NCBI RefSeq assembly: GCF_003721515.1
Contig: NZ_RJJD01000008.1
Location: forward strand, 62,001 to 126,000
DNA: 64,000 nucleotides
Reading direction: 5' to 3'
DNA from: Rufibacter latericius
GTDB taxonomy: Bacteria > Bacteroidota > Bacteroidia > Cytophagales > Hymenobacteraceae
Shown here: positions 1 to 64,000 of the stretch, piece by piece
How positions within the stretch are numbered: the first letter of the stretch is position 1
Layout of the letters: each line of letters begins with the position of its first letter
Notes under the pieces: model-generated
Told to the model about the DNA's origin: nothing
Seen by the model: only the letters and a program-made list of their open reading frames with translations
The model's database searches: none
Made by a program: the position numbers and the translations under genes

Positions 1-1183
1 AAGGTGGGTGTTTGGCGGCGTTCAGGGGCAGGTCACGGGTCAGAAACGAGTGGACCGCGTGGCCACCTTCGTGCAGCAACGTCACCACATCGCGGAGCGA
101 GGACGTCGCATTCATGAAGATAAACGGCACGCCGATTTCATCCAGCGGATAGTTGTAGCCGCCCGGTGCTTTGCCTTTGCGAGACTCCAGATCCAAGTGC
201 CCCATTTCGCGCATGGTTACCAGGCAATCGCCCAGGAATGAATCAAGGCGGTAGAAGCACTCAATGGTTTGGGAAAGCAGTTGGTCACCAGTTTTAAACG
301 GCTCCAGCGGAGGCAGTTGACTGGGGTCTACGTCCATGTCCCAGGGCCGAAGCGAATCCAAACCCAGTTTCTTTTTATGTTCCTGGTCTATCTGGCGGGT
401 CACCGGCACCACCTTCTCTTTGATGGCCTGGTGGAACGAAAAGGTATCCTCGGGACCGTAATCAAACCGGCCCAGGGCGGCGAACATGTAATCCCGGAAG
501 TTCTCAAAGCCAGCGTTCAAGGCTACCTGGTGGCGCAGCTGGATCAACTCGGTATAAAGCTCATCCAGTTTTTCCTTGTCTTCCAGACGTCGGTTTTGGA
601 TGGCTATATAAGCTTCCTCGCGTACGGCGCGGTCAGTTTGCTTGAGGCGGTCAGCGGCGCGTTGCAGGGTCATCTCCTCGCCGTCCAGGGTCACCATCAT
701 GGCCCCGGCGATGGGGCCGTACTGCTGCTGCTTGGTGCTAATCTCGGTCTGCAGTGGAATATTCTCCTCCCGGAACAACTCAATGGCCCGCCGAACGCCC
801 CGCAGGTAAATGCGGAATTTCTGCTCGTCAAGCCCGTCAATGTACGGCGACTCCACCAGCTTGCGGTTGAAGGCATCGTCATACGGTGAGGCTTTAGGCT
901 CAATTTCGGTGACGAAGAACTGGAACGCCTGGGTGAGCGCCTCGTCTTGGGTATCGCAGGTCATTTTGATGTACCGCCAGGCCAAGTTCTCAGAGAGCAC
1001 GCTCTCCAGTTCACTTCGGTCAGCGATCCACTTTTCCAGGTCTTCCTGCGAGTTGATCTCACGGGTTTTCAGTTCCTCGAAATAAGACTCCAGCGATTCC
1101 CAATCCCCAACTTCAAAATCGGCGGGAAGGTACTGGCGGGTTTTGCGTTCTGGCAACGCGAGCGTTTGGGAGGTGTTTTCCAT
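1..1183 (-). CDS. M3 family oligoendopeptidase (PepF/thimet type), 5' part only
   Basis: Cytoplasmic zinc metallopeptidase that degrades oligopeptides. The frame reads from the ATG at 1183 to the window edge, giving 394 residues, and the C-terminal part lies outside. The M3 zinc motif HEGGH is at residues 371-375, followed by AVHSF as in oligoendopeptidases; the long helical N-terminal half with a GPIAGAMMV strand region also fits. Family members are about 560-600 residues, so roughly two thirds is present. It starts 18 nt after the stop of the PaaE-like reductase on the same strand, so the two are probably co-transcribed. Family assignment is firm; the exact substrate range is not inferable. 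Confidence 0.9.
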   Translation of the reverse strand, partial: MENTSQTLALPERKTRQYLPADFEVGDWESLESYFEELKTREINSQEDLEKWIADRSELESVLSENLAWRYIKMTCDTQDEALTQAFQFFVTEIEPKASPYDDAFNRKLVESPYIDGLDEQKFRIYLRGVRRAIELFREENIPLQTEISTKQQQYGPIAGAMMVTLDGEEMTLQRAADRLKQTDRAVREEAYIAIQNRRLEDKEKLDELYTELIQLRHQVALNAGFENFRDYMFAALGRFDYGPEDTFSFHQAIKEKVVPVTRQIDQEHKKKLGLDSLRPWDMDVDPSQLPPLEPFKTGDQLLSQTIECFYRLDSFLGDCLVTMREMGHLDLESRKGKAPGGYNYPLDEIGVPFIFMNATSSLRDVVTLLHEGGHAVHSFLTRDLPLNAAKHPP

Positions 1184-1201
1184 AAAAGAGGTCAAAAACG
1201 A

Positions 1202-2284
1202 TTAACCAATCTCAATCACCACATCGGCGGTGAGCGGATGGCCTACGCAGTTTAGAACGTATCCTTGGGCAATTTCTGCATCTGACAGGCCTTCGCGCTC
1301 GTCTAAATGCACGCGACCGCTAATGCACTTGCCCATACAGGCGGTACACAGGCCGGCCTGGCAGGAATAAGGTAAGTCTATATCGGCTTTCAGGCCAGCT
1401 TCCAGAATGGTTTCGGTAGGTTTCACTTCTACCTGATACTCCTGGCCTTCGTAGATGATGGTGACCGTGCGGGCGATGATCTCGTCTGATTCCGGTGCGG
1501 CACTCACATCCGCGGAATGGGCCTCCGGACCGGTTGGGGCGGTGAAACTTTCCTTGTAAATATTGGCGGCGGGCACACTTTTGAAGTGGAGGGCTTCGCG
1601 CACCTCGTTCATCATGCCTTCAGGGCCGCACATGTAAAAGCTTTCCTGCTGGTAGCCGGGCAACCTAAGATCATCCAGGAGGCGCAGCACCATGGTACGA
1701 TCCAGCAACCCGATGTGTTCTTGCTTCTCCGTTGCATCTACCAGGGCTTCGTTGAACACGTGCACCACCTTCAGTTTCTCTGGGTGCTGCTGCTCCAGTT
1801 GGGCTAGTTGGTCTTTGAAGATAACCGAGTCTACGTTGCGGTTTCCGTACACGAGGGTAATCCGGCTCTGTGGTTCGTATTTGAGGGTGCTTCTCAGCAT
1901 AGACATCAGCGGGGTGATGCCGCTTCCGCCGCCAAACAAGAAGATATGGCGCTTCTGGGAAGGTTCTGGCTTTAGGTTGAAGTTCCCAATGGGGGCCATT
2001 ACTTCAATGGTTTGGCCAATCTGGGCTCTCTCGGCCAGAAAGTTAGATACCAGCCCGCCTTCTACCCGCTTTACAGTCACGGAGAAATACGGGTCTTCCG
2101 GGATGCTGCACAAAGAATACGATCTGCGCACTTTCTGGCCGTTTACCGGCAGAATCAACGTCAGGAACTGGCCAGGGATATAGGGGATGCTTTTTTTATC
2201 GGGGTGGTCTAAATGAAGCGTGATGGCATCTGAGGTCTCTTGGGTGATGTCCACCACTTTCATGTTGTAATAAGCGTTGCTCAT
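1202..2284 (-). CDS. PaaE-like FAD/2Fe-2S oxidoreductase
   Basis: Reductase passing electrons from NAD(P)H through FAD to a plant-type 2Fe-2S centre. The 360-residue order is FAD-binding barrel (RSYSL at 54-58), NAD(P)-binding lobe (GGGSGITPL at 118-126, CGPEGM at 219-224), then a C-terminal ferredoxin domain with Cys308-x4-Cys313-x2-Cys316-x29-Cys346. This is the architecture of PaaE (phenylacetyl-CoA epoxidase reductase) and of HmpX/Hcr-type reductases. No paaABCD genes are present nearby, so its partner oxygenase or desaturase is unknown. The ATG at 2284 is followed directly by the barrel, so no alternative start is needed. Confidence 0.88.
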   Translation of the reverse strand: MSNAYYNMKVVDITQETSDAITLHLDHPDKKSIPYIPGQFLTLILPVNGQKVRRSYSLCSIPEDPYFSVTVKRVEGGLVSNFLAERAQIGQTIEVMAPIGNFNLKPEPSQKRHIFLFGGGSGITPLMSMLRSTLKYEPQSRITLVYGNRNVDSVIFKDQLAQLEQQHPEKLKVVHVFNEALVDATEKQEHIGLLDRTMVLRLLDDLRLPGYQQESFYMCGPEGMMNEVREALHFKSVPAANIYKESFTAPTGPEAHSADVSAAPESDEIIARTVTIIYEGQEYQVEVKPTETILEAGLKADIDLPYSCQAGLCTACMGKCISGRVHLDEREGLSDAEIAQGYVLNCVGHPLTADVVIEIG

Positions 2285-2458
2285 AGTTTATATACGAAAG
2301 ACGTAGGTGTTTCGGGTTGACTAACTTTTAATATGGGAGGAAAGTTACAACATTTCATATTCCATCCCGAACATAGGCTAAAAAAAGCAGCCGGACGTTT
2401 GTTTTTCCCCTATCTTTCCAAATTAAATCTTCACCAGTTTCCGTTTTAGAGGCTTTTT

Positions 2459-3157
2459 ATGGAAAACCCTTCCAAACTGATTACCCTCCTGACTGCTCAC
2501 GCTGCTTCGTTTTCCCCTCTTTTAGACCATGATCTAAACGCAGAGGATGTTAAGCGCCTAGATTTCACTTCTGCTAACACCGGCCTTCAGGACGCCGAAC
2601 TGCGGGATACCGCCTCTTTTGAGCAGTTCGTATTAGGCATGCTGCAACAGCAAAATGCTAAAGTGGGTGTGGGTGGGTATTTTGAAAACCGGGTCATATA
2701 CCGCCGGAGCGAGCATTTTGAAGGGTTAGGGGAAGCAAGATCTATCCATTTGGGCGTGGATATCTGGGCTCCGGCTGGTATTCCCATTTATGCTCCCATT
2801 GCCGGAACGTTTCACAGTTTTCAGGACAATGCCAACTTCGGGGACTACGGGCCAACCATCATCCTACAGCATGAACTGGAAGGCATTCCATTCTACACCC
2901 TGTACGGACACCTCAGCCGCACATCACTTGAAGAGTTATTTGTTGGTAGATCCATTTTGGCCGGCGAACAAGTGGCTACCATGGGTCCTTACCCAGAGAA
3001 CGGTGACTGGCCCCCGCACCTGCACTTCCAACTCATGACAGACCTTTTGGGCAAATCAGGTGATTTTCCAGGAGTATGTGCCCCTTCAGAAGAAGCCTTT
3101 TACCGCCAGATCTGCCTGGATCCTAATTTGATTTTGAAATCACGGCATTTAAGGTAA
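2459..3157 (+). CDS. M23-fold (LytM-like) protein, cytoplasmic
   Basis: 232 residues with the M23 metallopeptidase core: His97-x3-Asp101 (HLGVD), YGHLS at 149-153, and the His187-x-His189 pair (HLHFQ). There is no signal peptide or membrane segment, unlike cell-wall lytic M23 enzymes. From memory of the family, the closest relatives are the M23-like middle domains of large proteins that also carry an APH-type kinase and a class III aminotransferase; the FQDN...DYGPTIIL and FYTLYGHLS stretches resemble those. Here the domain stands alone. A role in small-molecule metabolism is therefore as likely as peptidoglycan cleavage. Confidence 0.8.
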   Translation: MENPSKLITLLTAHAASFSPLLDHDLNAEDVKRLDFTSANTGLQDAELRDTASFEQFVLGMLQQQNAKVGVGGYFENRVIYRRSEHFEGLGEARSIHLGVDIWAPAGIPIYAPIAGTFHSFQDNANFGDYGPTIILQHELEGIPFYTLYGHLSRTSLEELFVGRSILAGEQVATMGPYPENGDWPPHLHFQLMTDLLGKSGDFPGVCAPSEEAFYRQICLDPNLILKSRHLR

Positions 3158-3211
3158 GATAATAGTTCAAAGAGAGTTTACCAACTATTTGTAAAAAGGA
3201 CCAAAATTAAA

Positions 3212-4393
3212 ATGCCGGAAAGTCTAAAGCTTCTACTCCTTTTCGCAGCTATTTCGTTCGTGATTTTAGTGCGGGTCGCATTAGAACCTGATGGCTTTAC
3301 TACCCCAGATTCCTTTCATTACATTAAGGGCGCCGAAGCTTTAGTTGAGCATGGAAACCTAAGGTATACAACGGCAGATGGGGAGATTACCACATTAACC
3401 ATCTGGCCCTTAGGATATTCCTTTTCCATAGCTAGTATTTCTAATTTATCCCCTTTTTCCATCTTCTGGAACTCTAAACTAGTTAATCTCCTATGGATTG
3501 CCTTTACGTTGGTCCTCTTCCACAAACTGTTTCCTAAGAATGCTTTCTGGGTGGGGTTGGTCTTCTGCATGCATTCCCTTCTAGACATTTTTTCTTACAC
3601 CTGGTCAGAACCGGGGATGATGGTCATTATGCTATGGTTTAGCGTTGCCTTGCATCATTTCCTGTTCAAACCCAATGAACGGGTTGAATGGGCGTGTCAA
3701 CTGCTGTTTGCTATTTTGGGATCTTTCTTATACCGCTATTTTGGGGCATTCCTTTTAGGGGTCCTTTCCCAGTTTGGGGTTTACTTTCTTTGGAAGAGAA
3801 ACTGGAAGGAAGTAGGCCTTTTGTTAGGAATAGCGGTGGGCGTTGTGGGCTTTATTCTTTGTTACTTTTGGTTTGTTCACGAGCATACAGGTTATTATTC
3901 TGGTACAACCCGTATACCAGCAGACGAGCCTTTTTTATACCTTTTAAAAAGATTAGGACAGACGCAGTTCAATGAAGTGCTTCTAATCAGAAAGCTTGAT
4001 TTTCAGAAAATAGATTACCTGGCTGTAATATTTTTATTTGTTCAGTTAGGGGTGATGTTGTTCGCCTTGCAACAAGTAAGGAAATTAGACTCTTTGAAGG
4101 CCATCCTAAGTCCAAAAACATCAGATACGCTTCCTTTAACTATTGCCTTTGTTGGAATGAGTTACTGGCTCACCATGGTGATTCTGCGATTTTTCATGAA
4201 ATTCGACATGTTTGATTTCAGATTGTTAACCCCCTCAACCTTTTTGTTTTTGATTTTTCTCCATTCTTATCTAGCAGCAGAGCATAGAAATTCCTTACTC
4301 CAAAAGATTCAAAAGCCTATTACCCTGCTGTACTTTCTTGCCTTGGCGCATGGGCTTTACAAGAAACAACTTTTGCTGCTATTCCTAAATTAA
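3212..4393 (+). CDS. Polytopic membrane protein, GT-C glycosyltransferase-like
   Basis: 393 residues, strongly hydrophobic, with around nine to eleven predicted membrane segments starting at residues 6-24. The first loop holds an acidic TPDSFHY motif (Asp33), typical of GT-C (ArnT/PMT-like) enzymes, where an Asp in the first periplasmic loop is catalytic. Those enzymes transfer sugars or lipids from polyprenyl-phosphate donors. The gene is visibly more AT-rich than its neighbours, suggesting acquisition or relaxed selection. It ends 13 nt before mscS and may share its transcript. The specific substrate is unknown. Confidence 0.65.
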   Translation: MPESLKLLLLFAAISFVILVRVALEPDGFTTPDSFHYIKGAEALVEHGNLRYTTADGEITTLTIWPLGYSFSIASISNLSPFSIFWNSKLVNLLWIAFTLVLFHKLFPKNAFWVGLVFCMHSLLDIFSYTWSEPGMMVIMLWFSVALHHFLFKPNERVEWACQLLFAILGSFLYRYFGAFLLGVLSQFGVYFLWKRNWKEVGLLLGIAVGVVGFILCYFWFVHEHTGYYSGTTRIPADEPFLYLLKRLGQTQFNEVLLIRKLDFQKIDYLAVIFLFVQLGVMLFALQQVRKLDSLKAILSPKTSDTLPLTIAFVGMSYWLTMVILRFFMKFDMFDFRLLTPSTFLFLIFLHSYLAAEHRNSLLQKIQKPITLLYFLALAHGLYKKQLLLLFLN

Positions 4394-4406
4394 TCCTCTC
4401 TCCACC

Positions 4407-5195
4407 ATGTTTGACGCAGAACGCTTTTTAGTCCGGCTTCAGGATTTTGCCCTTTTGTATGGCATCAAGATTCTGGTAGCCATCATTATCTTATTGATTG
4501 GGCTTTGGTTTATCCGGCGCATCACTGATTTCACATACCAGTTGATGACCCGCAAAAACGTGGACCCCTCTTTGCGGCCGTTCCTTAAGAACATCCTTAA
4601 AATTGTGTTGCTGGTCATGCTCATTTTGGTGGTCATCGCCCAAGTAGGTCTGGAAGTGACTTCCTTTATTGCCTTACTAGGCTCTGCGGGTTTGGCAGTG
4701 GGTTTGGCCTTGCAAGGAAGCCTTTCAAACTTTGCGGGTGGGGTACTGATTCTCGCCATAAAGCCCTTCAGGGTAGGAGACTTTATTGAGGCGCAGGGCC
4801 AGAAAGGAACCGTTTCCCTGATCAACATTTTTAACACCGTCATCACCACCGAGGACAACAAGACCATCTATCTGCCTAATGGTCCATTAGCCTCAGCAGT
4901 AGTGGTGAATTACGATGTGGAGAACAATCGCCGTCTTGACATTGCCTACACTGTTGACTCCGCAATTTCCTTAGCGAAAATTCGGGAGGTAATACAGCGC
5001 GTCATCGCCACAGACGACCGTATCCTGAAAGAGCCGGAACCAAGTGTCGGGGTTGAGAAACTGGCAGCCCAGACCATGACCATCTCCGTGAAAGTTTGGG
5101 TACAACGGGGCGATTACCGGTTCCAGCAGGTTTCCGAGGCTCTGAATGAGAAGGTAAAAGAAGCGTTTGAACAGGAAGAAATCACATTGAAATAA
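4407..5195 (+). CDS. mscS: Small-conductance mechanosensitive channel MscS
   Basis: Inner-membrane channel that opens under membrane tension during hypo-osmotic shock and releases solutes. At 262 residues it is close to the 286 of E. coli MscS. Membrane segments are at about 17-37 and 60-82, and the pore helix at about 85-115 has the Gly/Ala-rich GSAGLAVGLALQGSLSNFAGG pattern that lines the pore. A beta-domain (FRVGDFIEAQGQKGTV at 121-136) and an alpha/beta C-terminal cage follow. The gene runs convergently with the permease gene, and a palindromic element lies between them. Confidence 0.93.
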   Translation: MFDAERFLVRLQDFALLYGIKILVAIIILLIGLWFIRRITDFTYQLMTRKNVDPSLRPFLKNILKIVLLVMLILVVIAQVGLEVTSFIALLGSAGLAVGLALQGSLSNFAGGVLILAIKPFRVGDFIEAQGQKGTVSLINIFNTVITTEDNKTIYLPNGPLASAVVVNYDVENNRRLDIAYTVDSAISLAKIREVIQRVIATDDRILKEPEPSVGVEKLAAQTMTISVKVWVQRGDYRFQQVSEALNEKVKEAFEQEEITLK

Positions 5196-5264
5196 GACTG
5201 GGGCTATCTTCCTAAGTTTTAGAACAGGAAATTCCAAAGCTTTATAAAAAAGCGTAAACCAAAA

Positions 5265-5320
5265 GCAAAAAGCTGTTTCAGGGCTGTTTTTCTTAAAGGA
5301 GGCCTGAAACAGCTTTCTGC
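5265..5320. repeat. Intergenic palindrome, copy A
   Basis: Imperfect hairpin with arms containing AGCTGTTTCAGG and CCTGAAACAGCT. It sits 2 nt from the stop codon of the permease gene (minus strand), in a convergent gap, where it may serve as a terminator. Confidence 0.75.
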
Positions 5321-5322
5321 TT

Positions 5323-6537
5323 TTAATCGAACTTGATGGCTTTCACCGGGTGTATTCTGGCAATAAGCAAAGTTGGCAGCAGAATGGACAACATGGTTAA
5401 GAGGAAAGTGATGCCGTTGATGCCTACCCAAATGCGCCAGTCCCAATGAATAGGAACGGTGTCCATGTAGTAGTTCTCGGGGTCCAGCGGGATGAGTTTG
5501 AAATAGTCCTGCACCACGCAGAAAAACAAGGCCAGCAGGTTTCCACCGATGAGTCCGGCAATGGTGAGCCGAAGACCGCGGTGCAGGAAAATCCCTCGTA
5601 TTTGCCCGTTGGTGGCACCCATGGCTTTCAGCGCGCCAATCATATTGGTTCGTTCCAGAATCATGATGAAGAGCGTGGACACCATGTTGAAGGTGGCCAC
5701 AAAGACAATCAGCACCAGGAAAATAATGACGTTCCGTTTAAGAAGTTCAAGCCAATCGAAGAGCTGGGCGTAGGTGTCGGTGATTTTCTCCAGTTGCAGG
5801 TCATAATTCATCTTGTCAAAGACCTGGCTCGTGACGGTGTCTATCTGGGTGAAATCATTGAGCAGGATTTCGTAGCCACCCACCAGCGTATCGGGCCATT
5901 GGTTCAGATCGCGTATCTGCTGCAGATCACCTAGCACGTACACGTTATCGAACTCCTCCAAACCGGTCTTGAAAATGCCTTTCACCTCGAAGCGGCGCAT
6001 ACGCGGCGGGTTCTGGATAAAGTAGAACAGCACCTTCTCCCCTACCTTCAGGCGCAGTTTGTCGGCCATGAGCTGGCTCATCATGATCTGGTTGGAAGCG
6101 GCGGTGTCATTGAATTCCATCACCGAACCCGAGACCAGGTTGGCACGCATCCCCCGGAAATCATAGGTAGTGTCTACCCCTTTCAAGACCACGCCCAGCA
6201 CCTCGTCCTCGGTTTTGATGATGGCCGTTTTACGGGCGAAGGGCTGCAGGTGTGCCACCCCGGGAATGTTTTTGTAGTCCCCCAAGCCGGTGGAAGTGCC
6301 CATGGGGTAGCCTTCGAACGAATTGTTGGTGTCAAATTTGCTAATTTGCAGGTGTCCACCGAAACTGAAGATCTTGGCCTGTATTTCGTACCGGAAACCT
6401 TCCAGGATGGCAAAGGACACAATCATGATGGCAATGCCCAGCCCTACGCTGAACTTTGCTATTTTTGTGACCGAGGCGGTAAAAGAGTCTGAACGGGCAC
6501 CAGTCAACCGACTGGCAATGTATCGGGAAAGATTCAC
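5323..6537 (-). CDS. FtsX/LolC-E family ABC transporter permease
   Basis: Inner-membrane subunit of an ABC exporter of the LolCDE/MacB class. The 404 residues show one N-terminal membrane segment at about 28-48, a periplasmic MacB-PCD-like domain (roughly 50-260), then three C-terminal membrane helices (VIIFLVLIVFVATFNMVSTLF and two more). This is the FtsX layout. LolC/E proteins extract lipoproteins from the inner membrane for delivery to the outer membrane, a likely job here given the many lipoproteins around it. The ATPase partner is not in the window. It is divergent from namZ, with 49 nt between starts. Confidence 0.85.
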   Translation of the reverse strand: MNLSRYIASRLTGARSDSFTASVTKIAKFSVGLGIAIMIVSFAILEGFRYEIQAKIFSFGGHLQISKFDTNNSFEGYPMGTSTGLGDYKNIPGVAHLQPFARKTAIIKTEDEVLGVVLKGVDTTYDFRGMRANLVSGSVMEFNDTAASNQIMMSQLMADKLRLKVGEKVLFYFIQNPPRMRRFEVKGIFKTGLEEFDNVYVLGDLQQIRDLNQWPDTLVGGYEILLNDFTQIDTVTSQVFDKMNYDLQLEKITDTYAQLFDWLELLKRNVIIFLVLIVFVATFNMVSTLFIMILERTNMIGALKAMGATNGQIRGIFLHRGLRLTIAGLIGGNLLALFFCVVQDYFKLIPLDPENYYMDTVPIHWDWRIWVGINGITFLLTMLSILLPTLLIARIHPVKAIKFD

Positions 6538-6586
6538 TTCGTCTATTTTGTGCTTAAAGATAGCTATCTGTTCTTAAACTAAACCT

Positions 6587-7828
6587 ATGCTCTCACTCCT
6601 CCTCCGTACGGCGGTGCTCTGTGCCACGCTGGCCAGTTGCAAACAAGCGGAATCTGTTTCTTCGGCAAGTCCGGTTGTTCAAAGCACCCAGGCTCCTACC
6701 ACTAAGGCAACCTCGGGCCCGGCTGTACAGGCCCCTCTCCTAACGGGCGCACAGCAGACAGAGTTATATTTACCGTACCTGCAGGGCAAACGCGTGGGCA
6801 TGGTGGTAAACCAAACCTCCACCATTGGGAAAACGCACCTGGTGGATACGCTTCTGAGCCGCGGCGTCAACATTACCATGATCTTTGCACCGGAGCATGG
6901 GTTCCGGGGCGATGCCGATGCCGGGGCTCACATCAGCAACTCCACTGATTCCAAAACCGGCATTCCCATTCTTTCGCTGTATGGCAAGAACAAAAAGCCA
7001 TCGGCGGAGCAATTGAAGAACGTAGATGTGCTCCTCTTCGATATCCAGGACGTGGGCGTTCGGTTCTATACTTATAGTAGCACCATGCATTACGTAATGG
7101 AGGCGTGCGCTGAGCAGAATAAACCCATGCTGTTACTGGACCGCCCCAACCCAGTGGGCTATCTCATTGACGGCCCTGTGCTGAAGCCTGCCTTCAAATC
7201 ATTTGTGGGCATGAACACCATTCCAATTGCGCACGGCTTAACCCTAGGCGAGTACGCTTTGATGATCAATGGCGAAAAATGGCTTAAAAACGACGTGCAG
7301 GCGCAAGTGAAGACCATTCCGGTGAAAGGCTACACCCATAAGATGTTCTATTCTCTGCCCATTAAGCCATCGCCCAACCTGCCCAACGACCAATCCATCA
7401 AGCTATACCCGTTCCTTTGCCTGTTTGAAGGAACGACTGTGAGCCAGGGCCGCGGCACGCAGACGCCGTTTCAGGTGATTGGGGCCCCGTATTACCCGGA
7501 CAAATCTTTCTCCTTTACTCCGGTGCCTATTCCTAGTATGTCCATGGATCCGCCTTATAAAAACCAGGTGTGCTTCGGAAAAGATTTGACCAAACTGCAG
7601 TTGAAAGAGAACTTCACCCTGAGCTATTTACTCGACTTTTATCAGAAATCAGGGCAAAAGGAGAAATTCTTCAACAACTTCTTCAAAAGCCTGGCCGGCA
7701 CCGATGAACTGCAGAAGCAGATTATGGCCGGCATGAGCGAAAAAGAGATTCGGGCATCCTGGAAACCAGAGCTGGAAGCCTACAAAAAAATGCGCAAGCA
7801 GTACCTGCTTTACCCTGATTTTGAATAA
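6587..7828 (+). CDS. namZ: Exo-beta-N-acetylmuramidase NamZ family (DUF1343) lipoprotein
   Basis: Lipoprotein whose family removes terminal N-acetylmuramic acid from peptidoglycan fragments during wall recycling (GH171). Of 413 residues, the first 18 are a lipoprotein signal ending in LASC (Cys18). The DUF1343 signature follows: KRVGMVVNQTS, FAPEHGFRGDADAG (Glu103), DIQDVGVRFYTY, LLDRPNPVG. It begins an operon: fmt starts 3 nt after its stop and folA overlaps fmt. Family membership is clear; biochemical activity is inferred from characterised members such as B. subtilis NamZ (YbbC). Confidence 0.88.
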   Translation: MLSLLLRTAVLCATLASCKQAESVSSASPVVQSTQAPTTKATSGPAVQAPLLTGAQQTELYLPYLQGKRVGMVVNQTSTIGKTHLVDTLLSRGVNITMIFAPEHGFRGDADAGAHISNSTDSKTGIPILSLYGKNKKPSAEQLKNVDVLLFDIQDVGVRFYTYSSTMHYVMEACAEQNKPMLLLDRPNPVGYLIDGPVLKPAFKSFVGMNTIPIAHGLTLGEYALMINGEKWLKNDVQAQVKTIPVKGYTHKMFYSLPIKPSPNLPNDQSIKLYPFLCLFEGTTVSQGRGTQTPFQVIGAPYYPDKSFSFTPVPIPSMSMDPPYKNQVCFGKDLTKLQLKENFTLSYLLDFYQKSGQKEKFFNNFFKSLAGTDELQKQIMAGMSEKEIRASWKPELEAYKKMRKQYLLYPDFE

Positions 7829-7831
7829 ACC

Positions 7832-8773
7832 ATGCGGAAAGAAGACCTCCGGATTATCTTTATGGGCACCCCTGACTTTGCGGTGCCCGCCCTCCAAGCC
7901 TTAGTGGAAAACAACTGGAACGTGGTGGCCGTCATCACCGCCCCAGATAAACCCGCCGGACGTGGCCTCAAACTGGTGCACTCGCCAGTAAAGGAAACTG
8001 CCTTGCAGCACAACCTTCCCGTGCTTCAGCCCACCAACCTCAAGGATCCCGCTTTTCAGGAAGAACTCAGAAGCTATAACGCCTCCTTGCAAGTGATTGT
8101 AGCCTTCAGGATGCTGCCCGAAGCCGTCTGGAACATGCCAGCCATGGGTTCCCTGAACATCCACGCCTCTTTGCTGCCGCATTATCGCGGAGCCGCCCCC
8201 ATTAACTGGGCGCTCATCCACGGTGACCAGGAAACCGGTGTCACTTCCTTTTTCCTGCAACACGAGATTGACACCGGCGATATCATCCTGCAAAAGAAAG
8301 TAGCCATTGAACCAGAAGACAACTTCGGGACGCTGTACGAAAAGCTGAAACACGCCGGTGCTGAACTTTTGTTAGAGACCGTGGATGCCATCGCTGAGGA
8401 ACGCGTACAGCCGTATCCGCAGCCGCAACCCGAGGAACCATTGCGCATGGCACCCAAGATCTTCAAGCAGACCTGTCAGATAAATTGGGAGCAATCCGCC
8501 CAACAGGTGCACAACTTCGTGCGTGGCCTTTCGCCGTACCCAGCGGCCTGGACTGTTCTGGAGGACAAACAATTCAAGGTGTTTTCGGGCCGAGTTCTGG
8601 AAAACGCCGCCGAAACAGAACCCGGCTCTTTCACCACTGATAACAAAACATACCTGCATCTGCAATGCGGCCACCAAACCGCTTATGCCATTGAAGAATT
8701 GCAGATGGAAGGTAAAAAGCGGATGAAGATCCAGGACTTTCTGCGGGGTTTCACTTTTCAACCAACTGTATGA
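7832..8773 (+). CDS. fmt: Methionyl-tRNA formyltransferase
   Basis: Formylates initiator Met-tRNA using 10-formyl-tetrahydrofolate. It has 313 residues, the normal length. The N-terminal formyltransferase domain begins IIFMGTPDFAVPAL. The catalytic triad matches E. coli Asn108/His110/Asp146 as Asn109, His111 (in NIHASLLPHYRGAAP) and Asp147 (EIDTGD). The usual Arg in LLPRYRG is His here. A C-terminal OB-type tRNA-binding domain follows. The stop overlaps the folA start by 4 nt (ATGA), implying translational coupling of two folate-linked enzymes. Confidence 0.96.
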   Translation: MRKEDLRIIFMGTPDFAVPALQALVENNWNVVAVITAPDKPAGRGLKLVHSPVKETALQHNLPVLQPTNLKDPAFQEELRSYNASLQVIVAFRMLPEAVWNMPAMGSLNIHASLLPHYRGAAPINWALIHGDQETGVTSFFLQHEIDTGDIILQKKVAIEPEDNFGTLYEKLKHAGAELLLETVDAIAEERVQPYPQPQPEEPLRMAPKIFKQTCQINWEQSAQQVHNFVRGLSPYPAAWTVLEDKQFKVFSGRVLENAAETEPGSFTTDNKTYLHLQCGHQTAYAIEELQMEGKKRMKIQDFLRGFTFQPTV

Positions 8774-9276
8774 TTGCCTTAGTAGTAGCCATCGCGGAGA
8801 ACCGCGTCATCGGGAAAAACAACCAACTCATCTGGCATTTGCCCAAAGACCTGCAGCATTTCAAAAAGTTGACCATGGGACACCCTATGGTGATGGGCCG
8901 AAAAACTTTCGAGGCCATCGGGAAACCTTTGCCGGGCCGCACCACCGTCATCGTCACCCGTCAACCTGATTATGCCGCTCCTGAGGGATGTCTGGTTACT
9001 TCTTCGCTGGAGGAAGCCTTGCAACAAGGCCTTGCTTTAGATGAGAACGTATTAGTAGTGGGCGGCGGCGAAATCTACCAACAAGCCCTGCCCTTGGCCG
9101 AAGTGGTGTATCTTACCCTGGTACATGAATCCTTTGAAGGCGATGTCTTTTTCCCCGAATTAGAGGCAGATGCTTGGGAAGTCACCGATCAGGAAGAACA
9201 CCTCCCCGACGAACGCCATGCCTATCCGTTTACCTTTTTCACTTTTAGAAGGAAAGCTGGTTTCAGCAAGAACTAA
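8770..9276 (+). CDS. folA: Dihydrofolate reductase
   Basis: Reduces dihydrofolate to tetrahydrofolate with NADPH. The 168 residues begin MIALVVAIAENRVIGKNNQL; active-site Trp22 and Asp27 align with the E. coli numbering. The NADPH-binding MGRKTFEAIGKPLPGR segment and VVGGGEIYQQAL glycine loop are present. It is coupled to fmt by an ATGA overlap and supplies the folate pool fmt draws on. thyA, a frequent neighbour in other genomes, is not in the window. Confidence 0.96.
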   Translation: MIALVVAIAENRVIGKNNQLIWHLPKDLQHFKKLTMGHPMVMGRKTFEAIGKPLPGRTTVIVTRQPDYAAPEGCLVTSSLEEALQQGLALDENVLVVGGGEIYQQALPLAEVVYLTLVHESFEGDVFFPELEADAWEVTDQEEHLPDERHAYPFTFFTFRRKAGFSKN

Positions 9277-9295
9277 AAGGTACGGGTTCCCAGCC

Positions 9296-9335
9296 TTGTT
9301 TTACAGCCTTTTTCGTGAAAACAGGTCTAAAACAA
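9296..9335. repeat. Intergenic palindrome, copy B
   Basis: Imperfect 40-nt palindrome, arms TTGTTTTA and TAAAACAA around a TTTTTC/GAAAA core, 19 nt after the folA stop. Confidence 0.75.
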
Positions 9336-9398
9336 AAAATGATTCGTTAATGGCTGGCTAACTAAACATTAGCCTATTCCACATTTAGATTCTTAATC

Positions 9399-9450
9399 CC
9401 TAATAAATAAAACGCCTGCTGTACAAACAGCAGGCGTTTTATTTATTAGG
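9399..9450. terminator. Bidirectional terminator, 24-bp perfect stem
   Basis: Arms 9399-9422 and 9427-9450 are exact reverse complements around a 4-nt loop (ACAA). The GC core GCCTGCTGT is flanked by AT-rich segments, so either strand gives a stem followed by a U-rich run. It separates the convergent folA and porU transcripts. Confidence 0.92.
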
Positions 9451-9499
9451 TGTTCTATCTTAAAGCCGATTAAGGGAAAATAGCCTCAAATCGCTCTCT

Positions 9500-12400
9500 C
9501 TATCTCAGGATGTAAATCTTTCCGTAGCCGTTCTTAAAGGCTTTGTCTCCGGCAGTGTAACGGTGTTTCGTTTCCTCGGCACTGTTTTCCATCACCACCC
9601 GGTAGAGGTACACGCCGTTAGCCAGTTTGTCCCCGAACTCATCGGTTCCGTCCCAGGCGAACTCAGACACGTTGTTGCCAATTTTGATCGGCCCTAGTTC
9701 CTCTTTCTGGATCTCCCTGATCACTTTACCCGTCATGGTCATGATCTGGAGCTTCATCTTATCAGGAACAGAGCTGCCCGTCAGGGTGAAAACGAACCTG
9801 GTTTTTGACGAGAATGGGTTAGGGTACGGATAGAAGCTGGTAATGGTGGAAGCATTTACTACCTCAAAGTTCACACTGTACCGCTCGCTTCCGGCCCGTT
9901 GACCTAAGGCGTCAAACCCTTGTACTTCCAGCGTGTACTTCCCGTCCGCCAGTTTTTCGGGGTGATACTCTACCCGGAAATCGTTTTTATCATCGGCCGG
10001 ATACCACTGGATCTTAGAATCAGTGCTAACATCAATTTCCTCGAACTGGCCCCCGTCCTTCTTCAGGTACACTTTCATGGAAGCTGGATCAGTGATCGGG
10101 ATTTTGCGGTAGTTGTCTTTCAGGACCATGCTGATCAAAGGGCTTGGAGAAACGATGTCACCATCCAGGATTCGTACCCCATCAAAAACCACATCCAGCA
10201 CCGGAGGCATCCCCGCGGAAAGGCTTACATTGAAAGGCACCTCCAACGTGTTATTGAAGTAGGATTGCTCCGGTAGAATCCGTGGGTTTACCGTTACGCG
10301 CAGTCTATTGGCTCCTTTCATGTTCAGGGTAGAGAATTTATGGTTAAAGAAAACCGTGTCTTCTTTTTGCAAAGCCTCCACCTTAAAGGTTTTTACCGTT
10401 TTTACGCCGTTCTCCTCAAACAGAGTGGTTTCTACCGTAAGTGAATCATCAAAATTCACTTGACTGATATTGTGGAAAGCGTACCGCAGATTTACTTCAC
10501 CGTTGGCCGCCTGCTCAGAGAGCTTTTCATACTTATCCAGCCCAACCAAATCAGGACGAATGAGCCCTTCCGGAACTCCCTCGTACAACACGGTCCACTC
10601 TTTCAGCTGAGGAGCCGTTCTCTGCGTTGCGTCTTTCAACGTCAGTTTCAATCTCAGGTATGGATACGTAGTAGCGCTTACTCCCGCTAAACTGAAGTTT
10701 GAGGAAGTTACATTAGAAGAAAGAACGGTTTCCTGCGAATTTTGGTCAACCCCTATCACATCTAGCTGGTAGCTGTCTGATGGCTCCAATTTCATCTGGT
10801 GATGCAGCGACTTCCATTCTTTGGCCGGCCCGATGATGGTGGAGGTTAAACCACCTTGAGATTCCTGAGAATTGATTTGTTTCTCTATCCTCACGGTCTG
10901 CATGTTCCGAGGAGTAAGATCAGTTGGAGTATAACTCATCTCAGTGGCAGTGCCGGGGGCACTTCCTTTCCGACCGACGATTGCAAAGGGATCACCCGTA
11001 ATTAGCTGATCAATCAAGGAGGAGCCAATTGTCTTAAAGGCTGCTTTGAGACTCGCACTCATGGTAGAATAAGGAACATTGCTCATCCCAACCATTGCTA
11101 CATGGTATCCTTCAGGGATAGTGTTTAGAAAGTTCTCGAGTTTGGTTAGATTGGCTGCTTGCCTCAAATCGTTGAAATGGTACACAAACTTTGGATCAGT
11201 TCCACAGATTGAAGCAAATCCTGAAGGAGCATCTAAAGGCTCTAGGGTTTTATCGTTCAATACTATGGCCATCATGTTTGGACGATTTGTATTACAATCT
11301 GCCTCAATGGTTTTAAAATTATCTAAGAAGATTCCGTACGGTGGATAATTGAAGGGTTGGCCTCCGCCCACGCCTTTTACCTCAAATACTCTGAAAGTTG
11401 GAGCAAATGCGAACGTTTTGCTTTGAACTTGTTCTACCAGGTTCTGCTTTTCAGCTTTTTGCACCTGGCCAAATCCTTTCTGAGACCAACCAGAAGGGCT
11501 ATCAGGGATGTACCTAAAAGAACTAGCGGTCCAAAGGGTATCTTCTTCATTGGTACTAGTCTCATAACGCACTCTCCAATAATAAACCGCACTATCTTTA
11601 GAAGTTGTATTTTCTGGAAGAGTAAATTCCCATAATGGCATTAATGCGGCTTGCACCACCTGAGATTTTTTCCATGCACTAGAGAAGGTATGAACGGTAT
11701 CAATTTCAAATTGGTATCCGCGCGGCCGAGTCAACAAATCCGTTGATTGGGCTATCAACTTCACGGTTCTGTCCTTTACAATGGAATACTCCTGGGGACC
11801 TAAAGCCAATACCCCGCTTTTTGAAAAGAAATATTCAATGGTAGAGACGTTATTTTCTTCGTTTAGCTCATCGATTAAATTGGAATGATCCAATGCAATG
11901 GTGAATGTATTTACACCTGCTCCGTCTAGGGTCTTAGATTCTAATTCTACCTGTACGGTATCCCGGTAGTAAATGGGGGCTACTTTGATTGTGTCATATA
12001 AATATTCCACCCCATTTTCTAATTTCCTGTTTATTGAAACATAGAAGGTATCTAGGTTTACTCTACCATAGTTCCGGATGTCTAGTTTTAGAATAAACTT
12101 TTCTGAACTTGCTGTTACTTTAGATCCATCAACTGAATGAAGGGTAGCACCTCCATTTGCAACAGCATAATCGGCTTTTTGAGGACCAATCAAGCGCAAA
12201 GCTGGATCTGCTTGTAATACCATTTGCATGTTCATCGCAACGGCATTTTCTCCACTTATCCGATCTGAGGTTAATTCAATGGCCCTCTGATGTTGATCAC
12301 CCAAAGGTTTGGAGAGGTAGGAAGAATCTCCATAAGCAGTGGTATAGAAGTTAGTAGAAAAGATATTCAATAGGGAGGGATAACCATAACTATCATGGGC

Positions 12401-14488
12401 CAAAAAGGAGATTGCACCTTTATTGGCTGTTAATAACCAGTCTTCTCCAAAAGTTCGGCCATTGGTAAAGGTATTTCCAGCGTTACACCCGTTCATTAAA
12501 ATCATTGGGTATTTGCCGTTGTTATTATATCCGTTTACCACATCCGATACCCTTCCAATATCTAGATCAGACACAGTAGAAGAGCTATGCCCAAAAAATG
12601 TAATTAAGGAAAGACCCGAATTCAGTTCCCTGGCAATGTTAAGTGTATCTAAACCACCTGAAGAGCTTCTGATTTTAGTTAATACATTAGCTCCTAACCA
12701 TACACCTTCCGCGATACGCTCAAAACCCCGCATATATGAAAGAAGGGTACGTTGCTCCTCTCCACTACTTCCTACCAAGTGAAGCATATTTTTTCTCCAA
12801 TCAAGATTGTAAGGAAGGCTTTCATGCGTTTTAACCTTAGAGAGATAATCCAAAACTTCTTGCGGAGTACTTGCGGGGAGACGTCCTGTTGCCACTTTAG
12901 GTACATAGTTTCCTGCTTCCCAATCAGAAGTATAGAACACGTCGGATCCTGGAGTTCCACCAGTGGGCACCAAATCTTGATACGCAAGAGAGGAAGGATT
13001 TTTCCTTACATTGATATTATCCGCCTCTAACCCTTTACCTAGTAAAAACAAATACTGGGGCTTACCATTCGCCAACATGTATTTCATGAACCGCCTAATG
13101 GCTGCAGATGATTTATCACCATAAAAAAACTGGTCATAAATACTATTGACATCAACCACCATGGTATCATAACCACCTCCCGCTATCGATGCTCTATAAG
13201 AAGCGTACTCTAAAACCGGATTAGAAGAAGATCCAATCGCTTGCATCAGCCTTTTATGGGTAACAATTATATATTCTGCAGCGTTATTAGCAAAAGTTTT
13301 AAATTTAACTTCTTGGACTGATGACGGAATCAAGGCCGGTCCTGACCAAAGAAATCCTTTTCTTGGAGTATTAGAAGTAGATGGAAAAACAAACCCTTTC
13401 TGTGTTCCATTCATCACGCCCTCTATCCTATGTACATTGGTAGGGGTGGTCACATCATAACCTATAGCATTCCCTGCCATTGTTCCTTCAAAAGTATAAT
13501 ACAAGGGGGTTGAAGTACCAGTAGTTGCAGATGCAAAGGATAGTGAAGATGTAGAAATTACAGTCCGCTGCGGATATGAAACCTTCACATAAGCAACTCT
13601 ATAGGCTCCAGTCCCACTTTTCGGAATAAACCTGATGACAAGAGAACCATTAGCTGGTATGTCTGAAAACTCCAACGTAAAGGTACGCTTAGCGGAAGAG
13701 TATAAAGCAGTTTGAACATTTCCCAATAATCTTGAGGTTGAACCATTCACAGCATACACCTCCACGTCTGGGACAGTAGCATTAGAGCCTGCAACTGACA
13801 CTTCAACATTAGGTTTAGAGCCTTGGCTATTTAAATTGACAATACCGTCAACAGTCACATTGCGGGTACCAGAAGAGGAAGTTGACATAAAACCCTCACC
13901 TTCATCTGACCAAGACATGTAATTCTCTCCATATCGTTTACCCCTAGAGTATTGATCAGTAAGTTGAACCAAGCGAGTTTGCCATAGCCAAGGCTCAGCT
14001 GTGAGTCCGGTTGGTGAAGTACTTTGAATTTGCATACGATTCTTCACACCAGCACCTGACCAAGTTAAAAAATAGGCAGCTGTATCTGTATAAAGACTGT
14101 AGAATGGATTAACCTGATGTTCGGGATTTTTATACAACTCCTTGTCCAGGGCCCCGTCATTCTGCTCCCCATAAAACTCAATGAAGTCATTGGCGTCAAA
14201 AGAACCGTCTGCCTCGCCCTCCACATGAATGGAGACTTCTTGGCCGCGGCGGTAGAGTTGGAAGTTACGCGGGTCTACCCCGTTGATGCCGGCGGCTTGC
14301 AGATAGGCTTTGTCTAAGCGGTAAATGCCGGTGGTGGGCACTTTTATTTTGTAGTACTTCTGGCTGTAGTTGATCCACTCATTTCCATAGACCACCTGCT
14401 GCGCTGAGGCATGTTGGGTGGAACCCAGCAGAACAAGAGAAAAGAAAGTGGCTAAAAGAAAATACTTAAAGGAGTAAGGTGTCTTCAT
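9500..14488 (-). CDS. porU: T9SS sortase PorU (C25 gingipain-like peptidase)
   Basis: Outer-membrane-associated cysteine protease of the type IX secretion system. It cuts the C-terminal sorting domain from secreted cargo and helps attach it to the surface. The start at 14488 places a clean signal peptide first (MKTPYSFKYFLLATFF... cut near HASA), 19 nt after the porV stop; an upstream in-frame ATG at 14536 would overlap porV. The 1662 residues contain the C25 catalytic pair His634 (FFGHSSS) and Cys668 (NGCNAG). A C-terminal FlgD-like Ig segment has the PYPNPFS and FAWDGTDEFGDKLANGVYLYR motifs. The middle of the gene is markedly more AT-rich than its ends. Confidence 0.93.
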   Translation of the reverse strand: MKTPYSFKYFLLATFFSLVLLGSTQHASAQQVVYGNEWINYSQKYYKIKVPTTGIYRLDKAYLQAAGINGVDPRNFQLYRRGQEVSIHVEGEADGSFDANDFIEFYGEQNDGALDKELYKNPEHQVNPFYSLYTDTAAYFLTWSGAGVKNRMQIQSTSPTGLTAEPWLWQTRLVQLTDQYSRGKRYGENYMSWSDEGEGFMSTSSSGTRNVTVDGIVNLNSQGSKPNVEVSVAGSNATVPDVEVYAVNGSTSRLLGNVQTALYSSAKRTFTLEFSDIPANGSLVIRFIPKSGTGAYRVAYVKVSYPQRTVISTSSLSFASATTGTSTPLYYTFEGTMAGNAIGYDVTTPTNVHRIEGVMNGTQKGFVFPSTSNTPRKGFLWSGPALIPSSVQEVKFKTFANNAAEYIIVTHKRLMQAIGSSSNPVLEYASYRASIAGGGYDTMVVDVNSIYDQFFYGDKSSAAIRRFMKYMLANGKPQYLFLLGKGLEADNINVRKNPSSLAYQDLVPTGGTPGSDVFYTSDWEAGNYVPKVATGRLPASTPQEVLDYLSKVKTHESLPYNLDWRKNMLHLVGSSGEEQRTLLSYMRGFERIAEGVWLGANVLTKIRSSSGGLDTLNIARELNSGLSLITFFGHSSSTVSDLDIGRVSDVVNGYNNNGKYPMILMNGCNAGNTFTNGRTFGEDWLLTANKGAISFLAHDSYGYPSLLNIFSTNFYTTAYGDSSYLSKPLGDQHQRAIELTSDRISGENAVAMNMQMVLQADPALRLIGPQKADYAVANGGATLHSVDGSKVTASSEKFILKLDIRNYGRVNLDTFYVSINRKLENGVEYLYDTIKVAPIYYRDTVQVELESKTLDGAGVNTFTIALDHSNLIDELNEENNVSTIEYFFSKSGVLALGPQEYSIVKDRTVKLIAQSTDLLTRPRGYQFEIDTVHTFSSAWKKSQVVQAALMPLWEFTLPENTTSKDSAVYYWRVRYETSTNEEDTLWTASSFRYIPDSPSGWSQKGFGQVQKAEKQNLVEQVQSKTFAFAPTFRVFEVKGVGGGQPFNYPPYGIFLDNFKTIEADCNTNRPNMMAIVLNDKTLEPLDAPSGFASICGTDPKFVYHFNDLRQAANLTKLENFLNTIPEGYHVAMVGMSNVPYSTMSASLKAAFKTIGSSLIDQLITGDPFAIVGRKGSAPGTATEMSYTPTDLTPRNMQTVRIEKQINSQESQGGLTSTIIGPAKEWKSLHHQMKLEPSDSYQLDVIGVDQNSQETVLSSNVTSSNFSLAGVSATTYPYLRLKLTLKDATQRTAPQLKEWTVLYEGVPEGLIRPDLVGLDKYEKLSEQAANGEVNLRYAFHNISQVNFDDSLTVETTLFEENGVKTVKTFKVEALQKEDTVFFNHKFSTLNMKGANRLRVTVNPRILPEQSYFNNTLEVPFNVSLSAGMPPVLDVVFDGVRILDGDIVSPSPLISMVLKDNYRKIPITDPASMKVYLKKDGGQFEEIDVSTDSKIQWYPADDKNDFRVEYHPEKLADGKYTLEVQGFDALGQRAGSERYSVNFEVVNASTITSFYPYPNPFSSKTRFVFTLTGSSVPDKMKLQIMTMTGKVIREIQKEELGPIKIGNNVSEFAWDGTDEFGDKLANGVYLYRVVMENSAEETKHRYTAGDKAFKNGYGKIYILR

Positions 14489-14507
14489 AAAGGTTCGCAC
14501 ACGAAAA

Positions 14508-15587
14508 TCAATCAAAACTATAGGCCAAAGAAACAATCACGGAGGAGACCTGGGAATTGTCGGAAACTTTGGACAAGGCAAGGTCCAATTGCAGGCCGCG
14601 AGTGGCCACGCCTATCCCGAAGTTGGGTTGCACTTTCCAACTGCTTTTTCCGTTGAGGTCTTCTATTTCCTGCACGTTATTGAAACCTCCGCGCAGAAAC
14701 ACAGAATTGGCATAACCTACCTCCAAACCTACTTTTGGGTCAACAGATACCACTCCGCTTGAAATCAACGTATTTCTTTTCCCATCGGTGGTTACTTCCA
14801 GATCAGTGGCTACCAGGGCAGAAAACTTATTGGCGAATTGGAAGGAACGGCCAACCCCCAGAATCAGGCGAGGCAGGGTTACCTCTATGCTGTTGGCGTT
14901 GAACGACTCCTCTTCTTGCAGGTAGGTGGCTTCCAATTCATCGGGGTTCAGTTTCCAGGCAGTAAAGGTGGTGGTGATATCTTTGGCCATCAAACCAAAT
15001 TGCCAGTTCCCCCGACGAAGTTGGGCACCGGCATCGATCCCGAAGCCCCAGGCGTTGGCGAACTTTCCTACGTTGCGGTAGATGATTTTAGCACTCGCAC
15101 CCAAAGTAAGGCCTTTGATGAGGTTGCTTTGGCGGGCGTAGGAAGCGAGAAAGGCATAATCAGCCACGGAGAAGAACTCAATGCTGTCATACTGAATGGC
15201 GCCGTACTCATTCTGAAGACGTCTGGTGTCGGCGATGTCATCAACCCCCACCCGAATCACCGAGAAAGCCAGCGCGCTGGTGGAGTCCAGATTAGTGGCG
15301 TAAGAACCGTAGTCGTTTTTGATGATGCCGGCGAAAAGCTCAGAGTGCATGTACACGGCATTGTGGCGTTTGGGCAAACCCACCAACCCAGCCGGGTTCC
15401 AGAAACCGGCGGTGGCATCACGCACGATGGCTGACTGCACGCTACCCATCCCCAGGGCTCTGGCCCCTACCCCAATATTGAGGAATTCGTTGCTGTACTT
15501 TGGCGCAGAGATTTTCTGAGCCTGGACAGGATCAGGAAAAAGGAGGTAAGTAAGAAGGCAAAAGAGGGGTACTAGTTTTTTGACCAT
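14508..15587 (-). CDS. porV: T9SS outer-membrane shuttle protein PorV
   Basis: FadL-like outer-membrane barrel that carries T9SS cargo from the translocon to PorU. The 359 residues start with a signal peptide ending near VQAQ. The conserved PorV N-terminus follows (SNEFLNIGVGARALGMG, then DATAGFWNPAGL). The rest alternates beta strands and ends in a hydrophobic strand, SLAYSFD. It precedes porU on the same strand with a 19-nt gap, the usual porV-porU order. Core translocon genes (sov, gldKLMN) are not in the window. Confidence 0.93.
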   Translation of the reverse strand: MVKKLVPLFCLLTYLLFPDPVQAQKISAPKYSNEFLNIGVGARALGMGSVQSAIVRDATAGFWNPAGLVGLPKRHNAVYMHSELFAGIIKNDYGSYATNLDSTSALAFSVIRVGVDDIADTRRLQNEYGAIQYDSIEFFSVADYAFLASYARQSNLIKGLTLGASAKIIYRNVGKFANAWGFGIDAGAQLRRGNWQFGLMAKDITTTFTAWKLNPDELEATYLQEEESFNANSIEVTLPRLILGVGRSFQFANKFSALVATDLEVTTDGKRNTLISSGVVSVDPKVGLEVGYANSVFLRGGFNNVQEIEDLNGKSSWKVQPNFGIGVATRGLQLDLALSKVSDNSQVSSVIVSLAYSFD

Positions 15588-15811
15588 AAAATATAGTTAT
15601 ACGTCATATACGGAATTAACATGTAAAGATAGTGCTATCCGCCTACATTATAACAACATTACTTTAGCGCTTAATACACTCTCTGAGCAAGTTCTGTTCC
15701 ATTATTCTCCTATTTTCTTCTTTGTTCCCCGCCTATTGAAAGCAAAGCCTCTTTCAGTACTTCCCGCATGCTTTTTCCACTCCTAAACAACAACAAAAAA
15801 TAAATTTCACC

Positions 15812-15848
15812 AGTACCTTGTTTTACATAGTACCTTCTTATATATTTG
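15812..15848 (+). promoter_or_regulatory. padR promoter with a direct repeat
   Basis: A Bacteroidota-type promoter: TTG at 15818-15820, 20 nt, then TATATTTG (TAnnTTTG) at 15841-15848, placing transcription about 20 nt upstream of the padR ATG. An exact 8-nt direct repeat AGTACCTT (15812-15819 and 15829-15836, offset 17 nt) overlaps the -33 region and spacer. It is a candidate operator for autoregulation by PadR; that role is inference. Confidence 0.6.
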
Positions 15849-15873
15849 TATCAATAATTCAGACTCACAGACC

Positions 15874-16212
15874 ATGAAAGTAGAAAACACACAAGTGCAG
15901 ATGCGGAAAGGGATTCTGGAGTACTGCATTCTGGAAATCATCGCCCGCGGAGAGGCCTACGCCTCTGACATGCTGGAGGAGCTGACTGCTGCCAAGATGA
16001 TTGTAGTGGAAGGGACGCTTTACCCATTACTGACCAGATTGAAGAACGCCGGCCTCTTAGACTATTCCTGGGTGGAATCCACCTCAGGGCCACCCCGCAA
16101 GTATTACAAACTCACCACCACCGGTACCGAGTTTCTAGAGCAACTCCGCCTTACCTGGCTGGAACTGGTAGACTCCACCACCTTCATCATCAACCGCAAG
16201 AAATCCAACTAG
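15874..16212 (+). CDS. PadR family transcriptional regulator
   Basis: 112-residue DNA-binding protein with a winged helix-turn-helix. The PadR core reads KGILEYCILEIIARGEAYASDMLEEL, then EGTLYPLLTRLKNAGLLDYSWVES and the wing PPRKYYKLT. PadR proteins usually repress a neighbouring membrane or efflux gene and themselves. The next gene starts only 2 nt after its stop, so this is a two-gene operon in which PadR probably controls the PspC-type membrane protein, a pairing common in Bacteroidota. Confidence 0.92.
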   Translation: MKVENTQVQMRKGILEYCILEIIARGEAYASDMLEELTAAKMIVVEGTLYPLLTRLKNAGLLDYSWVESTSGPPRKYYKLTTTGTEFLEQLRLTWLELVDSTTFIINRKKSN

Positions 16213-16214
16213 CC

Positions 16215-18695
16215 ATGAAAAAGAATATAAGTGTCAACTTGCAAGGCATGATCTTCCACGTGGAGGAAGACGGCTACGAGATGTTGAGCCAGTACCTTGC
16301 CGCCATAAAGACGTACTTCTCCACGTATGAGGGGCACGAGGAGATTGTGGCAGACATTGAGTCACGCATCGCGGAGATCTTCTTCGCCCGCCTGAACCCT
16401 GGCAAGCAGGTCATCACCCGCGAAGACGTGCAGGGGCTCATCGCTCAGATGGGAACCATCGCCGATTTTGAAACCGTGGAAGCCGAAGAGGCCGAAGCTG
16501 CCTCCGCCAGAGCACACGGCAACACCACCCCGCCTACGTTTGAGGCTGCCCCTAAAGAGCATAAACGCCTTTACCGCGACATAAACCGCAAAATGCTAGC
16601 CGGAGTGGCCGCAGGAATCGCCAATTACCTGCAAATGGATCCGCTTTGGGTAAGACTGGCCTTTGTGGTGCTGGTGTTAGGTGTGCCGTTTACCGGTGGC
16701 TTTACCTTATTTGGGGTTATACTTTATGCCATATGCTGGGCGGCTTTGCCTAAAAACGCCGCTTTGCCAGATGTACCCGTACGCAAACTGTTCCGTGACC
16801 CGGTAGACAAGAAACTGGGTGGAGTTGCCAGCGGTATGGCCATCTACTTCGGCACAGATGTAGCCATCATCCGGTTACTGTTCCTAGTGCTGTTCCTGGT
16901 TGGTGGTTTCGGGCTTATCCCTTATATCATCCTTTGGATTGCTGTTCCTGAGGCCAAAACCATAACAGAGCGGGTGCAAATGCAGGGAAACCCCGTCACG
17001 CTCTCCAGTATAGAAGAATCGGTTAAAAACAACTTGAACATGCAGGACGCTAACGGGCAGGAGAGCACCTTAGCCAAAGTCCTTTTGTTCCCGGTACGTT
17101 TGGTGTCTCAGGTCATCCAGGCTTTGTCCAGAATATTGAACCCGATCCTGGGCTTTCTGATAACGTTGGTGCGGGTATTTGCCGGCCTCTTGATGATGGT
17201 GGTTTCCGGAGCCTTTATGGTGGCCCTGCTTACCGCTCTTATGACCGGATTAGGCATCTTTGATCAGCCTGACTATGTCAACTTTGGCGAGATTCCGGTA
17301 ACGGCTTTCTTAAATGCGGTGCCTTCCTGGTTAATCTGGGCTGCATTCTTCGCAGGTATCATTCCAGCCTTGCTCCTGTTCTTGCTGGGTGTGGGCTTGC
17401 TGGCGAGACGCTTCCTGTTGCGCCCCACCGTGGGTTGGTCCATGCTGGGCGTATGGCTTCTGGCCGTGGCTGCCTTGCTTAGCGGTATCGCGTTAACGGC
17501 GCGTCATTTCCAGGAATCTGGTGAATACGCCACCGAACAGACGTTCCCGGCCGCTGCCTATCCTACCATGGTTTTCAACATCAGAGACACGAACCACAGC
17601 TACGGACACCGCATGAACGTACGGCTGGAAGGATACAACGGCACCGACATTAAAGTGGTGCAGACCTACAAATCACACGGCCTGAATGAGGAAGACGCTA
17701 TCAAGAACGCCCAGATGATTGCCTACAAAATGGTGCAGCAAGACTCGGTGATTCGGTTCGATGATGCGTTCACCTTCAAGCCAAACGCCATCTTCCGGGA
17801 TCAGAACCTGGAGTTGACCGTGATGATTCCCGAGGGCAAGAAGCTTCGGTTCTCTGAAGGATACGCTGACCACTTCTCGGATGAGATCACCAACGGCGAA
17901 TACTACTCTGGTGACCTGGCGGGCAACACCTGGGAGATGAGAAACGGACGCCTCAGATGCCTTACCTGCAGCGTGGTAGACACCACCGCCGGAACATCAA
18001 CCAGACGCCCTGCCGGTGGATTAGACGATGACTTAACCATTCTGAAAGACGAATACGCGGGCATCTCAAAGATCTACAACGTGCGGGATTTCAGCGAGAT
18101 TGAGGCCGGTGGCGCCTACCACATCAGAGTACGGATGTCTCCCCGCCACTCTGTTCGGGTAACCGGATCAGAAAGTGAACTGGAGAAGCTGCAGTTGCGC
18201 GTGCAGAACGGCGTATTGAAGATCAACCGTGAAAGTGAGTTCCTCCGCCTTTGGGATACAAACAAAAACGCTGTTCTCATTGAGGTGGAAACCCCAGACC
18301 TGAATTCAGTTGACTTCGGCGGAGCCGCCAAAGCCGAGATCATCGGGTTTGCCCCAGATAACTTCTCCATCAAGCAAACGGGAGCCAGCGAATTGGCTAT
18401 CAATATCAGCACCAGCCATCTGGACATTGACCTGAGCGGAGCTGCAAGAACCAACCTGAAAGGTTTTGTTGACGAACTCTCCATTGATGCAAGCGGCGCC
18501 AGCAGAATTGAGGCTTCGCAGTTAGTGGCCCAGGGCGCTTCTGTAGACGTAAGCGGCGCAAGCCAAAGCGTGGTAAATGTGCAGAAACACCTGAGAGCCG
18601 ATGCCAGTGGCGCCAGCTCAGTCCAATATCTGGGCGAGGTGCAACAAGTAGAAATGAACCAGTCTGGCGGCTCTCGCATTAGCCGCCGCAGATAA
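16215..18695 (+). CDS. PspC/DUF2807 membrane protein
   Basis: Large inner-membrane protein of 826 residues. In order: a cytoplasmic N-terminal domain (1-80) resembling sensor-associated helical domains; two PspC domains at about 112-170 and 185-250, each with a membrane helix pair; further membrane helices around 305-340, 372-400 and 412-432; then a C-terminal head-GIN/DUF2807 beta-helix domain (about 620-820) with repeated SGAA/SGAS turns. PspC domains respond to membrane stress in the phage-shock system. DUF2807 domains are normally exported, so the C-terminus is probably periplasmic. It is co-transcribed with padR. The function is not established. Confidence 0.85.
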   Translation: MKKNISVNLQGMIFHVEEDGYEMLSQYLAAIKTYFSTYEGHEEIVADIESRIAEIFFARLNPGKQVITREDVQGLIAQMGTIADFETVEAEEAEAASARAHGNTTPPTFEAAPKEHKRLYRDINRKMLAGVAAGIANYLQMDPLWVRLAFVVLVLGVPFTGGFTLFGVILYAICWAALPKNAALPDVPVRKLFRDPVDKKLGGVASGMAIYFGTDVAIIRLLFLVLFLVGGFGLIPYIILWIAVPEAKTITERVQMQGNPVTLSSIEESVKNNLNMQDANGQESTLAKVLLFPVRLVSQVIQALSRILNPILGFLITLVRVFAGLLMMVVSGAFMVALLTALMTGLGIFDQPDYVNFGEIPVTAFLNAVPSWLIWAAFFAGIIPALLLFLLGVGLLARRFLLRPTVGWSMLGVWLLAVAALLSGIALTARHFQESGEYATEQTFPAAAYPTMVFNIRDTNHSYGHRMNVRLEGYNGTDIKVVQTYKSHGLNEEDAIKNAQMIAYKMVQQDSVIRFDDAFTFKPNAIFRDQNLELTVMIPEGKKLRFSEGYADHFSDEITNGEYYSGDLAGNTWEMRNGRLRCLTCSVVDTTAGTSTRRPAGGLDDDLTILKDEYAGISKIYNVRDFSEIEAGGAYHIRVRMSPRHSVRVTGSESELEKLQLRVQNGVLKINRESEFLRLWDTNKNAVLIEVETPDLNSVDFGGAAKAEIIGFAPDNFSIKQTGASELAINISTSHLDIDLSGAARTNLKGFVDELSIDASGASRIEASQLVAQGASVDVSGASQSVVNVQKHLRADASGASSVQYLGEVQQVEMNQSGGSRISRRR

Positions 18696-18698
18696 GTG

Positions 18699-18736
18699 CT
18701 GTTTAGGGCCGGTTTTGCTAAAACAGGCCTAAACAG
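18699..18736. repeat. Intergenic palindrome, copy C
   Basis: 38-nt palindrome, arms CTGTTTAGGGCC and GGCCTAAACAG, 3 nt after the stop of the PspC-type gene. One of the best-conserved copies. Confidence 0.85.
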
Positions 18737-18784
18737 ATAGACACCAAAAGCTCTCTTTCTGGATTTCTTGAGAAGCTTTTGTAT

Positions 18785-18823
18785 AAGGAGGACGCGCTAC
18801 TGGCAAAGTCCTCCTTTCTTTCC
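18785..18823 (+). terminator. Probable terminator of padR-pspC
   Basis: Stem AAGGAGGAC (18785-18793) with GTCCTCCTT (18808-18816) and a following pyrimidine-rich CTTTCCCC run. Confidence 0.6.
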
Positions 18824-18943
18824 CCTCTTTTGCGTTGACTTCTAAGGTGCTGAATTTTCCTACGCTAATCAGCCTTTCCTCCCTCACGTTCCAGTGAGCT
18901 CTGTTCCTGACTTAGACTTCAGTTCTCCAAACGCATTCCTTTT

Positions 18944-19735
18944 ATGCAAAAGCAGATCTTTCCCATGGCCGCTTTGGTGGTGGCTATGTTTTTGGCCTCT
19001 TTTTCCCAAACTGCGGCCCAAACGAAGAAACCCAATTTTACCCAAACCCTCCTCCCCGCCGACAGCCTTTTCTGGGTTACCTATAATCACTGCGACACCG
19101 AGCGAATGAAACAGTTTGTCACCGATGACCTGGAGTTTTACCATGACAAAGGCGGCATCACCCTGGGTAAAACTGATTTCATTTCCAGCGTCCAGAAGAA
19201 CCTGTGCGGTAATGAGAATTTCAGGGTGAGAAGAGAACCGATGCGGAAAACCATAAAAGTGTACCCCTTGCACAAAGGAGATAGCCTGTACGGCGCCATC
19301 ATCTCGGGTGACCACCTGTTTTACAACCAGACCAAGGGGCAGAAAGAGATCCTCGCCGGACAGGCAAAATTTTCCAACCTGTGGCTTCTGAAAGACGGCA
19401 CCTGGAAAATGGCCCGTGTTCTAAGCTATGACCACGGCCCCGTGCCCTACCGTAATGCCCGAAAAGCCATTCAGGTGCCAAGTAATACCCTGAGTCACTT
19501 CACCGGGGAATACGACGGTCCCAAAGCCGGGAAACTCACCATTAAAAAGGAAAACAATGCCTTGGTGTTGTTGACCAAAGGCCAGAAGATGGCCCTCCTC
19601 CCTGAGAGCAGCAACCGGTTCTTCGCCCAGGATCGCGACCTCACCTTTGAGTTCATCCGGGGCAAAGAAACACCTAAAATGGTGGTTCGGGAGAACGGCG
19701 AAGTGGTGGAGGAAGCAGTGTTGCTTAGAAAATAG
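18944..19735 (+). CDS. Exported NTF2-like (DUF4440-type) protein
   Basis: 263 residues with a signal peptide (MQKQIFPMAALVVAMFLASF, cut near AAAQ). An NTF2/SnoaL-like cone domain covers about residues 35-160 (DSLFWVTYNHCDTERMKQFVTDDLEFYHDKGG). A C-terminal beta-rich segment (about 185-263, FTGEYDGPKAGKLTIKKENNAL) resembles the small domain at the end of class C beta-lactamase-like proteins. Such fusions are periplasmic and of unknown function. No catalytic residues can be named. Confidence 0.7.
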   Translation: MQKQIFPMAALVVAMFLASFSQTAAQTKKPNFTQTLLPADSLFWVTYNHCDTERMKQFVTDDLEFYHDKGGITLGKTDFISSVQKNLCGNENFRVRREPMRKTIKVYPLHKGDSLYGAIISGDHLFYNQTKGQKEILAGQAKFSNLWLLKDGTWKMARVLSYDHGPVPYRNARKAIQVPSNTLSHFTGEYDGPKAGKLTIKKENNALVLLTKGQKMALLPESSNRFFAQDRDLTFEFIRGKETPKMVVRENGEVVEEAVLLRK

Positions 19736-19822
19736 AGGTGCTCGAAAAAGCATCGGTTCTAAGGGTAAAGAATGTGCAGGTCATTATCCTCTTTTTGATA
19801 ATCCATCTAAAGGCAAAACACC

Positions 19823-20713
19823 ATGAAACTTTTCCTACGCCTACTACCCATCCTATTTCTTCTCTTCCTGTCTTCCCGAAGCATGGCTCAACCCGCGGCT
19901 TCTGAGTGCGACAGCAGATTGCTGTCCTACAAAGACTGGAAGGAAACCTGTTCTACCCAGTGGACCTTGTCTTTGGGAACGCCGGAGAGCGGAAATTTAC
20001 AGTACATCGGGGCGTCTCATTCCACCGATCCTGTCCATGAACAGTTTGCCCAAATAGAAATGACCTGGGACATCCAACAACCCACCCTGGTCTTTTTTGA
20101 AGGCCCAAACCGAGGCACTTCCCCTTCAGAGGATGAGACCATCCGGGAAATGGGAGAATCTGGGTTTGTGCGGTTCCTGGCCCAAGCCGATGGGATCAAA
20201 ACCCAATCCCTGGAGATGTCGCCCCAAGACGAAGTAGACCAACTCCTGAAAACGGGCCGTTTTAGCAAAGAGCAGGTAAAACTGTTTTTCCTTCTGCGGG
20301 AAGCCAGCCGCCTACGGGACCGCAAGAACTTAAATGAAGAACAGCTCAAAGCTGCGATAGGACAATTATTGCCTAAGGCAAATTCCATGATCAAAGGCTT
20401 TGACCAGGTGATTCCAGATGTGGCTTCTCTGCAGGTGGCCTACCAAAAATACTGGACCTCGCCCGCCAATTGGTGGGAGGCCCCGGCCAACTGGTTCACC
20501 CCTACCGGAGATGGCCAGGAAACAGGAGGCAAATTCACCCATGAAATCAACCGGCTTAACAGCGAGAACCGAGATCTACACATGTACCGCCTGCTCTCAG
20601 AGGCAGTTCTCAGGGGAGAACGAGTACTGGCGGTGGTGGGCCGCAACCACGTTCCTATGCAAGCCGAGGCGTTAAAGTGTGCTCTGAGCAAAAAGAACCA
20701 AGCGATAAAATAA
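19823..20713 (+). CDS. Exported protein, possibly TraB/Tiki-like
   Basis: 296 residues with a signal peptide (MKLFLRLLPILFLLFLSSRSMA). The body contains IGASHSTDP near residue 60, LVFFEGPNRG, and a C-terminal VVGRNHVPMQ. The paired G-x-x-H-like motifs with an intervening acidic strand (FFEG) recall the TraB/GumN/Tiki fold, where such Gly-His and Glu residues are conserved. Overall similarity is weak, so this is a tentative structural guess. It follows the NTF2-like gene by 87 nt and may share its promoter. Confidence 0.45.
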   Translation: MKLFLRLLPILFLLFLSSRSMAQPAASECDSRLLSYKDWKETCSTQWTLSLGTPESGNLQYIGASHSTDPVHEQFAQIEMTWDIQQPTLVFFEGPNRGTSPSEDETIREMGESGFVRFLAQADGIKTQSLEMSPQDEVDQLLKTGRFSKEQVKLFFLLREASRLRDRKNLNEEQLKAAIGQLLPKANSMIKGFDQVIPDVASLQVAYQKYWTSPANWWEAPANWFTPTGDGQETGGKFTHEINRLNSENRDLHMYRLLSEAVLRGERVLAVVGRNHVPMQAEALKCALSKKNQAIK

Positions 20714-20718
20714 GAAGC

Positions 20719-20762
20719 ATCCGTTTAGAGCCTGTTTTAAGGAAAGCAGGCTCTAAACGGAT
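20719..20762. repeat. Intergenic palindrome, copy D
   Basis: Arms ATCCGTTTAGAGCCTG and CAGGCTCTAAACGGAT are exact reverse complements (16 bp), 5 nt after the preceding stop codon. It probably also terminates transcription. Confidence 0.88.
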
Positions 20763-20796
20763 TCCTGTATTCCCTCTGTTCGAGGATTAGATTAGT

Positions 20797-21117
20797 TTAC
20801 TTCCTCTTCCTATTTATCAGGTAAGAAATCACTGACCAAAATATCCAAGATCCTAAAACTGTGACCATCACTCTTCCAGTTTGTCCGATTGGCCCTGGTT
20901 GCCAACCATGAATATCTCCGGTAGTTAGCACATATAAAATAAAGCCGGGAAACAGCAAAATAGACAGAAAGTTGATGAAGCCATTATCTGGTCCTTGCCG
21001 CTCATTCCATTCAGTCAAGATCCCTAACAAGCCTAACCCAACCAACATACCAATAGTTAATACTAGGAACCCTAGCCCACTTTTTACTTTCTGCTTATTA
21101 ACTTTATCGGGTTCCAA
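20797..21117 (-). CDS. Small membrane protein of unknown function
   Basis: 106 residues with three hydrophobic segments at roughly 14-36, 46-66 and 80-100 and a basic C-terminus (NRKRK). No family is recognised. It lies 28 nt after the cca stop on the same strand and may be its operon partner. Confidence 0.6.
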   Translation of the reverse strand: MEPDKVNKQKVKSGLGFLVLTIGMLVGLGLLGILTEWNERQGPDNGFINFLSILLFPGFILYVLTTGDIHGWQPGPIGQTGRVMVTVLGSWIFWSVISYLINRKRK

Positions 21118-21145
21118 ATCTTTGGTTGCTAGATGTAGTTGCAGA

Positions 21146-22579
21146 TTAAGAAACTACTGGTTCTAACCCCAGCTTTTTCCCTTGCTTTAGCAGAAACGCA
21201 AACGCCTCTTCATATTCGTTCCGGATCTCACCTTCCAGAATAGCCTCGGTGATGGCATTTTTCAGGACACCCACCTCCTTAGAAGGTGAAATCCCGAAGG
21301 TCTGCATAATCAAGTCGCCGGTGATTACTGGCTGGAAGTTACGCAGGCTGTCTTTCTCCTCCACTTCTTTCAGCTTCTGTTCCACCTTTTCAAAGTTCTG
21401 CAGATACCGCTTCACTTTGTCGTGGTTCTTTGAGGTGATATCGGCTTTGCAGAGTTGCATGAGCAGATCGATGTCATCTCCTGCCTCAAAAAGCAACCTT
21501 CTAATGGCCGAGTCAGTGACGGTTTCCTTCACCAACGCGATGGGTCTTAAATGAAGCCTCACTAATTTCTGCACCATCTTCATGTGCTCGTTCAGCGGCA
21601 ACTTTAGATCTGCGAAGATCTTGGGCACCTGGCGGGCACCGCGGTCTTCATGGCCGTGGAAAGTCCAGCCTACTTTTTCGTTGTAGCGCTTGGTTTCGGG
21701 TTTGGCGATGTCGTGCAGGATGGCGGCCCAGCGGAGCCATAGGTCATCAGAGACTTCAGCCACGTTGTCTAGCACCTGCAGGGTATGGTAGAAATTATCT
21801 TTGTGCGAGTTCTTGTTGATGGTCTCCACGCCGTGCAGTTTCACCATCTTCGGGAAGATGAGGTGCAGCAAACCCGTCTGAAACAGCAGCTTGAAGCCGT
21901 AGGAAGGCTTTTTGGAGAGCACGATCTTGTTCAGTTCGTCGGTGATCCGCTCCTGCGACACAATCTTGATGCGCTCCTTGTTCTCCCCGATGGCGTCAAA
22001 CGTATCTGGGTCGATGTCGAAGTTCAGTTGCGAGGCGAACCTGATGGCGCGCATCATCCGCAGCGGGTCATCAGAAAAGGTGATACCCGGCTCCAACGGC
22101 GTTTTGATGTTCTTTCGGCGCAGGTCCTTCATTCCCTCGAACCGATCGATCAACTCCCCGAAACTTCCTTCGTTCAGACTGATGCCCATGGCATTGATGG
22201 TGAAATCGCGGCGGTTGAGGTCATCTTCCAGCGTTCCCTGCTCCACCTCCGGTTTCCGGGAATCAGATCGGTAAGACTCTTTGCGGGCGCCCACAAACTC
22301 TACTTCCCAGCCATCCTCAGTTTTAAGCATTGCCGTCCCGAAGTTCTTGAACACGGCTACTTTAGGTTTATTGGGAAGTTTGCTTGCTACTAACTGAGCT
22401 AGCTCAATTCCGCTGCCAATGCACACCACATCAATGTCTTTTGATGCTCGTTTGAGTACCAAATCTCTTACAAAACCGCCGATGACGTACGCTTCGGTAT
22501 TCAACTCCTTCGCGGCTTGGGCCACTACGGAAAAAACGGGATGCTCAGGAAGGGTAATATCCGGGGTAGTCATGGGCAT
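21146..22579 (-). CDS. cca: CCA tRNA nucleotidyltransferase with HD domain
   Basis: Adds or repairs the 3'-CCA end of tRNAs. The 477 residues carry the class II nucleotidyltransferase signature GGFVRD (34-39) with metal-binding Asp48/Asp50 (KDIDVV). The RRDFTINAM motif is at 123-131, followed by the DDPLRMMRAIRFA neck helix. An HD phosphohydrolase domain (HD at 289-290) follows. The start MPMTTPD is used; MTTPD two codons later is equally possible. Confidence 0.94.
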   Translation of the reverse strand: MPMTTPDITLPEHPVFSVVAQAAKELNTEAYVIGGFVRDLVLKRASKDIDVVCIGSGIELAQLVASKLPNKPKVAVFKNFGTAMLKTEDGWEVEFVGARKESYRSDSRKPEVEQGTLEDDLNRRDFTINAMGISLNEGSFGELIDRFEGMKDLRRKNIKTPLEPGITFSDDPLRMMRAIRFASQLNFDIDPDTFDAIGENKERIKIVSQERITDELNKIVLSKKPSYGFKLLFQTGLLHLIFPKMVKLHGVETINKNSHKDNFYHTLQVLDNVAEVSDDLWLRWAAILHDIAKPETKRYNEKVGWTFHGHEDRGARQVPKIFADLKLPLNEHMKMVQKLVRLHLRPIALVKETVTDSAIRRLLFEAGDDIDLLMQLCKADITSKNHDKVKRYLQNFEKVEQKLKEVEEKDSLRNFQPVITGDLIMQTFGISPSKEVGVLKNAITEAILEGEIRNEYEEAFAFLLKQGKKLGLEPVVS

Positions 22580-22724
22580 TGAATTGATTCTTTTTTATAC
22601 GAGGCACATGCGCCTTCGCCAATCGGCTGCGTATGAGGCTGCAAAGGTAGACGAAGCCGGTGCCTTTGGCAAATGAAGCGCCTCACTGCCCTACTACAGC
22701 AAAGCGGAAAGTCGTGGAAACGTG

Positions 22725-22759
22725 GTTTAGGGTTAATTTTGGGAAAGCGGGGTTAAAAC
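22725..22759. repeat. Intergenic palindrome, copy E (degenerate)
   Basis: Weak copy (GTTTAGGGTTAATTTTGGG then AAAGCGGGGTTAAAAC) on the left of the composite inverted repeat. Confidence 0.5.
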
Positions 22760-22789
22760 GAAAGGGACCTTTTTGCTTGCACGGCAGTA

Positions 22790-23044
22790 GGCGCAGACGC
22801 TCGCAGGTCTTTCGGACGTTACGAGGTCTTTTGAGTATGCGACATTGCCTACTCAACGGCCTGTCTTTTCCATATACTTCTTTTACACTTGGTATCTTTC
22901 AGGATAGTGCTAGGGAAAAAGACACAAGGAATGGCAATTCATGAAAATGAATATCTACTAACAAAATATCAGGAGCTCTAAAAACCACCTTCCCGCCAAC
23001 TCAAAAGACCTCGTAGCGTCCGGGGGACCTGCGAGCGTCTGCGC
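22790..23044. repeat. 47-nt inverted repeat pair enclosing 161 nt
   Basis: Arm 22790-22836 and arm 22998-23044 are reverse complements at 43 of 47 positions, starting GGCGCAGACGCTCGCAGGTC and ending CGAGGTCTTTTGAGT. A palindromic element lies outside each arm (copies E and F), making a near-symmetric structure. No transposase is present. The enclosed DNA has no gene beyond a 16-codon frame (ATG 22931 to TAA 22981) that could be the stub of a lost gene. The gap between cca and mce (22580-23098) holds nothing else that I can identify. Confidence 0.85.
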
Positions 23045-23050
23045 CCGTTC

Positions 23051-23086
23051 CGTTTCCAGCCCGTTTCACCAAAAACAGCCTTAAAA
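23051..23086. repeat. Intergenic palindrome, copy F
   Basis: GTTTCCAGCCCGTTTC then AAAAACAGCCTTAAAAC, 12 nt downstream of the mce stop and 6 nt outside the right arm of the large inverted repeat. Confidence 0.65.
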
Positions 23087-23098
23087 CAATCAAAACCA

Positions 23099-23500
23099 CT
23101 ATTCTTTAATCTCCTGGCACAATTCCACCAGGACCCCGTTGGCTGATTTTGGGTGTACAAAGCAGACTAGTTTGTTATCGGCGCCACGTTTGGGGGCCTC
23201 GTTCAGGAGTTGGAAACCTTGGGCTTTGAGGCGCTCCATCTCGGCTACAATGTCTTCCACTTCAAAGGCGATGTGGTGGATTCCCTCCCCTTTCTTCTCA
23301 ATAAACTTGGCAATGGCACTGTGCTCGGCGGTGGCTTCCAGAAGCTCGATTTTGGTGTTTCCTACGTGAAAAAAGGAGGTGTTTACGGCTTCGCTTTCCA
23401 CTTTTTCGGCCTTATAGGGCTCTGCACCTAACAATTTGGCAAATAACTGATTTGCGTCTTGGCAATTTTTCACGGCAATGCCAATATGTTCTACATGCAT
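23099..23500 (-). CDS. mce: Methylmalonyl-CoA epimerase
   Basis: Interconverts (R)- and (S)-methylmalonyl-CoA in propionate metabolism. At 133 residues it has the vicinal-oxygen-chelate (glyoxalase) fold: His5 in VEHIGIAV, a central IELLEA strand, GIHHIAFEVEDI, and C-terminal GVLVELCQ whose Glu is a metal ligand. It is divergent from iscS with about 120 nt between starts. The methylmalonyl-CoA mutase is not in the window. Confidence 0.93.
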   Translation of the reverse strand: MHVEHIGIAVKNCQDANQLFAKLLGAEPYKAEKVESEAVNTSFFHVGNTKIELLEATAEHSAIAKFIEKKGEGIHHIAFEVEDIVAEMERLKAQGFQLLNEAPKRGADNKLVCFVHPKSANGVLVELCQEIKE

Positions 23501-23619
23501 ACGGTTTATTTAAAGGTATTCTAAATGACGATTTTTGTGTATTTTTGCGTGTAAATCAAACTAACTGGAGAGAAAATCTGTTTTTTTGATAAGCCAACAA
23601 AGGAAAACTACTGACGAAG

Positions 23620-24834
23620 ATGCTGAAATTTCCGATTTATCTAGATAATAATGCCACCACGCCCATGGACCCGCGCGTGTTGGAGGCCATGTTGCCGTAC
23701 TTCACTAACCATTTCGGGAACGCTGCGTCCCGTAACCACCCGTTCGGCTGGGCCGCCGAAGAAGCGGTAGATTATGCCCGTGAGCAGATCGCGGCGTTGA
23801 TCAACTGTAACCCCAAGGAATTGATTTTCACTTCAGGCGCTACGGAGTCAGACAACCTTGCTATCAAGGGTGTGTTTGAGATGTATGCCTCTAAAGGAAA
23901 CCATATCATCACGGCCACTACTGAGCACAAAGCAGTGTTGGATACGTGTAAGCACATTGAGAAACTAGGCGGACAGGTAACTTATCTGCAGGTAGACTCA
24001 GAAGGCTTGATTAACCTGGAAGAACTGGAAGCCGCCATCACCGACAAGACCATCCTGATCTCTATCATGTATGGTAACAACGAGGTAGGTGTAGTACAGC
24101 CTATCAGAGAGATTGGAAGAATTGCCAAGAAGCATGGCGTTCTTTTCTTCTCAGATGCTACCCAAGCCGTTGGTAAAATTCCGGTAGACGTAGAAGCCGA
24201 CGGTATTGACCTGATGGCCTTCTCCGGTCACAAAATGTACGGACCTAAAGGCGTTGGTGCCTTGTACGTACGCCGTAAAAACCCACGGGTGAAAGTTACT
24301 GCCCAGATGGACGGTGGCGGACACGAGCGCGGTATGCGTTCCGGTACTCTGAACGTGCCTGGTATTGTAGGTTTAGGCAAAGCCGCCGAGATCTGCCGCA
24401 CCGACATGGCCTCTGATACCGCTCGTATCATCGCTATGCGTGATCGCTTAGAGCGCGAGTTGCTGCAAATGGAAGAGTCTTACTTGAACGGAAACAAAGA
24501 GAGCCGTCTGCCACACGTAAGCAACATTTCCTTTAAATATGTAGAAGGTGAAGGCCTTATGATGGGTGTGAAAGACATTGCTGTATCTTCTGGTTCAGCC
24601 TGTACTTCTGCTTCTCTGGAGCCTTCTTACGTGTTAAAAGCCATGGGCATGAGCGATGACCTGGCACATTCTTCCCTGCGTTTCGGTTTGAGCCGTTTCA
24701 CTACTGATGAGGAAGTGGATTACGCCATCAGCCACGTGAAAGAAGCCGTAACCAAACTTCGTGAACTAAGCCCGCTGTGGGAAATGTTCAAAGAAGGTAT
24801 TGACCTTGACTCGGTAGAGTGGGCAGAACACTAA
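23620..24834 (+). CDS. iscS: Cysteine desulfurase IscS
   Basis: PLP enzyme that takes sulfur from cysteine and supplies it for Fe-S assembly and tRNA thiolation. The 404 residues begin with [18 protein letters not shown]. The PLP lysine is Lys205 ([10 protein letters not shown]), and the persulfide Cys328 ([10 protein letters not shown]) has the same number as in E. coli IscS. It heads iscS-iscU-unknown-iscA; iscR, hscAB and fdx are absent here. TATTTTTG at 23540-23547 fits a Bacteroidota -7 box. Confidence 0.96.
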
Positions 24835-24956
24835 GATCTTAATTAGGAATTGGGGATTAGTAACAGAATGTTATCGGCTTTGGTTTAAAAGCGTATAAAC
24901 TAGTTACTTACCCTAATTCTTGATTTCAAAATATTCATTCGTAATTAAACAAAGCC

Positions 24957-25370
24957 ATGGCTTATTCAGATAAAGTAATCGATCATTACAGCAACCCACG
25001 TAACGTAGGTACGCTGGACAAATCAAAATCAAACGTGGGTACTGGTTTAGTAGGTGCCCCTGAGTGCGGTGACGTAATGCGTCTTCAGATTGAGGTAGAT
25101 GAGAACCAGGTAATCACTGATGCCAAGTTCAAAACCTTTGGCTGTGGTTCTGCCATCGCTTCTTCTTCTCTGGCAACGGAGTGGTTGAAAGGCAAAACCG
25201 TTGATGAGGCTCTGGCTATTGACAACATGGAGATTGTGGAAGAATTGGCCTTACCGCCGGTAAAAATTCACTGCTCTGTTTTAGCCGAGGACGCCATCAA
25301 ATCTGCTATCAATGACTACCGCGTGAAAAACGGTCTGGAGCCATTGGTAGAGGCCAAGTCGCACCACTAA
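24957..25370 (+). CDS. iscU: Fe-S cluster scaffold IscU
   Basis: Scaffold on which 2Fe-2S clusters are built from IscS-derived sulfur. The 137 residues retain every ligand: Cys37 and Asp39 (ECGD), Cys63 (GCGSA), His105 and Cys106 (LPPVKIHCSVLAEDA, which includes the chaperone-recognition LPPVK). The numbering matches E. coli IscU. It lies 122 nt after iscS in an AT-rich gap and 15 nt before the unknown gene. Confidence 0.96.
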   Translation: MAYSDKVIDHYSNPRNVGTLDKSKSNVGTGLVGAPECGDVMRLQIEVDENQVITDAKFKTFGCGSAIASSSLATEWLKGKTVDEALAIDNMEIVEELALPPVKIHCSVLAEDAIKSAINDYRVKNGLEPLVEAKSHH

Positions 25371-25385
25371 GATTTCTGCGAGCGC

Positions 25386-25793
25386 ATGGATGTATCCACC
25401 AATGTGCACGTAGAGAGCGCCCGGATTCAAAAGCAGATTGAAGAGCATTTAGGCATGGAGGGAAGTCAGCTTCTGTTTGACTTCCGCCCTATGGAAGACC
25501 GGATGCGCCTTGATTTGATTACGGTGAACCCGCGGCACCACCAGTCGTTCCTGTTCCATACGGTAACAGGCTATGACCGGGTGGATGCGCTTCGGAAAAT
25601 GCTGGACTATGTGCGGCAGTCGCGTGACCAAGAAAGCTCTTTCACCATCCAATGGGTGGCGCGGGGCGAGCGCGAGCTGAACACCTCCTATTTCCGGGCG
25701 ACCAACATGTATGATGCGTTGGATAAACTATATTACGGCCGAGACATCAACACCATTACGGTTTTCAGTGTAGTGCTGAATCCGGTCTCCTAA
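25386..25793 (+). CDS. Conserved-looking unknown protein inside the isc cluster
   Basis: 135 residues, soluble, no signal peptide, no cysteines and therefore no Fe-S ligands of its own. It contains VHVESARIQKQIEEHL, a basic NPRHHQSFLFH stretch, and IQWVARGERELNTSYFRA. It lies 15 nt after iscU and 20 nt before iscA, so it is almost certainly co-transcribed. I do not recognise the family. Position suggests an accessory role in Fe-S delivery or regulation; nothing in the sequence proves it. Confidence 0.8.
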   Translation: MDVSTNVHVESARIQKQIEEHLGMEGSQLLFDFRPMEDRMRLDLITVNPRHHQSFLFHTVTGYDRVDALRKMLDYVRQSRDQESSFTIQWVARGERELNTSYFRATNMYDALDKLYYGRDINTITVFSVVLNPVS

Positions 25794-25813
25794 AATAAAG
25801 AAAGGACACGCGT

Positions 25814-26140
25814 ATGATTACCGTTTCTGATAAAGCAAAAGAAAAAGTAGAAAAGCTGAAGCACGATTCTAACATAGATGACAGCTTCCGTTTAAGAGCT
25901 TCTGTAGCCGGTGGCGGATGCTCCGGCTTGTCCTACAAGTTGGACTTCGATGACGAGGTAAAGCCCATGGACCAGGAGTTTGAAGACAAAGGCGTGAAGG
26001 TAGTGGTAGACATGAAAAGCTTCCTCTACCTGGCCGGCACCGAGTTGGACTTCTCTGACGGACTGAACGGCAAAGGCTTCTTCTTCAACAACCCCAACGC
26101 CAGCCGTACCTGCGGCTGCGGCGACAGTTTCTCTGTGTAA
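25814..26140 (+). CDS. iscA: A-type Fe-S carrier IscA
   Basis: Carries Fe-S clusters from the scaffold to target apoproteins. The 108 residues have the three A-type cysteines: Cys36 (GGGCSGLSY), Cys100 and Cys102 (TCGCGDSF). It is the last gene of the cluster, followed 20 nt later by a strong terminator. Confidence 0.95.
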   Translation: MITVSDKAKEKVEKLKHDSNIDDSFRLRASVAGGGCSGLSYKLDFDDEVKPMDQEFEDKGVKVVVDMKSFLYLAGTELDFSDGLNGKGFFFNNPNASRTCGCGDSFSV

Positions 26141-26160
26141 GCAGCACGAACTTATTATTA

Positions 26161-26196
26161 AAGCAAAAAGGCACCGCATGCGGTGCCTTTTTGCTT
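26161..26196. terminator. Terminator of the isc cluster
   Basis: A perfect 36-nt palindrome with core GGCACCGCATGCGGTGCC flanked by A-run and T-run (AAGCAAAAA / TTTTTGCTT), directly after iscA. Confidence 0.93.
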
Positions 26197-26228
26197 TTGG
26201 CCTGTTTTCAGAAAATTACCCCTAAAAG
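26194..26228. repeat. Intergenic palindrome, copy G
   Basis: CTTTTGGCCTGTTTTC then GAAAATTACCCCTAAAAG, abutting the isc terminator. Confidence 0.6.
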
Positions 26229-26503
26229 ACTGCTGTAAACTTGGCTCTGCTTTCCGTCGCTCACTTCTTGGTTGCGCTTTTGTTGGGCGTAGTCTCTGAC
26301 TACGCCACTATTAGACATCCAATCTATTGATTGGTGAAACTCTGCAGCCAAATACAAAGGTCCTTTTCCAACACGTTTTTCTGAAAACATCTTCAAAACA
26401 TTTGCTCTTCGCATTAACGCCAATCAAGAGATTGGGTCTCCGGTAGTGCATAGACCGCTGCCACTACTTCAACACACAGCAAGTTAGTTGGATCAGCAAA
26501 AGA
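26229..26503. other. Non-coding gap with a REP-like hairpin
   Basis: No convincing gene. It contains GGCGTAGTC-TCT-GACTACGCC at 26286-26306, a perfect 9-bp hairpin resembling dispersed GC-rich extragenic palindromes. The minus-strand open frame through it (26208-26423, 71 codons) has no recognisable family or spacing to neighbours and reads like a repeat passing through. Confidence 0.5.
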
Positions 26504-26535
26504 AAGAGCCTGGAGAATCAAATCTCCAGGCTCAC
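26504..26535 (-). terminator. Terminator of the NTF2-like lipoprotein gene
   Basis: Stem GAGCCTGGAGA (26506-26516) with TCTCCAGGCTC (26523-26533), 28 nt past the stop of the minus-strand gene; the reverse strand continues into a short T-rich run. Confidence 0.8.
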
Positions 26536-26562
26536 ATGAAACTAACGCAAATGATGAAAAGA

Positions 26563-27024
26563 TTATCTGGCTACCTGCACGGGATGGTCTTCCAACTGGG
26601 CATAGTGTAGTTTCCAAGCACCTTTTTCGTTCTTCTTCCATAGCAACATGAAGTTACCTTCGCCTTCGCCTTTAGGCAACTGGCGGTCAGAAGGAATAAC
26701 ATCTACAGTAAAGGTACCGCCCTCGAAAGCGATGTTTTCATCGGCCCCGGAGCTTACGGGGAAAGTGCGCAGGTTCTCAATGGTGCCCATGGTTTCCCGA
26801 ACCCACTTCTGTGATACTTCTGATTTTCCATTATAGTGTACTTCGCCTTGCACAAAGTGCACATCATCGGCTAAAAGGGTATCTAATTGGGCTGAATTCT
26901 TGCTGTTCCAGGCTCCTATAAACTGCTGATTCAATTGCTGCACGTTCACTGACTCCTTCTTCTCGGTTTTAGTGCAGGAAGAAAGCAAAGCAGCAAATAC
27001 AAACATTAACAGGTATGGTTTCAT
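26563..27024 (-). CDS. NTF2-like (SnoaL/DUF4440) lipoprotein
   Basis: 153 residues. A lipoprotein signal ends LLSSC, followed by one NTF2-like domain: LNQQFIGAWNSKNSAQLDTLLADDVHFVQGEVHYNGK is the typical first helix and strand, and WKLHYAQLEDHP is the closing strand. The pattern is that of small periplasmic or outer-membrane-anchored proteins of unknown ligand. It has its own terminator and probably its own promoter. Confidence 0.8.
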   Translation of the reverse strand: MKPYLLMFVFAALLSSCTKTEKKESVNVQQLNQQFIGAWNSKNSAQLDTLLADDVHFVQGEVHYNGKSEVSQKWVRETMGTIENLRTFPVSSGADENIAFEGGTFTVDVIPSDRQLPKGEGEGNFMLLWKKNEKGAWKLHYAQLEDHPVQVAR

Positions 27025-27102
27025 AGTAATTGGTTTTGTGTATGACTAACCCACATACTCCTTTAGAATATTAGGAGTTTCAAATATTTTAAGATTTGGT
27101 CC

Positions 27103-27133
27103 AAAAAAGCCCAAGCTCAGGGCTTGGGCTTTC
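27103..27133 (-). terminator. Terminator of the glycine-zipper gene
   Basis: Stem AAAGCCCAAGC (27106-27116) with GCTTGGGCTTT (27122-27132). Read on the minus strand it is followed by a T-run, 25 nt past the stop of the upstream minus-strand gene. Confidence 0.82.
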
Positions 27134-27157
27134 ATTTATATTTGGCTTAAGCCCAGC

Positions 27158-27691
27158 TTACCAGCTTTTTCTTCTGTATTCAGAATCTGCGTACGGTTTT
27201 GAATAGTCACCGTAGTTTTCGTTCGGTAAGAAAGACAAGTTAGACATGCTCATGATCTGTGGCTGACCAGCAGTATAACCAGTGTAAGCCATAGTAGCAG
27301 GGGCGGCAACAGCAGCTGTTTTAGCGGCTGTGGAAGTAGAGGATCTCTTAGCAGAACCAGAAGACCTGTTAGAAGAGTTGTAAGAATAAGCGCGGTTAGC
27401 GGCTACGGTTCTGTTGAACTCAGCTTCTTGCTCTGCAGCTCTTTTCTTTCTCTTGTTATCAACGATTTTACCTACACCGTATCCGGCGGCTCCACCAACA
27501 ACACCTCCAACTACACCACCTACTACGCGGTTACGTTTGTTGATGATAGCACCTGCCGCAGCACCGGTACCAGCTCCAATCACCGCACCTTTTGCTTGTG
27601 GGCTCCATTTTTTACGCTCTTGCGCCTGGGCATTGTTGAAAGCAACAGTCACTAAGAACATCAGGGCGAATATCAAACTTAGCTTTTTCAT
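27158..27691 (-). CDS. Exported glycine-zipper protein
   Basis: 177 residues using the ATG at 27691, which gives a clean signal peptide (MKKLSLIFALMFLVTVAFNNAQAQ); the open frame continues upstream to 27781 without it. After KKWSPQAKGAVIGAGTGAAAGAII comes a repeated GGVVGG zipper (about residues 36-75), then a basic segment (DNKRKKRAAEQEAE) and a Ser/Ala-rich tail. Glycine zippers form tight helix packing in membranes. It is clearly related to the 100-residue protein at 35210. Function unknown. Confidence 0.75.
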   Translation of the reverse strand: MKKLSLIFALMFLVTVAFNNAQAQERKKWSPQAKGAVIGAGTGAAAGAIINKRNRVVGGVVGGVVGGAAGYGVGKIVDNKRKKRAAEQEAEFNRTVAANRAYSYNSSNRSSGSAKRSSTSTAAKTAAVAAPATMAYTGYTAGQPQIMSMSNLSFLPNENYGDYSKPYADSEYRRKSW

Positions 27692-28115
27692 GTTAGTACT
27701 TTTTAGAGTCTGTAAAAGTTTATCTCTTATGTTTTGTCTCATTTCAACTTCCGTGCCAAAAACAAAACCAACTAAAATCACGCTACAGACAAATTCTGGC
27801 TTTTTAATTTTTCATCAACTTCAATGGAACGCCCTTATGGGCTTATCTGGTGCTAAAACGGATTTAGGAATATTTAGATACAGAGATATTTAACGAGCGT
27901 ACTTTAGCACTTATAATTTGGGATGAATAAAGCTGTTAATCAATGCCTTAAAGCTTCTATTGGGTTTGGGAAAACTAGAAGCCCATAAGGAAAGGAAGCT
28001 TCTCTAAAAGCAAACTTATCTGAAGCATATCTATTTTAAAGTAGGTTCTAAACAGTTTTTATAAAGCCTAGAGCTTTACCGAAAACAAATTAGTCTATCT
28101 TTAAATAAAAAAATT

Positions 28116-28351
28116 GTGAGACTCAGACTACTACTTCCTCTGCTTTTAATATCTATTTTCACGTTTGGTTAAATGGTTATGAAATAGTAGCGGAAGGTAA
28201 TGATGCCAAGGGGAGTAAGGAGCTTAAATACCTTATGATTTTATTTGACCCCACTGGGGACTACTTTCTTATTCATGGTTCAGCCTCTGCTGACTTTGAC
28301 AACAATTTGAAGGCCTTCAAAAGTATTGCTAACACATTCACAAAGAAATGA
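28116..28351 (+). pseudogene. Decayed small exported protein
   Basis: A signal-peptide-like start (GTG 28116, reading VRLRLLLPLLLISIFTFG) meets a stop at 28170. A different frame continues from 28172 as NGYEIVAEGNDAKG...YLMILFDPTGDYFLIHG...FKSIANTFTKK to a TGA at 28349-28351. Joining the two needs a frameshift near 28168. The tail resembles the C-termini of small periplasmic proteins with a final amphipathic helix. It is most simply a remnant of one gene. The rest of the gap 27692-28641 is AT-rich with nothing else identified. Confidence 0.5.
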
Positions 28352-28641
28352 TTTGAATAATGTTGAAAATTATCTCACTTCTCCAGAACAAGTACACCAA
28401 GTATTTCTTAATAGCTCTTGCAACTTTTTCTATTTTTCAATTCGGAAAACGGATGGGTGAGTTCTTGTATTATGTGACGCATTAATCAGAAAATCTTTCG
28501 TTGCAGTACCATCTCTTGATTTGAAAAAAGATTACCGGTTCCTGCTTGTTTTTTCAAAAACAGACTAATAACAGAAACGCTACATCTCCTCCCCTTCCCC
28601 AAAACCTGTTATCTTTACTATCTCGCATAGATTCCAATCCC

Positions 28642-31600
28642 GTGAAGATAACTTCTGTTCGTTTCCTTAACCTGAACTCGCTCCAGGGCGAGCATCTTAT
28701 TCGCTTCAATGAGCCGCCTTTGAGCGAATCGGGTTTGTTTGCCATTACCGGACCCACCGGCGCGGGCAAGACTACCATTCTGGATGCCATCACGGTGGCG
28801 CTGTATGGACAGGTGCCCCGCCATGGTAGAGATGTTTCAGAGATTATGACCCGCCACACGGGTGAGTGCTGGTCTGAGGTGGAGTTTGAGGCCCAGGGAA
28901 AAACCTACAGAGCCCGCTGGAACCTCCGCCGGAGCCGTGGCAAAGCCGATGGCAAGCTGCAAAGTCCCGTGATGGAACTCATGGACGCTGCCACGCAGGA
29001 AGTCCTGGAATCGCGCCTTTCTGAAACCCGACAACGCATCATGGACCTGTGCGGATTGGATTTTCAGCAGTTCCTCCGCTCGGTGATGCTTTCGCAGGGT
29101 GACTTCACCCGTTTTCTGAAAGCCAGTGAAAGCGAGCGCAGCGAACTCCTGGAGAAACTCACCGATACCCGCATTTACTCCCAGATTTCCATGGCGGCCT
29201 ACGAGAAGGCCAAAGCCGAAAAGCAGAGACTCCAGGACCTGGAACGATTGCTGCAGGTAGACCAGCTTCTGCCCGAAGAGCAGCGATTGGCCTTAGCCCA
29301 GAAAGTCTCTGAATTGAAAGCAGCCGTACGGTTGGCGCACCAGCAGGTACAGCAGCACCATCAGCAACAAACCTGGCTGACCCATCTCCAGAAACTTATC
29401 CAGAAAGAAGCTCAACTTCACACGCAAGTTGCCCAAGCGCAGATAGAACAACTGGCAGGACAATCTAACCGCGAAAAATTACAGCGCCACGAACAAGCCC
29501 AGCCATTTCAATCTGAGTTGGCACGCCTCTCGGAAGTAAATCGGCAGGGGCAAATGGTAGATCAAACCGTTGTTCGTTTACAGGAACAGATACCCGCCCA
29601 GGAACAACTGGTATCCACGCAAACCAAATCCGCTGAAACCGCTCGAGCAGCCTACGCACAGGCGCAGCAAACTTTAACCGAGGCAGAACCACGGTTAGAT
29701 CGGGTCATGCAGCAAGACACGCACCTGGCAGCGCAACAAGCGCAGTACACCAGAGACGAGGAAGCCGCAGCTGGTCTACAGGTACAGGTCAATCAGCTTA
29801 CCGCTACCCTGCAGCAGCAGCAGGCTACATTTAAGCAAATTCAGGAACAGGGACTCTCTTTTAAGACTTGGCTGCAGGAACATGCCCAGGACGAAGAACT
29901 GACCCACATGCTGCACGAAGGAAAATCAGAGTTCAGAAACCTAGAGGAGGTCCAGAAGCAGCAAACGAAGCTCCGCAAAGAGCAAGCTGATTTTAGGCTG
30001 GTTTTGGAAAACGAAGGAAAAAATACGGCTTCCTGGCAAAGCCGATTGGCAACCACTGAAAGTCACCTGAAAGAACAGCGCGCGCTTTTAAGCCAGTTAC
30101 AAAACCAGGCCACTTCCGCTTTACAGGGCCAACAGCATGAAACGTTGGAACACCTGTGCCGCAGCCTTCCGCAAGTGTGCAGTCAATTGGAGAAGCAACT
30201 GGATGTAAGCAGAAACTACCTGCAACTGGAGGCGCGTCGCCAGAACCTGCAAACCCAATTAACCCAAACCTCGCAGCACCTGCACCAGCTTCGGAGGGAT
30301 TTTGCCCAAACGCAGGCAAACCGCGCCCAGGCCTTTGACAAACAAAAGGATCTACAGCACATCGTGGACCTGCAACGGCAGATCCAGAAGTACGAAGAAG
30401 CCCGCACCCAATTACAGCCCGAGCAGCCTTGCCCTCTGTGCGGCTCCACGCACCACCCGTTTGTGGAGGAACATCAGCCGCAGACTCTAAGTGAGGCAGA
30501 GCAAAATCTGCAATACCAGCAAGCGCAATTACAGCAACTGGATATTCAGGAACGGGAACAAGCAGCGGCGGTCCACAAACTGGAAATCGAGGAACAGCAC
30601 ACCCAGGAGCAGGTACAGGAGTTGGCAACGCAAGCCCAGAACTTGCATACCCAGTTCACGCAGCTGAATTCCCTTCTGGCAGTAGCCCATGAAATTACCG
30701 CGACTGACCTGATTGACGAATCCTGGAAAACACGGAAAACCGAACTGGAACAAGCCGCCGCTACTCTGGAGAAACTCCGCACCCTGCGCACCCAAACCGA
30801 GGCCGCGCATCAGGCAGAACAAAGGCTTTTGACGGAGCAACAACGTTTTCGGCACGAAATCGAGAAAACAACCGAAAAACACGCATCGGCCCGTGCTCAG
30901 ATGGAGCGCCTTGAGGAAGAACTGCAAGACCTCGCCGAACAGGAAAAAGTCTTCTCTCAAACCTTGGCCTCTTTTTTCAGTACCTACGGACTCTCCTTCT
31001 CTGGCTCTAACGGTCCTGCCCTGTTGGCACAACTAGACGAGCGTCGGCAAGTCTATGAACAGAAGAAAGCCCAGTTGCCGGAACTCCGGGAAAAGTTTAT
31101 CCAGGCCAAAACCGAGGCAGAAAACAGCCAGAAATCACTGGAAGAAAAGCAAACAGAGGTTAAACTGCGGCAAGAGCACCTTCAGAAAGCCCAAGCGCAT
31201 TTGCGGGAACTCCGCGCCCAGCGAAACCATTTGCTGCCCGAAAACCTCCAGCCGCAGGCTGAGAAACAGCGACTACAGCAAACCCTGCAACAAGCCGCCC
31301 AAGCCTTGCAATCAGCGGAGGTTGGTTTACAGCGGGAGCAGGAACAATTAAACCTGCTTCGGCACCAGTTAACCGAGCGGCAGAAAGAACAGCAGACCAA
31401 CCGGCAGTTACAATCAGAGTTAAAGAATTCCCTGCTGCAGAAGATTCAGCCGTTGGGTTATGCCTCCCTGGCAGAACTGCAGGCTCAACTCCTGTCACAG
31501 GAAGAAGCACAAAGGCTGCGCCAGGAACAGGAAAGGCTGCAAAAAACGCTGACCGAACTGGAGCACAGCCTGGAGCAAACCAAACAGGAATACCAATCTG

Positions 31601-32310
31601 AGAAGGAACGTCACCTAACTGAATTAACGCTGGAAGAACTTCATCCGCTTATCCAGGCGCTGGAGGAAGAGAAAAACCAACAACTAGCGCAGATTGCGCG
31701 CCTGGAGATGCAATTACAGCAAGACACCGATCTGCGGGAGCGGCACCGTCAGCTCACCCAGCAATTGGACTTGCAAAAAGGCGAAGCCGACCGTTGGGAC
31801 AGCCTTTCCCGGCTCATCGGCTCCGCCGATGGCAAGAAGTTCAGCAAATATGCGCAAAGTCTCACCCTGGCCCGGCTGGTAGAACTGGGCAACCGCCACC
31901 TGCACCGCCTCAATGACCGCTACCGTATCCTGAAGAGCAGCGAGAACGAACTGGATCTACAGATTCTGGACACGTACCAGGGCGATGCCGTCCGGTCGGT
32001 GAATTCCCTTTCCGGGGGTGAGAGTTTCCTGGTGAGCCTGGCATTAGCCCTCGGGTTATCAGACCTGGCGAGCCACAAGGCCCAGATACATTCTCTCTTT
32101 ATTGATGAAGGCTTCGGGACCCTGGATGCCGAAACGCTGGATGTGGCCATGGATGCTTTGGAAAGTCTGCAGGCCAGCGGCAAGGTGATCGGGATTATCT
32201 CGCACGTAGAAGCCCTGAAGGAGCGCATCAGCACGCAAATTGTAGTGGAGAAGCAAGCTGGTGGCCGCAGCCAGATCAGGATAATGAGCGGGAATGTGTT
32301 TGCAGTGTAG
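28642..32310 (+). CDS. sbcC: SbcC-type SMC-like exonuclease ATPase
   Basis: Large subunit of the SbcCD nuclease, which opens hairpins and protein-blocked DNA ends. I choose GTG at 28642 because the product then begins MKITSVRFLNLNSLQGEH, as in family members; the open frame reaches back to 28546 only through non-homologous sequence. The 1222 residues hold Walker A GPTGAGKT (37-44), long Gln-rich coiled coils, the zinc hook CPLC (597-600), signature LSGGES (1123-1128) and Walker B IDEG (from 1154). The partner sbcD, usually adjacent upstream, is not in the window. Confidence 0.92.
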   Translation: MKITSVRFLNLNSLQGEHLIRFNEPPLSESGLFAITGPTGAGKTTILDAITVALYGQVPRHGRDVSEIMTRHTGECWSEVEFEAQGKTYRARWNLRRSRGKADGKLQSPVMELMDAATQEVLESRLSETRQRIMDLCGLDFQQFLRSVMLSQGDFTRFLKASESERSELLEKLTDTRIYSQISMAAYEKAKAEKQRLQDLERLLQVDQLLPEEQRLALAQKVSELKAAVRLAHQQVQQHHQQQTWLTHLQKLIQKEAQLHTQVAQAQIEQLAGQSNREKLQRHEQAQPFQSELARLSEVNRQGQMVDQTVVRLQEQIPAQEQLVSTQTKSAETARAAYAQAQQTLTEAEPRLDRVMQQDTHLAAQQAQYTRDEEAAAGLQVQVNQLTATLQQQQATFKQIQEQGLSFKTWLQEHAQDEELTHMLHEGKSEFRNLEEVQKQQTKLRKEQADFRLVLENEGKNTASWQSRLATTESHLKEQRALLSQLQNQATSALQGQQHETLEHLCRSLPQVCSQLEKQLDVSRNYLQLEARRQNLQTQLTQTSQHLHQLRRDFAQTQANRAQAFDKQKDLQHIVDLQRQIQKYEEARTQLQPEQPCPLCGSTHHPFVEEHQPQTLSEAEQNLQYQQAQLQQLDIQEREQAAAVHKLEIEEQHTQEQVQELATQAQNLHTQFTQLNSLLAVAHEITATDLIDESWKTRKTELEQAAATLEKLRTLRTQTEAAHQAEQRLLTEQQRFRHEIEKTTEKHASARAQMERLEEELQDLAEQEKVFSQTLASFFSTYGLSFSGSNGPALLAQLDERRQVYEQKKAQLPELREKFIQAKTEAENSQKSLEEKQTEVKLRQEHLQKAQAHLRELRAQRNHLLPENLQPQAEKQRLQQTLQQAAQALQSAEVGLQREQEQLNLLRHQLTERQKEQQTNRQLQSELKNSLLQKIQPLGYASLAELQAQLLSQEEAQRLRQEQERLQKTLTELEHSLEQTKQEYQSEKERHLTELTLEELHPLIQALEEEKNQQLAQIARLEMQLQQDTDLRERHRQLTQQLDLQKGEADRWDSLSRLIGSADGKKFSKYAQSLTLARLVELGNRHLHRLNDRYRILKSSENELDLQILDTYQGDAVRSVNSLSGGESFLVSLALALGLSDLASHKAQIHSLFIDEGFGTLDAETLDVAMDALESLQASGKVIGIISHVEALKERISTQIVVEKQAGGRSQIRIMSGNVFAV

Positions 32311-32322
32311 CAACATAAACTA

Positions 32323-32373
32323 CCAAAAAGCGGAAGGCTTCCCCTTGAACAGGAGAAGCCTTCCGCTTTTTGG
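32323..32373. terminator. sbcC terminator
   Basis: Arms 32323-32345 and 32351-32373 pair with one mismatch (CCAAAAAGCGGAAGGCTTC and its complement), 12 nt after the sbcC stop, with A and T runs on both sides. Confidence 0.9.
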
Positions 32374-32398
32374 CTAATTTGTATTGATATCTGCCACC

Positions 32399-32437
32399 TT
32401 TTTTTAGGCTTCATTTCCTGAAATCGGCCGCTAAACA
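32399..32437. repeat. Intergenic palindrome, copy I (degenerate)
   Basis: TTTTTAGGCTTCATTTC then GAAATCGGCCGCTAAAC, ending 9 nt downstream of the thermonuclease stop. Confidence 0.5.
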
Positions 32438-32446
32438 GCTGCTCTC

Positions 32447-33217
32447 TTAATCGGCGCAGGTTTTGCAGGGAGTGCGCTTTTCTTTTTGGGCTTGCGCTAG
32501 CGTGATGGCAGCGGTGGGGCTTTTGCATTGCTCCATCAGGTAGCAATTTTGATCAGTGTGAAAAGTCTTGGAACCTTTGCTCTGGCAGATGTATACCTTT
32601 CCTCCTTTTGCAATGGCCGTTGCCTTTGTTTTAGGGGTTTTCGTTTTAGTAGAGGCGGTATTGGCAGAAGCAGCTCCTTTTCCCCGGCGGCTTTGCCGAA
32701 ACTCCCAGGGAGCCTGCGGAGAAGGGCCTTCCCAAAGGCCACGTTTTTCGGCGCGGGCCTCTGCTTCCAGCCGAGCCAGTTCCTGGTCTTTGGAGTAGGC
32801 GGTGTAATGCCAGGCAAATCCGTTCTTCACCAGTTCCTGGTTCAGGTTACGGCCATCGGGCAGAATAATTTCTCCCACGGTGCGGCCGTAACGGTCCACA
32901 TTCTCCACCACCAACTCCACATACTTCCCGAAAACCAGATCTGAAGTAAACTGCCGTGCCCGGGTGCCGAAATCCTGGTTCTTTTCGGGGCAATCCACAC
33001 CCTGTAGCCGCACGGTGAGGGGTTTCCCGTCTTTCAGCAATTCAACCGTGTCACCGTCTTTGATCCCGATCACCTTGTATCCGTTTTGGGTGGCCTGTTC
33101 CTGGGTGGTTTCCGGGGTTCGCTCCTGCACCTGCTCCTGGCTTTTTTGGCAGCCAAACAGAATTCCCAGGCAGATGACCCAAAAAGTGTATTTTGAAAAG
33201 GCGGAAGATAAACGCAT
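32447..33217 (-). CDS. Thermonuclease-like lipoprotein with Cys-rich tail
   Basis: 256-residue exported staphylococcal-nuclease homologue that would cut DNA or RNA outside the cytoplasm. Lipoprotein signal ends FGC (Cys23). The SNase core covers about 45-165: GDTVEL, VRLQGVDCPEK (Arg and Glu of the active site) and ENVDRYGRTVGEI (second Arg). A basic linker leads to a C-terminal module with Cys and His spaced as VYICQS, TFHTDQNCYLMEQC and PCKTC, a likely metal-binding clip seen in other exported nucleases. It is convergent with sbcC. Confidence 0.88.
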   Translation of the reverse strand: MRLSSAFSKYTFWVICLGILFGCQKSQEQVQERTPETTQEQATQNGYKVIGIKDGDTVELLKDGKPLTVRLQGVDCPEKNQDFGTRARQFTSDLVFGKYVELVVENVDRYGRTVGEIILPDGRNLNQELVKNGFAWHYTAYSKDQELARLEAEARAEKRGLWEGPSPQAPWEFRQSRRGKGAASANTASTKTKTPKTKATAIAKGGKVYICQSKGSKTFHTDQNCYLMEQCKSPTAAITLAQAQKEKRTPCKTCAD

Positions 33218-33583
33218 ATCTATAGGTGAGTAAAAGGTACAGGTGCTAGTACGAGAAAACCGTTCGAATGAGATTAGGCTAAAGGCAGGAAATCTCGCTC
33301 TTTTCAGGAGAGAAAAATATGCCCTGCTGCCACATTTTTTTTCAAAGGCCGGAAGCGCATTAAAATTAAGAATTTAAGAAAGGATTCAAATCAAAGTTAT
33401 GAAAGTGTCAGGAACAGCTAAAGTCTGGAAGTGCCTGTTGAGGAATTAACAAACCATTGATTTACAATTTACTAACACAATAGCTTATTCCTTACATTTC
33501 TTACACCTACTCTGTTTTAAACTTAAAATTTTCTTATCATATTAGAATACCAAACTCATTTCAAACAAAAACTCAGGTTACTT
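33218..33583. other. Promoter-containing gap upstream of amt
   Basis: 366 nt between the divergent thermonuclease and amt genes. The right half is strongly AT-rich and must carry the amt promoter, but no good TTG/TAnnTTTG pair, riboswitch or sigma-54 box was found. Confidence 0.4.
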
Positions 33584-34948
33584 ATGCTCACTTCTACCGC
33601 GACACCAACCACGACTGCCAAGTCCGTCAAAGCCCCTCCGGTCCATAAGCTTTCCAAGATTCCCTTCATTCTGCTGCTGATTGTGGTGGGGCTGACCTTT
33701 GTGTTCCCGGCCGTCCCGAAGGCGGTTTCTCCTGCTGAACTGAATCCCGCAGACATTGCCTGGATGCTCACCGCCACCGCGTTTGTCTTGCTGATGACCC
33801 CAGGTCTGGCCTTTTTCTACGGCGGCATGGTGAACCGCAAGAATGTGATCTCCACCATGCTGCAGAGCTTTATCTGTATGGCCATGCTGACGGTGATTTG
33901 GGTGGTTTTCGGGTTCAGTCTGGCCTTTGGTGATTCTCTAGGCGGGATTATAGGGAACCCCGCTACGTTTTTCATGATGCAGAACGTACTGGACGGTGCG
34001 CCGTGGTCTTTGGCTCCTAGCATTCCGCTGGTTTTGTTTGCCATGTTCCAATTAAAATTCGCCATCATCACGCCCGCTTTGATTACCGGGGCTTTTGCCG
34101 AGCGCATTCGGTTTACTTCTTACACGGTCTTCATCCTGCTGTTCTTTGTGTTTATCTATGCGCCCTTGGCCCACGCCACCTGGCACCCTGAAGGGATTCT
34201 GTTCCAACTGGGCGTCCTGGACTTTGCCGGAGGAACCGTGGTACACATGTCGGCGGGGTGGGCGGCGCTGGCTTCGGCCATTTTCCTGAAAAGAAGAAAC
34301 GAACCTACGCACTCTCCGGCCATGATCACCTTTGTGCTGCTGGGTACTGGTCTTTTGTGGTTTGGCTGGTTCGGGTTCAACGCCGGATCTGCCATGGGCG
34401 CGAATTCTCTGGCTACTACGGCTCTGGCAACCACCATGGCTGCTTCGGCGGCGGCGGCCCTGGCCTGGATTTTCTTTGATGGCCTGAAAGGACGCAAGCC
34501 CTCGGCCATGGGAACCTGTATTGGTGCCGTGGTAGGTCTCGTGGCCATCACCCCTGCCGCCGGTTTTGTGACCCTTCCTCATTCCATCGCCATTGGGGTT
34601 ATTGCCGCCGTGGTGAGCAACCTATTGGTTGAGGTGCGCACCCGCACCAGCATTGACGATACCCTGGACGTGTTCCCCTGCCACGGCGTAGGCGGAATGG
34701 TAGGCATGTTGCTGACGGGGGTGTTTGCCACCAAAAGCGTTAACCCAGCCATCGCTGACCAGGGCCTCCTTTTCGGGGAAACCAAGCTTTTCCTGGCGCA
34801 ATTAGGGGCCATGGTGGGCGTGTCTCTCTTCGCGTTTGGCGGTTCTTGGCTTCTGCTGAAACTGACGAACCTGATCTCCCCGCTTCGGGTAACCTGCGAG
34901 GAAGAACAACTAGGCCTTGACCTTTCCCAGCACGACGAAAAAATGTAA
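33584..34948 (+). CDS. amt: Ammonium transporter Amt
   Basis: Inner-membrane trimeric ammonium channel. The 454 residues have an N-terminal cytoplasmic/leader helix (KIPFILLLIVVGLTFVFPAVP) then the eleven-helix Amt core beginning DIAWMLTATAFVLLMTPGLAFFYGGM. Pore-lining His-containing segments are present (VVHMSAGWAAL and PCHGVGGMVGM), as is the GLLWFGWFGFNAGSA stretch. The usual glnK regulator gene does not follow; a terminator and a glycine-zipper gene do. Confidence 0.95.
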   Translation: MLTSTATPTTTAKSVKAPPVHKLSKIPFILLLIVVGLTFVFPAVPKAVSPAELNPADIAWMLTATAFVLLMTPGLAFFYGGMVNRKNVISTMLQSFICMAMLTVIWVVFGFSLAFGDSLGGIIGNPATFFMMQNVLDGAPWSLAPSIPLVLFAMFQLKFAIITPALITGAFAERIRFTSYTVFILLFFVFIYAPLAHATWHPEGILFQLGVLDFAGGTVVHMSAGWAALASAIFLKRRNEPTHSPAMITFVLLGTGLLWFGWFGFNAGSAMGANSLATTALATTMAASAAAALAWIFFDGLKGRKPSAMGTCIGAVVGLVAITPAAGFVTLPHSIAIGVIAAVVSNLLVEVRTRTSIDDTLDVFPCHGVGGMVGMLLTGVFATKSVNPAIADQGLLFGETKLFLAQLGAMVGVSLFAFGGSWLLLKLTNLISPLRVTCEEEQLGLDLSQHDEKM

Positions 34949-34949
34949 T

Positions 34950-34989
34950 CTGTTTAAGGAGTGTTTTCAAGAAATGGGGCCAGAAACAG
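34950..34989. repeat. Intergenic palindrome, copy J
   Basis: CTGTTTAAGGAGTGTTTTC then GAAATGGGGCCAGAAACAG, 1 nt after the amt stop. Its right half doubles as the left arm of the amt terminator. Confidence 0.72.
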
Positions 34990-35020
34990 CTTTCCACAGG
35001 TGTTTCTGGCCCCATTTCAT
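34970..35020 (+). terminator. amt terminator
   Basis: GAAATGGGGCCAGAAAC (34971-34987) pairs perfectly with GTTTCTGGCCCCATTTC (35002-35018), followed by ATTTT. Confidence 0.9.
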
Positions 35021-35209
35021 TTTGCAAGTCGTCTGCCGCAAGCAATAAGGTTTTAATAGGTTAAGCCTAATTTTGTGCGATTGCTGATCTGTCAAGAAGG
35101 TAGAGCAGCAGAGACTATCCTTTCCTTAATACTATTATCTTCTTTTTTAATATACATAACAACAGCTTTTTCACCTCGTAAAATACAAAACATCAACCAA
35201 GAGAAGATC

Positions 35210-35512
35210 ATGAAGAATCTGAAGATATCTATGGTCATGCTGTACTCTGTGTTTGTATTAGGCGGCAGCGTGACGAACGAGGCACAAGCCCAGGAAGTAA
35301 AGAAAGAAAAGAAAGGCTGGAGTAAGAAAGCCAAAGGCGCTGTGATTGGCGGGGCCGGCGGCGCGACAGCCGGAGCCATTGTAGGCGGTACTAAAGGCGC
35401 CATTATTGGGGCCGCAGCCGGTACGGTGGCCGGAGGGGCAATAGGTAGAAAGAAAGACCGGAAAAAAGACCCGAAACGTTACGATCAGTACGCCAAGAAA
35501 AACAATAACTAA
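35210..35512 (+). CDS. Short exported glycine-zipper protein
   Basis: 100 residues from the ATG at 35210, which starts a signal peptide (MKNLKISMVMLYSVFVLGGS, cut near AQA). The frame is open upstream to 35075 but that part is not protein-like. The mature part is KKGWSKKAKGAVIGGAGGATAGAI, a second glycine zipper, and a very basic tail (GRKKDRKKDPKRYDQYAKK). It shares the WS-x-x-AKGAVIG-x-G-x-G-x-x-AGAI core with the protein at 27158. Function unknown. Confidence 0.72.
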   Translation: MKNLKISMVMLYSVFVLGGSVTNEAQAQEVKKEKKGWSKKAKGAVIGGAGGATAGAIVGGTKGAIIGAAAGTVAGGAIGRKKDRKKDPKRYDQYAKKNNN

Positions 35513-35532
35513 CCTCCTATACTTTTAAGCCC

Positions 35533-35572
35533 GGAAGAAGGCTTCTCTCCTACGAGAGAAGCCTTCTTTTTT
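35533..35572. terminator. Terminator after the glycine-zipper gene
   Basis: GAAGAAGGCTTCTCTC and GAGAGAAGCCTTCTTT pair around CTAC, followed by a T-run. Confidence 0.9.
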
Positions 35573-35604
35573 GCCTTCCTTCACCTACTTTCAGCACCTA
35601 GATG

Positions 35605-35640
35605 GTTTTAGCGGCGTTTTAGAGAAAACACCGTTAAAAC
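35605..35640. repeat. Intergenic palindrome, copy K
   Basis: GTTTTAGCGGCGTTTT then GAAAACACCGTTAAAAC, with 14 of 16 arm positions paired, 29 nt downstream of the TonB-dependent receptor stop. Confidence 0.82.
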
Positions 35641-35669
35641 AACTTACTCCTTTCCAGTTTTACCCGAAC

Positions 35670-38117
35670 TTAATACTGCTCCGTTTCAGGGCCGGTGGGT
35701 GTTTCTGCGTCTCTCTCCTCGCGTTCCTTTTTCTGGGCCGTATTCCCGAAACGGTAGCTAAAGCCCACGTACACAATCTGGCTTTGCGGCTTGTAACGGG
35801 CCACTTCCTCAAACTCATTCCCGAAACTGGTGGAGTTAAAGCGCATGGTGTTAAACAAGTCCTGCACGCGCAGGATAACGTTGCCCTTTCCTTTCAGGAT
35901 TTCTTTGCGGGCGCTTAGGCTGGTCATGAAGAAAGAAGAGCGCTCGCCCTGTACGGTAGCGGTAGGAGAACGGTAGTTTACGGCCAGTTGCACCTCGGTT
36001 TTGTGCGGCAAGGTAAAGCTGGAATTCAGACGGCTGGTCCAGGAAAGCCTGCTGTTAGATTGCAGGCCCTGCTCAGAGCCGTCAATGGTGTACCTAAAGC
36101 CCGATGCATTTACGTTCAAACGCCACCAGGGCGTCAGCGTGGCTGATCCGGTCAGCTCTATTCCGTAGGAAGAACCCTGCCCAATGTTCTGGAACGTGGT
36201 ATAGGTGATCTGGCGGTCATTCCCCTCCCCGGCCGGCAGCAACTGCCGAACCGACTGCACCACATCGTTCATTTGCCGGTAGAATACCCCCGCCGTAGCA
36301 GTCGCGTGTTTCCAGAAATGCAGGTAGTTGACCTCGTAGGAGTTGATGAACTCGGGGTTCAGGTTGGGGTTTCCTTGGCGCTGGTTATACAGGTCAGAGA
36401 TATCCAGGAAGGGGTTCAACTGCCGGGACCCGGGCCGGTCAATGCGGCGGCTGTAACTGGTCTGCACTTTCTGCTCCTCCGAGAATTCATAGGTCAGGAA
36501 CAGGCTGGGAAACAGGTTGAGGTAATCACGGGTATTGCGGCGGGCCTGGGTGATCTGGTTTGTGATAATGTTGGTTTGCTCCAGCCGCGCTCCCAGTTGG
36601 TAACTGAATTTCTGGATAGCATTGCCATAGTTGCCGTACACGGCGTGCACCCATTCGTCATACACAAAATGGTTCGTGCGGCCCACGTTGTTCTCGTACC
36701 GGCCCGTTTCAGGATTAAGGTCTGAGGCCTGCACATCTACATCGCTGCGTTCAAACGTGCTGCGGTAACCGGCTTCCCATTTGCCTTTCTCGCCTATGGG
36801 TTGCACATAATCGGCTTGGAGGGAGAACTCGCGCTCGCGTTCCAGGGCTTGGTTCCGCTGCAGCAAGGTAGGCTGGTACAGGCTAGGGGTGCCATCGGGG
36901 TAAAGGAAACGTTGGCTGAAGGCGTCTTGGCCAGGTTCACGTTCCTGGTTGAAAACGGCATCGGCGGTGAGCTCACGGCCCGGCTGGGTGAAGGTTTTGC
37001 GGTAGCTGAGGGAATATTCCCACAGGTCACGGGTCTCGCTGCCCAACGACTGGCGGGTAGAGGTGCTGTCCAGGGTACCTTCGCGGTTCAGGAACTCATA
37101 GAACGTTTGGCCCTCGTTCTCCCGCATGCCGTTACGGTACAGCACGGATCCGGTCAAACTCTGGAATTCTGTCAGCTGATAATCAGCCCCGAACCGGATG
37201 TTGTGGTTCCGATTGAGGTTACTGTTGCGGGAGTTCTGCCGCTGGAATGTCACCGCCTCCCCTTCCGGGCGGTTAGTCCTGAACACGTTTCCAGTGCCTT
37301 TTCTATAATCTTGCCTGAAATCATAGTTGGTGAACAGGTTCAACTTGCCCAGTCGGTAGTTCAGGTTCACCGAGGTATTATACCGGTTGCCCATACCCGC
37401 ATTGGCCGACACTACCCCGTTCAGGCCGCGTTGCTTTTCTTTTTTCAGGATGATGTTCAACACGCCGCCCGTACCGCTGGGGTCGAATTTAGACGATGGG
37501 TTGGTGATCACCTCTACCCGTTCAATGGTACTGGCCGGAATCTGGTCTAATCCCAATCCGCTCAAAGCCGATGGTTTACCGTCAATGAGAATGGTGATAT
37601 TGGAAGTGCCGCGCATGCTCACCGTCCCGTCCTGGTCTACCGTCACCGAGGGAACGTTCTGCATCACATCAACGGCCGTGCCGCCCACGGTAGAGAGATC
37701 CTGCCCTACGTTGTACACCCTTCGGTCCAGCGCGTATTCCACCTGCTCCCTTTGGCCCACTACCTCCACGGCCTTTAACTGCGTACTCGCGGAGCGCAAG
37801 CCAATCACGCCCAAGTCTACATTTGGGTTTGCGGAAGTGACCTGTATGTTTGGCATCACGCGGGTAGCATAGCCCACAAAGGAAATCTTCAGATGATAGC
37901 GGCCCTCTGCCACCGGAGTTAACACAAAAGAACCATCCCCCTCTACCAAGGCACTATTGACAATGGAAGAATCACGCCCCGAGAGCAGCGCAGCCGTGGC
38001 GTAGCCCACCGGTTGTTTGGTGGTAAGGTCCTGCAGCTTACCGCTTATTTTACCCTGCGCCAGAACTGTCCCGACTGGAAATGTGATAATGGAGAGTAGA
38101 AGGAGAAGGTATTTCAT
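35670..38117 (-). CDS. TonB-dependent receptor, outer-membrane-beta-barrel family
   Basis: Outer-membrane active transporter of unknown substrate. Starting at 38117 it has 815 residues with signal peptide MKYLLLLLSIITFPVGTVLAQ; an ATG nine codons upstream spoils the signal. A carboxypeptidase-like regulatory domain covers about 22-105 (GKISGKLQDLTTKQPVGYA). The plug follows (NVPSVTVDQDGTVSMRGTSNITILIDGKP, then FDPSGTGGVLNIILKK). A long barrel ends in strand IVYVGFSYRFG, with a short charged extension after it. No SusD partner is adjacent, so it is not a classic polysaccharide-utilisation pair. Confidence 0.9.
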   Translation of the reverse strand: MKYLLLLLSIITFPVGTVLAQGKISGKLQDLTTKQPVGYATAALLSGRDSSIVNSALVEGDGSFVLTPVAEGRYHLKISFVGYATRVMPNIQVTSANPNVDLGVIGLRSASTQLKAVEVVGQREQVEYALDRRVYNVGQDLSTVGGTAVDVMQNVPSVTVDQDGTVSMRGTSNITILIDGKPSALSGLGLDQIPASTIERVEVITNPSSKFDPSGTGGVLNIILKKEKQRGLNGVVSANAGMGNRYNTSVNLNYRLGKLNLFTNYDFRQDYRKGTGNVFRTNRPEGEAVTFQRQNSRNSNLNRNHNIRFGADYQLTEFQSLTGSVLYRNGMRENEGQTFYEFLNREGTLDSTSTRQSLGSETRDLWEYSLSYRKTFTQPGRELTADAVFNQEREPGQDAFSQRFLYPDGTPSLYQPTLLQRNQALEREREFSLQADYVQPIGEKGKWEAGYRSTFERSDVDVQASDLNPETGRYENNVGRTNHFVYDEWVHAVYGNYGNAIQKFSYQLGARLEQTNIITNQITQARRNTRDYLNLFPSLFLTYEFSEEQKVQTSYSRRIDRPGSRQLNPFLDISDLYNQRQGNPNLNPEFINSYEVNYLHFWKHATATAGVFYRQMNDVVQSVRQLLPAGEGNDRQITYTTFQNIGQGSSYGIELTGSATLTPWWRLNVNASGFRYTIDGSEQGLQSNSRLSWTSRLNSSFTLPHKTEVQLAVNYRSPTATVQGERSSFFMTSLSARKEILKGKGNVILRVQDLFNTMRFNSTSFGNEFEEVARYKPQSQIVYVGFSYRFGNTAQKKEREERDAETPTGPETEQY

Positions 38118-38271
38118 GGGGGAAGGAAAGATTTCGCTGGTCAAAGAACTCTAATTTAGAAACGGGCAAGGACAGCTTTTGTGTCAGGGAAGCTAGACTA
38201 ATTAGAGTCTGGACTCTGGCAAAGGTTTAAAACCTCCCCAATTCTTTTCTGAAAACAACCTCAACCGCTTT

Positions 38272-38312
38272 CTGTTTTAGACCTGTTTTTCTTAAAAAAA
38301 GCGCCTTAAAAA
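38272..38312. repeat. Intergenic palindrome, copy L
   Basis: CTGTTTTAGACCTGTTTTTC then TTAAAAAAAGCGCCTTAAAA. A weaker second copy may precede it at about 38224-38263. Confidence 0.55.
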
Positions 38313-38315
38313 AGA

Positions 38316-38342
38316 AAAGGCCCGGACAGAGCCCGGGCCTTT
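38316..38342 (-). terminator. lpdA terminator
   Basis: AAAGGCCCGG (38316-38325) pairs with CCGGGCCTTT (38333-38342); on the minus strand a T-rich run follows, about 22 nt past the lpdA stop. Confidence 0.88.
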
Positions 38343-38363
38343 CAAATTCAGATGTGAAAATGC

Positions 38364-39758
38364 TTACAAGTGGATCACCTCGCCGTAGGCAGCCGCGGCG
38401 GCTTCCATCACGGCTTCAGACATGGTGGGGTGCGGGTGAACGGCTTTGATGATCTCGTGGCCGGTGGTCTCCAGTTTACGGGCTACCACAACCTCGGCAA
38501 TCATATCGGTTACACCGGCACCAATCATGTGGGCACCCAGGAACTCGCCGTACTTGGCATCAAAGATCACTTTCACGAAACCATCTTTGGCACCGCTGGC
38601 GCTGGCTTTACCAGACGCGGAGAACGGGAATTTACCCACTTTGATCTCGCGGCCCAATTCGCGGCACTCCTTCTCAGTATATCCTACAGAGGCAATCTCT
38701 GGGATGCAGTACGTACAACCCGGGATGTTTTTGTAGTCCAACGGCTCTGGGTTGTGTCCGGTGATAGCTTCCACGCAGATGATACCCTCTGCTGAGGCAA
38801 CGTGCGCCAAAGCAGGGCCTTTCACGATGTCACCGATGGCGTACACGCCCGGTACGTTAGTGCGGTAGAAATCATCGGTGATTACACGGCCGCGCTCAAC
38901 GGCAACGCCCAGCTCCTCAAGGCCCAGGTTCTCCAGGTTGGTTTGGATACCCACCGCAGACAGCACGATGTCGGCCTCTACGGTTTCCTCGCCTTTGGCG
39001 GTTTTGATTTTCACCACGCAGCCTTCGCCGGAAGTGTCCACGCTCAACACCTCAGAGTTGGTCATGATGGTCACGCCGGCTTTCTTGAAGGATTTCTCCA
39101 ACTGCTTGGAAACCTCTTCGTCCTCAATCGGGACAATGTTAGGCAGGTACTCCACCACGGTTACCTCGGTACCCATGGCGTTGTAGAAATAGGCGAACTC
39201 AATACCAATGGCACCGGAACCTACTACTACCATTTTCTTTGGCGCCTGCTCCAGCACCATGGCCTGACGGTACCCGATGATCTTTTTGCCATCGATAGGT
39301 AAATTAGGCAGCTCGCGCGAACGGGCACCGGTTGCCAGGATGATGTGGGCAGCCTCGTAGATTTCGGCTTTGCCGTCTTCGGAAGTCACCTCCAGTTGAC
39401 CTGGGGCCTTCAGTTTGCCGTAACCGGCGATATGGTCAATCTTGTTTTTGCGGAACAAGAACTGGATGCCTTTGCTCATGCCCTGGGCCACGCCCCGGCT
39501 ACGGGCCACTACGGCACCGAAATCAGCACTGGCGTCAGAAACGTTGATTCCGTAATCTTTTGCGTGTTGGATGTACTCAAATACCTGGGCGCTTTTCAGC
39601 AGGGCTTTGGTAGGGATACAGCCCCAGTTCAGGCAGATACCGCCTAACTCAGCTTTCTCTACCACGCCCACTTTCATACCTAATTGTGATGCGCGGATGG
39701 CGGCTACGTAACCACCGGGGCCGCTACCCACCACTATCAAATCATATTTTGATGCCAT
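38364..39758 (-). CDS. lpdA: Dihydrolipoyl dehydrogenase
   Basis: FAD enzyme (E3) that reoxidises dihydrolipoamide in pyruvate, 2-oxoglutarate and branched-chain dehydrogenase complexes or the glycine cleavage system. The start at 39758 gives MASKYDLIVVGSGPGGYVAAIRA; an upstream in-frame ATG at 39788 is ignored because it would start at or before the predicted transcription start. The 464 residues contain redox CLNWGCIPTKAL, NAD-binding VVGSGAIGIEFA, and the C-terminal catalytic His-Glu motif AVHPHPTMSEAV. It stands alone, not next to E1/E2 genes. Confidence 0.95.
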   Translation of the reverse strand: MASKYDLIVVGSGPGGYVAAIRASQLGMKVGVVEKAELGGICLNWGCIPTKALLKSAQVFEYIQHAKDYGINVSDASADFGAVVARSRGVAQGMSKGIQFLFRKNKIDHIAGYGKLKAPGQLEVTSEDGKAEIYEAAHIILATGARSRELPNLPIDGKKIIGYRQAMVLEQAPKKMVVVGSGAIGIEFAYFYNAMGTEVTVVEYLPNIVPIEDEEVSKQLEKSFKKAGVTIMTNSEVLSVDTSGEGCVVKIKTAKGEETVEADIVLSAVGIQTNLENLGLEELGVAVERGRVITDDFYRTNVPGVYAIGDIVKGPALAHVASAEGIICVEAITGHNPEPLDYKNIPGCTYCIPEIASVGYTEKECRELGREIKVGKFPFSASGKASASGAKDGFVKVIFDAKYGEFLGAHMIGAGVTDMIAEVVVARKLETTGHEIIKAVHPHPTMSEAVMEAAAAAYGEVIHL

Positions 39759-39785
39759 GTGTCTGGATGTAAGGTTATGTACCGG

Positions 39786-39816
39786 CAAAGCTACATCATA
39801 AATGGTCTTTTGCCAA
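39786..39816 (-). promoter_or_regulatory. lpdA promoter
   Basis: On the minus strand: TTG (39816-39814), 20 nt, TAGCTTTG (39793-39786). This is the Bacteroidota TTG-N20-TAnnTTTG pattern and predicts a leader of about 20 nt before the ATG at 39758. Confidence 0.7.
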
Positions 39817-39835
39817 GTTTATAAAAGAGAAGCCC

Positions 39836-39870
39836 CTTTGAGGGTATTTTAAGCAAAACAGCGCTAAAAC
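39836..39870. repeat. Intergenic palindrome, copy M
   Basis: TTTGAGGGTATTTT then CAAAACAGCGCTAAAAC, in the divergent lpdA/alpha-galactosidase gap. A weaker copy lies at about 39872-39904. Confidence 0.5.
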
Positions 39871-40012
39871 AGGTCTAGACCGGCTCCTGAAAACCGTTCT
39901 AAAAGCCCTTTTCACCTTTGGGCTGCATCTGTTTAAAAACCTGCCTGGCTTCTCTCACAGAGTTCAGGGAGATGATGTATATTGCTTTCTTTCTCCACCT
40001 CTACTTCTTCAG

Positions 40013-42160
40013 ATGAAGCGATTGTTACTTCTTTTCTTAACGGCCCTGGTGGGCAGTGCCCAGGCCCAGACCCGACGTGAAATTGTCATCGAAACCCAGC
40101 ACGTCAACCTGGTTCTAACCGTGGCCGAAAACCAGAAACTCTATCAAAGCTATCTGGGGCCCAAACTTTCCAATACCCCCGAGTTCGCTCAACTGCAACC
40201 CGAACACGAAGCCTACGTGCCCGCCGGTACTGACAACCTTTTTGAACCCGCCATCCGGGTGCAGCACAATGACGGCAACCCGTCGCTGGATTTGCGGTAC
40301 GCCTTCAGCAAATCCGAGAAGCACGGCAATGTCACCACCTCCCACATCACGCTCAAAGATCCCAAGTACCCCGTGGAGGTGACGCTGCATTTTTCGGCCT
40401 ATTTTCAGGAAGACGTCATTAAAACGTGGACCGAGATCAGGCACCAGGAAAAGAAACCGGTGGTGCTCACGCAGTACGCCTCGGCGATGCTGCACTTTGA
40501 CGCGCCGCAGTACTGGCTCACCCAGTTCCACGGTGATTGGGCCGAGGAAATGCGCATGGAGGAAAGTAAGCTCACCAACGGCACCAAAGTCCTGGACAGC
40601 AAACTGGGCAGCCGCGCCAACATGTACCAGACACCCGTGTTTTTCCTTTCCAAAAACAAACTCTCCGATGAAACCACCGGCGAGGTGCTGGCCGGTACGC
40701 TGGCCTGGACCGGGAACTTTCGCTTTGCGTTTGACATGGACGAGAAACAATCGCTACGCATGGTAGCCGGCATGAATCCGTACGCCTCTGAGTACAAGCT
40801 TCCCAAAAACCAGACCTTCACCACACCCGCGTTCATCTTCACCTACAGCACCCAGGGCAAAGGCACTGCCAGCCGCAACTTCCACCGGTGGGGACGTAAC
40901 TATGGCATCCTGGACGGAAATGAACCCCGCTACACGCTGCTCAACAACTGGGAGGCCACGTACTTTGACTTTAACGAGGTGAAACTGGCCGGTTTGTTTG
41001 AAGATGCCGCTAAACTAGGCGTAGACTTGTTTCTGCTGGACGATGGCTGGTTCGCAAACAAATACCCCCGCAACAGCGACGGCGCCGGACTGGGTGACTG
41101 GCAGGAAAACAAAGAGAAACTCCCCAACGGAATAGGCGACCTGATCAAGGAAGCGGAAAGCAAAGGCGTGAAATTCGGCATATGGCTGGAGCCTGAGATG
41201 GTGAACCCTAAAAGCGAGCTCTACGAAAAACACCCCGATTGGATCCTGAAACTGCCCAACCGCGAGGAGCACCTCTATCGTAACCAACTTATCCTGGACC
41301 TGGTCAATCCTAAAGTGCAGGATTTCGTCTATGACGTGGTAGACAAGCTGCTGACCAAGCACCCCAACATCGCCTACATCAAGTGGGACAACAACCGCAT
41401 GATGACCAACGCCTACTCGCCGTACCTCAAGGAAAACCAGTCGCACCTATATATTGAGTACACCCGAAGCCTCTACAAAGTACTGGACCGTCTGCGCCAG
41501 AAATACCCGCACCTGCCCATCATGCTCTGCTCCGGCGGCGGCGGCCGCACCGATTACGGCGCCCTTCCCTACTTCACCTCGTTCTGGCCCAGCGACAACA
41601 CCGATGGCGTGGAGCGCATTTTCATCCAGTGGGGCTACTCGTACTTCTTCCCGTCCATCGCGCTCTCCAGCCACGTGACCTCCTGGGGAAAGCAGTCCCT
41701 GAAATTCAGGACCGATGTCGCCATGATGGGCAAACTGGGCTTCGATCAGGAAATAGATAAGTGGAGCAAAGACGAACTAGCTTTTAGCCAACAGGCCGTG
41801 AAGACCTACAAGCAGTTGAGCGAGATCATCTGGAAAGGCGACCATTACCGGCTGCTCTCGCCGTACGAGGGCAACCGTGCCGCCGTCATGTACGTGGCCC
41901 CGGCCAAAGACAAAGCCGTTCTGTACTCCTACAATCTGCACACGCGCTTCAACGAGACCATGTTCCCCGTGACCTTGCAAGGCCTTGACCCGCAGAAGAA
42001 ATACAAAATAGAGGAAACCAATCTTTTCCCGGGCACCAAATCCAACTTCGCGGCCAATGGCAAAACTTTCTCCGGCGATTACCTCATGAAAGTAGGCCTG
42101 CCCATCTCCCCAGATGCCGCGGCCCTTACCAGCCACATCTATGTGATTACGGCGGAATAA
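40013..42160 (+). CDS. GH36 alpha-galactosidase, exported
   Basis: Hydrolyses alpha-1,6-linked galactose from oligosaccharides such as melibiose or raffinose. Of 715 residues, the signal peptide is MKRLLLLFLTALVGSAQAQ. A beta-sandwich precedes the TIM barrel: LLDDGWF, FGIWLEPEMVNP, IKWDNNR with the likely nucleophile Asp459, LCSGGGGRTDYG, and FWPSDNTD with the acid/base Asp528. The export signal suggests action in the periplasm or at the surface. No sugar transporter or regulator is adjacent. Confidence 0.92.
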   Translation: MKRLLLLFLTALVGSAQAQTRREIVIETQHVNLVLTVAENQKLYQSYLGPKLSNTPEFAQLQPEHEAYVPAGTDNLFEPAIRVQHNDGNPSLDLRYAFSKSEKHGNVTTSHITLKDPKYPVEVTLHFSAYFQEDVIKTWTEIRHQEKKPVVLTQYASAMLHFDAPQYWLTQFHGDWAEEMRMEESKLTNGTKVLDSKLGSRANMYQTPVFFLSKNKLSDETTGEVLAGTLAWTGNFRFAFDMDEKQSLRMVAGMNPYASEYKLPKNQTFTTPAFIFTYSTQGKGTASRNFHRWGRNYGILDGNEPRYTLLNNWEATYFDFNEVKLAGLFEDAAKLGVDLFLLDDGWFANKYPRNSDGAGLGDWQENKEKLPNGIGDLIKEAESKGVKFGIWLEPEMVNPKSELYEKHPDWILKLPNREEHLYRNQLILDLVNPKVQDFVYDVVDKLLTKHPNIAYIKWDNNRMMTNAYSPYLKENQSHLYIEYTRSLYKVLDRLRQKYPHLPIMLCSGGGGRTDYGALPYFTSFWPSDNTDGVERIFIQWGYSYFFPSIALSSHVTSWGKQSLKFRTDVAMMGKLGFDQEIDKWSKDELAFSQQAVKTYKQLSEIIWKGDHYRLLSPYEGNRAAVMYVAPAKDKAVLYSYNLHTRFNETMFPVTLQGLDPQKKYKIEETNLFPGTKSNFAANGKTFSGDYLMKVGLPISPDAAALTSHIYVITAE

Positions 42161-42168
42161 CGCTATCC

Positions 42169-42269
42169 CCACTTCGTCATCCTGAAAGGATCTTGTGGGC
42201 CAACAATAATAACGTTTAGCAAGCGCCTTTCTAGTTCGCTCACAAAATCCTTTCAAGATGACAAAGGAG
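42169..42269. repeat. 32-nt imperfect inverted repeat with TCATCCTGAAAGGATC core
   Basis: Arm 42169-42200 (CTTCGTCATCCTGAAAGGAT core, then CTTGTG) and arm 42238-42269 are reverse complements at 25 of 32 positions, loop 37 nt. It resembles the GTCATCCTGA...GGATCT dispersed repeats seen in Hymenobacteraceae and other Bacteroidota genomes. It lies 8 nt after the galactosidase stop and encodes nothing. Confidence 0.75.
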
Positions 42270-42283
42270 GGTAAGAAGAAGAC

Positions 42284-42316
42284 TTTCAGGCCGTTTCCCT
42301 AAAACTTGCCCAAAAC
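42284..42316. repeat. Intergenic palindrome, copy N
   Basis: TTTCAGGCCGTTTCCC then TAAAACTTGCCCAAAAC; degenerate. Confidence 0.5.
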
Positions 42317-42317
42317 T

Positions 42318-42356
42318 AAAACGCTCCTTCAGGCTAAACCGGAAGGAGCGTTTTTT
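42318..42356. terminator. Convergent terminator galactosidase/SDR
   Basis: AAAACGCTCCTTC (42318-42330) pairs with GGAAGGAGCGTTTT (42341-42354), with A and T runs on both sides. Confidence 0.88.
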
Positions 42357-42378
42357 ATGTATTTTCCCTAAATAAGGT

Positions 42379-43272
42379 CTAAATCGTAGGGGTACCGCCG
42401 GTCACTTGTACCGTAGAACCGGTCATGTAGCTGGAGCCCTCCGAAGCAAGCAACACATAAATGGCTGACAACTCCACCGGCTGGCCAGGTCGTTTCAGGG
42501 GCGTGTCTTTCCCGAAGGTTTTCACCTGTTCCTCGGGCATAGTGGCCGGAATGAGCGGCGTCCAGATGGGGCCTGGGGCTACGCAGTTCACCCGAATGCC
42601 TTTCTCGGCGAGGATCTGGCCCAGGTTGGCAGTAAAGTTCTGAATGGCCCCTTTGGTGGCGGCGTAAGCCAGCAGCATGGGCGATGGCTTGTAGGCGTTC
42701 ACCGATGTCGTGTTGATGATGGTGCTGCCGGGTTTCATGTGCGGCTCCGCGGCTTTGCACAGGTAGAACATGGCGTACACGTTGGTCCTGAACGTCTTGT
42801 CAAATTCCTCGCTGGGAATATCCTGCAAACTTTCACGGGCCATCTGAAAGGCGGCGTTGTTCACCAGAATGTCAATCTGCCCGAACTCGTCTACCGCACG
42901 TTGTACAATGGTTTTACAGTGGGCTTCGTCGCTGATGTCGCCGGGTACCAAGACTGCTTTGCGGCCTTCCTGTTCAATCCATTTGGCGGTGTCCTGGGCG
43001 TCTTCTTCCTCGTTGAGGTACGAGATCAGCACATCGGCCCCTTCGCGGGCGAACGCGATGGCTACCGCTTTCCCAATTCCTGAGTCTCCGCCTGTGATGA
43101 TGGCTTTTCTCCCGGCCAGTTTCCCAGACCCTTTGTAGCTTTCCTCGCCGTGGTCGGGTTTGATTTTCATTTCTGACTCTTCGCCCGGCTCACTTTGCGT
43201 GGACTCTGAGAAAGGGGGCGCATCAAATTTTTTGGTAGGGTCTTGCTGCTTGTTTTCTTCTTCGTGGTTCAT
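42379..43272 (-). CDS. SDR oxidoreductase, YghA/YhxC-like
   Basis: NAD(P)-dependent short-chain dehydrogenase of the group with a long charged N-terminal extension, often linked to stress or aldehyde reduction. Starting at 43272 (MNHEEENKQQ) it has 297 residues. The Rossmann motif is GGDSGIGKA after an extension of about 60 residues rich in Glu, Lys and Ser. NNAA and the catalytic Tyr-x3-Lys (YAATK) follow, and the C-terminus is VQVTGGTPT. Substrate unknown. Confidence 0.88.
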   Translation of the reverse strand: MNHEEENKQQDPTKKFDAPPFSESTQSEPGEESEMKIKPDHGEESYKGSGKLAGRKAIITGGDSGIGKAVAIAFAREGADVLISYLNEEEDAQDTAKWIEQEGRKAVLVPGDISDEAHCKTIVQRAVDEFGQIDILVNNAAFQMARESLQDIPSEEFDKTFRTNVYAMFYLCKAAEPHMKPGSTIINTTSVNAYKPSPMLLAYAATKGAIQNFTANLGQILAEKGIRVNCVAPGPIWTPLIPATMPEEQVKTFGKDTPLKRPGQPVELSAIYVLLASEGSSYMTGSTVQVTGGTPTI

Positions 43273-43420
43273 AGTTTCTACATGGTTGGAACGTAACACT
43301 CATTTTGAAACGAGTGCAAAGGCAAAGGGTTGAACTTCTATTTACTGTAGAAATCAATTTTAACTTAATCAGAAAACATCATGGGAAAATCCTGGTATTA
43401 ATTTCTAATATTACCCTGCC

Positions 43421-44446
43421 ATGGCTCCAGTATTCCCCACCGCCTATTCAACCTTACGTGCAGACGCGCTTGCCTCCTTTGTCTCAGAGCAGTACCACCT
43501 GGGCACTGTACAAGGCAAGCTCCTGACCAGAGGCGTGAACGATACCTATCTGATCACCTCGCCCGATGCCCGTTATATCCTGCGGGTGTACCGCGCCTCG
43601 CATAGAAACTACGCCCAGGTCCAAGCTGAAACCGATTTGCTCCTCGCCTTAAAGCAAGCCGATGTTTCCGTCTCCTACCCAATTTCAGATGCCGCCGGTC
43701 ACGTGATCCAAACCTTACCCGCTGCCGAGGGAAACCGGTGTGCCGTGTTGTTCACCTTTGCGCCGGGCCGCAGGGTGTCCCTCCTGAATGAGAAACAATT
43801 ACAGCTCCTGGGTAGAGAGATGGCCAGGTTTCATAACGTTTCTGCCTCCATTCCCCTGAGTAACGCCCGGTGGATCCTGGATGCTGAAACCACGCTTTCC
43901 AAGCCTATCCAAGCCATAAAGGACTTCTTTTCTGAAAACCAGGAAGACTATCTATGGCTACAAGAAGCGGCTCAGAAAGCCCAGCAGCACCTGGAGCAAT
44001 TCAACACCAGTTCCTTCTCCTTTGGCTATTGCCACTATGATATCTTCCCGAAGAACTTCCACATTGACGGCGATGAGAAACTCACCCTCTTTGACTTCGA
44101 TTTTCTGGCCCGAGGGTATCTGGTGAACGATGTTATGGTCTTTTGGCAACACTTGTGCCTTGACGTGCACCATGGTAAAATGACGCAGGAAACCGCTGAC
44201 CAGGCCTTTGCTACCTTCCTGTCTGCTTACCGCGAGGTACGCCACCTTTCTGAGGAAGAACTGGCTGCCATGCCCTACCTGGCCTTGGGTTTCTGGGTAT
44301 TTTACCAAGGCTTCTATGCCACCCATGACCACTTTCTCCCGCTGTTGCAGAACCCCAGGTTGAAAATACGCATGCAACTAATCAGGCAGATTATGGAGCG
44401 GTATTGGGAAAAGGTTTCTAAAACAGATATCTCCTCCCATTCTTGA
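43421..44446 (+). CDS. APH-family phosphotransferase
   Basis: Small-molecule kinase with the aminoglycoside-phosphotransferase/homoserine-kinase fold, 341 residues. The N-lobe has LTRGVNDTYLI and the ATP lysine region YILRVYR. The catalytic loop is HYDIFPKN (His, Asp, Asn) and the metal-binding DFD is LFDFDFLARGY. Family members phosphorylate homoserine, choline, hexosamines and related compounds; the substrate cannot be told. It resembles the kinase domain that elsewhere is fused to an M23-like domain such as the one at 2459. Confidence 0.85.
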   Translation: MAPVFPTAYSTLRADALASFVSEQYHLGTVQGKLLTRGVNDTYLITSPDARYILRVYRASHRNYAQVQAETDLLLALKQADVSVSYPISDAAGHVIQTLPAAEGNRCAVLFTFAPGRRVSLLNEKQLQLLGREMARFHNVSASIPLSNARWILDAETTLSKPIQAIKDFFSENQEDYLWLQEAAQKAQQHLEQFNTSSFSFGYCHYDIFPKNFHIDGDEKLTLFDFDFLARGYLVNDVMVFWQHLCLDVHHGKMTQETADQAFATFLSAYREVRHLSEEELAAMPYLALGFWVFYQGFYATHDHFLPLLQNPRLKIRMQLIRQIMERYWEKVSKTDISSHS

Positions 44447-44577
44447 TTCCCTGGAGGAAAGCGAAAGTATTGGCCTTGCCCTAGACAAACATATAGAACA
44501 GCCGTATACTCGCACTTTAATTGGCCGCCCCAGAAACCATCTGTCAAAATTTTCCTGTGAACGGCCTTCCTTTTATC

Positions 44578-45792
44578 ATGACTACTACTCCCCATTCTTC
44601 CCCCACTCACCCCGCGTTTACCAAACTGCACCTTTGGGTTATGACCATCGCTACAGGTATGGTGGTGGCCAACCTTTACTACAACCAGCCACTGCTGGGG
44701 CGTATTGCCGCCACGTTCCAGGTATCAGAGGCCAAAGCCGGAAGCCTGGCCATGCTCACACAGATCGGGTATGCGGTGGGCATGCTCTTTATTATTCCGC
44801 TGGGCGACATGCTGCGCCGCAAGCGCCTGATCATGGTAGATTTCGCGGCCATTATCATGGCCTTGCTTCTGGCGGGCTTCGCGGTGAACATAGAGTCGTT
44901 GATGGTGGCTAGTTTCCTGATCGGGGCCACCTCGGTGGTGCCTCAGCTGCTGATTCCCATGGCGGCTCACCTGGCAAAACCCGAGACCCGCGGCCGAACG
45001 GTGGGCTTTGTGATGAGCGGTCTTTTGATTGGCATCCTGCTTTCCAGAACCGTGAGCGGCTTTGTAGGTGCCCATCTGGGCTGGCGGGCCATGTTCTTCA
45101 TTGCCGCCGGAATGATGTTGATGTTGTGGGCCGCCCTCTATTTTCTTTTACCAGAGGTGCATCCGCATTTCAAGGGCAATTATAAGAACCTGATGAAATC
45201 ACTGGTGCACCTGATCAAAGAGCAGCCTATGTTGCGATGGGTTTCGTTGCGCGGGGCTTTGTGCTACGCCACCTTTGGGGCGTTCTGGACTACGCTGGTG
45301 TTTCTGCTGGAAGAACCGCCCTTTAACCTGGGCAGCGATGCCGCCGGTCTGTTCGGATTGGTTGGAGCCGCCGGGGCGCTGGGTGCCTCCTTCATGGGCC
45401 GCCTCACCGACAAAGGGGATCCCTTTACCGTCACCACCGTGAGCATTGCGCTTATTGTGGTGTCGTACGTGGTGTTTGGGTTCTCCGGAAGCAGCATCGT
45501 AGGCTTGGTCATTGGGGTCATCCTGTTGGACTTAGGCATTCAGGCTACGCACATCTCCAACCAGACGTTTATTTTCTCTATCCTGCCCGAGGCCCGTAAC
45601 CGCCTCAATACGGTTTACATGGTTACTTATTTTATAGGCGGGGCTTCTGGCACGTTCATCGCCAGCCAGGCCTGGCACCTGTGGAAATGGAACGGGGTGG
45701 TCGCCGTCGGGTTGCTTTTCTCCAGCTTGGCCCTGGTGCTGCATCTGGTGTTTATGCGTTCCAAGTCCGTTGCAACTCCAGTTGTGAGCTAG
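44578..45792 (+). CDS. MFS transporter
   Basis: Twelve-helix inner-membrane secondary transporter. The ATG at 44578 gives 404 residues; a TTG-started extension from 44521 adds a non-membrane leader without support. The signature between helices 2 and 3 is GDMLRRKRLIM, and helix 1 contains MVVANLYYNQPLLG, a motif of the arabinose-efflux-like (YdhP/AraJ) subgroup. It follows the kinase gene by 131 nt. Substrate unknown; sugar or drug efflux is typical. Confidence 0.9.
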   Translation: MTTTPHSSPTHPAFTKLHLWVMTIATGMVVANLYYNQPLLGRIAATFQVSEAKAGSLAMLTQIGYAVGMLFIIPLGDMLRRKRLIMVDFAAIIMALLLAGFAVNIESLMVASFLIGATSVVPQLLIPMAAHLAKPETRGRTVGFVMSGLLIGILLSRTVSGFVGAHLGWRAMFFIAAGMMLMLWAALYFLLPEVHPHFKGNYKNLMKSLVHLIKEQPMLRWVSLRGALCYATFGAFWTTLVFLLEEPPFNLGSDAAGLFGLVGAAGALGASFMGRLTDKGDPFTVTTVSIALIVVSYVVFGFSGSSIVGLVIGVILLDLGIQATHISNQTFIFSILPEARNRLNTVYMVTYFIGGASGTFIASQAWHLWKWNGVVAVGLLFSSLALVLHLVFMRSKSVATPVVS

Positions 45793-45802
45793 GAAAGGAG
45801 CT

Positions 45803-45842
45803 TCGTTTTAAGTTGATTTTCCCAAAACCTGCCCTAAAACGA
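45803..45842. repeat. Intergenic palindrome, copy P
   Basis: TCGTTTTAAGTTGATTTTCC then CAAAACCTGCCCTAAAACGA, 10 nt after the MFS stop. The remainder of the 45793-46097 gap holds only copy Q. Confidence 0.75.
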
Positions 45843-46019
45843 TCCATCCGCCTCGGTGCTGGAAAACAAAAAAGTTTGATCAGTAGAAAGGAAACCTAGC
45901 GTATCAAAAGCATAAAACCGGAATTGCTACAAACAAGGCATCGGCTTTTCCCAAACTATGGGGTAACTGAGCTTTCCGACACCAATTATCTCTTTCTCCA
46001 ATAAACAGTGCGCAAAACA

Positions 46020-46069
46020 AACCCGCGTTTAGAGGCTCCTTTCGGGAAAGCGGCCTCTAAACGCGGGTT
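46020..46069. repeat. Intergenic palindrome, copy Q (terminator-like)
   Basis: AACCCGCGTTTAGAGG and CCTCTAAACGCGGGTT are exact complements (16 bp), 28 nt downstream of the histidine phosphatase stop; it probably terminates that transcript. Confidence 0.88.
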
Positions 46070-46097
46070 ATTTGTTCTATACACTTTTGGCTAAACT

Positions 46098-46694
46098 CTA
46101 GTTAGTGGAAGCCGATGACGGGGCGCCGTATTTCTGGACTTCCACCGTTGGTTCTTTTCCTTCGTTCAGGGTCACTTTGAACAGGAAGTCATATTGGCTG
46201 TCGGTGATCTCGGCGAAGGGCTTTATGCCTCCCAGGGCTTCAATCAAGGGAAGGACGGTATTGGAGTGGCCCGCCACCACCACGGTTTTACCGGCGAAAT
46301 CCTGCTTTATTTTCTGCACCAGTCCGGCCGGGTCTTTGGCATCGTAGGACTGTACGGTGGCTTTTTTGGCGGTTGCGAGCGGCTGCAGGGTCTGCTGGGT
46401 ACGTTTGTATTGGGTGGCGAAGAACCCGGCCACTGGAACAGAGGCTAGTTGGGTGCGTAACACCTCGGCGCGGGCGCGGCCTGCCTCAGATAAATCCGGG
46501 TCATCGGTCATGGTGCCGTTGTTAGCGGCTTTTTCGGCGTGGCGCACCAGGTAGACCACGGTTTGCCGGGCGGCACTTCCTTTTTTGCCTGTTCCAGTGG
46601 GGGTATTCTGGGCCGAGCAGTGGAACATGGAGAAAGTAGCCAGGAAGCATATTCCCAGCAGAAATAGAGATTTGATCTGTTTCATAGCGTTCAA
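46098..46694 (-). CDS. Exported histidine phosphatase (phosphoglycerate-mutase fold)
   Basis: 198 residues with a hydrophobic export signal ending in MFHC (Cys26), probably a lipoprotein. The catalytic RHG-type motif is VYLVRHAEKA (Arg51, His52), and the second His is in VVVAGHSNTV. The DPDLSEAGRARAE stretch is typical of this superfamily. Likely a periplasmic or surface phosphatase of unknown substrate. A start at the fourth residue (MKQ) is equally possible. Confidence 0.88.
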   Translation of the reverse strand: MNAMKQIKSLFLLGICFLATFSMFHCSAQNTPTGTGKKGSAARQTVVYLVRHAEKAANNGTMTDDPDLSEAGRARAEVLRTQLASVPVAGFFATQYKRTQQTLQPLATAKKATVQSYDAKDPAGLVQKIKQDFAGKTVVVAGHSNTVLPLIEALGGIKPFAEITDSQYDFLFKVTLNEGKEPTVEVQKYGAPSSASTN

Positions 46695-46747
46695 GAAGGG
46701 TAAGTCAAATCAAGGTAGGAAGAAATTCCCTAAATCAACAACGCTCC

Positions 46748-46784
46748 CGTTTAGGGGCTCTTTTTGGCAAAACAAGTCTAAAAG
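46748..46784. repeat. Intergenic palindrome, copy R, overlapping a stop codon
   Basis: CGTTTAGGGGCTCTTTTTGG then CAAAACAAGTCTAAAAG. The right arm supplies the TAG stop of the NUDIX gene. Confidence 0.75.
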
Positions 46785-47365
46785 ACCAGCAGGCGGTGTA
46801 TCTGGGCGTACTGCAGTAGCATAATGGTCTTGGCATCTTTGATCTCGCCGGTTTCCATCAGCCGGAGCGCCTCCTGAAACGGGAGCTCCAGCACCTCAAT
46901 GTTTTCCTGTTCCTCGGCATGGCCGCCGCCCTCCGTGACCTTCATGTCTTTGCTGTATTCGGCCACAAAGAAGAAGAGTTTCTCGGTCACCGATCCCGGC
47001 GACATGTAGGCCTCCATTACTTTTCTAACGTCAGAAACCCGGTAGCCGGTCTCTTCTTCGGTCTCGCGCTTGATGCACTCAGTGGGGTCATCCTGGTCCA
47101 GCAGGCCGGCGCAGGTCTCCAGCAGCATGCCGTCTGCGTTGTCGTTGAGGTACGTGGGCATCCTGAACTGCCGGGTTAAAATGACGGAGTTGGTAGAGGC
47201 GTTATAGAGCAGAATGGTGGCTCCGTTGCCCCGGTCATAGGCTTCGCGGCTTTGGGTTTCCCAGGCGCCGTCGGGTTTCCGGTAATCAAAGGTAACCTTG
47301 TTCAGGGTGTACCAATTGTCTGAAAGGAGCTCGGTTTTGATGTTCTTTACGTTGGGTTGGTCCAT
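46778..47365 (-). CDS. NUDIX hydrolase, NudK/ADP-ribose pyrophosphatase-like
   Basis: Hydrolyses nucleotide-sugar pyrophosphates; NudK prefers GDP-mannose. The 195 residues include the Nudix box [22 protein letters not shown] (written here by its key residues Gly, Arg-Glu and Glu-Glu-x-Gly) and the NudK-like downstream stretch [18 protein letters not shown]. The last residues and stop (LLVF, TAG) are encoded within a copy of the palindromic repeat, so the C-terminus may have been reshaped by it. Confidence 0.88.
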
Positions 47366-47573
47366 ATCTACAGCATATAAAGGAAAACGAAGAAGAAAGG
47401 CGAAAGCGGAGAAATCTGGGTCTGAAATTTTCTTTTGGGGAGCTTTGCGTTGACTTTCGGTTTGTTTTTCAGGCTTCTACCAAAATTCGGATGCAAAACG
47501 AACAAAAGCGTAAAATATTTGGCTAAAACTATATTTATTAAAATCAGTATGTAGCAGAAGTTAGAACCTATTT

Positions 47574-48305
47574 ATGCAACTGCTTTTCCAACCCCGACTT
47601 TTCGCCCGTATTCCCCTTTTTTCCCTGTTGCTGCTGTTGGCGGCCGGAGGCTGTAAAACCGCCAAGACCCATTACCGCGAAGGGCTGGAGCGGGCCAGCA
47701 AAGACGATTACATAGGAGCCGTGCGGGAGTACGATGCCGCCATCGCCAAGAAACCCGATGACGGCAGCCTGTACCGCCTGCGTGGGGTAGCCAAATACGA
47801 GATGGACGATTTTGACGGCGCTTTCGCAGATTTCAGCCAGGCTATCCTTTTGGTGCCCAACGATGCCGAGTCCTTTAAATTCCGGGGCGATATCAAGCAG
47901 AACCGGGGCCAGTACAAACAAGCCATCGAGGACTACAACCAGGCCATCACGCACCAACCCAACTACGCCAAGGCTTACAACAACCGGGGCCTCACCCGCG
48001 CGCGCCTTAAAGACATAAAAGGAGCGGTACAGGATTTCACCCAAGCCATTACTTTGCAGGAAGACTATGCCGTGGCATACCTGAACCGAGCGAACCTACG
48101 CATGCGCCAGAAGCAGTACACCCCGGCCATGGAAGACTATGACCGCGCCATTTCCCTAGACCCTAACATGGTGCAAGCCTTCTACAACCGCGGCGTGCTG
48201 AAACATACCCTCAAGAACCGCAAGGGTGCCTGCCAGGACTGGCAAAGAGCCTTTGAACTGGGTTCCCCCGAAGCCAGCAACCTCCTTAACCGCTTCTGTA
48301 AGTAA
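47574..48305 (+). CDS. TPR-repeat lipoprotein
   Basis: 243 residues. The lipoprotein signal ends AAGGC (Cys27). Six or so tetratricopeptide repeats of 34 residues follow from about residue 35, each with the A-x-x-x-Y-x-x-A/G and YNNRG or YLNRA signatures. TPR arrays act as protein-binding scaffolds at the envelope. Partners unknown. Confidence 0.88.
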   Translation: MQLLFQPRLFARIPLFSLLLLLAAGGCKTAKTHYREGLERASKDDYIGAVREYDAAIAKKPDDGSLYRLRGVAKYEMDDFDGAFADFSQAILLVPNDAESFKFRGDIKQNRGQYKQAIEDYNQAITHQPNYAKAYNNRGLTRARLKDIKGAVQDFTQAITLQEDYAVAYLNRANLRMRQKQYTPAMEDYDRAISLDPNMVQAFYNRGVLKHTLKNRKGACQDWQRAFELGSPEASNLLNRFCK

Positions 48306-48415
48306 GTTTCAGACGAATATTTAGCTATACCCGCATTCTCTCGCCCTTCAAGGGAAACTTTCCTTTATATCACCCAATTTTTCCTATTCTTTTAATAGCC
48401 GCAGAAATCTAATTG

Positions 48416-48453
48416 CGTTTAGAGGCAGCTTTCCTGAAAAGAGGCTGTAAACG
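48416..48453. repeat. Intergenic palindrome, copy S
   Basis: CGTTTAGAGGCAGCTTTCC then TGAAAAGAGGCTGTAAACG, between the TPR gene and fabG. Confidence 0.8.
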
Positions 48454-48569
48454 GATCTTCTCTGTGAAAAGCTTGGGGTGTTTCTTTGGCTCCCGCCCGC
48501 AATTAGTATATTTGGCTCCGAGAACCGGGGAGCATCTCCAAACAGGTGGTGGCCCTTTAAAGAAGCTTT

Positions 48570-49316
48570 ATGAAATTACTGGAAGGAAAAATTGCCTTAG
48601 TAACCGGGGCCTCCAAAGGCATTGGCCGGGCCATCGCGAAGAAATATGCCGAAATGGGTGCCAATGTGGCCTTCACCTATCTCTCCAGCGTGGAGAAAGG
48701 ACAGGCCCTGGAGCAGGAATTAGCCGAGTACGGCATCCAGGCCAAAGGTTACCGTTCAGATGCCTCTGATTTTACCCAGGCTGAGCAATTGGTGGAATCT
48801 GTGGTAAAAGACTTCGGCAAACTGGATGTGCTGGTGAACAACGCCGGTATCACCAAAGACGGTTTGCTGATGCGCATGAGCGAAGACCAATGGGATGCCG
48901 TAATCAACACCAACCTTAAATCGGTTTTCAACCTGACCAAAGCCGCCACCAAGCACATGATGCGGGCCAAGAGCGGCTCTATCATTAACATGACTTCTGT
49001 GGTAGGCATTAAAGGCAACGCCGGACAGGCCAACTACGCCGCTTCTAAAGCCGGCATCATCGGGTTCACGAAATCAGTGGCCTTGGAGTTAGGCTCTAGA
49101 AACATCCGCAGCAACGCCATCGCGCCGGGCTTCATTGAAACCGATATGACCGATGAGCTGGATGCCGCCGTGGTAGCCGAGTGGCGCAAAGCCATTCCGC
49201 TGAAACGCGGAGGTTCCCCAGACGATGTGGCCAATGCCGCTGTATTCCTGGCTTCTGATTTATCTGCTTACGTAACCGGCCAAACCCTGCAGGTAGACGG
49301 CGGAATGCTTACCTAA
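48570..49316 (+). CDS. fabG: 3-oxoacyl-ACP reductase FabG
   Basis: NADPH-dependent reductase of the fatty-acid elongation cycle. The 248 residues (usual length) have TGASKGIG at 12-19, NNAG at 90-93 and the catalytic Ser143, Tyr156, Lys160 (NYAASKAG), ending QTLQVDGGM. It stands alone here rather than in a fab cluster, followed by its own terminator. Confidence 0.94.
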
Positions 49317-49350
49317 CTTTCATTAAGAATCAGGAATCACCTATGATATT

Positions 49351-49392
49351 AAGCCGATGTTGGTGAAGACTGACATCGGCTTTGTTTTTTTA
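49351..49392 (+). terminator. fabG terminator
   Basis: AAGCCGATGT (49351-49360) pairs with ACATCGGCTT (49373-49382), then a run of T. Confidence 0.9.
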
Positions 49393-49407
49393 TTGTCGGG
49401 GCCATTC

Positions 49408-49443
49408 CTTTTAGCGGTCCTTTTCCGAAAACATGCCTAAAAC
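49408..49443. repeat. Intergenic palindrome, copy T
   Basis: CTTTTAGCGGTCCTTTTCC then GAAAACATGCCTAAAAC, between fabG and the VWA-type gene. Confidence 0.7.
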
Positions 49444-49573
49444 CCTAGAAAGGCAATAACATGGGTAAGCAGTCAGTTAAAAGAAATAAAGAGCCTGACT
49501 TTAAGCGATTCACCTTAAATATGCCGGAGTTCTTTTATCTTGCCCTTTGATCCTGTGACCTAACTCACCGTTT

Positions 49574-51661
49574 GTGCAATCACTCCAACTCCACACGGCT
49601 TATTCCCCTTGGTATGCATTGCTTTGCCTGGCAGTAGGAATAGGTGTATCCTGGTTTATGTACCGCCGGGGCGGCCCCTGGCCCACGGGTCTGCGTTGGC
49701 TGTTAGCCTCTTTGCGGGCACTACTGGTAGCCTTGGTGTGCTTTCTGCTGCTGGAGCCCTACACCCGCCGCATCCGGCAGGAGGAAGTGAAACCTAAAGT
49801 AGTACTGGCCCTGGACAACTCCCAATCGGTGGGGCTGTTCACCGGAAAGGACGATTTGAACCGCACCTTGCAGGGACTGGATGCGCTTGCCCAACGGTTG
49901 CAGGACAACGGACTGGAAGTAGTAAAACAAACCTTTCAGGAGGGAGACACCGCGGTTACTGCTTTTGCGCAAGCTCCGTTCAAAGCCCCTATCACCAACC
50001 TGCATGCCCTGGTAGAAAAAGGGGAACGCGCCTACCGTACCCAGAACCTGGCCGCTACGGTGCTTATCACAGACGGAATCCATAACCAAGGCCCTACCCC
50101 AACCTTCCAACTATACGGCGCCCCAATCTACCCTTTGGCGTTGGGCGATACCGTAGCCAAGCGCGATGTAGTACTGGAGGAAGTGCAATACAACAAAATC
50201 AACTACACGGGCACCTCATTTCCGGTGGTGGCCCGAGTTCGGCATACCGGTTTCGGAGGAACGGCCGCCACGGTGCTGCTTCAGGAAAACGGCAAAACCA
50301 TCCAGCGGAAATCCATCAACCTGCCGCGCAGCGGCGCCATTGAAACCTCTTTTCAGGTAACCGCCGCCCAGGCCGGCAAGAAACATTACCAGGTCCTGGT
50401 GCAGCCCATCACCGGCGAGTTCACCAACCTCAACAACCGTCGGCACGCTTACCTGGAAATCATCAAAGGGAAACTGAAAGTACTGGTGGCCGCCGCCGCC
50501 CCGCACCCCGACATCAAAGCCCTGCGCAGCGCGCTACGCACCAATCCCTTGCTGGACGTGGAGGTAGTTTTGGGCCCTTTTCAGGATCCTACGTTCAAAA
50601 CGCCGTATGACGCCGCCATCCTGCACCAGATCCCCAACGCCGCCGGGGTGGGCACCGATTGGCTGCGCCGATTAAGGTCCGCGAAGGTTCCCTCGTTCTA
50701 CATATTGGGTGCCCAGACCGATTTCAATGCCTTCAACACCTTACAGGCGGGAGTTCAGTTAAACCGGCCTTCGCCGCAGTTTGACGAGGTGCAGCCCCTG
50801 CTGAACAACGCTTTCCAACGATTTTCCACCGAGCCTATTGCCCAAAGCCGCATCAAAGCCTGGCCTCCAACGGCCGTTACTTTCGGGGACTGGAGGATTG
50901 CGCCTGCGGCCGAAGTCATTCTGCAACAACAGGTGGGCAGCGTACGCACCACCAAACCCTTGCTGGTGTACAAACCGGCGGCTCCTACTCCCTCGGCAGT
51001 ACTCCTCACCGACGGAAGCTGGCAGTGGCGCCTCACCGAATCTGCGGACCATGGCACTTCCCAGATCTATGACGAGCTCATGACGCACCTGGTGCAACTG
51101 CTGGCCAACCGCCGGAACCAGAAGCGCCTGCACGTATACCCGGTCAAAGACGAGTTCGAAACCTCGGAGGGCGTCACCCTGCAAGCCGATGTCTTCAATG
51201 CGGTGCAGGAAGAGATCTTTGGGCAGACCATTTCGCTTACCCTTACCCACGAAGGCGGCAAACAAACGCAACACCGTTTCCGGCATGAACAGGGCGGCGA
51301 AGGCCTGCGCCTGGGAAACCTGCCCGTAGGCGTTTACCGCTACACCGCCTCTACCCGAGTAGAAAACCAAACCCATTCCGATACCGGCGAATTTATGGTG
51401 CAGGAACAAAACCTGGAATCGCTCATGGCCGTGGCCGACCATAGCCTGCTGAGCCAGGTGGCGGCCCGCTCTGAGACGCGGCTCTATTATCCCGCCCAAC
51501 TGGCCCAACTAGAGCAGGACTTACTGAAGGCCAACTTCAAAACCATTTTGCGCAGCTACGAAGAGGAAAAAGACCTTCTGGAACAACCTTGGTTCTATTT
51601 CCTGCTTCTGGGTTTGGCCTGTGCTGAGTGGGCCCTGCGCCGTTTTTACGGCAGTTTGTAA
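49574..51661 (+). CDS. VWA-type membrane protein
   Basis: 695 residues from a GTG at 49574, the only in-frame start ahead of the first membrane helix. Helices lie at about 14-30 and 44-61. A von Willebrand A-like domain begins KVVLALDNSQS with MIDAS residues Asp81, Ser83, Ser85 and a later LITDG. Further beta-sandwich regions follow, and a middle segment (KLKVLVAAAAPHPDIKALRSAL) is reminiscent of a class I glutamine-amidotransferase fold. One C-terminal helix ends at 690. The layout is that of large Bacteroidota membrane proteins related to BatA; no MoxR ATPase is adjacent. Function unknown. Confidence 0.72.
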   Translation: MQSLQLHTAYSPWYALLCLAVGIGVSWFMYRRGGPWPTGLRWLLASLRALLVALVCFLLLEPYTRRIRQEEVKPKVVLALDNSQSVGLFTGKDDLNRTLQGLDALAQRLQDNGLEVVKQTFQEGDTAVTAFAQAPFKAPITNLHALVEKGERAYRTQNLAATVLITDGIHNQGPTPTFQLYGAPIYPLALGDTVAKRDVVLEEVQYNKINYTGTSFPVVARVRHTGFGGTAATVLLQENGKTIQRKSINLPRSGAIETSFQVTAAQAGKKHYQVLVQPITGEFTNLNNRRHAYLEIIKGKLKVLVAAAAPHPDIKALRSALRTNPLLDVEVVLGPFQDPTFKTPYDAAILHQIPNAAGVGTDWLRRLRSAKVPSFYILGAQTDFNAFNTLQAGVQLNRPSPQFDEVQPLLNNAFQRFSTEPIAQSRIKAWPPTAVTFGDWRIAPAAEVILQQQVGSVRTTKPLLVYKPAAPTPSAVLLTDGSWQWRLTESADHGTSQIYDELMTHLVQLLANRRNQKRLHVYPVKDEFETSEGVTLQADVFNAVQEEIFGQTISLTLTHEGGKQTQHRFRHEQGGEGLRLGNLPVGVYRYTASTRVENQTHSDTGEFMVQEQNLESLMAVADHSLLSQVAARSETRLYYPAQLAQLEQDLLKANFKTILRSYEEEKDLLEQPWFYFLLLGLACAEWALRRFYGSL

Positions 51662-51690
51662 AAAGAAGCCTCAAAACAAGTTTCGGACTT

Positions 51691-51729
51691 AACAGAAAAG
51701 GCTGCCTACTTTAGGCAGCCTTTTCTGTT
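51691..51729. terminator. Bidirectional terminator, 18-bp perfect stem
   Basis: AACAGAAAAGGCTGCCTA and its exact complement around CTT. It serves the VWA-type gene and the convergent small lipoprotein gene. Confidence 0.92.
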
Positions 51730-51734
51730 GGAAG

Positions 51735-51953
51735 CTATTGATTTCCCCCAGTTCCGGTAGAGTCAACCGCCGGCGGAATGGTATCGGCGCGGTTGTCGGC
51801 ACCCCCGGTTTCATAATCCTGGGCCCGTACACTGGGGTCCCGGTCCTCGGTGGCGGTGGGCTCCACATCTCCCTCCTTAGGTTTGGTAGCGGAATTACAG
51901 CTCGCCAGGAAGAACAGCGGCAAAGCGGCGCAAAGAATGAGGCTCTTTTTCAT
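51735..51953 (-). CDS. Small lipoprotein of unknown function
   Basis: 72 residues: signal MKKSLILCAALPLFF with lipobox LASC, then a low-complexity acidic tail (GDVEPTATEDRDPSVRAQ...). No recognised domain. Its lipobox and terminator support a real gene. Confidence 0.7.
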   Translation of the reverse strand: MKKSLILCAALPLFFLASCNSATKPKEGDVEPTATEDRDPSVRAQDYETGGADNRADTIPPAVDSTGTGGNQ

Positions 51954-52155
51954 AGCTATCGGTTTTGGTGCAGTAGGAGTTTACGGGCTTATGCGCCTAA
52001 AAATCGGCGGATGAAACCCATAAACGGTTCACGTTCACCCTCTATACGTATTCTGCCCACAGTGGATGGAAACACCCAAATCTACCTTTTTTGGGCCCCG
52101 AATTTTTTTGCTTCCCTGTGGTAACAAGCACTGTTGAATCAGGGGAGGAAATCCA

Positions 52156-52190
52156 TTTTCAGGCCGTTTTAGAGAAAGGAGCACTAAAAC
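52156..52190. repeat. Intergenic palindrome, copy V
   Basis: TTTTCAGGCCGTTTTAGAG then AAAGGAGCACTAAAAC, 44 nt upstream of the likely pseudouridine synthase start. A half copy (CGGGCCTGAAACAGCC) lies further on at about 52991. Confidence 0.6.
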
Positions 52191-52234
52191 AAAAGCATTT
52201 CCGTAATTTTACCCTCCACCTACGTTTTTGTCCT

Positions 52235-52840
52235 TTGCAGTATTTCCTCCTCAACAAGCCCTTTGAAGTTCTCACCCAGTTCACCGATGAGACCGGCCGA
52301 AGCACCCTGAAGGACTTTGTGCCTATCCCTAATGTGTACCCCGTGGGCCGGTTAGACTATGACAGCGAAGGTCTGGTACTGCTCACCGATGACAAGCAAC
52401 TGCAGCACCGCCTGTCTGACCCAAAGTTCAAGGTGGAGAAAACCTATTGGGTGCAGGTAGAAGGCATTCCAACCGATGAGGCGCTGGACCATCTTGAAAG
52501 AGGCGTTCTCATTCAAGGAAAAAAGACCACTCCCGCCAAGGCAAGGCTCCTGGAAGAAGTAAATATGTGGGAACGCTCCAAGCCTATCCGGTTCCGGGCC
52601 AACATTCCTACCACGTGGGTGGAGATCAAAATAAGCCAGGGCATGAACCGTCAGGTGCGCAAAATGACGGCGGCGGTTGGCCACCCAACGTTGCGGCTGG
52701 TGCGCGTGGCGATTGGCACCCTTAAACTGGATTCTTTGCAGCCTGGTGAGTTCAGGGCGCTTACCAGTGAGGAAGTAAAACAACTGAAAGGATTAGCCAA
52801 ACCGGTGAATACCTTTGTAAGACCATATAAGAAAAGGTAA
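52235..52840 (+). CDS. rRNA pseudouridine synthase, RluE-like
   Basis: Converts a specific uridine in 23S rRNA to pseudouridine. I place the start at TTG 52235, which gives MQYFLLNKPFEVLTQFTDE, the usual RluE/RluB-F N-terminus. The frame runs back to 52091 but that part passes through palindrome copy V and is not family-like. The product is 201 residues with catalytic Asp41 in GRLDYDSEGLVLLT and the GMNRQVRKM motif. The S4 domain of RluB/RluF is absent, which fits RluE. Confidence 0.85.
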   Translation: MQYFLLNKPFEVLTQFTDETGRSTLKDFVPIPNVYPVGRLDYDSEGLVLLTDDKQLQHRLSDPKFKVEKTYWVQVEGIPTDEALDHLERGVLIQGKKTTPAKARLLEEVNMWERSKPIRFRANIPTTWVEIKISQGMNRQVRKMTAAVGHPTLRLVRVAIGTLKLDSLQPGEFRALTSEEVKQLKGLAKPVNTFVRPYKKR

Positions 52841-53118
52841 TTTCTGTTCTGAGATAGCTGTTCTCCCCTCCCCCGGGAGATTGCCAGACGGCTTTGCAAG
52901 GATTGGTTCTACTGGAAAGCGCTGGTATCGCTGCCTCGCCCCACGGCGATAAAGGATAACGCCGCTACATTTCTGCTCTTTATAAAAAAACGGGCCTGAA
53001 ACAGCCAATATTTCCCTCCTCCAACCTTCCTCTCCTTAAAAACAAGCCAAAATCGCCGCTTCGGCTGTCACCTTCTGCCTAAACATCGTATAGCTTTTTT
53101 ATTGTCTTTCGGCTGAAA

Positions 53119-53168
53119 TGACATTGTGTCACAAAAAGGCAGAATTATGGCCTTGGCACATCTCTTGT
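53119..53168 (+). promoter_or_regulatory. dnaK promoter, sigma-54-like with upstream palindrome
   Basis: TTGGCACATCTCTTGT at 53153-53168 matches the -24/-12 sigma-54 form TGGCAC-N5-TTGC except for T in place of C at -12. A perfect palindrome TGACA-TTG-TGTCA lies at 53119-53131, about 22 nt upstream. The predicted start is near 53180, about 43 nt before the dnaK ATG. The rest of the 52841-53222 gap holds only a half palindrome repeat. Confidence 0.55.
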
Positions 53169-53222
53169 TAATGAGAGAACATCAAGTTTAAACTAGGAAC
53201 TACTAAAATAAAACTATAGACA

Positions 53223-55163
53223 ATGGGAAAAATCATAGGCATTGACTTAGGAACTACCAACTCTTGCGTTGCGGTAATGGAGGGTAACGAACCAGTGGTG
53301 ATTCCGAACAGCGAAGGCCGCCGGACTACTCCGTCCATCGTGGCATTCCTGGACAACGGGAACGGTGAGCGTAAAGTAGGTGATCCTGCCAAGCGTCAAG
53401 CTATCACTAACCCACAAAATACCATCGCGTCCATCAAGCGTTTTATGGGTCGCGGCTTCTCAGAAGTAAAAGACGAAACCAGCCACGTTTCTTACAACGT
53501 GCAGTCTGGCAGCAATAACACCGTACGCGTACAGATTGGCGACCGCCAGTTCACGCCGCAGGAGATTTCTGCCATGGTTTTGCAAAAAATGAAGCAAACT
53601 GCTGAAGACTACCTGGGTACTACCGTAACCGAGGCCGTTATCACAGTTCCTGCTTACTTCAACGACGCACAACGTCAGGCTACGAAAGAAGCCGGACAGA
53701 TTGCCGGTTTGGATGTAAAACGTATCATCAACGAGCCTACTGCCGCTGCGTTGGCGTACGGTTTAGATAAAAAACACGCTGACCAGAAAATCGCGGTATA
53801 CGACTTAGGTGGTGGTACCTTCGATATCTCTGTTCTGGAGTTAGGTGATGGCGTATTTGAAGTATTGTCTACCAACGGTGATACCCACCTTGGTGGTGAC
53901 GACTTCGACCAAGTAATCATTGCCTGGTTAGCCGATGAGTTCAAAGCCGAAGAAGGCATGGACTTACGCAATGACCCAATGGCATTACAGCGCTTGAAAG
54001 AAGCGGCTGAGAAAGCTAAAATTGAGCTTTCCTCTTCTTCTGAGACTGAAATTAACTTGCCATACATCACCGCTACTCAGACTGGTCCTAAGCACTTAGT
54101 GCGCAGACTGTCTCGTGCCAAGTTTGAGCAGTTAGCCGATGACCTGGTACGTCGTTCTATGGAACCGGTTCGCAAGGCGTTACAAGACGCTGGCTTGCAG
54201 CCGTCAGACATTGACGAAGTAATCTTGGTGGGTGGTTCTACCCGTATCCCAAGAATTCAGGAAGAAGTAGAGAAATTCTTCGGTAAGAAGCCATCTAAGG
54301 GTGTGAACCCAGATGAGGTAGTAGCGATTGGAGCCGCTATCCAGGGTGGTGTATTGACCGGTGAGGTGAAAGACGTTCTGTTGCTTGACGTGACTCCGCT
54401 TTCACTCGGTATCGAGACCATGGGTGGTGTGATGACCAAGCTGATTGAGTCCAACACAACTATCCCAACCAAGAAGTCTGAGACCTTCTCAACCGCATCT
54501 GACAACCAGCCAAGCGTGGAGATCCACGTATTGCAAGGTGAGCGCCCAATGGCCCGCGACAACCGCACCATCGGTCGTTTCCACTTGTCAGACATTCCAC
54601 CAGCACCACGCGGCGTTCCTCAAATCGAGGTAACCTTCGACATTGACGCCAACGGTATCCTGCACGTGTCTGCCAAAGACAAAGGAACTGGTAAAGAGCA
54701 GAAAATCAGAATTGAGGCTTCTTCTGGTCTGTCTGAGCAGGAAATCGAGCGCATGCGGAAAGAGGCTGAGGCCAACGCCGAGTCTGACCGCGTAGCGAAA
54801 GAGCAGGTTGAGAAAGTAAACCAGGCTGACTCTATGATCTTCCAGACCGAGAAGCAGCTGAAAGAGTACGGCGACAAACTGTCTGCCGGAAACAGAACTG
54901 CGGTTGAAGGTGCCCTGGCTGACCTGAAGAAAGCGCATGAGTCTAAAGACTTAGCCGCGATTGACAGTGCCATGGAAAGCATCAACAACGCCTGGCAGGC
55001 GGCCTCTCAGGAGATGTACGCAGCCACTGGCGGAGCCGGACAACCAGGTGCTGACGCCGGATTCGGCGGAGCTGGACAGCCAGGTTCTGACGGACAAGGT
55101 GGTGCTACTCAATCTGCCGGTACAGATAACGTGACCGACGTAGACTACGAAGAAGTTAAGTAA
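53223..55163 (+). CDS. dnaK: Chaperone DnaK (Hsp70)
   Basis: Cytoplasmic ATP-dependent chaperone. The 646 residues include the ATPase domain ([41 protein letters not shown]), the linker [15 protein letters not shown], a substrate-binding beta domain and helical lid, a Gly/Gln/Ala-rich tail and the terminal DVDYEEVK that binds co-chaperones. Codon use is more uniform than its neighbours, as expected of a highly expressed gene. grpE and dnaJ are not adjacent. Confidence 0.97.
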
Positions 55164-55184
55164 TTTATAATAGGTTTAGTTGAG

Positions 55185-55216
55185 AAAGCCCTATCGCGTT
55201 GCGGTAGGGCTTTTTT
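55185..55216 (+). terminator. dnaK terminator
   Basis: AAAGCCCTATCGC pairs with GCGGTAGGGCTTT (one G-U), followed by TTTTT. Confidence 0.9.
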
Positions 55217-55265
55217 GTTTTAATTCAAATTACCCAAAGATTAGTCCTAGTTACTTACGAGTTCT

Positions 55266-55309
55266 ACGGCATTTTAAGAGTCTTTTACTGAAAATGTTAC
55301 CAAAACCGT
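55266..55309. repeat. Intergenic palindrome, copy X (degenerate)
   Basis: ACGGCATTTTAAGAGTCTTT then GAAAATGTTACCAAAACCGT. Confidence 0.5.
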
Positions 55310-55368
55310 ACAACTTACTACTCAATAGGTTACCTTACCATTATGTTTGGCTTAAATAATGTATCATC

Positions 55369-55611
55369 ATGTATTACGCTATCTACTCCCGAAATGGTAC
55401 CCCCGCCTTTTTAGAAGAGGAAACCTTGGTACTAGCAAAGAGCACCCTAAAGGTGCTGCCCGAAGTTAGCCCCGTTGCGTTGTTAGATGAAGAAGGATGT
55501 TTATACCCGATCCAACAGAAAGGGCATAAACCCTTGGAAGAGGCCTTGCTTGCTGCGGATTATCTTGATCTGGATTTTAAGAAAGTTTTAAATCCAATTG
55601 GATTGAAATAA
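55369..55611 (+). CDS. Small protein of unknown function
   Basis: 80 residues, soluble, acidic in the middle (ALLDEEGCLYPIQQKGHKPLEEALLAADYLDLDFKK), no signal. It has a terminator 22 nt after its stop, which supports a real transcript. No family recognised. Confidence 0.6.
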   Translation: MYYAIYSRNGTPAFLEEETLVLAKSTLKVLPEVSPVALLDEEGCLYPIQQKGHKPLEEALLAADYLDLDFKKVLNPIGLK

Positions 55612-55632
55612 AGGTTCAACACCAGCATATAA

Positions 55633-55662
55633 GGCCACTCTAAAAAGAGTGGCTTTTTTTTA
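55633..55662 (+). terminator. Terminator of the 80-residue gene
   Basis: GCCACTCT / AGAGTGGC stem around five A residues, followed by eight T. Confidence 0.9.
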
Positions 55663-55795
55663 ATCTCACCTCTGCCTTTCTCCTCCAGATTAAAGGCGCT
55701 TCAAACAGCTTATCGGGTCAACTTCTTGCAAGGCTTGCAGGGCATTGCCCCAAATGGTTGTAACTTGCACCTGAAACGCTAAGTGCAGGACGAGA

Positions 55796-56416
55796 ATGGA
55801 TTTTATTACCCTAGATTTTGAGACGGCCACCTCTGACCGTGACAGCCCCTGTGAGATTGGTTTGACGTTTGTGAAAAACGGGCAGATTGCAGACACCCTG
55901 GCCTGGCTTATCAAACCAAAATCCTACCCCTACTTCAACAGCTGGAACATCGCCATCCATGGCATTAAACCGAAGGATGTTCAAAACAGCCCTACCTTTG
56001 ACCAAGTCTGGCAGGAACTACAGCCGATGCTGCAGAATCAACTGGTAATAGCCCACAATGCCAGCTTTGATATGAGCGTACTGCGGGCTACGTTAAACAC
56101 CTATGGCCTGCCTTTCCCGGAACTGAACTACGCCTGCAGCGTGCAGTTCTCCAAACAGGTGTGGCAAGGGTTGCCGCAATATGACCTAAAATCGCTGTGT
56201 AATCGCCACGGCATCCAATTTAAGCACCACCGCGCCGCCGCTGATTCTTACGCCTGCGCCGAATTGACGCTTCGAGCGTTGGAGCACACCAATTGTCTTT
56301 GTTTAGAAGAATTCCCTGAGAAGCTTAAAATCAATTTCGGGCGATTGTTTGAGGGCGGCTACGCAGCATCCTCCGTTCGGAAAGAGGCAAAAAAGAAGAA
56401 GTCGTTCCCTTTTTAG
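55796..56416 (+). CDS. DEDDh 3'-5' exonuclease (DnaQ-like)
   Basis: 206 residues with the exonuclease motifs: DFETA (Asp7, Glu9), AHNASFDMSVL (Exo II Asp), and HHRAAADSYACAEL (Exo III His and Asp). This fold degrades 3' ends in proofreading or RNA turnover. As a free-standing protein with a short basic tail (RKEAKKKKS) it is not necessarily the Pol III epsilon subunit. Convergent with the metalloprotease gene. Confidence 0.9.
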   Translation: MDFITLDFETATSDRDSPCEIGLTFVKNGQIADTLAWLIKPKSYPYFNSWNIAIHGIKPKDVQNSPTFDQVWQELQPMLQNQLVIAHNASFDMSVLRATLNTYGLPFPELNYACSVQFSKQVWQGLPQYDLKSLCNRHGIQFKHHRAAADSYACAELTLRALEHTNCLCLEEFPEKLKINFGRLFEGGYAASSVRKEAKKKKSFPF

Positions 56417-56432
56417 AAAGCTGAAATGCATT

Positions 56433-56493
56433 TTACTTCAGAAACAAAAAGAGGCTGCCTTTCAAAGGCAGCCTCTTTTTGTTTCTGAAGTAA
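56433..56493. terminator. Bidirectional terminator, 30-bp perfect stem
   Basis: Arms 56433-56462 and 56464-56493 are exact reverse complements, GC core AGAGGCTGCC flanked by A/T runs. Confidence 0.93.
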
Positions 56494-56654
56494 TTGAACC
56501 GGTTTAGTGAAGTATGATAAAAGAAGAAACCCAGCACCCCTGTTAGTGTTATCACCAACAAGTCAACTTCCGGAGCCAATCCGCTTGCTGGTGAAAACAC
56601 GCAGCAAGGGCACTGGTTGTTTCTGAGCCTTTTCTAAGCAGGTTCAATCCTCAA

Positions 56655-57791
56655 TTAGATAACCGTTCCGATTTTGGAAACAAAGATCTCGTGCACCTGC
56701 TGTTGGGTTAAGATGTGGCCCTGCTTTTGGGCTTGATCTGCCAACTCGAAGCCCAAGCGGGCAGCAGCCATTCGCTGTGCGGGAGTGCCGTGGTGCCCTG
56801 TGCTGGAGAATCCGCAATCCCCAATCTGGAAGAACAGCGTAAGGAATTCTTCTACGCGCTTGCTGTTGTAGGTAGCGCCGCGTTTGTGCGTCATATAATA
56901 CGCCGCCATGAAGTCTGCCTCCAGTTCTGTGTAGCGGGTTGCTTCTGCTTGATCTGCTGCGGCTCCATTAGGGTACCAGGCAGCCATGTTTTTGAATTGT
57001 ACCTGATGCGCCCACTCATGCGCCAGAATGCCTGTCCAAATGATGTTTGGCTCCACTCCGGTCTCGGAGAGCATCTCTACAATACCATCGCCAATCACGA
57101 TCAGGTTCCGGTAGGTAGTCGCAAATCCATCAAGGGCGAAAAAAGGCGATTCTGGAAGATAAGGCGAGAAGGTGTTGAAGTAGAGAAGCTGATCGGCGGC
57201 GGCATAGGCCTGCTCACGAGTCTGTACGTTGGCGCCCACGATCTCATAGACATCTGCCAGTTTCTCCCGGTCGTTCAGGGTAGCGGTGTGCTGTCCGTTG
57301 AGTTGAATCAGGTTAGGCATGCCCCAGAAAGCCTCCAAGTCTCTCTTCCGCTTGGCCATCAACTCAGTATACTCGCCGTTCTTGCCGAAATACTGCTTAG
57401 AGGTATCAAAGTAAGCCGAGTACTGGTTCAAGGTCATGTACAGGTTCAGGATTGAATTTGCAGCCTGCGCCGTTCCGAAAAGGGAGATCAGATCTTTGCC
57501 GAGGGGGGCTAAATACTTATTCTGCACCGCCACGAACTCTGTGGGACCGCAGGTACTGGGGGCCACGGCATCGTAGGTGAAGAGATTTCTAAGGTTCTCA
57601 CCTGGGGCTGCATAATTGGCAGGAACGGTGAGCGCCAGGCTTTGGGGGATTTCCAGCGTAGAATCAGATAAAGCACTAACATTCTGTGACTTGGTGGCAG
57701 ATGTCAGGTTCATCTCATCCATCTGGTTTTCACAGGAAGTGGCGGCGAAACCTACCGCAAGGCACAACAGGGCAAATGTTGATTTTTTCAT
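56655..57791 (-). CDS. Zinc metalloprotease lipoprotein
   Basis: 378 residues. The lipoprotein signal ends ATSC, followed by a mature domain with HEWAH (His258, Glu259, His262) and a third ligand Glu291 in TELEADFMAAYYM. This is the M48/gluzincin spacing of about 30 residues between motifs. GTPAQRMAAARLGFELA is also as in M48-type exported proteases. It probably acts at the cell surface or in the periplasm. Substrate unknown. Confidence 0.82.
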   Translation of the reverse strand: MKKSTFALLCLAVGFAATSCENQMDEMNLTSATKSQNVSALSDSTLEIPQSLALTVPANYAAPGENLRNLFTYDAVAPSTCGPTEFVAVQNKYLAPLGKDLISLFGTAQAANSILNLYMTLNQYSAYFDTSKQYFGKNGEYTELMAKRKRDLEAFWGMPNLIQLNGQHTATLNDREKLADVYEIVGANVQTREQAYAAADQLLYFNTFSPYLPESPFFALDGFATTYRNLIVIGDGIVEMLSETGVEPNIIWTGILAHEWAHQVQFKNMAAWYPNGAAADQAEATRYTELEADFMAAYYMTHKRGATYNSKRVEEFLTLFFQIGDCGFSSTGHHGTPAQRMAAARLGFELADQAQKQGHILTQQQVHEIFVSKIGTVI

Positions 57792-58123
57792 GAGGGGGAA
57801 GTAAGTTTATGAATAAAATTTAAAATGTATTTCAATATAAACTGGGTTCTAAGCTGTTGAAATTAAGTCATATACTTTATTTACAAACCCTAAGAACTTA
57901 AATGTAATAATTTACTAGTAGAACTTCACAATCTAATTTTACTTAAAAACAGTTCCATTAAATTAAAATTCGACGTGTATATTTCTACAACTGCTTGTGA
58001 CTTATCTATTGGATGAAGCTGCGTTTACCTATTTTAATATTGCCATAAGCCACTAAAATTCAAATTCTTACAACTGTTTCATCTTTCCTGTTTTTAGGCT
58101 AAATTTCTGAAAACAGCTTTAAA
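57792..58123. other. AT-rich divergent regulatory gap
   Basis: 332 nt between the divergent metalloprotease and AraC genes. Strongly AT-rich; both promoters must lie here but no clear boxes were found. It ends in palindrome copy Y. Confidence 0.4.
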
Positions 58124-58124
58124 A
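58089..58124. repeat. Intergenic palindrome, copy Y, touching a start codon
   Basis: TGTTTTTAGGCTAAATTTC then GAAAACAGCTTTAAAA, ending on the A of the AraC-family start codon. Its hairpin could affect initiation. Confidence 0.65.
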
Positions 58125-59086
58125 TGTTTCTGAAAGAATTTCCTGACTACCAGCAGTTGAAGGCAAGAGCCGAAACGGCTTTTCAGGAAGAGAACGGGCC
58201 AAATCCAAACACTCCGCCGAAGGAAAGATTTGAGTGGCCGCTGGTCATTCTTAACGCCCATACCCAGCACTGCTATCGTCCAGATATCAAAGGGCCATTC
58301 TCTCTTTTCACCAACGTCACCGGAACTTCTTACGTGAGTGCGGGCAGCAAGAAAGTGGCCGTGCCTGATGATTGCTTTTTCCTCACAAACCGGGCGCAGC
58401 ATTACTCCCTTACCATTGACAGCAAAGACCAGCCCGTGGAGACTTTTAACCTTCACCTGGGCCAGAATCTTTGGGAAGACTACCTCAAAGCCAGCAATCA
58501 CCCCTCGGGTTATCTGTTAGATAATCCTTTCACCCCGGCACTTAACACAGGCCTTTCTGATTTCCCGAACCTGCTTCAACGCAAAACCCCAACGATATCG
58601 CAGGCGTTGCACCAACTGCATCACTTGGGTTCCTCTTCCAGTGTTTCAGAACTGGAGTTGCAGGAGCACCTGGCACCCCTACTACAAGCCCTCTTGCAGC
58701 AGAAAAAAGAACTAACCCAGCGACTCCAGAACCTGACGGCCGCCAAAGCCAGCGCCCGAGCCGAGCTGTTCAAGCGCATTTCCCTCGCCACCGATTATCT
58801 TCTGGCCTACCCTGATTATGCCTCTTCTTTAGACGAACTGGCCCAGGTGGCCTGCCTTTCCAAGTTCCATTTTCTGCGGGCGTTTACCCAAATCCACGGC
58901 AGCACGCCGCATCAGTTTCTGTTGCAACACCGCATTGGGCGCAGTCTGCCACTGTTGCAGAAAACCAGGATGACCATTGGCGAAGTGGCGCTCCAATGCG
59001 GATATCCCGAGATTTCCATGTTCAGCCGGACCTTCCGGAAAGTGATGGGCTGCTCGCCGGCTTTGTACCGGAAAGAGAGAAATTAG
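58124..59086 (+). CDS. AraC family transcriptional regulator
   Basis: 320 residues. The N-terminal part is a cupin-like sensor (about 40-140, RPDIKGPFSLFTNVTGTSYV). The C-terminal double HTH covers about 215-318, with SLDELAQVACLSKFHFLRAFTQIHGSTPHQFLLQHRI and the second helix pair IGEVALQCGYPEISMFSRTFRKVMGCSPALYRK. It probably controls the membrane-protein gene 67 nt downstream. Ligand unknown. Confidence 0.9.
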   Translation: MFLKEFPDYQQLKARAETAFQEENGPNPNTPPKERFEWPLVILNAHTQHCYRPDIKGPFSLFTNVTGTSYVSAGSKKVAVPDDCFFLTNRAQHYSLTIDSKDQPVETFNLHLGQNLWEDYLKASNHPSGYLLDNPFTPALNTGLSDFPNLLQRKTPTISQALHQLHHLGSSSSVSELELQEHLAPLLQALLQQKKELTQRLQNLTAAKASARAELFKRISLATDYLLAYPDYASSLDELAQVACLSKFHFLRAFTQIHGSTPHQFLLQHRIGRSLPLLQKTRMTIGEVALQCGYPEISMFSRTFRKVMGCSPALYRKERN

Positions 59087-59153
59087 CAATTTCTGTCAAA
59101 CAGTTCAGGCTTTTGAGGCTGCATCTTTATGCCGTAGAAACAATCTTACTGTC

Positions 59154-59915
59154 ATGAAAGCAAACTATTTATTTCTCGCCCAACTGGGGTTTGCCGCCCT
59201 GAGTATTCTGTGCCTGGCCCTGCTATTAGCCGGCACCCGCCACACGTTCCTGCGGATGGGCTTCTCCACGGCTCAGGCCTCTAAGAAAACCTGGATTATT
59301 GGCGGATTGCTCACCGGTTGGCTCTTGCTGGTCAGTTTCCTGGCTCTGAGCGGCTTAACTTCCAACTTCGACATCGCACCCCTGAACATGGCTCCGGCTT
59401 TGCTTCCGCCTCTAGTTGCGGTGCTGATGATTACGTTTCACCCTGGAACCCAGAACTTCCTCCGGCATTTACCTCCGGCGGGTTTGCTTTATCTTCAGGC
59501 CTTCAGAATACCGGTGGAGATTTTCCTGTGGTGGCTGTTCCTGGCGAATGCAATACCAGAGCGCTTGACGTTTGAAGGCCGGAACTGGGATATCCTGTCA
59601 GGCCTTTTCGGGCCGGTTTTCGCGGTACTTTGCTATGCTGGTCACCGGTACAACCCAAAACTGGCGATGCTTTATCACTTGTTGGGCCTGGGACTGCTCC
59701 TTAACATTGTGGCCAACGGCTTGCTCACGTTGCCCACTCCGGTTCAGGTGTTCTTTGATAAGCCCGGCGCCACCATCCTTACTACTTTTCCGGTAATGCT
59801 GCTCCCGGCTTTCCTGGTGCCGCTGGCCTATACCCTTCACTTCTTTTCCCTCCGGCAAGCGGCGTTGGAGAGAAAAGAAACCGCACCACATCAGCCCAAA
59901 ACAGTCACCGCTTAA
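59154..59915 (+). CDS. Polytopic membrane protein of unknown function
   Basis: 253 residues with about seven hydrophobic segments (e.g. 6-26, 46-66, 78-93, 108-130). No family recognised. It follows the AraC gene closely on the same strand, so co-regulation is likely. Confidence 0.65.
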   Translation: MKANYLFLAQLGFAALSILCLALLLAGTRHTFLRMGFSTAQASKKTWIIGGLLTGWLLLVSFLALSGLTSNFDIAPLNMAPALLPPLVAVLMITFHPGTQNFLRHLPPAGLLYLQAFRIPVEIFLWWLFLANAIPERLTFEGRNWDILSGLFGPVFAVLCYAGHRYNPKLAMLYHLLGLGLLLNIVANGLLTLPTPVQVFFDKPGATILTTFPVMLLPAFLVPLAYTLHFFSLRQAALERKETAPHQPKTVTA

Positions 59916-59950
59916 TGCACGGCTTCTTTTCTTAGTAATCCACTCGCTTT

Positions 59951-59993
59951 CTGTTTCAAGGCTAATTTCCTTAAAAAAGGCTCAAAACGGCAG
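59951..59993. repeat. Intergenic palindrome, copy Z
   Basis: CTGTTTCAAGGCTAATTTCC then TTAAAAAAGGCTCAAAACGG-CAG, 2 nt from the stop of the minus-strand phosphatase gene in a convergent gap. Confidence 0.75.
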
Positions 59994-59995
59994 GT

Positions 59996-60568
59996 TCATT
60001 TCTCCAGTTGGGTTACGCCCACGTAGCCTCGGCCACCGTCCCGCACTACTTTCCAGCCGCGCTTCTTTAGGGCTCGTTTGATGAATTCGTTCAGGAAACC
60101 GTGTGCTACCAAAACGGCCAGACCTTGAACTTCAGCTTCGCGCACTAGATGTTCAGCAGCCTGGTCTGCGCGAACTTTGGCCTGCCGGAAGCTTTCAATG
60201 TCTTTTTGGTTCATCCCCAGCAGCCACAAAATCCGGGAGGTTACCTGCCACCACTTCAAAGGAAACTTCCCCAATGGCAAGCCCCAGATGCGGTTCTCAA
60301 ACTCCTTGAAGGTGGCGTCTTCTAGGAGTTCCACCTCTGCGCCAAACAACATGAGCGCGGTGGTTTTGGCGCGGGGCAGGGTACTGCAGAAAACCCGCTT
60401 GATGCGGGCCAGAGGCAGGTGCTCACTGCGCTCAATGATCTTCTCCACTTCCGCCACATTATAGTCCTGCATGTACTGCTCTGCCTGGGCTTTCGTGAAA
60501 AAGCCCTTCTGGTTGATGAGGGGCCGGGCGTGACGGATGAGGTAAATGTGCACAGGTGGGGTTAACAT
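59996..60568 (-). CDS. Histidine phosphatase, cytoplasmic
   Basis: 190 residues without export signal. The catalytic motif IYLIRHARPL has Arg11 and His12, and the second His is in VLVAHGFLNEF. CSTLPRAKTTALML is the conserved helix of this superfamily. It differs from the exported homologue at 46098 and is not a recent duplicate. Substrate unknown. Confidence 0.85.
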   Translation of the reverse strand: MLTPPVHIYLIRHARPLINQKGFFTKAQAEQYMQDYNVAEVEKIIERSEHLPLARIKRVFCSTLPRAKTTALMLFGAEVELLEDATFKEFENRIWGLPLGKFPLKWWQVTSRILWLLGMNQKDIESFRQAKVRADQAAEHLVREAEVQGLAVLVAHGFLNEFIKRALKKRGWKVVRDGGRGYVGVTQLEK

Positions 60569-60624
60569 ATAATAATGACAATTACTTGAAGTACTCGGCT
60601 ACGATTCTCCTAAAATTATACTTA

Positions 60625-60653
60625 TTGAAGTTTACGGGTTATTTATACCTTTG
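60625..60653 (+). promoter_or_regulatory. Promoter of the barrel-protein gene
   Basis: TTG at 60625-60627, 18 nt, TACCTTTG at 60646-60653; start of transcription expected near 60660, leaving a short leader before the ATG at 60673. Confidence 0.6.
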
Positions 60654-60672
60654 TATGCTATCCAATATTTAA

Positions 60673-61896
60673 ATGAAAAAAACTTTACTATCCCTCTTTT
60701 TACTGCTTGGCAGCCTTTCTGTTTTAGCCCAACATAATTTCAAACCGGGCTATATCATCCAACAAAATGATACAATCTGGGGGCTGGTTGATCATAAAGG
60801 AGATCGTCTAAGCGGGTCAAAAGTAAATTTCAAAAAATCAGAAAGTGCCTCAATTGAAACATTCAGCCCTTTACAGATTGAAGGCTACGGCCTTAAGGAA
60901 GGGTTTAAGTATGAGACCAGGCAAGTAGCTACGGGAGACAGTACTAAGACCCATTTTTTCACCCTTTTGGTAAAGGGAAAAGCTAGTCTTTACTCCTTCC
61001 GGGACAAGGACTCTAAAGATCACTTTTACCTGCTTAAAAACGATTCATTACAGGAACTTATCTCTTACTCGGTATCGGAAGAACGGCAAGGCCGAAAGGT
61101 GCTGGTCCCTTACCATTTGTACCGGGGAACCTTGAACCAAGCCTTTAAAGATTGCCCTGCTGAGATGGCAGGTACCAGGGGACTTCCTTTTACCCAAAAA
61201 GCCTTGATAAACCTTGTTGTGCGCTACAACCAATGTAGCAACCCCGCCTCCTTGACCTATGTGGAAACCCCCACAAAATCCATTTTCACTTGGGGCATTG
61301 TAGCGGGAGGCTCCACTTCTACGCTTCAGGTGAAGGGAGGCCCTTCAATCCAAAACCAGGACCAGAGGCTCACCTCTTCTTTTGTACCCGCGGTTGGTTT
61401 ATTTGTAAATAGCACCCTGCCTTGGATTAACCCAAAGCTGTCTTTGCAGGTTGAACTGCAGTATACCCGTAACCAATACGCCAAAAGTTTTTCAGAACAG
61501 GTAAACACCTTCAGAAGAGACTATGATTTGGCTTTAGACCTTCATTATGTGAAACTTCCCATTCTGGCACGGTATTCATTCCCAATCAAGAAAATCAATC
61601 CGTTTCTGAGTGCCGGTTTCATTAACTCTTACGCTGTTAAGTTTACCCAGGAACTCACTACCACCAGTTCCAATTCAGTACAGGAAAACACCTCTGTCAA
61701 GAAGGAATCCTACATGGAAGATTTCAGGAAGTACGCTCAGAGCTTTGCAGTTGGAGGCGGTGTCCTCTTCCCTATTTCGTCCAACCACCAACTTTCAGTG
61801 GAAGGAAGATATGAGAAAGGAAACGGGTTCTCAAAAATCACCACGATAGGCACTACCACAGACCAGTTCTACTTTTTGCTTGGCATCTCTTTCTAA
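60673..61896 (+). CDS. Outer-membrane beta-barrel protein (PorT-like type)
   Basis: 407 residues with signal peptide MKKTLLSLFLLLGSLSVLA. The N-terminal half is a soluble beta domain (GYIIQQNDTIWGLVDHKGDR). From about residue 205 there are alternating amphipathic strands typical of small Bacteroidota barrels (WGIVAGGSTSTLQV, LSLQVELQYTRNQYA, LHYVKLPILARYSF, and a final FYFLLGISF). This fold is common and has no specific known role. Confidence 0.8.
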   Translation: MKKTLLSLFLLLGSLSVLAQHNFKPGYIIQQNDTIWGLVDHKGDRLSGSKVNFKKSESASIETFSPLQIEGYGLKEGFKYETRQVATGDSTKTHFFTLLVKGKASLYSFRDKDSKDHFYLLKNDSLQELISYSVSEERQGRKVLVPYHLYRGTLNQAFKDCPAEMAGTRGLPFTQKALINLVVRYNQCSNPASLTYVETPTKSIFTWGIVAGGSTSTLQVKGGPSIQNQDQRLTSSFVPAVGLFVNSTLPWINPKLSLQVELQYTRNQYAKSFSEQVNTFRRDYDLALDLHYVKLPILARYSFPIKKINPFLSAGFINSYAVKFTQELTTTSSNSVQENTSVKKESYMEDFRKYAQSFAVGGGVLFPISSNHQLSVEGRYEKGNGFSKITTIGTTTDQFYFLLGISF

Positions 61897-61920
61897 AAAC
61901 GAGAATACTTAGGTCCATAG

Positions 61921-61980
61921 AAGCAAGAATCCGTTTTAAAGCTATCTTTCTGGAAACAGCTTTAAAACGGATTCTTGCTT
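61921..61980. repeat. Intergenic palindrome, copy AA (terminator-like)
   Basis: The longest perfect copy: arms 61921-61943 and 61958-61980 match at all 23 positions (inner part CCGTTTTAAAGCT), 24 nt after the barrel-gene stop, followed by a short T-run. Confidence 0.9.
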
Positions 61981-62049
61981 TTTGCAGTAGATCAACCTCA
62001 AAAGCATTTTTCAGCTACAATATTACCCAGCTTATCCCATTCCCGGATT

Positions 62050-62451
62050 TCATTTAGTAGCAGCTACCGCCTCATTGCCTTTATGCCGCCGAAGCGCTTT
62101 CAGGTATACCACCAGTTCATCCATCTGCTCCCGGGAGATCTCGTGTTTCTTGAAAGAAGGCATGCGGCCGATGCCCAGAAAAAAGGCTTTGCTGCGCACC
62201 CTGAACCGTAAGGCCACCCCTGGCAGGGGAATGTTGTTGATGGAAGGCCCCAAGCCCGCCTCGCCTAAGGGATGGCACCGATGGCAGTTCTGCATGAACA
62301 CCACTCGGCCGTTCTCCAGTTGCTGGGTCTGCACCGTCAAAGGTCCCATGATGGGTTCGCTGCGCCGGGCTGTGCCGCAGCTGCTTAGCACCAGACAAAG
62401 TCCGCAAACGACTGCCTTAAGGATTCTGTATTTTTTGGGAAGCTGTCTCAT
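62050..62451 (-). CDS. c-type cytochrome lipoprotein
   Basis: 133 residues from the ATG at 62451. The lipoprotein signal ends LSSC (Cys25), followed by one class I cytochrome c domain with heme motif CHRCH (Cys56, Cys59, His60) and axial Met97 in GIGRMPSF. It would accept electrons in the periplasm. Its start codon overlaps the stop of the sugar-dehydrogenase-like gene by 4 nt (ATGA), so the two are translated together and are probably redox partners. Confidence 0.88.
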   Translation of the reverse strand: MRQLPKKYRILKAVVCGLCLVLSSCGTARRSEPIMGPLTVQTQQLENGRVVFMQNCHRCHPLGEAGLGPSINNIPLPGVALRFRVRSKAFFLGIGRMPSFKKHEISREQMDELVVYLKALRRHKGNEAVAATK

Positions 62452-63902
62452 TTGGCTGCGGTTTTCGTGATTTTCCAAATAACCCCTGTCTTCTGTTTCG
62501 GCGCGGGTCCCTTCTCGGTCATGGGCATGATCCCGAAATCTACCACATACAACTCGGTACCGGCGGGGTTGAACTTTACGGAGATGGGTCTTTCCAGGCC
62601 GCCGTTTTTCATGATGGAGGCAGGTCCGTTGGTCTTGCTTTTGTTCACAGCGAAATCTTCCACCACGCCGTTACTAGTATTCACCCGCACTACCTTGAAA
62701 CCAATGGGTCCGTAGGCATGGCCTACTTCGGGGGTCATATCGCCAAACTGGGCAATAAACGCCTCACCCACGTGCCCGAAACCGGCGTTGCGGGAAAAGT
62801 CCAGTCCGTTGGAGGAGGAATGCACGCCAAGAATAGCGGCGGGTTTAGGAGGTGTACCCGGGTGTTTGGCCAACAGGAATTTGGGGTCATCATGCGGCGT
62901 TTTGTAGTCATCTGAGGCCATGGGCTGACCGTTGGCGAAATCGGGCCAGCCGAACCATTGCCCGGGTTGCACGGCCCACAGAACATCGCCGGCACCGTAT
63001 CCCGGCCGACTTCCGCGGGTATCATAGCCGTTATCGGTGACGTAGAGCTGCCCGTTTTGCGAGAAAGCCAATCCGTAGGGGTTGCGCAATCCCCACGCCA
63101 CCAGTTCTAAAGGCCCACCCTGCAAGGGTACCCTAAAAATAGCCCCTGAACAAGGAATGGCACCTTTGATGGTCTGGTTAGGCGTGCTGGGTGTCCCGAA
63201 AGGCAGGTAGGCGCCGGTCGTGACTTCGTCTTTGTCGTCCTCAGTCAGGGGATTGTAGGTGGTGAAGTTCTGCCCCGTCAGGACGATGTCTTCGCAGGGA
63301 ATATCGTGGAAAGAAGGATTGCGTTTAAGCCAGCCGTAATGGTAGTTATCTGTGCCTACTACGCCCGAGTTGGTGGCCGTTCCCTGCCCGAAGTACAGGT
63401 AACCGTCTTGCCCTACCACGGGAGCATCGGTGTGGTGGTCGCCCATACTGGGGAGATTTTCCACTAGGCGGGTGATCTGGCCTGCTTTTGAGATCTTCAG
63501 GATACGGCCGCCTTCCAGTTCTCCACCTTCAGACACATAAAAGAATCCGTTGTGGTAAGCGGCGCCCGTCCAGGGTCCGTTTTTGTCTCCGGCGGCAATT
63601 TGGGTAGTGGAGCCGTCTGGGTTCAGGCGCAGAAGTTTGGGAGGCAACCAGATTTCGCCGTAGGCATAACCGGCTTCGGTCACGTAAGGCGTACCCTGCT
63701 CGTCAAAAGTGATGCCCGTGGGATAGGTTAGATTGCTGGTGACGGGTTCAATGGTGTACCCGGCGGGCAAGGCTACATCTTGGGGCTGCAGGCTGCGGGT
63801 TAAAGGCTCAAAGCTTTTGGGTCCGCCATAGTGGCCTTTTAGCTTGTAACACCCGGAAAACAACAGCAAGGCAAAAGGAAGGACGCGGAAAAGTATCTTC
63901 AT
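62448..63902 (-). CDS. Glucose/sorbosone dehydrogenase-like beta-propeller lipoprotein
   Basis: 484 residues from the ATG at 63902. The lipoprotein signal ends LFSGC (Cys18), giving a periplasm- or outer-membrane-anchored product; an ATG two codons upstream is possible. The body is a six-bladed propeller with repeated YPTGITFDEQG, GYLYFGQGT, WGLRNPYGLAF and ERPISVKFNPAG blades, as in soluble PQQ sugar dehydrogenases. A PQQ role is plausible but the ligand residues cannot be confirmed by eye. Coupled to the cytochrome gene. Confidence 0.82.
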   Translation of the reverse strand: MKILFRVLPFALLLFSGCYKLKGHYGGPKSFEPLTRSLQPQDVALPAGYTIEPVTSNLTYPTGITFDEQGTPYVTEAGYAYGEIWLPPKLLRLNPDGSTTQIAAGDKNGPWTGAAYHNGFFYVSEGGELEGGRILKISKAGQITRLVENLPSMGDHHTDAPVVGQDGYLYFGQGTATNSGVVGTDNYHYGWLKRNPSFHDIPCEDIVLTGQNFTTYNPLTEDDKDEVTTGAYLPFGTPSTPNQTIKGAIPCSGAIFRVPLQGGPLELVAWGLRNPYGLAFSQNGQLYVTDNGYDTRGSRPGYGAGDVLWAVQPGQWFGWPDFANGQPMASDDYKTPHDDPKFLLAKHPGTPPKPAAILGVHSSSNGLDFSRNAGFGHVGEAFIAQFGDMTPEVGHAYGPIGFKVVRVNTSNGVVEDFAVNKSKTNGPASIMKNGGLERPISVKFNPAGTELYVVDFGIMPMTEKGPAPKQKTGVIWKITKTAAK

Positions 63903-64000
63903 AGGCATTTTACAGGAAAGACTCTTTCCTAAATACCACTTGCAAAGAAAAGGGTTGCCTTTGCACCTTCCCAAGAAACTTTTACTTTAGTAAAGAATTT

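Follow-up and report, generated by a model that had tools for sequence, protein, structure and literature searches.

The window analysed here, a 64,000-nt stretch of DNA from a bacterium of the Rufibacter group, carries a pspC-like gene whose stop codon is closely followed by a palindrome and two further hairpins:

16215..18695, + strand: pspC-like gene, 826 aa, stop codon TAA at 18693-18695
18699..18736, no strand assigned: focal palindrome, CTGTTTAGGGCCGG...CCTAAACAG, 38 nt, 3 nt past the TAA of ORF 16215-18695
18745..18781, + strand: second hairpin of the pspC 3' untranslated region, visible by eye in the relatives compared
18785..18821, + strand: terminator-like hairpin with a T-run and an unusually conserved loop

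The product of the gene contains a PspC domain, PspC transmembrane and toast-rack regions, and a GIN domain (DUF2807). Behind its stop, an orthologous copy of the focal palindrome was found in all 16 of the 16 sampled genus genomes, with arms that covary (pairing of 0.766 versus 0.673 when shuffled, 0 of 2,000 shuffles reaching 0.766); as the alignment of these orthologs misregisters some right arms, only the sequences were taken from it and pairs were counted by half-site fit. The loop of the terminator-like hairpin recurs as an exact, single-copy pattern in 12 of the 16 genus genomes. Rfam returned no matches above gathering score in the 64,000-nt window, and the two matches around the focal site were at chance level, far under that score.

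The focal palindrome belongs to a large family. Its repeat unit is a 40-nt dyad of four T/A boxes (GTTTT-N6-GTTTT, 4 nt, AAAAC-N6-AAAAC), and a profile search of 1.663 of the 5.67 Mb of the genome recovered 891 copies versus 6 in reversed sequence, which extrapolates to about 3,000 copies per genome. Density fell from convergent through tandem to divergent gaps (4.61, 2.85 and 1.34 copies per kb in the first 864 kb; 3.40, 2.76 and 1.54 in a replicate of 799 kb) and was lowest in genes, at about 0.12 per kb. The family fills much of the intergenic space, with 78 of the 96 convergent gaps of at least 45 nt in the first 864 kb containing a copy. Copies were more clustered than the null (CV of 0.95 versus 0.83, the observed value not being exceeded in 297 of 300 nulls), and regular spacing of the kind expected for domain boundaries was not seen. 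Model searches scored no more than 150 or 44 candidates per genome, which makes their counts lower bounds; a structure model matched all of the 16 genus genomes and none of 22 others, and among 148 genomes drawn from the order, a draw that may hold no other genus members, only the genome studied here matched. Outside the genus, 360 kb from six genomes were searched for related families, with 2 matches versus 3 in reversed sequence, and no description of this palindrome family was found among the papers listed by our literature searches.

Within the window, 34 profile matches of at least 8 bits were found. Besides the focal copy they are listed below in window positions, as are the genes, with no strand assigned to copies and minus-strand genes marked (-); gene ends come from a simple codon-based caller made for the analysis, which places stops more reliably than start codons.

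1163..1201: copy, 0 nt past the stop of 1202-2284 (-)
2441..2480: copy in a divergent gap
5273..5312: copy, 15/19 paired, 9 nt past the stop of 5323-6537 (-)
8579..8618: copy in gene 7832-8773, at the same relative position in 4/5 relatives
9296..9335: copy, 19 nt past the stop of 8770-9276
9455..9494: weak copy, 6 nt past the stop of 9500-14488 (-)
18986..19025: weak copy within ORF 18944-19735
20721..20760: near-perfect copy with 17/19 pairs, 5-7 nt past the stop of 19883-20713
22722..22761: copy in a tandem gap, stop 336 nt away
23050..23089: copy, 10 nt past the stop of 23099-23500 (-)
26191..26230: copy directly past an intrinsic terminator, 51 nt from the stop of 25814-26140
26362..26401: copy in a convergent gap, stop 162 nt away
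28535..28574: weak copy in a divergent gap
29987..30026: weak copy in gene 28642-32310, at the same relative position in 4/5 relatives
32399..32438: copy, 7 nt past the stop of 32447-33217 (-)
34268..34307: very weak in-gene match, 8.6 bits, absent from the 4 relatives with an ortholog
34950..34989: copy, 0 nt past the stop of 33584-34948
35603..35642: copy, 15/19 paired, 26 nt past the stop of 35670-38117 (-)
38272..38314: copy directly past an intrinsic terminator, 61 nt from the stop of 38364-39758 (-)
39833..39872: copy in a divergent gap
40388..40427: copy in gene 40013-42160, at the same relative position in 3/3 relatives with an ortholog
42280..42318: weak copy in a convergent gap, stop 63 nt away
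45803..45842: copy, 10 nt past the stop of 44578-45792
46025..46064: near-perfect copy with 17/19 pairs, stop of 46098-46685 (-) 33 nt away
46747..46786: copy that overlaps the stop codon of 46778-47365 (-)
48415..48454: copy, 108 nt from the stop of 47574-48305
49407..49445: copy, 90 nt from the stop of 48570-49316
51640..51679: copy that includes the stop codon of 49658-51661, which fits copy R of the sequence-only reading
52153..52192: copy in a divergent gap
52965..53004: weak copy, 134 nt from the stop of 52235-52840
58088..58127: copy in a divergent gap
59951..59990: copy, 4 nt past the stop of 59996-60568 (-)
61931..61970: copy, 15/19 paired, 33 nt from the stop of 60673-61896

The sequence-only reading had named 13 copies, placed about half of the copies within 30 nt of a stop, and proposed a role at mRNA 3' ends. 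Its stop distances, compared as a set, were similar in size to those from the profile, and the clustering itself stood, with a slightly lower fraction: 14 of the 34 window copies (41%, two stop-containing copies included) follow a stop at a distance of under 30 nt, the difference arising because the profile also detects weaker copies. Clustering directly after stops was also borne out beyond chance at larger scale. In the tandem gaps of the first 864 kb, 52 of 227 copies lay <10 nt from the upstream stop, compared with a mean of 17.7 and a maximum of 33 in 1,000 draws of random placement in the same gaps, and 9 of 227 lay that near the downstream start. The further 799 kb, which were not used in profile training, gave 36 of 203 near the stop (null 16.1, maximum 29, 2,000 draws) and 6 of 203 near the downstream start. 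Summed, 88 of 430 tandem-gap copies begin <10 nt past a stop, where two placement nulls expect about 34. Uniform positions had been named beforehand as a refutation, and the distribution was non-uniform both times (1.66 of 5.67 Mb).

These positions are also conserved across species. Fourfold-site identity to the relatives is 0.50-0.57 and hence nearly saturated; nonetheless, a copy was kept in 59 of 66 gap-by-relative comparisons, versus presence in 1 of 40 where the genome studied here has none, and simulated neutral decay of 34 copies left 3.5% detectable at an identity of 0.6 and 0% at 0.5. Divergent-gap copies were also retained (7 of 10). For the half-site columns, identity across 55 ortholog comparisons was 91-100% at columns 5, 6, 16 and 17, 84% at column 18, 71-76% at columns 3 and 4, and 38-66% at the others. 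Among ortholog pair columns, 66 had changed on both sides yet still paired, 445 were paired and unchanged, 331 were paired in one genome only, and 203 in neither. Conservation of the box columns was 95-98% in each of the three gap classes and 88-96% in genes, values that are somewhat inflated because detection needs the boxes. The retention of positions suggests that evolution preserves the palindromes for a job at gene ends, and random mobile insertion is rejected by it as a full explanation for this genome.

Pairing between the arms follows a narrower pattern. An excess was present in convergent gaps (z of 6.7, replicate 3.1) and in near-stop tandem copies (7.5, replicate 6.5), and absent from divergent gaps (0.7, replicate −1.3) and genes (0.1, replicate −1.3); covariation of the arms is thus confined to convergent and tandem gaps. 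Tandem copies at least 40 nt from the stop showed excess pairing too (z of 4.7, replicate 3.6), and near-stop tandem copies of five relatives showed none (24 copies, z of 0.6). Strong pairing, with at least 15 of 19 pairs, was found in 26% of 147 near-stop copies versus 6% of 87 tandem copies at least 60 nt away, and the stems of 79 well-paired copies are extended by a locus-specific 4 nt (z of 7.8, 5.9, 5.2 and 4.0). Were pairing selected in RNA, G.T mispairs should outnumber A.C on the sense strand, as they did in near-stop copies of the first 864 kb (193:137, p = 0.002); this was not replicated in the further 799 kb (155:143), in five relatives (37:46), or in G001, a genome of a sister lineage (64:60), and with a weak summed ratio of 449:386 the test was dropped as support for RNA-level selection. 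Relative to transcription, the halves showed no asymmetry, with 1 of 19 columns at p < 0.05 (256 copies), as for a DNA site.

Concerning the proposed role at mRNA 3' ends, then, the non-random placement and the conservation of position and arms agree with it, whereas termination as a general role was rejected. That the family consists of intrinsic transcription terminators seems to us very improbable: 29 of 203 near-stop copies are terminator-like by terminator scan, some have long A/T-flanked stems, and a sense-side T-run occurs in 35 of 256 tandem copies up to 60 nt from the stop versus 14 of 256 on the other side (28 versus 8 of 105 among well-paired copies in that range), but independent terminators are as common at gene ends with a copy (71 of 203) as without (77 of 211, p = 0.76), and the focal copy lacks a T-run, with a distinct terminator-like hairpin standing downstream of it. 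Only a minority of the copies serve in termination. An unlikely account, if less so than the last, takes the family for a mobile, REP/MITE-like one, inserted at random and then thinned by purifying selection, which alone would have left the position bias. In its favor, G001 carries many near-identical copies: an arm 18-mer occurs 148 times forward and 142 times reverse (control 0; one element's two arms can both count), 52 copies, part of them from loci chosen for high scores, are within 5 differences of a 42-nt consensus and have different flanks, and only 1 of 85 copies (up to 8 differences, 420 kb) lies inside a called gene. Against it, positions in the genome studied here are frozen across species, which is unexpected of neutral remnants and largely refutes mobility as a complete explanation, and G001 copies <10 nt from a stop show no clear age trend (2/11, 16/65, 26/100 and 4/26 from youngest to oldest, raw counts). 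Insertion in G001 into pre-existing palindromes was likewise rejected, since the flanks are complementary only at their first two positions, and these probably belong to the element itself. As an origin, a mobile palindrome family is likely.

We lean, with confidence about evenly divided, toward an old, genus-wide REP-like family that downstream of genes forms a 3'-end hairpin acting as a barrier or pause, with boxes read by a putative protein. The palindrome would have spread before or early in genus history, and most comparable copies in the genome studied here would by now be fixed in place. In that position, compensatory changes and stem extensions particular to each locus also keep the arms complementary, so that a copy could form an mRNA hairpin immediately past the stop or near the transcript end, most likely a 3'-end structure that would block 3' exonucleases or pause or stall; a minority of copies would double as intrinsic terminators. 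The conserved boxes imply a further constraint beyond pairing, probably a protein recognizing DNA or duplex. The data themselves show the copy number, the position bias, its conservation across species, the covariation limited to convergent and tandem gaps, and the T-run asymmetry; RNA-level function, barrier role, and protein partner are what we infer from these patterns. Several observations weigh on the other side of the 3'-end hairpin: the retained divergent-gap copies, copies past a terminator, where they may not be in mRNA, the symmetry of the halves, the excess pairing at 40 nt or more from the stop, and its absence from near-stop copies of relatives. In addition, quasi-palindrome mutational correction could bring back complementarity without selection. 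A less probable alternative, to which we would give perhaps a minor share of belief, is a double-stranded DNA site in which a putative protein (a dimer of dimers) reads four T/A boxes spaced by one helical turn, perhaps to hold supercoils or organize the nucleoid at transcription-unit ends, with the hairpin secondary. It would account for boxes conserved in all gap classes and genes though arms covary in neither divergent gaps nor genes, for the lack of asymmetry, for the divergent copies retained, and for a density order that also follows expected positive supercoiling; it leaves unexplained why arm complementarity occurs only downstream of genes and why T-runs favor the sense side, and the copies are clustered, not regularly spaced. 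The 3'-end reading of the sequence alone, for its part, leaves out the divergent-gap and in-gene copies, which keep their boxes without extra pairing.

Speculatively, the family may be a genus-specific gene-end punctuation, in which some 3,000 largely fixed sites with four phased T/A boxes, putatively read by a DNA- or duplex-binding protein and doubling as RNA hairpins where they lie downstream of a gene, were domesticated from a mobile palindrome; the source palindrome would have undergone a recent spread in one sister lineage (G001) at least. Whether REP-like palindromes behind stops are selected or incidental is, to our knowledge, still open. Persistence at nearly saturated fourfold sites, compensation only downstream of genes, and boxes everywhere provide a clean comparative handle, one that allows a prediction, copy by copy, of whether RNA or DNA is the acting form.

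Among known systems, intrinsic (Rho-independent) terminators share the hairpin at gene ends and, in a minority of copies, the T-run, and differ in that most near-stop copies are without a T-run and terminators are found independently of copies. REP elements, which bind gyrase, are similarly short, high-copy palindromes that are mostly intergenic (here 0.12 per kb in genes versus 2.8 in tandem gaps), and this family likewise lies mainly in convergent and tandem gaps, downstream of genes. According to PMC12306157 and PMC3733652, REP elements are 20-40 nt palindromes of enterobacteria and pseudomonads, present in high copy mostly between convergent or tandem genes and downstream of coding sequences, some up to 15 nt from a stop codon, and have been suggested to act in supercoiling, in termination, on mRNA stability, and on translation. 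Unlike them, this family is very degenerate in sequence, united by its four T/A boxes, keeps its positions from species to species although fourfold sites are nearly saturated (a comparison made within this family), and is missing the GTAG/CGTC end tags of two large super-families: GTAG, CTAC, CGTC, and GACG occurred 14, 19, 8, and 10 times in 455 copies (rough chance 28 each) and 3, 0, 0, and 1 times in 52 young G001 copies.

As with REPINs and their TnpA-REP proteins (RAYTs), the genus combines many untagged palindromes with PF01797 matches, and TnpA-Y1 subclass 2.6 is described in PMC6006769 as Bacteroidetes-rich with atypical untagged structures. The 40-nt dyad could be viewed as two inverted 19-nt half-sites. 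PF01797 matches, mostly weak and, like RAYTs, lying in open frames some 180-200 aa long, occurred in 15 of 16 genus genomes, the exception (G006) having repeats and no match. The genome studied here has one match in this transposase search and no intact RAYT, its RAYT-like gene being interrupted: the alignment to a congener's RAYT-like protein crosses a TAG. Special linkage was rejected, as a repeat lay within 1 kb of 30 of 32 RAYT-like genes (from 45 genus matches, leaving out 3 strong IS200-like and 10 others) versus 248/278, 77/87, and 68/71 size-matched controls, a comparison of limited power because the repeat is everywhere. Finally, the family resembles MITEs in the fixed 42-44 nt palindrome that has spread in G001, and differs from them in that the compared copies in the genome studied here are static.

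A 40-nt palindrome profile, seeded from copies in the window and then retrained on 464 kb of sequence, yields 34 copies inside the window at a cut-off of at least 8 bits. Across the first 864 kb sampled from the genome of Rufibacter latericius (5.67 Mb in 23 contigs; named relatives Rufibacter and Sabulibacter), a stretch that includes the training sequence, it finds 467 copies versus 4 in reversed sequence, and in a further 799 kb outside the training it finds 424 versus 2, giving an extrapolated family size of about 3,000 per genome. In the consensus, a 2-nt spacer separates two 19-nt half-sites in inverted orientation, approximately CYGTTTTRGGSCTGTTTTC (Y = C/T, R = A/G, S = C/G). Half-site columns 5, 6, 16 and 17, the T/A boxes, are 95–98% conserved in each intergenic class; the G+C parts are variable.

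With genes called by a custom codon-statistics script, copies per kb in the first 864 kb were 4.61 in convergent gaps, 2.85 in tandem gaps, 1.34 in divergent gaps and 0.12 in genes (3.40, 2.76, 1.54 and 0.12 in the 799-kb replicate), and among gaps of at least 45 nt in the first stretch a copy was present in 78/96 convergent, 195/325 tandem and 47/103 divergent. The sequence-only reading that the palindromes cluster immediately after stop codons holds in both stretches: 52 of 227 tandem copies lay <10 nt from the stop in the first (17.7 expected from random placement within the same gaps, maximum 33) and 36 of 203 in the replicate (16.1, maximum 29), both above the null maximum, with 9 and 6 copies, respectively, <10 nt from the following start, start positions being approximate. 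For convergent gaps, in the first 864 kb alone, the count was 43/93 (null 22.1, maximum 38). Copy-bearing gaps were also more tightly grouped than in a null matched for gap class and length; spacings reached 22.8 kb in the 1.66 Mb sampled, and such runs without a copy may correspond to horizontally acquired islands.

Orthology was followed in one 64-kb region across five congeners (orthologous 64–65 kb each; 50–57% identity at fourfold-degenerate sites) and in 16 genomes at one site. Copies up to 60 nt from a stop were retained at the orthologous stop in 13/16, 12/15, 11/15, 10/15 and 9/12 cases, copy-to-stop distances correlated with those in the relatives (rho 0.76–0.94), and under simulated neutral change 3.5% of copies were detectable at identity 0.6 and none at 0.5; because copies are detected by their boxes, these ortholog comparisons overstate box conservation somewhat. 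Summed over the five relatives, whole-gap retention was 28/30 for convergent, 24/26 for tandem and 7/10 for divergent gaps, counting non-independent gap-by-relative comparisons in which both flanking orthologs were adjacent; gaps copy-free in R. latericius (tandem and divergent only) held a copy in the relative in 1/40. Three intragenic copies (8579–8618, 29987–30026 and 40388–40427) kept their relative position in 4/5, 4/5 and 3/3 relatives, for which coding constraint could be part of the reason. Genic density is above the background measured in other genera (2 matches in 360 kb), and the arms of genic copies lack covariation.

Arm complementarity beyond consensus expectation, against a null that re-deals right arms between copies, varied with placement.

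Excess arm complementarity, as z-scores for the first 864 kb; replicate; five relatives; G001 (another genome of the genus)
Convergent gaps: 6.7; 3.1; 9.3; 2.7
Tandem, <40 nt from stop: 7.5; 6.5; 0.6; 3.5
Tandem, farther from stop: 4.7; 3.6; 0.9; 2.2
Divergent gaps (no excess): 0.7; -1.3; 0.0; 0.1
Genes (no excess): 0.1; -1.3; -0.4; -1.6

In 79 well-paired copies, pairing extends four nt beyond the 40-nt core with locus-specific letters. Among tandem copies up to 60 nt from a stop, 35/256 are followed by a T-run on the sense side and 14/256 on the other; beyond 60 nt the counts are 11 versus 8 of 172. Counted against an RNA role are a G.T over A.C preference that did not replicate (193:137 in the first stretch, then 155:143, 37:46 in the five relatives and 64:60 in G001) and palindrome halves showing no asymmetry relative to transcription direction. 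From these sequence comparisons, we read the family as probably under two layers of constraint, one box-based at all copies and the other on a hairpin downstream of genes.

Regarding termination, among gene ends followed by 100 nt or more, an independent terminator-like hairpin occurred at 71/203 with a copy within 60 nt versus 77/211 without (false rate within genes 8/228), lying downstream of the copy in 46 and upstream in 25; 29/203 copies themselves qualified as terminator-like. Behind the pspC-like gene, an ORF of 826 aa whose product carries PspC, toast-rack and GIN domains, RNA folding predicts three hairpins in the 130 nt past the stop (-46.1 kcal/mol, z -3.48), in the order palindrome, second hairpin, and terminator-like hairpin followed by TTTCTTT.

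18699–18736: focal palindrome, 3 nt past the TAA of the 826-aa ORF
18785–18821: terminator-like hairpin, loop nearly invariant within the genus
22790–23045: inverted repeat, 52-nt arms, 88% complementary, 152 nt between, flanked by two palindrome copies
56433–56493: perfect 30-bp inverted repeat, 1 nt between arms
9399–9450: perfect 24-bp inverted repeat, 4 nt between arms

The focal copy was found in 16/16 sampled genus genomes, a few nt past the stop, its arms showing two or three pair types at several columns. The terminator-like hairpin's loop pattern, GACGCGCTNCTGGCAAAGTC, is exact and single-copy in 12/16 genus genomes and 0/22 others. Conserved loops are not usual in terminators, and this one could be an RNA–protein or small-RNA site. 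Judging by sequence, the 52-nt-arm repeat resembles a distinct element, mobile or structured, and the two perfect repeats are possibly bidirectional terminators.

In G001, 52 copies lie within 5 differences of a 42-nt palindromic consensus in unrelated flanks, and an arm 18-mer occurs 148 + 142 times (control 0), which indicates past or present mobility of the family in that genome. Near-identical 42–44 nt palindromes, mostly TT/AA-flanked, stand beside older diverged copies in this genome (e.g., L126–L145). The TnpA-REP transposase type (RAYT; PF01797) was matched in 15/16 genus genomes; the other, G006, has the repeats and no PF01797 match. The single RAYT-like gene of R. latericius is interrupted, and 32 RAYT-like genes examined across the genus show no special flanking by the palindrome.

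Our searches of open-licence papers brought up no account of such repeats in Rufibacter. Repetitive extragenic palindromes (REPs) are described as located chiefly past the ends of coding regions, in gaps that separate tandem or convergent ORFs, with G.T stem pairing taken to support their transcription (PMC3733652), and E. coli REPs up to 15 nt from a stop reportedly cause ribosome stalling and reduced translation (PMC12306157). Persistence over millions of years is ascribed to RAYT genes and REPIN populations (PMC8049555), and the Bacteroidetes-rich TnpA-Y1 subclass 2.6 has untagged, atypical structures on its flanks (PMC6006769). The Rufibacter palindrome works like a REP but lacks the GTAG or CGTC tag and shows no special RAYT linkage, and is therefore classed as a variant outside both tagged families.
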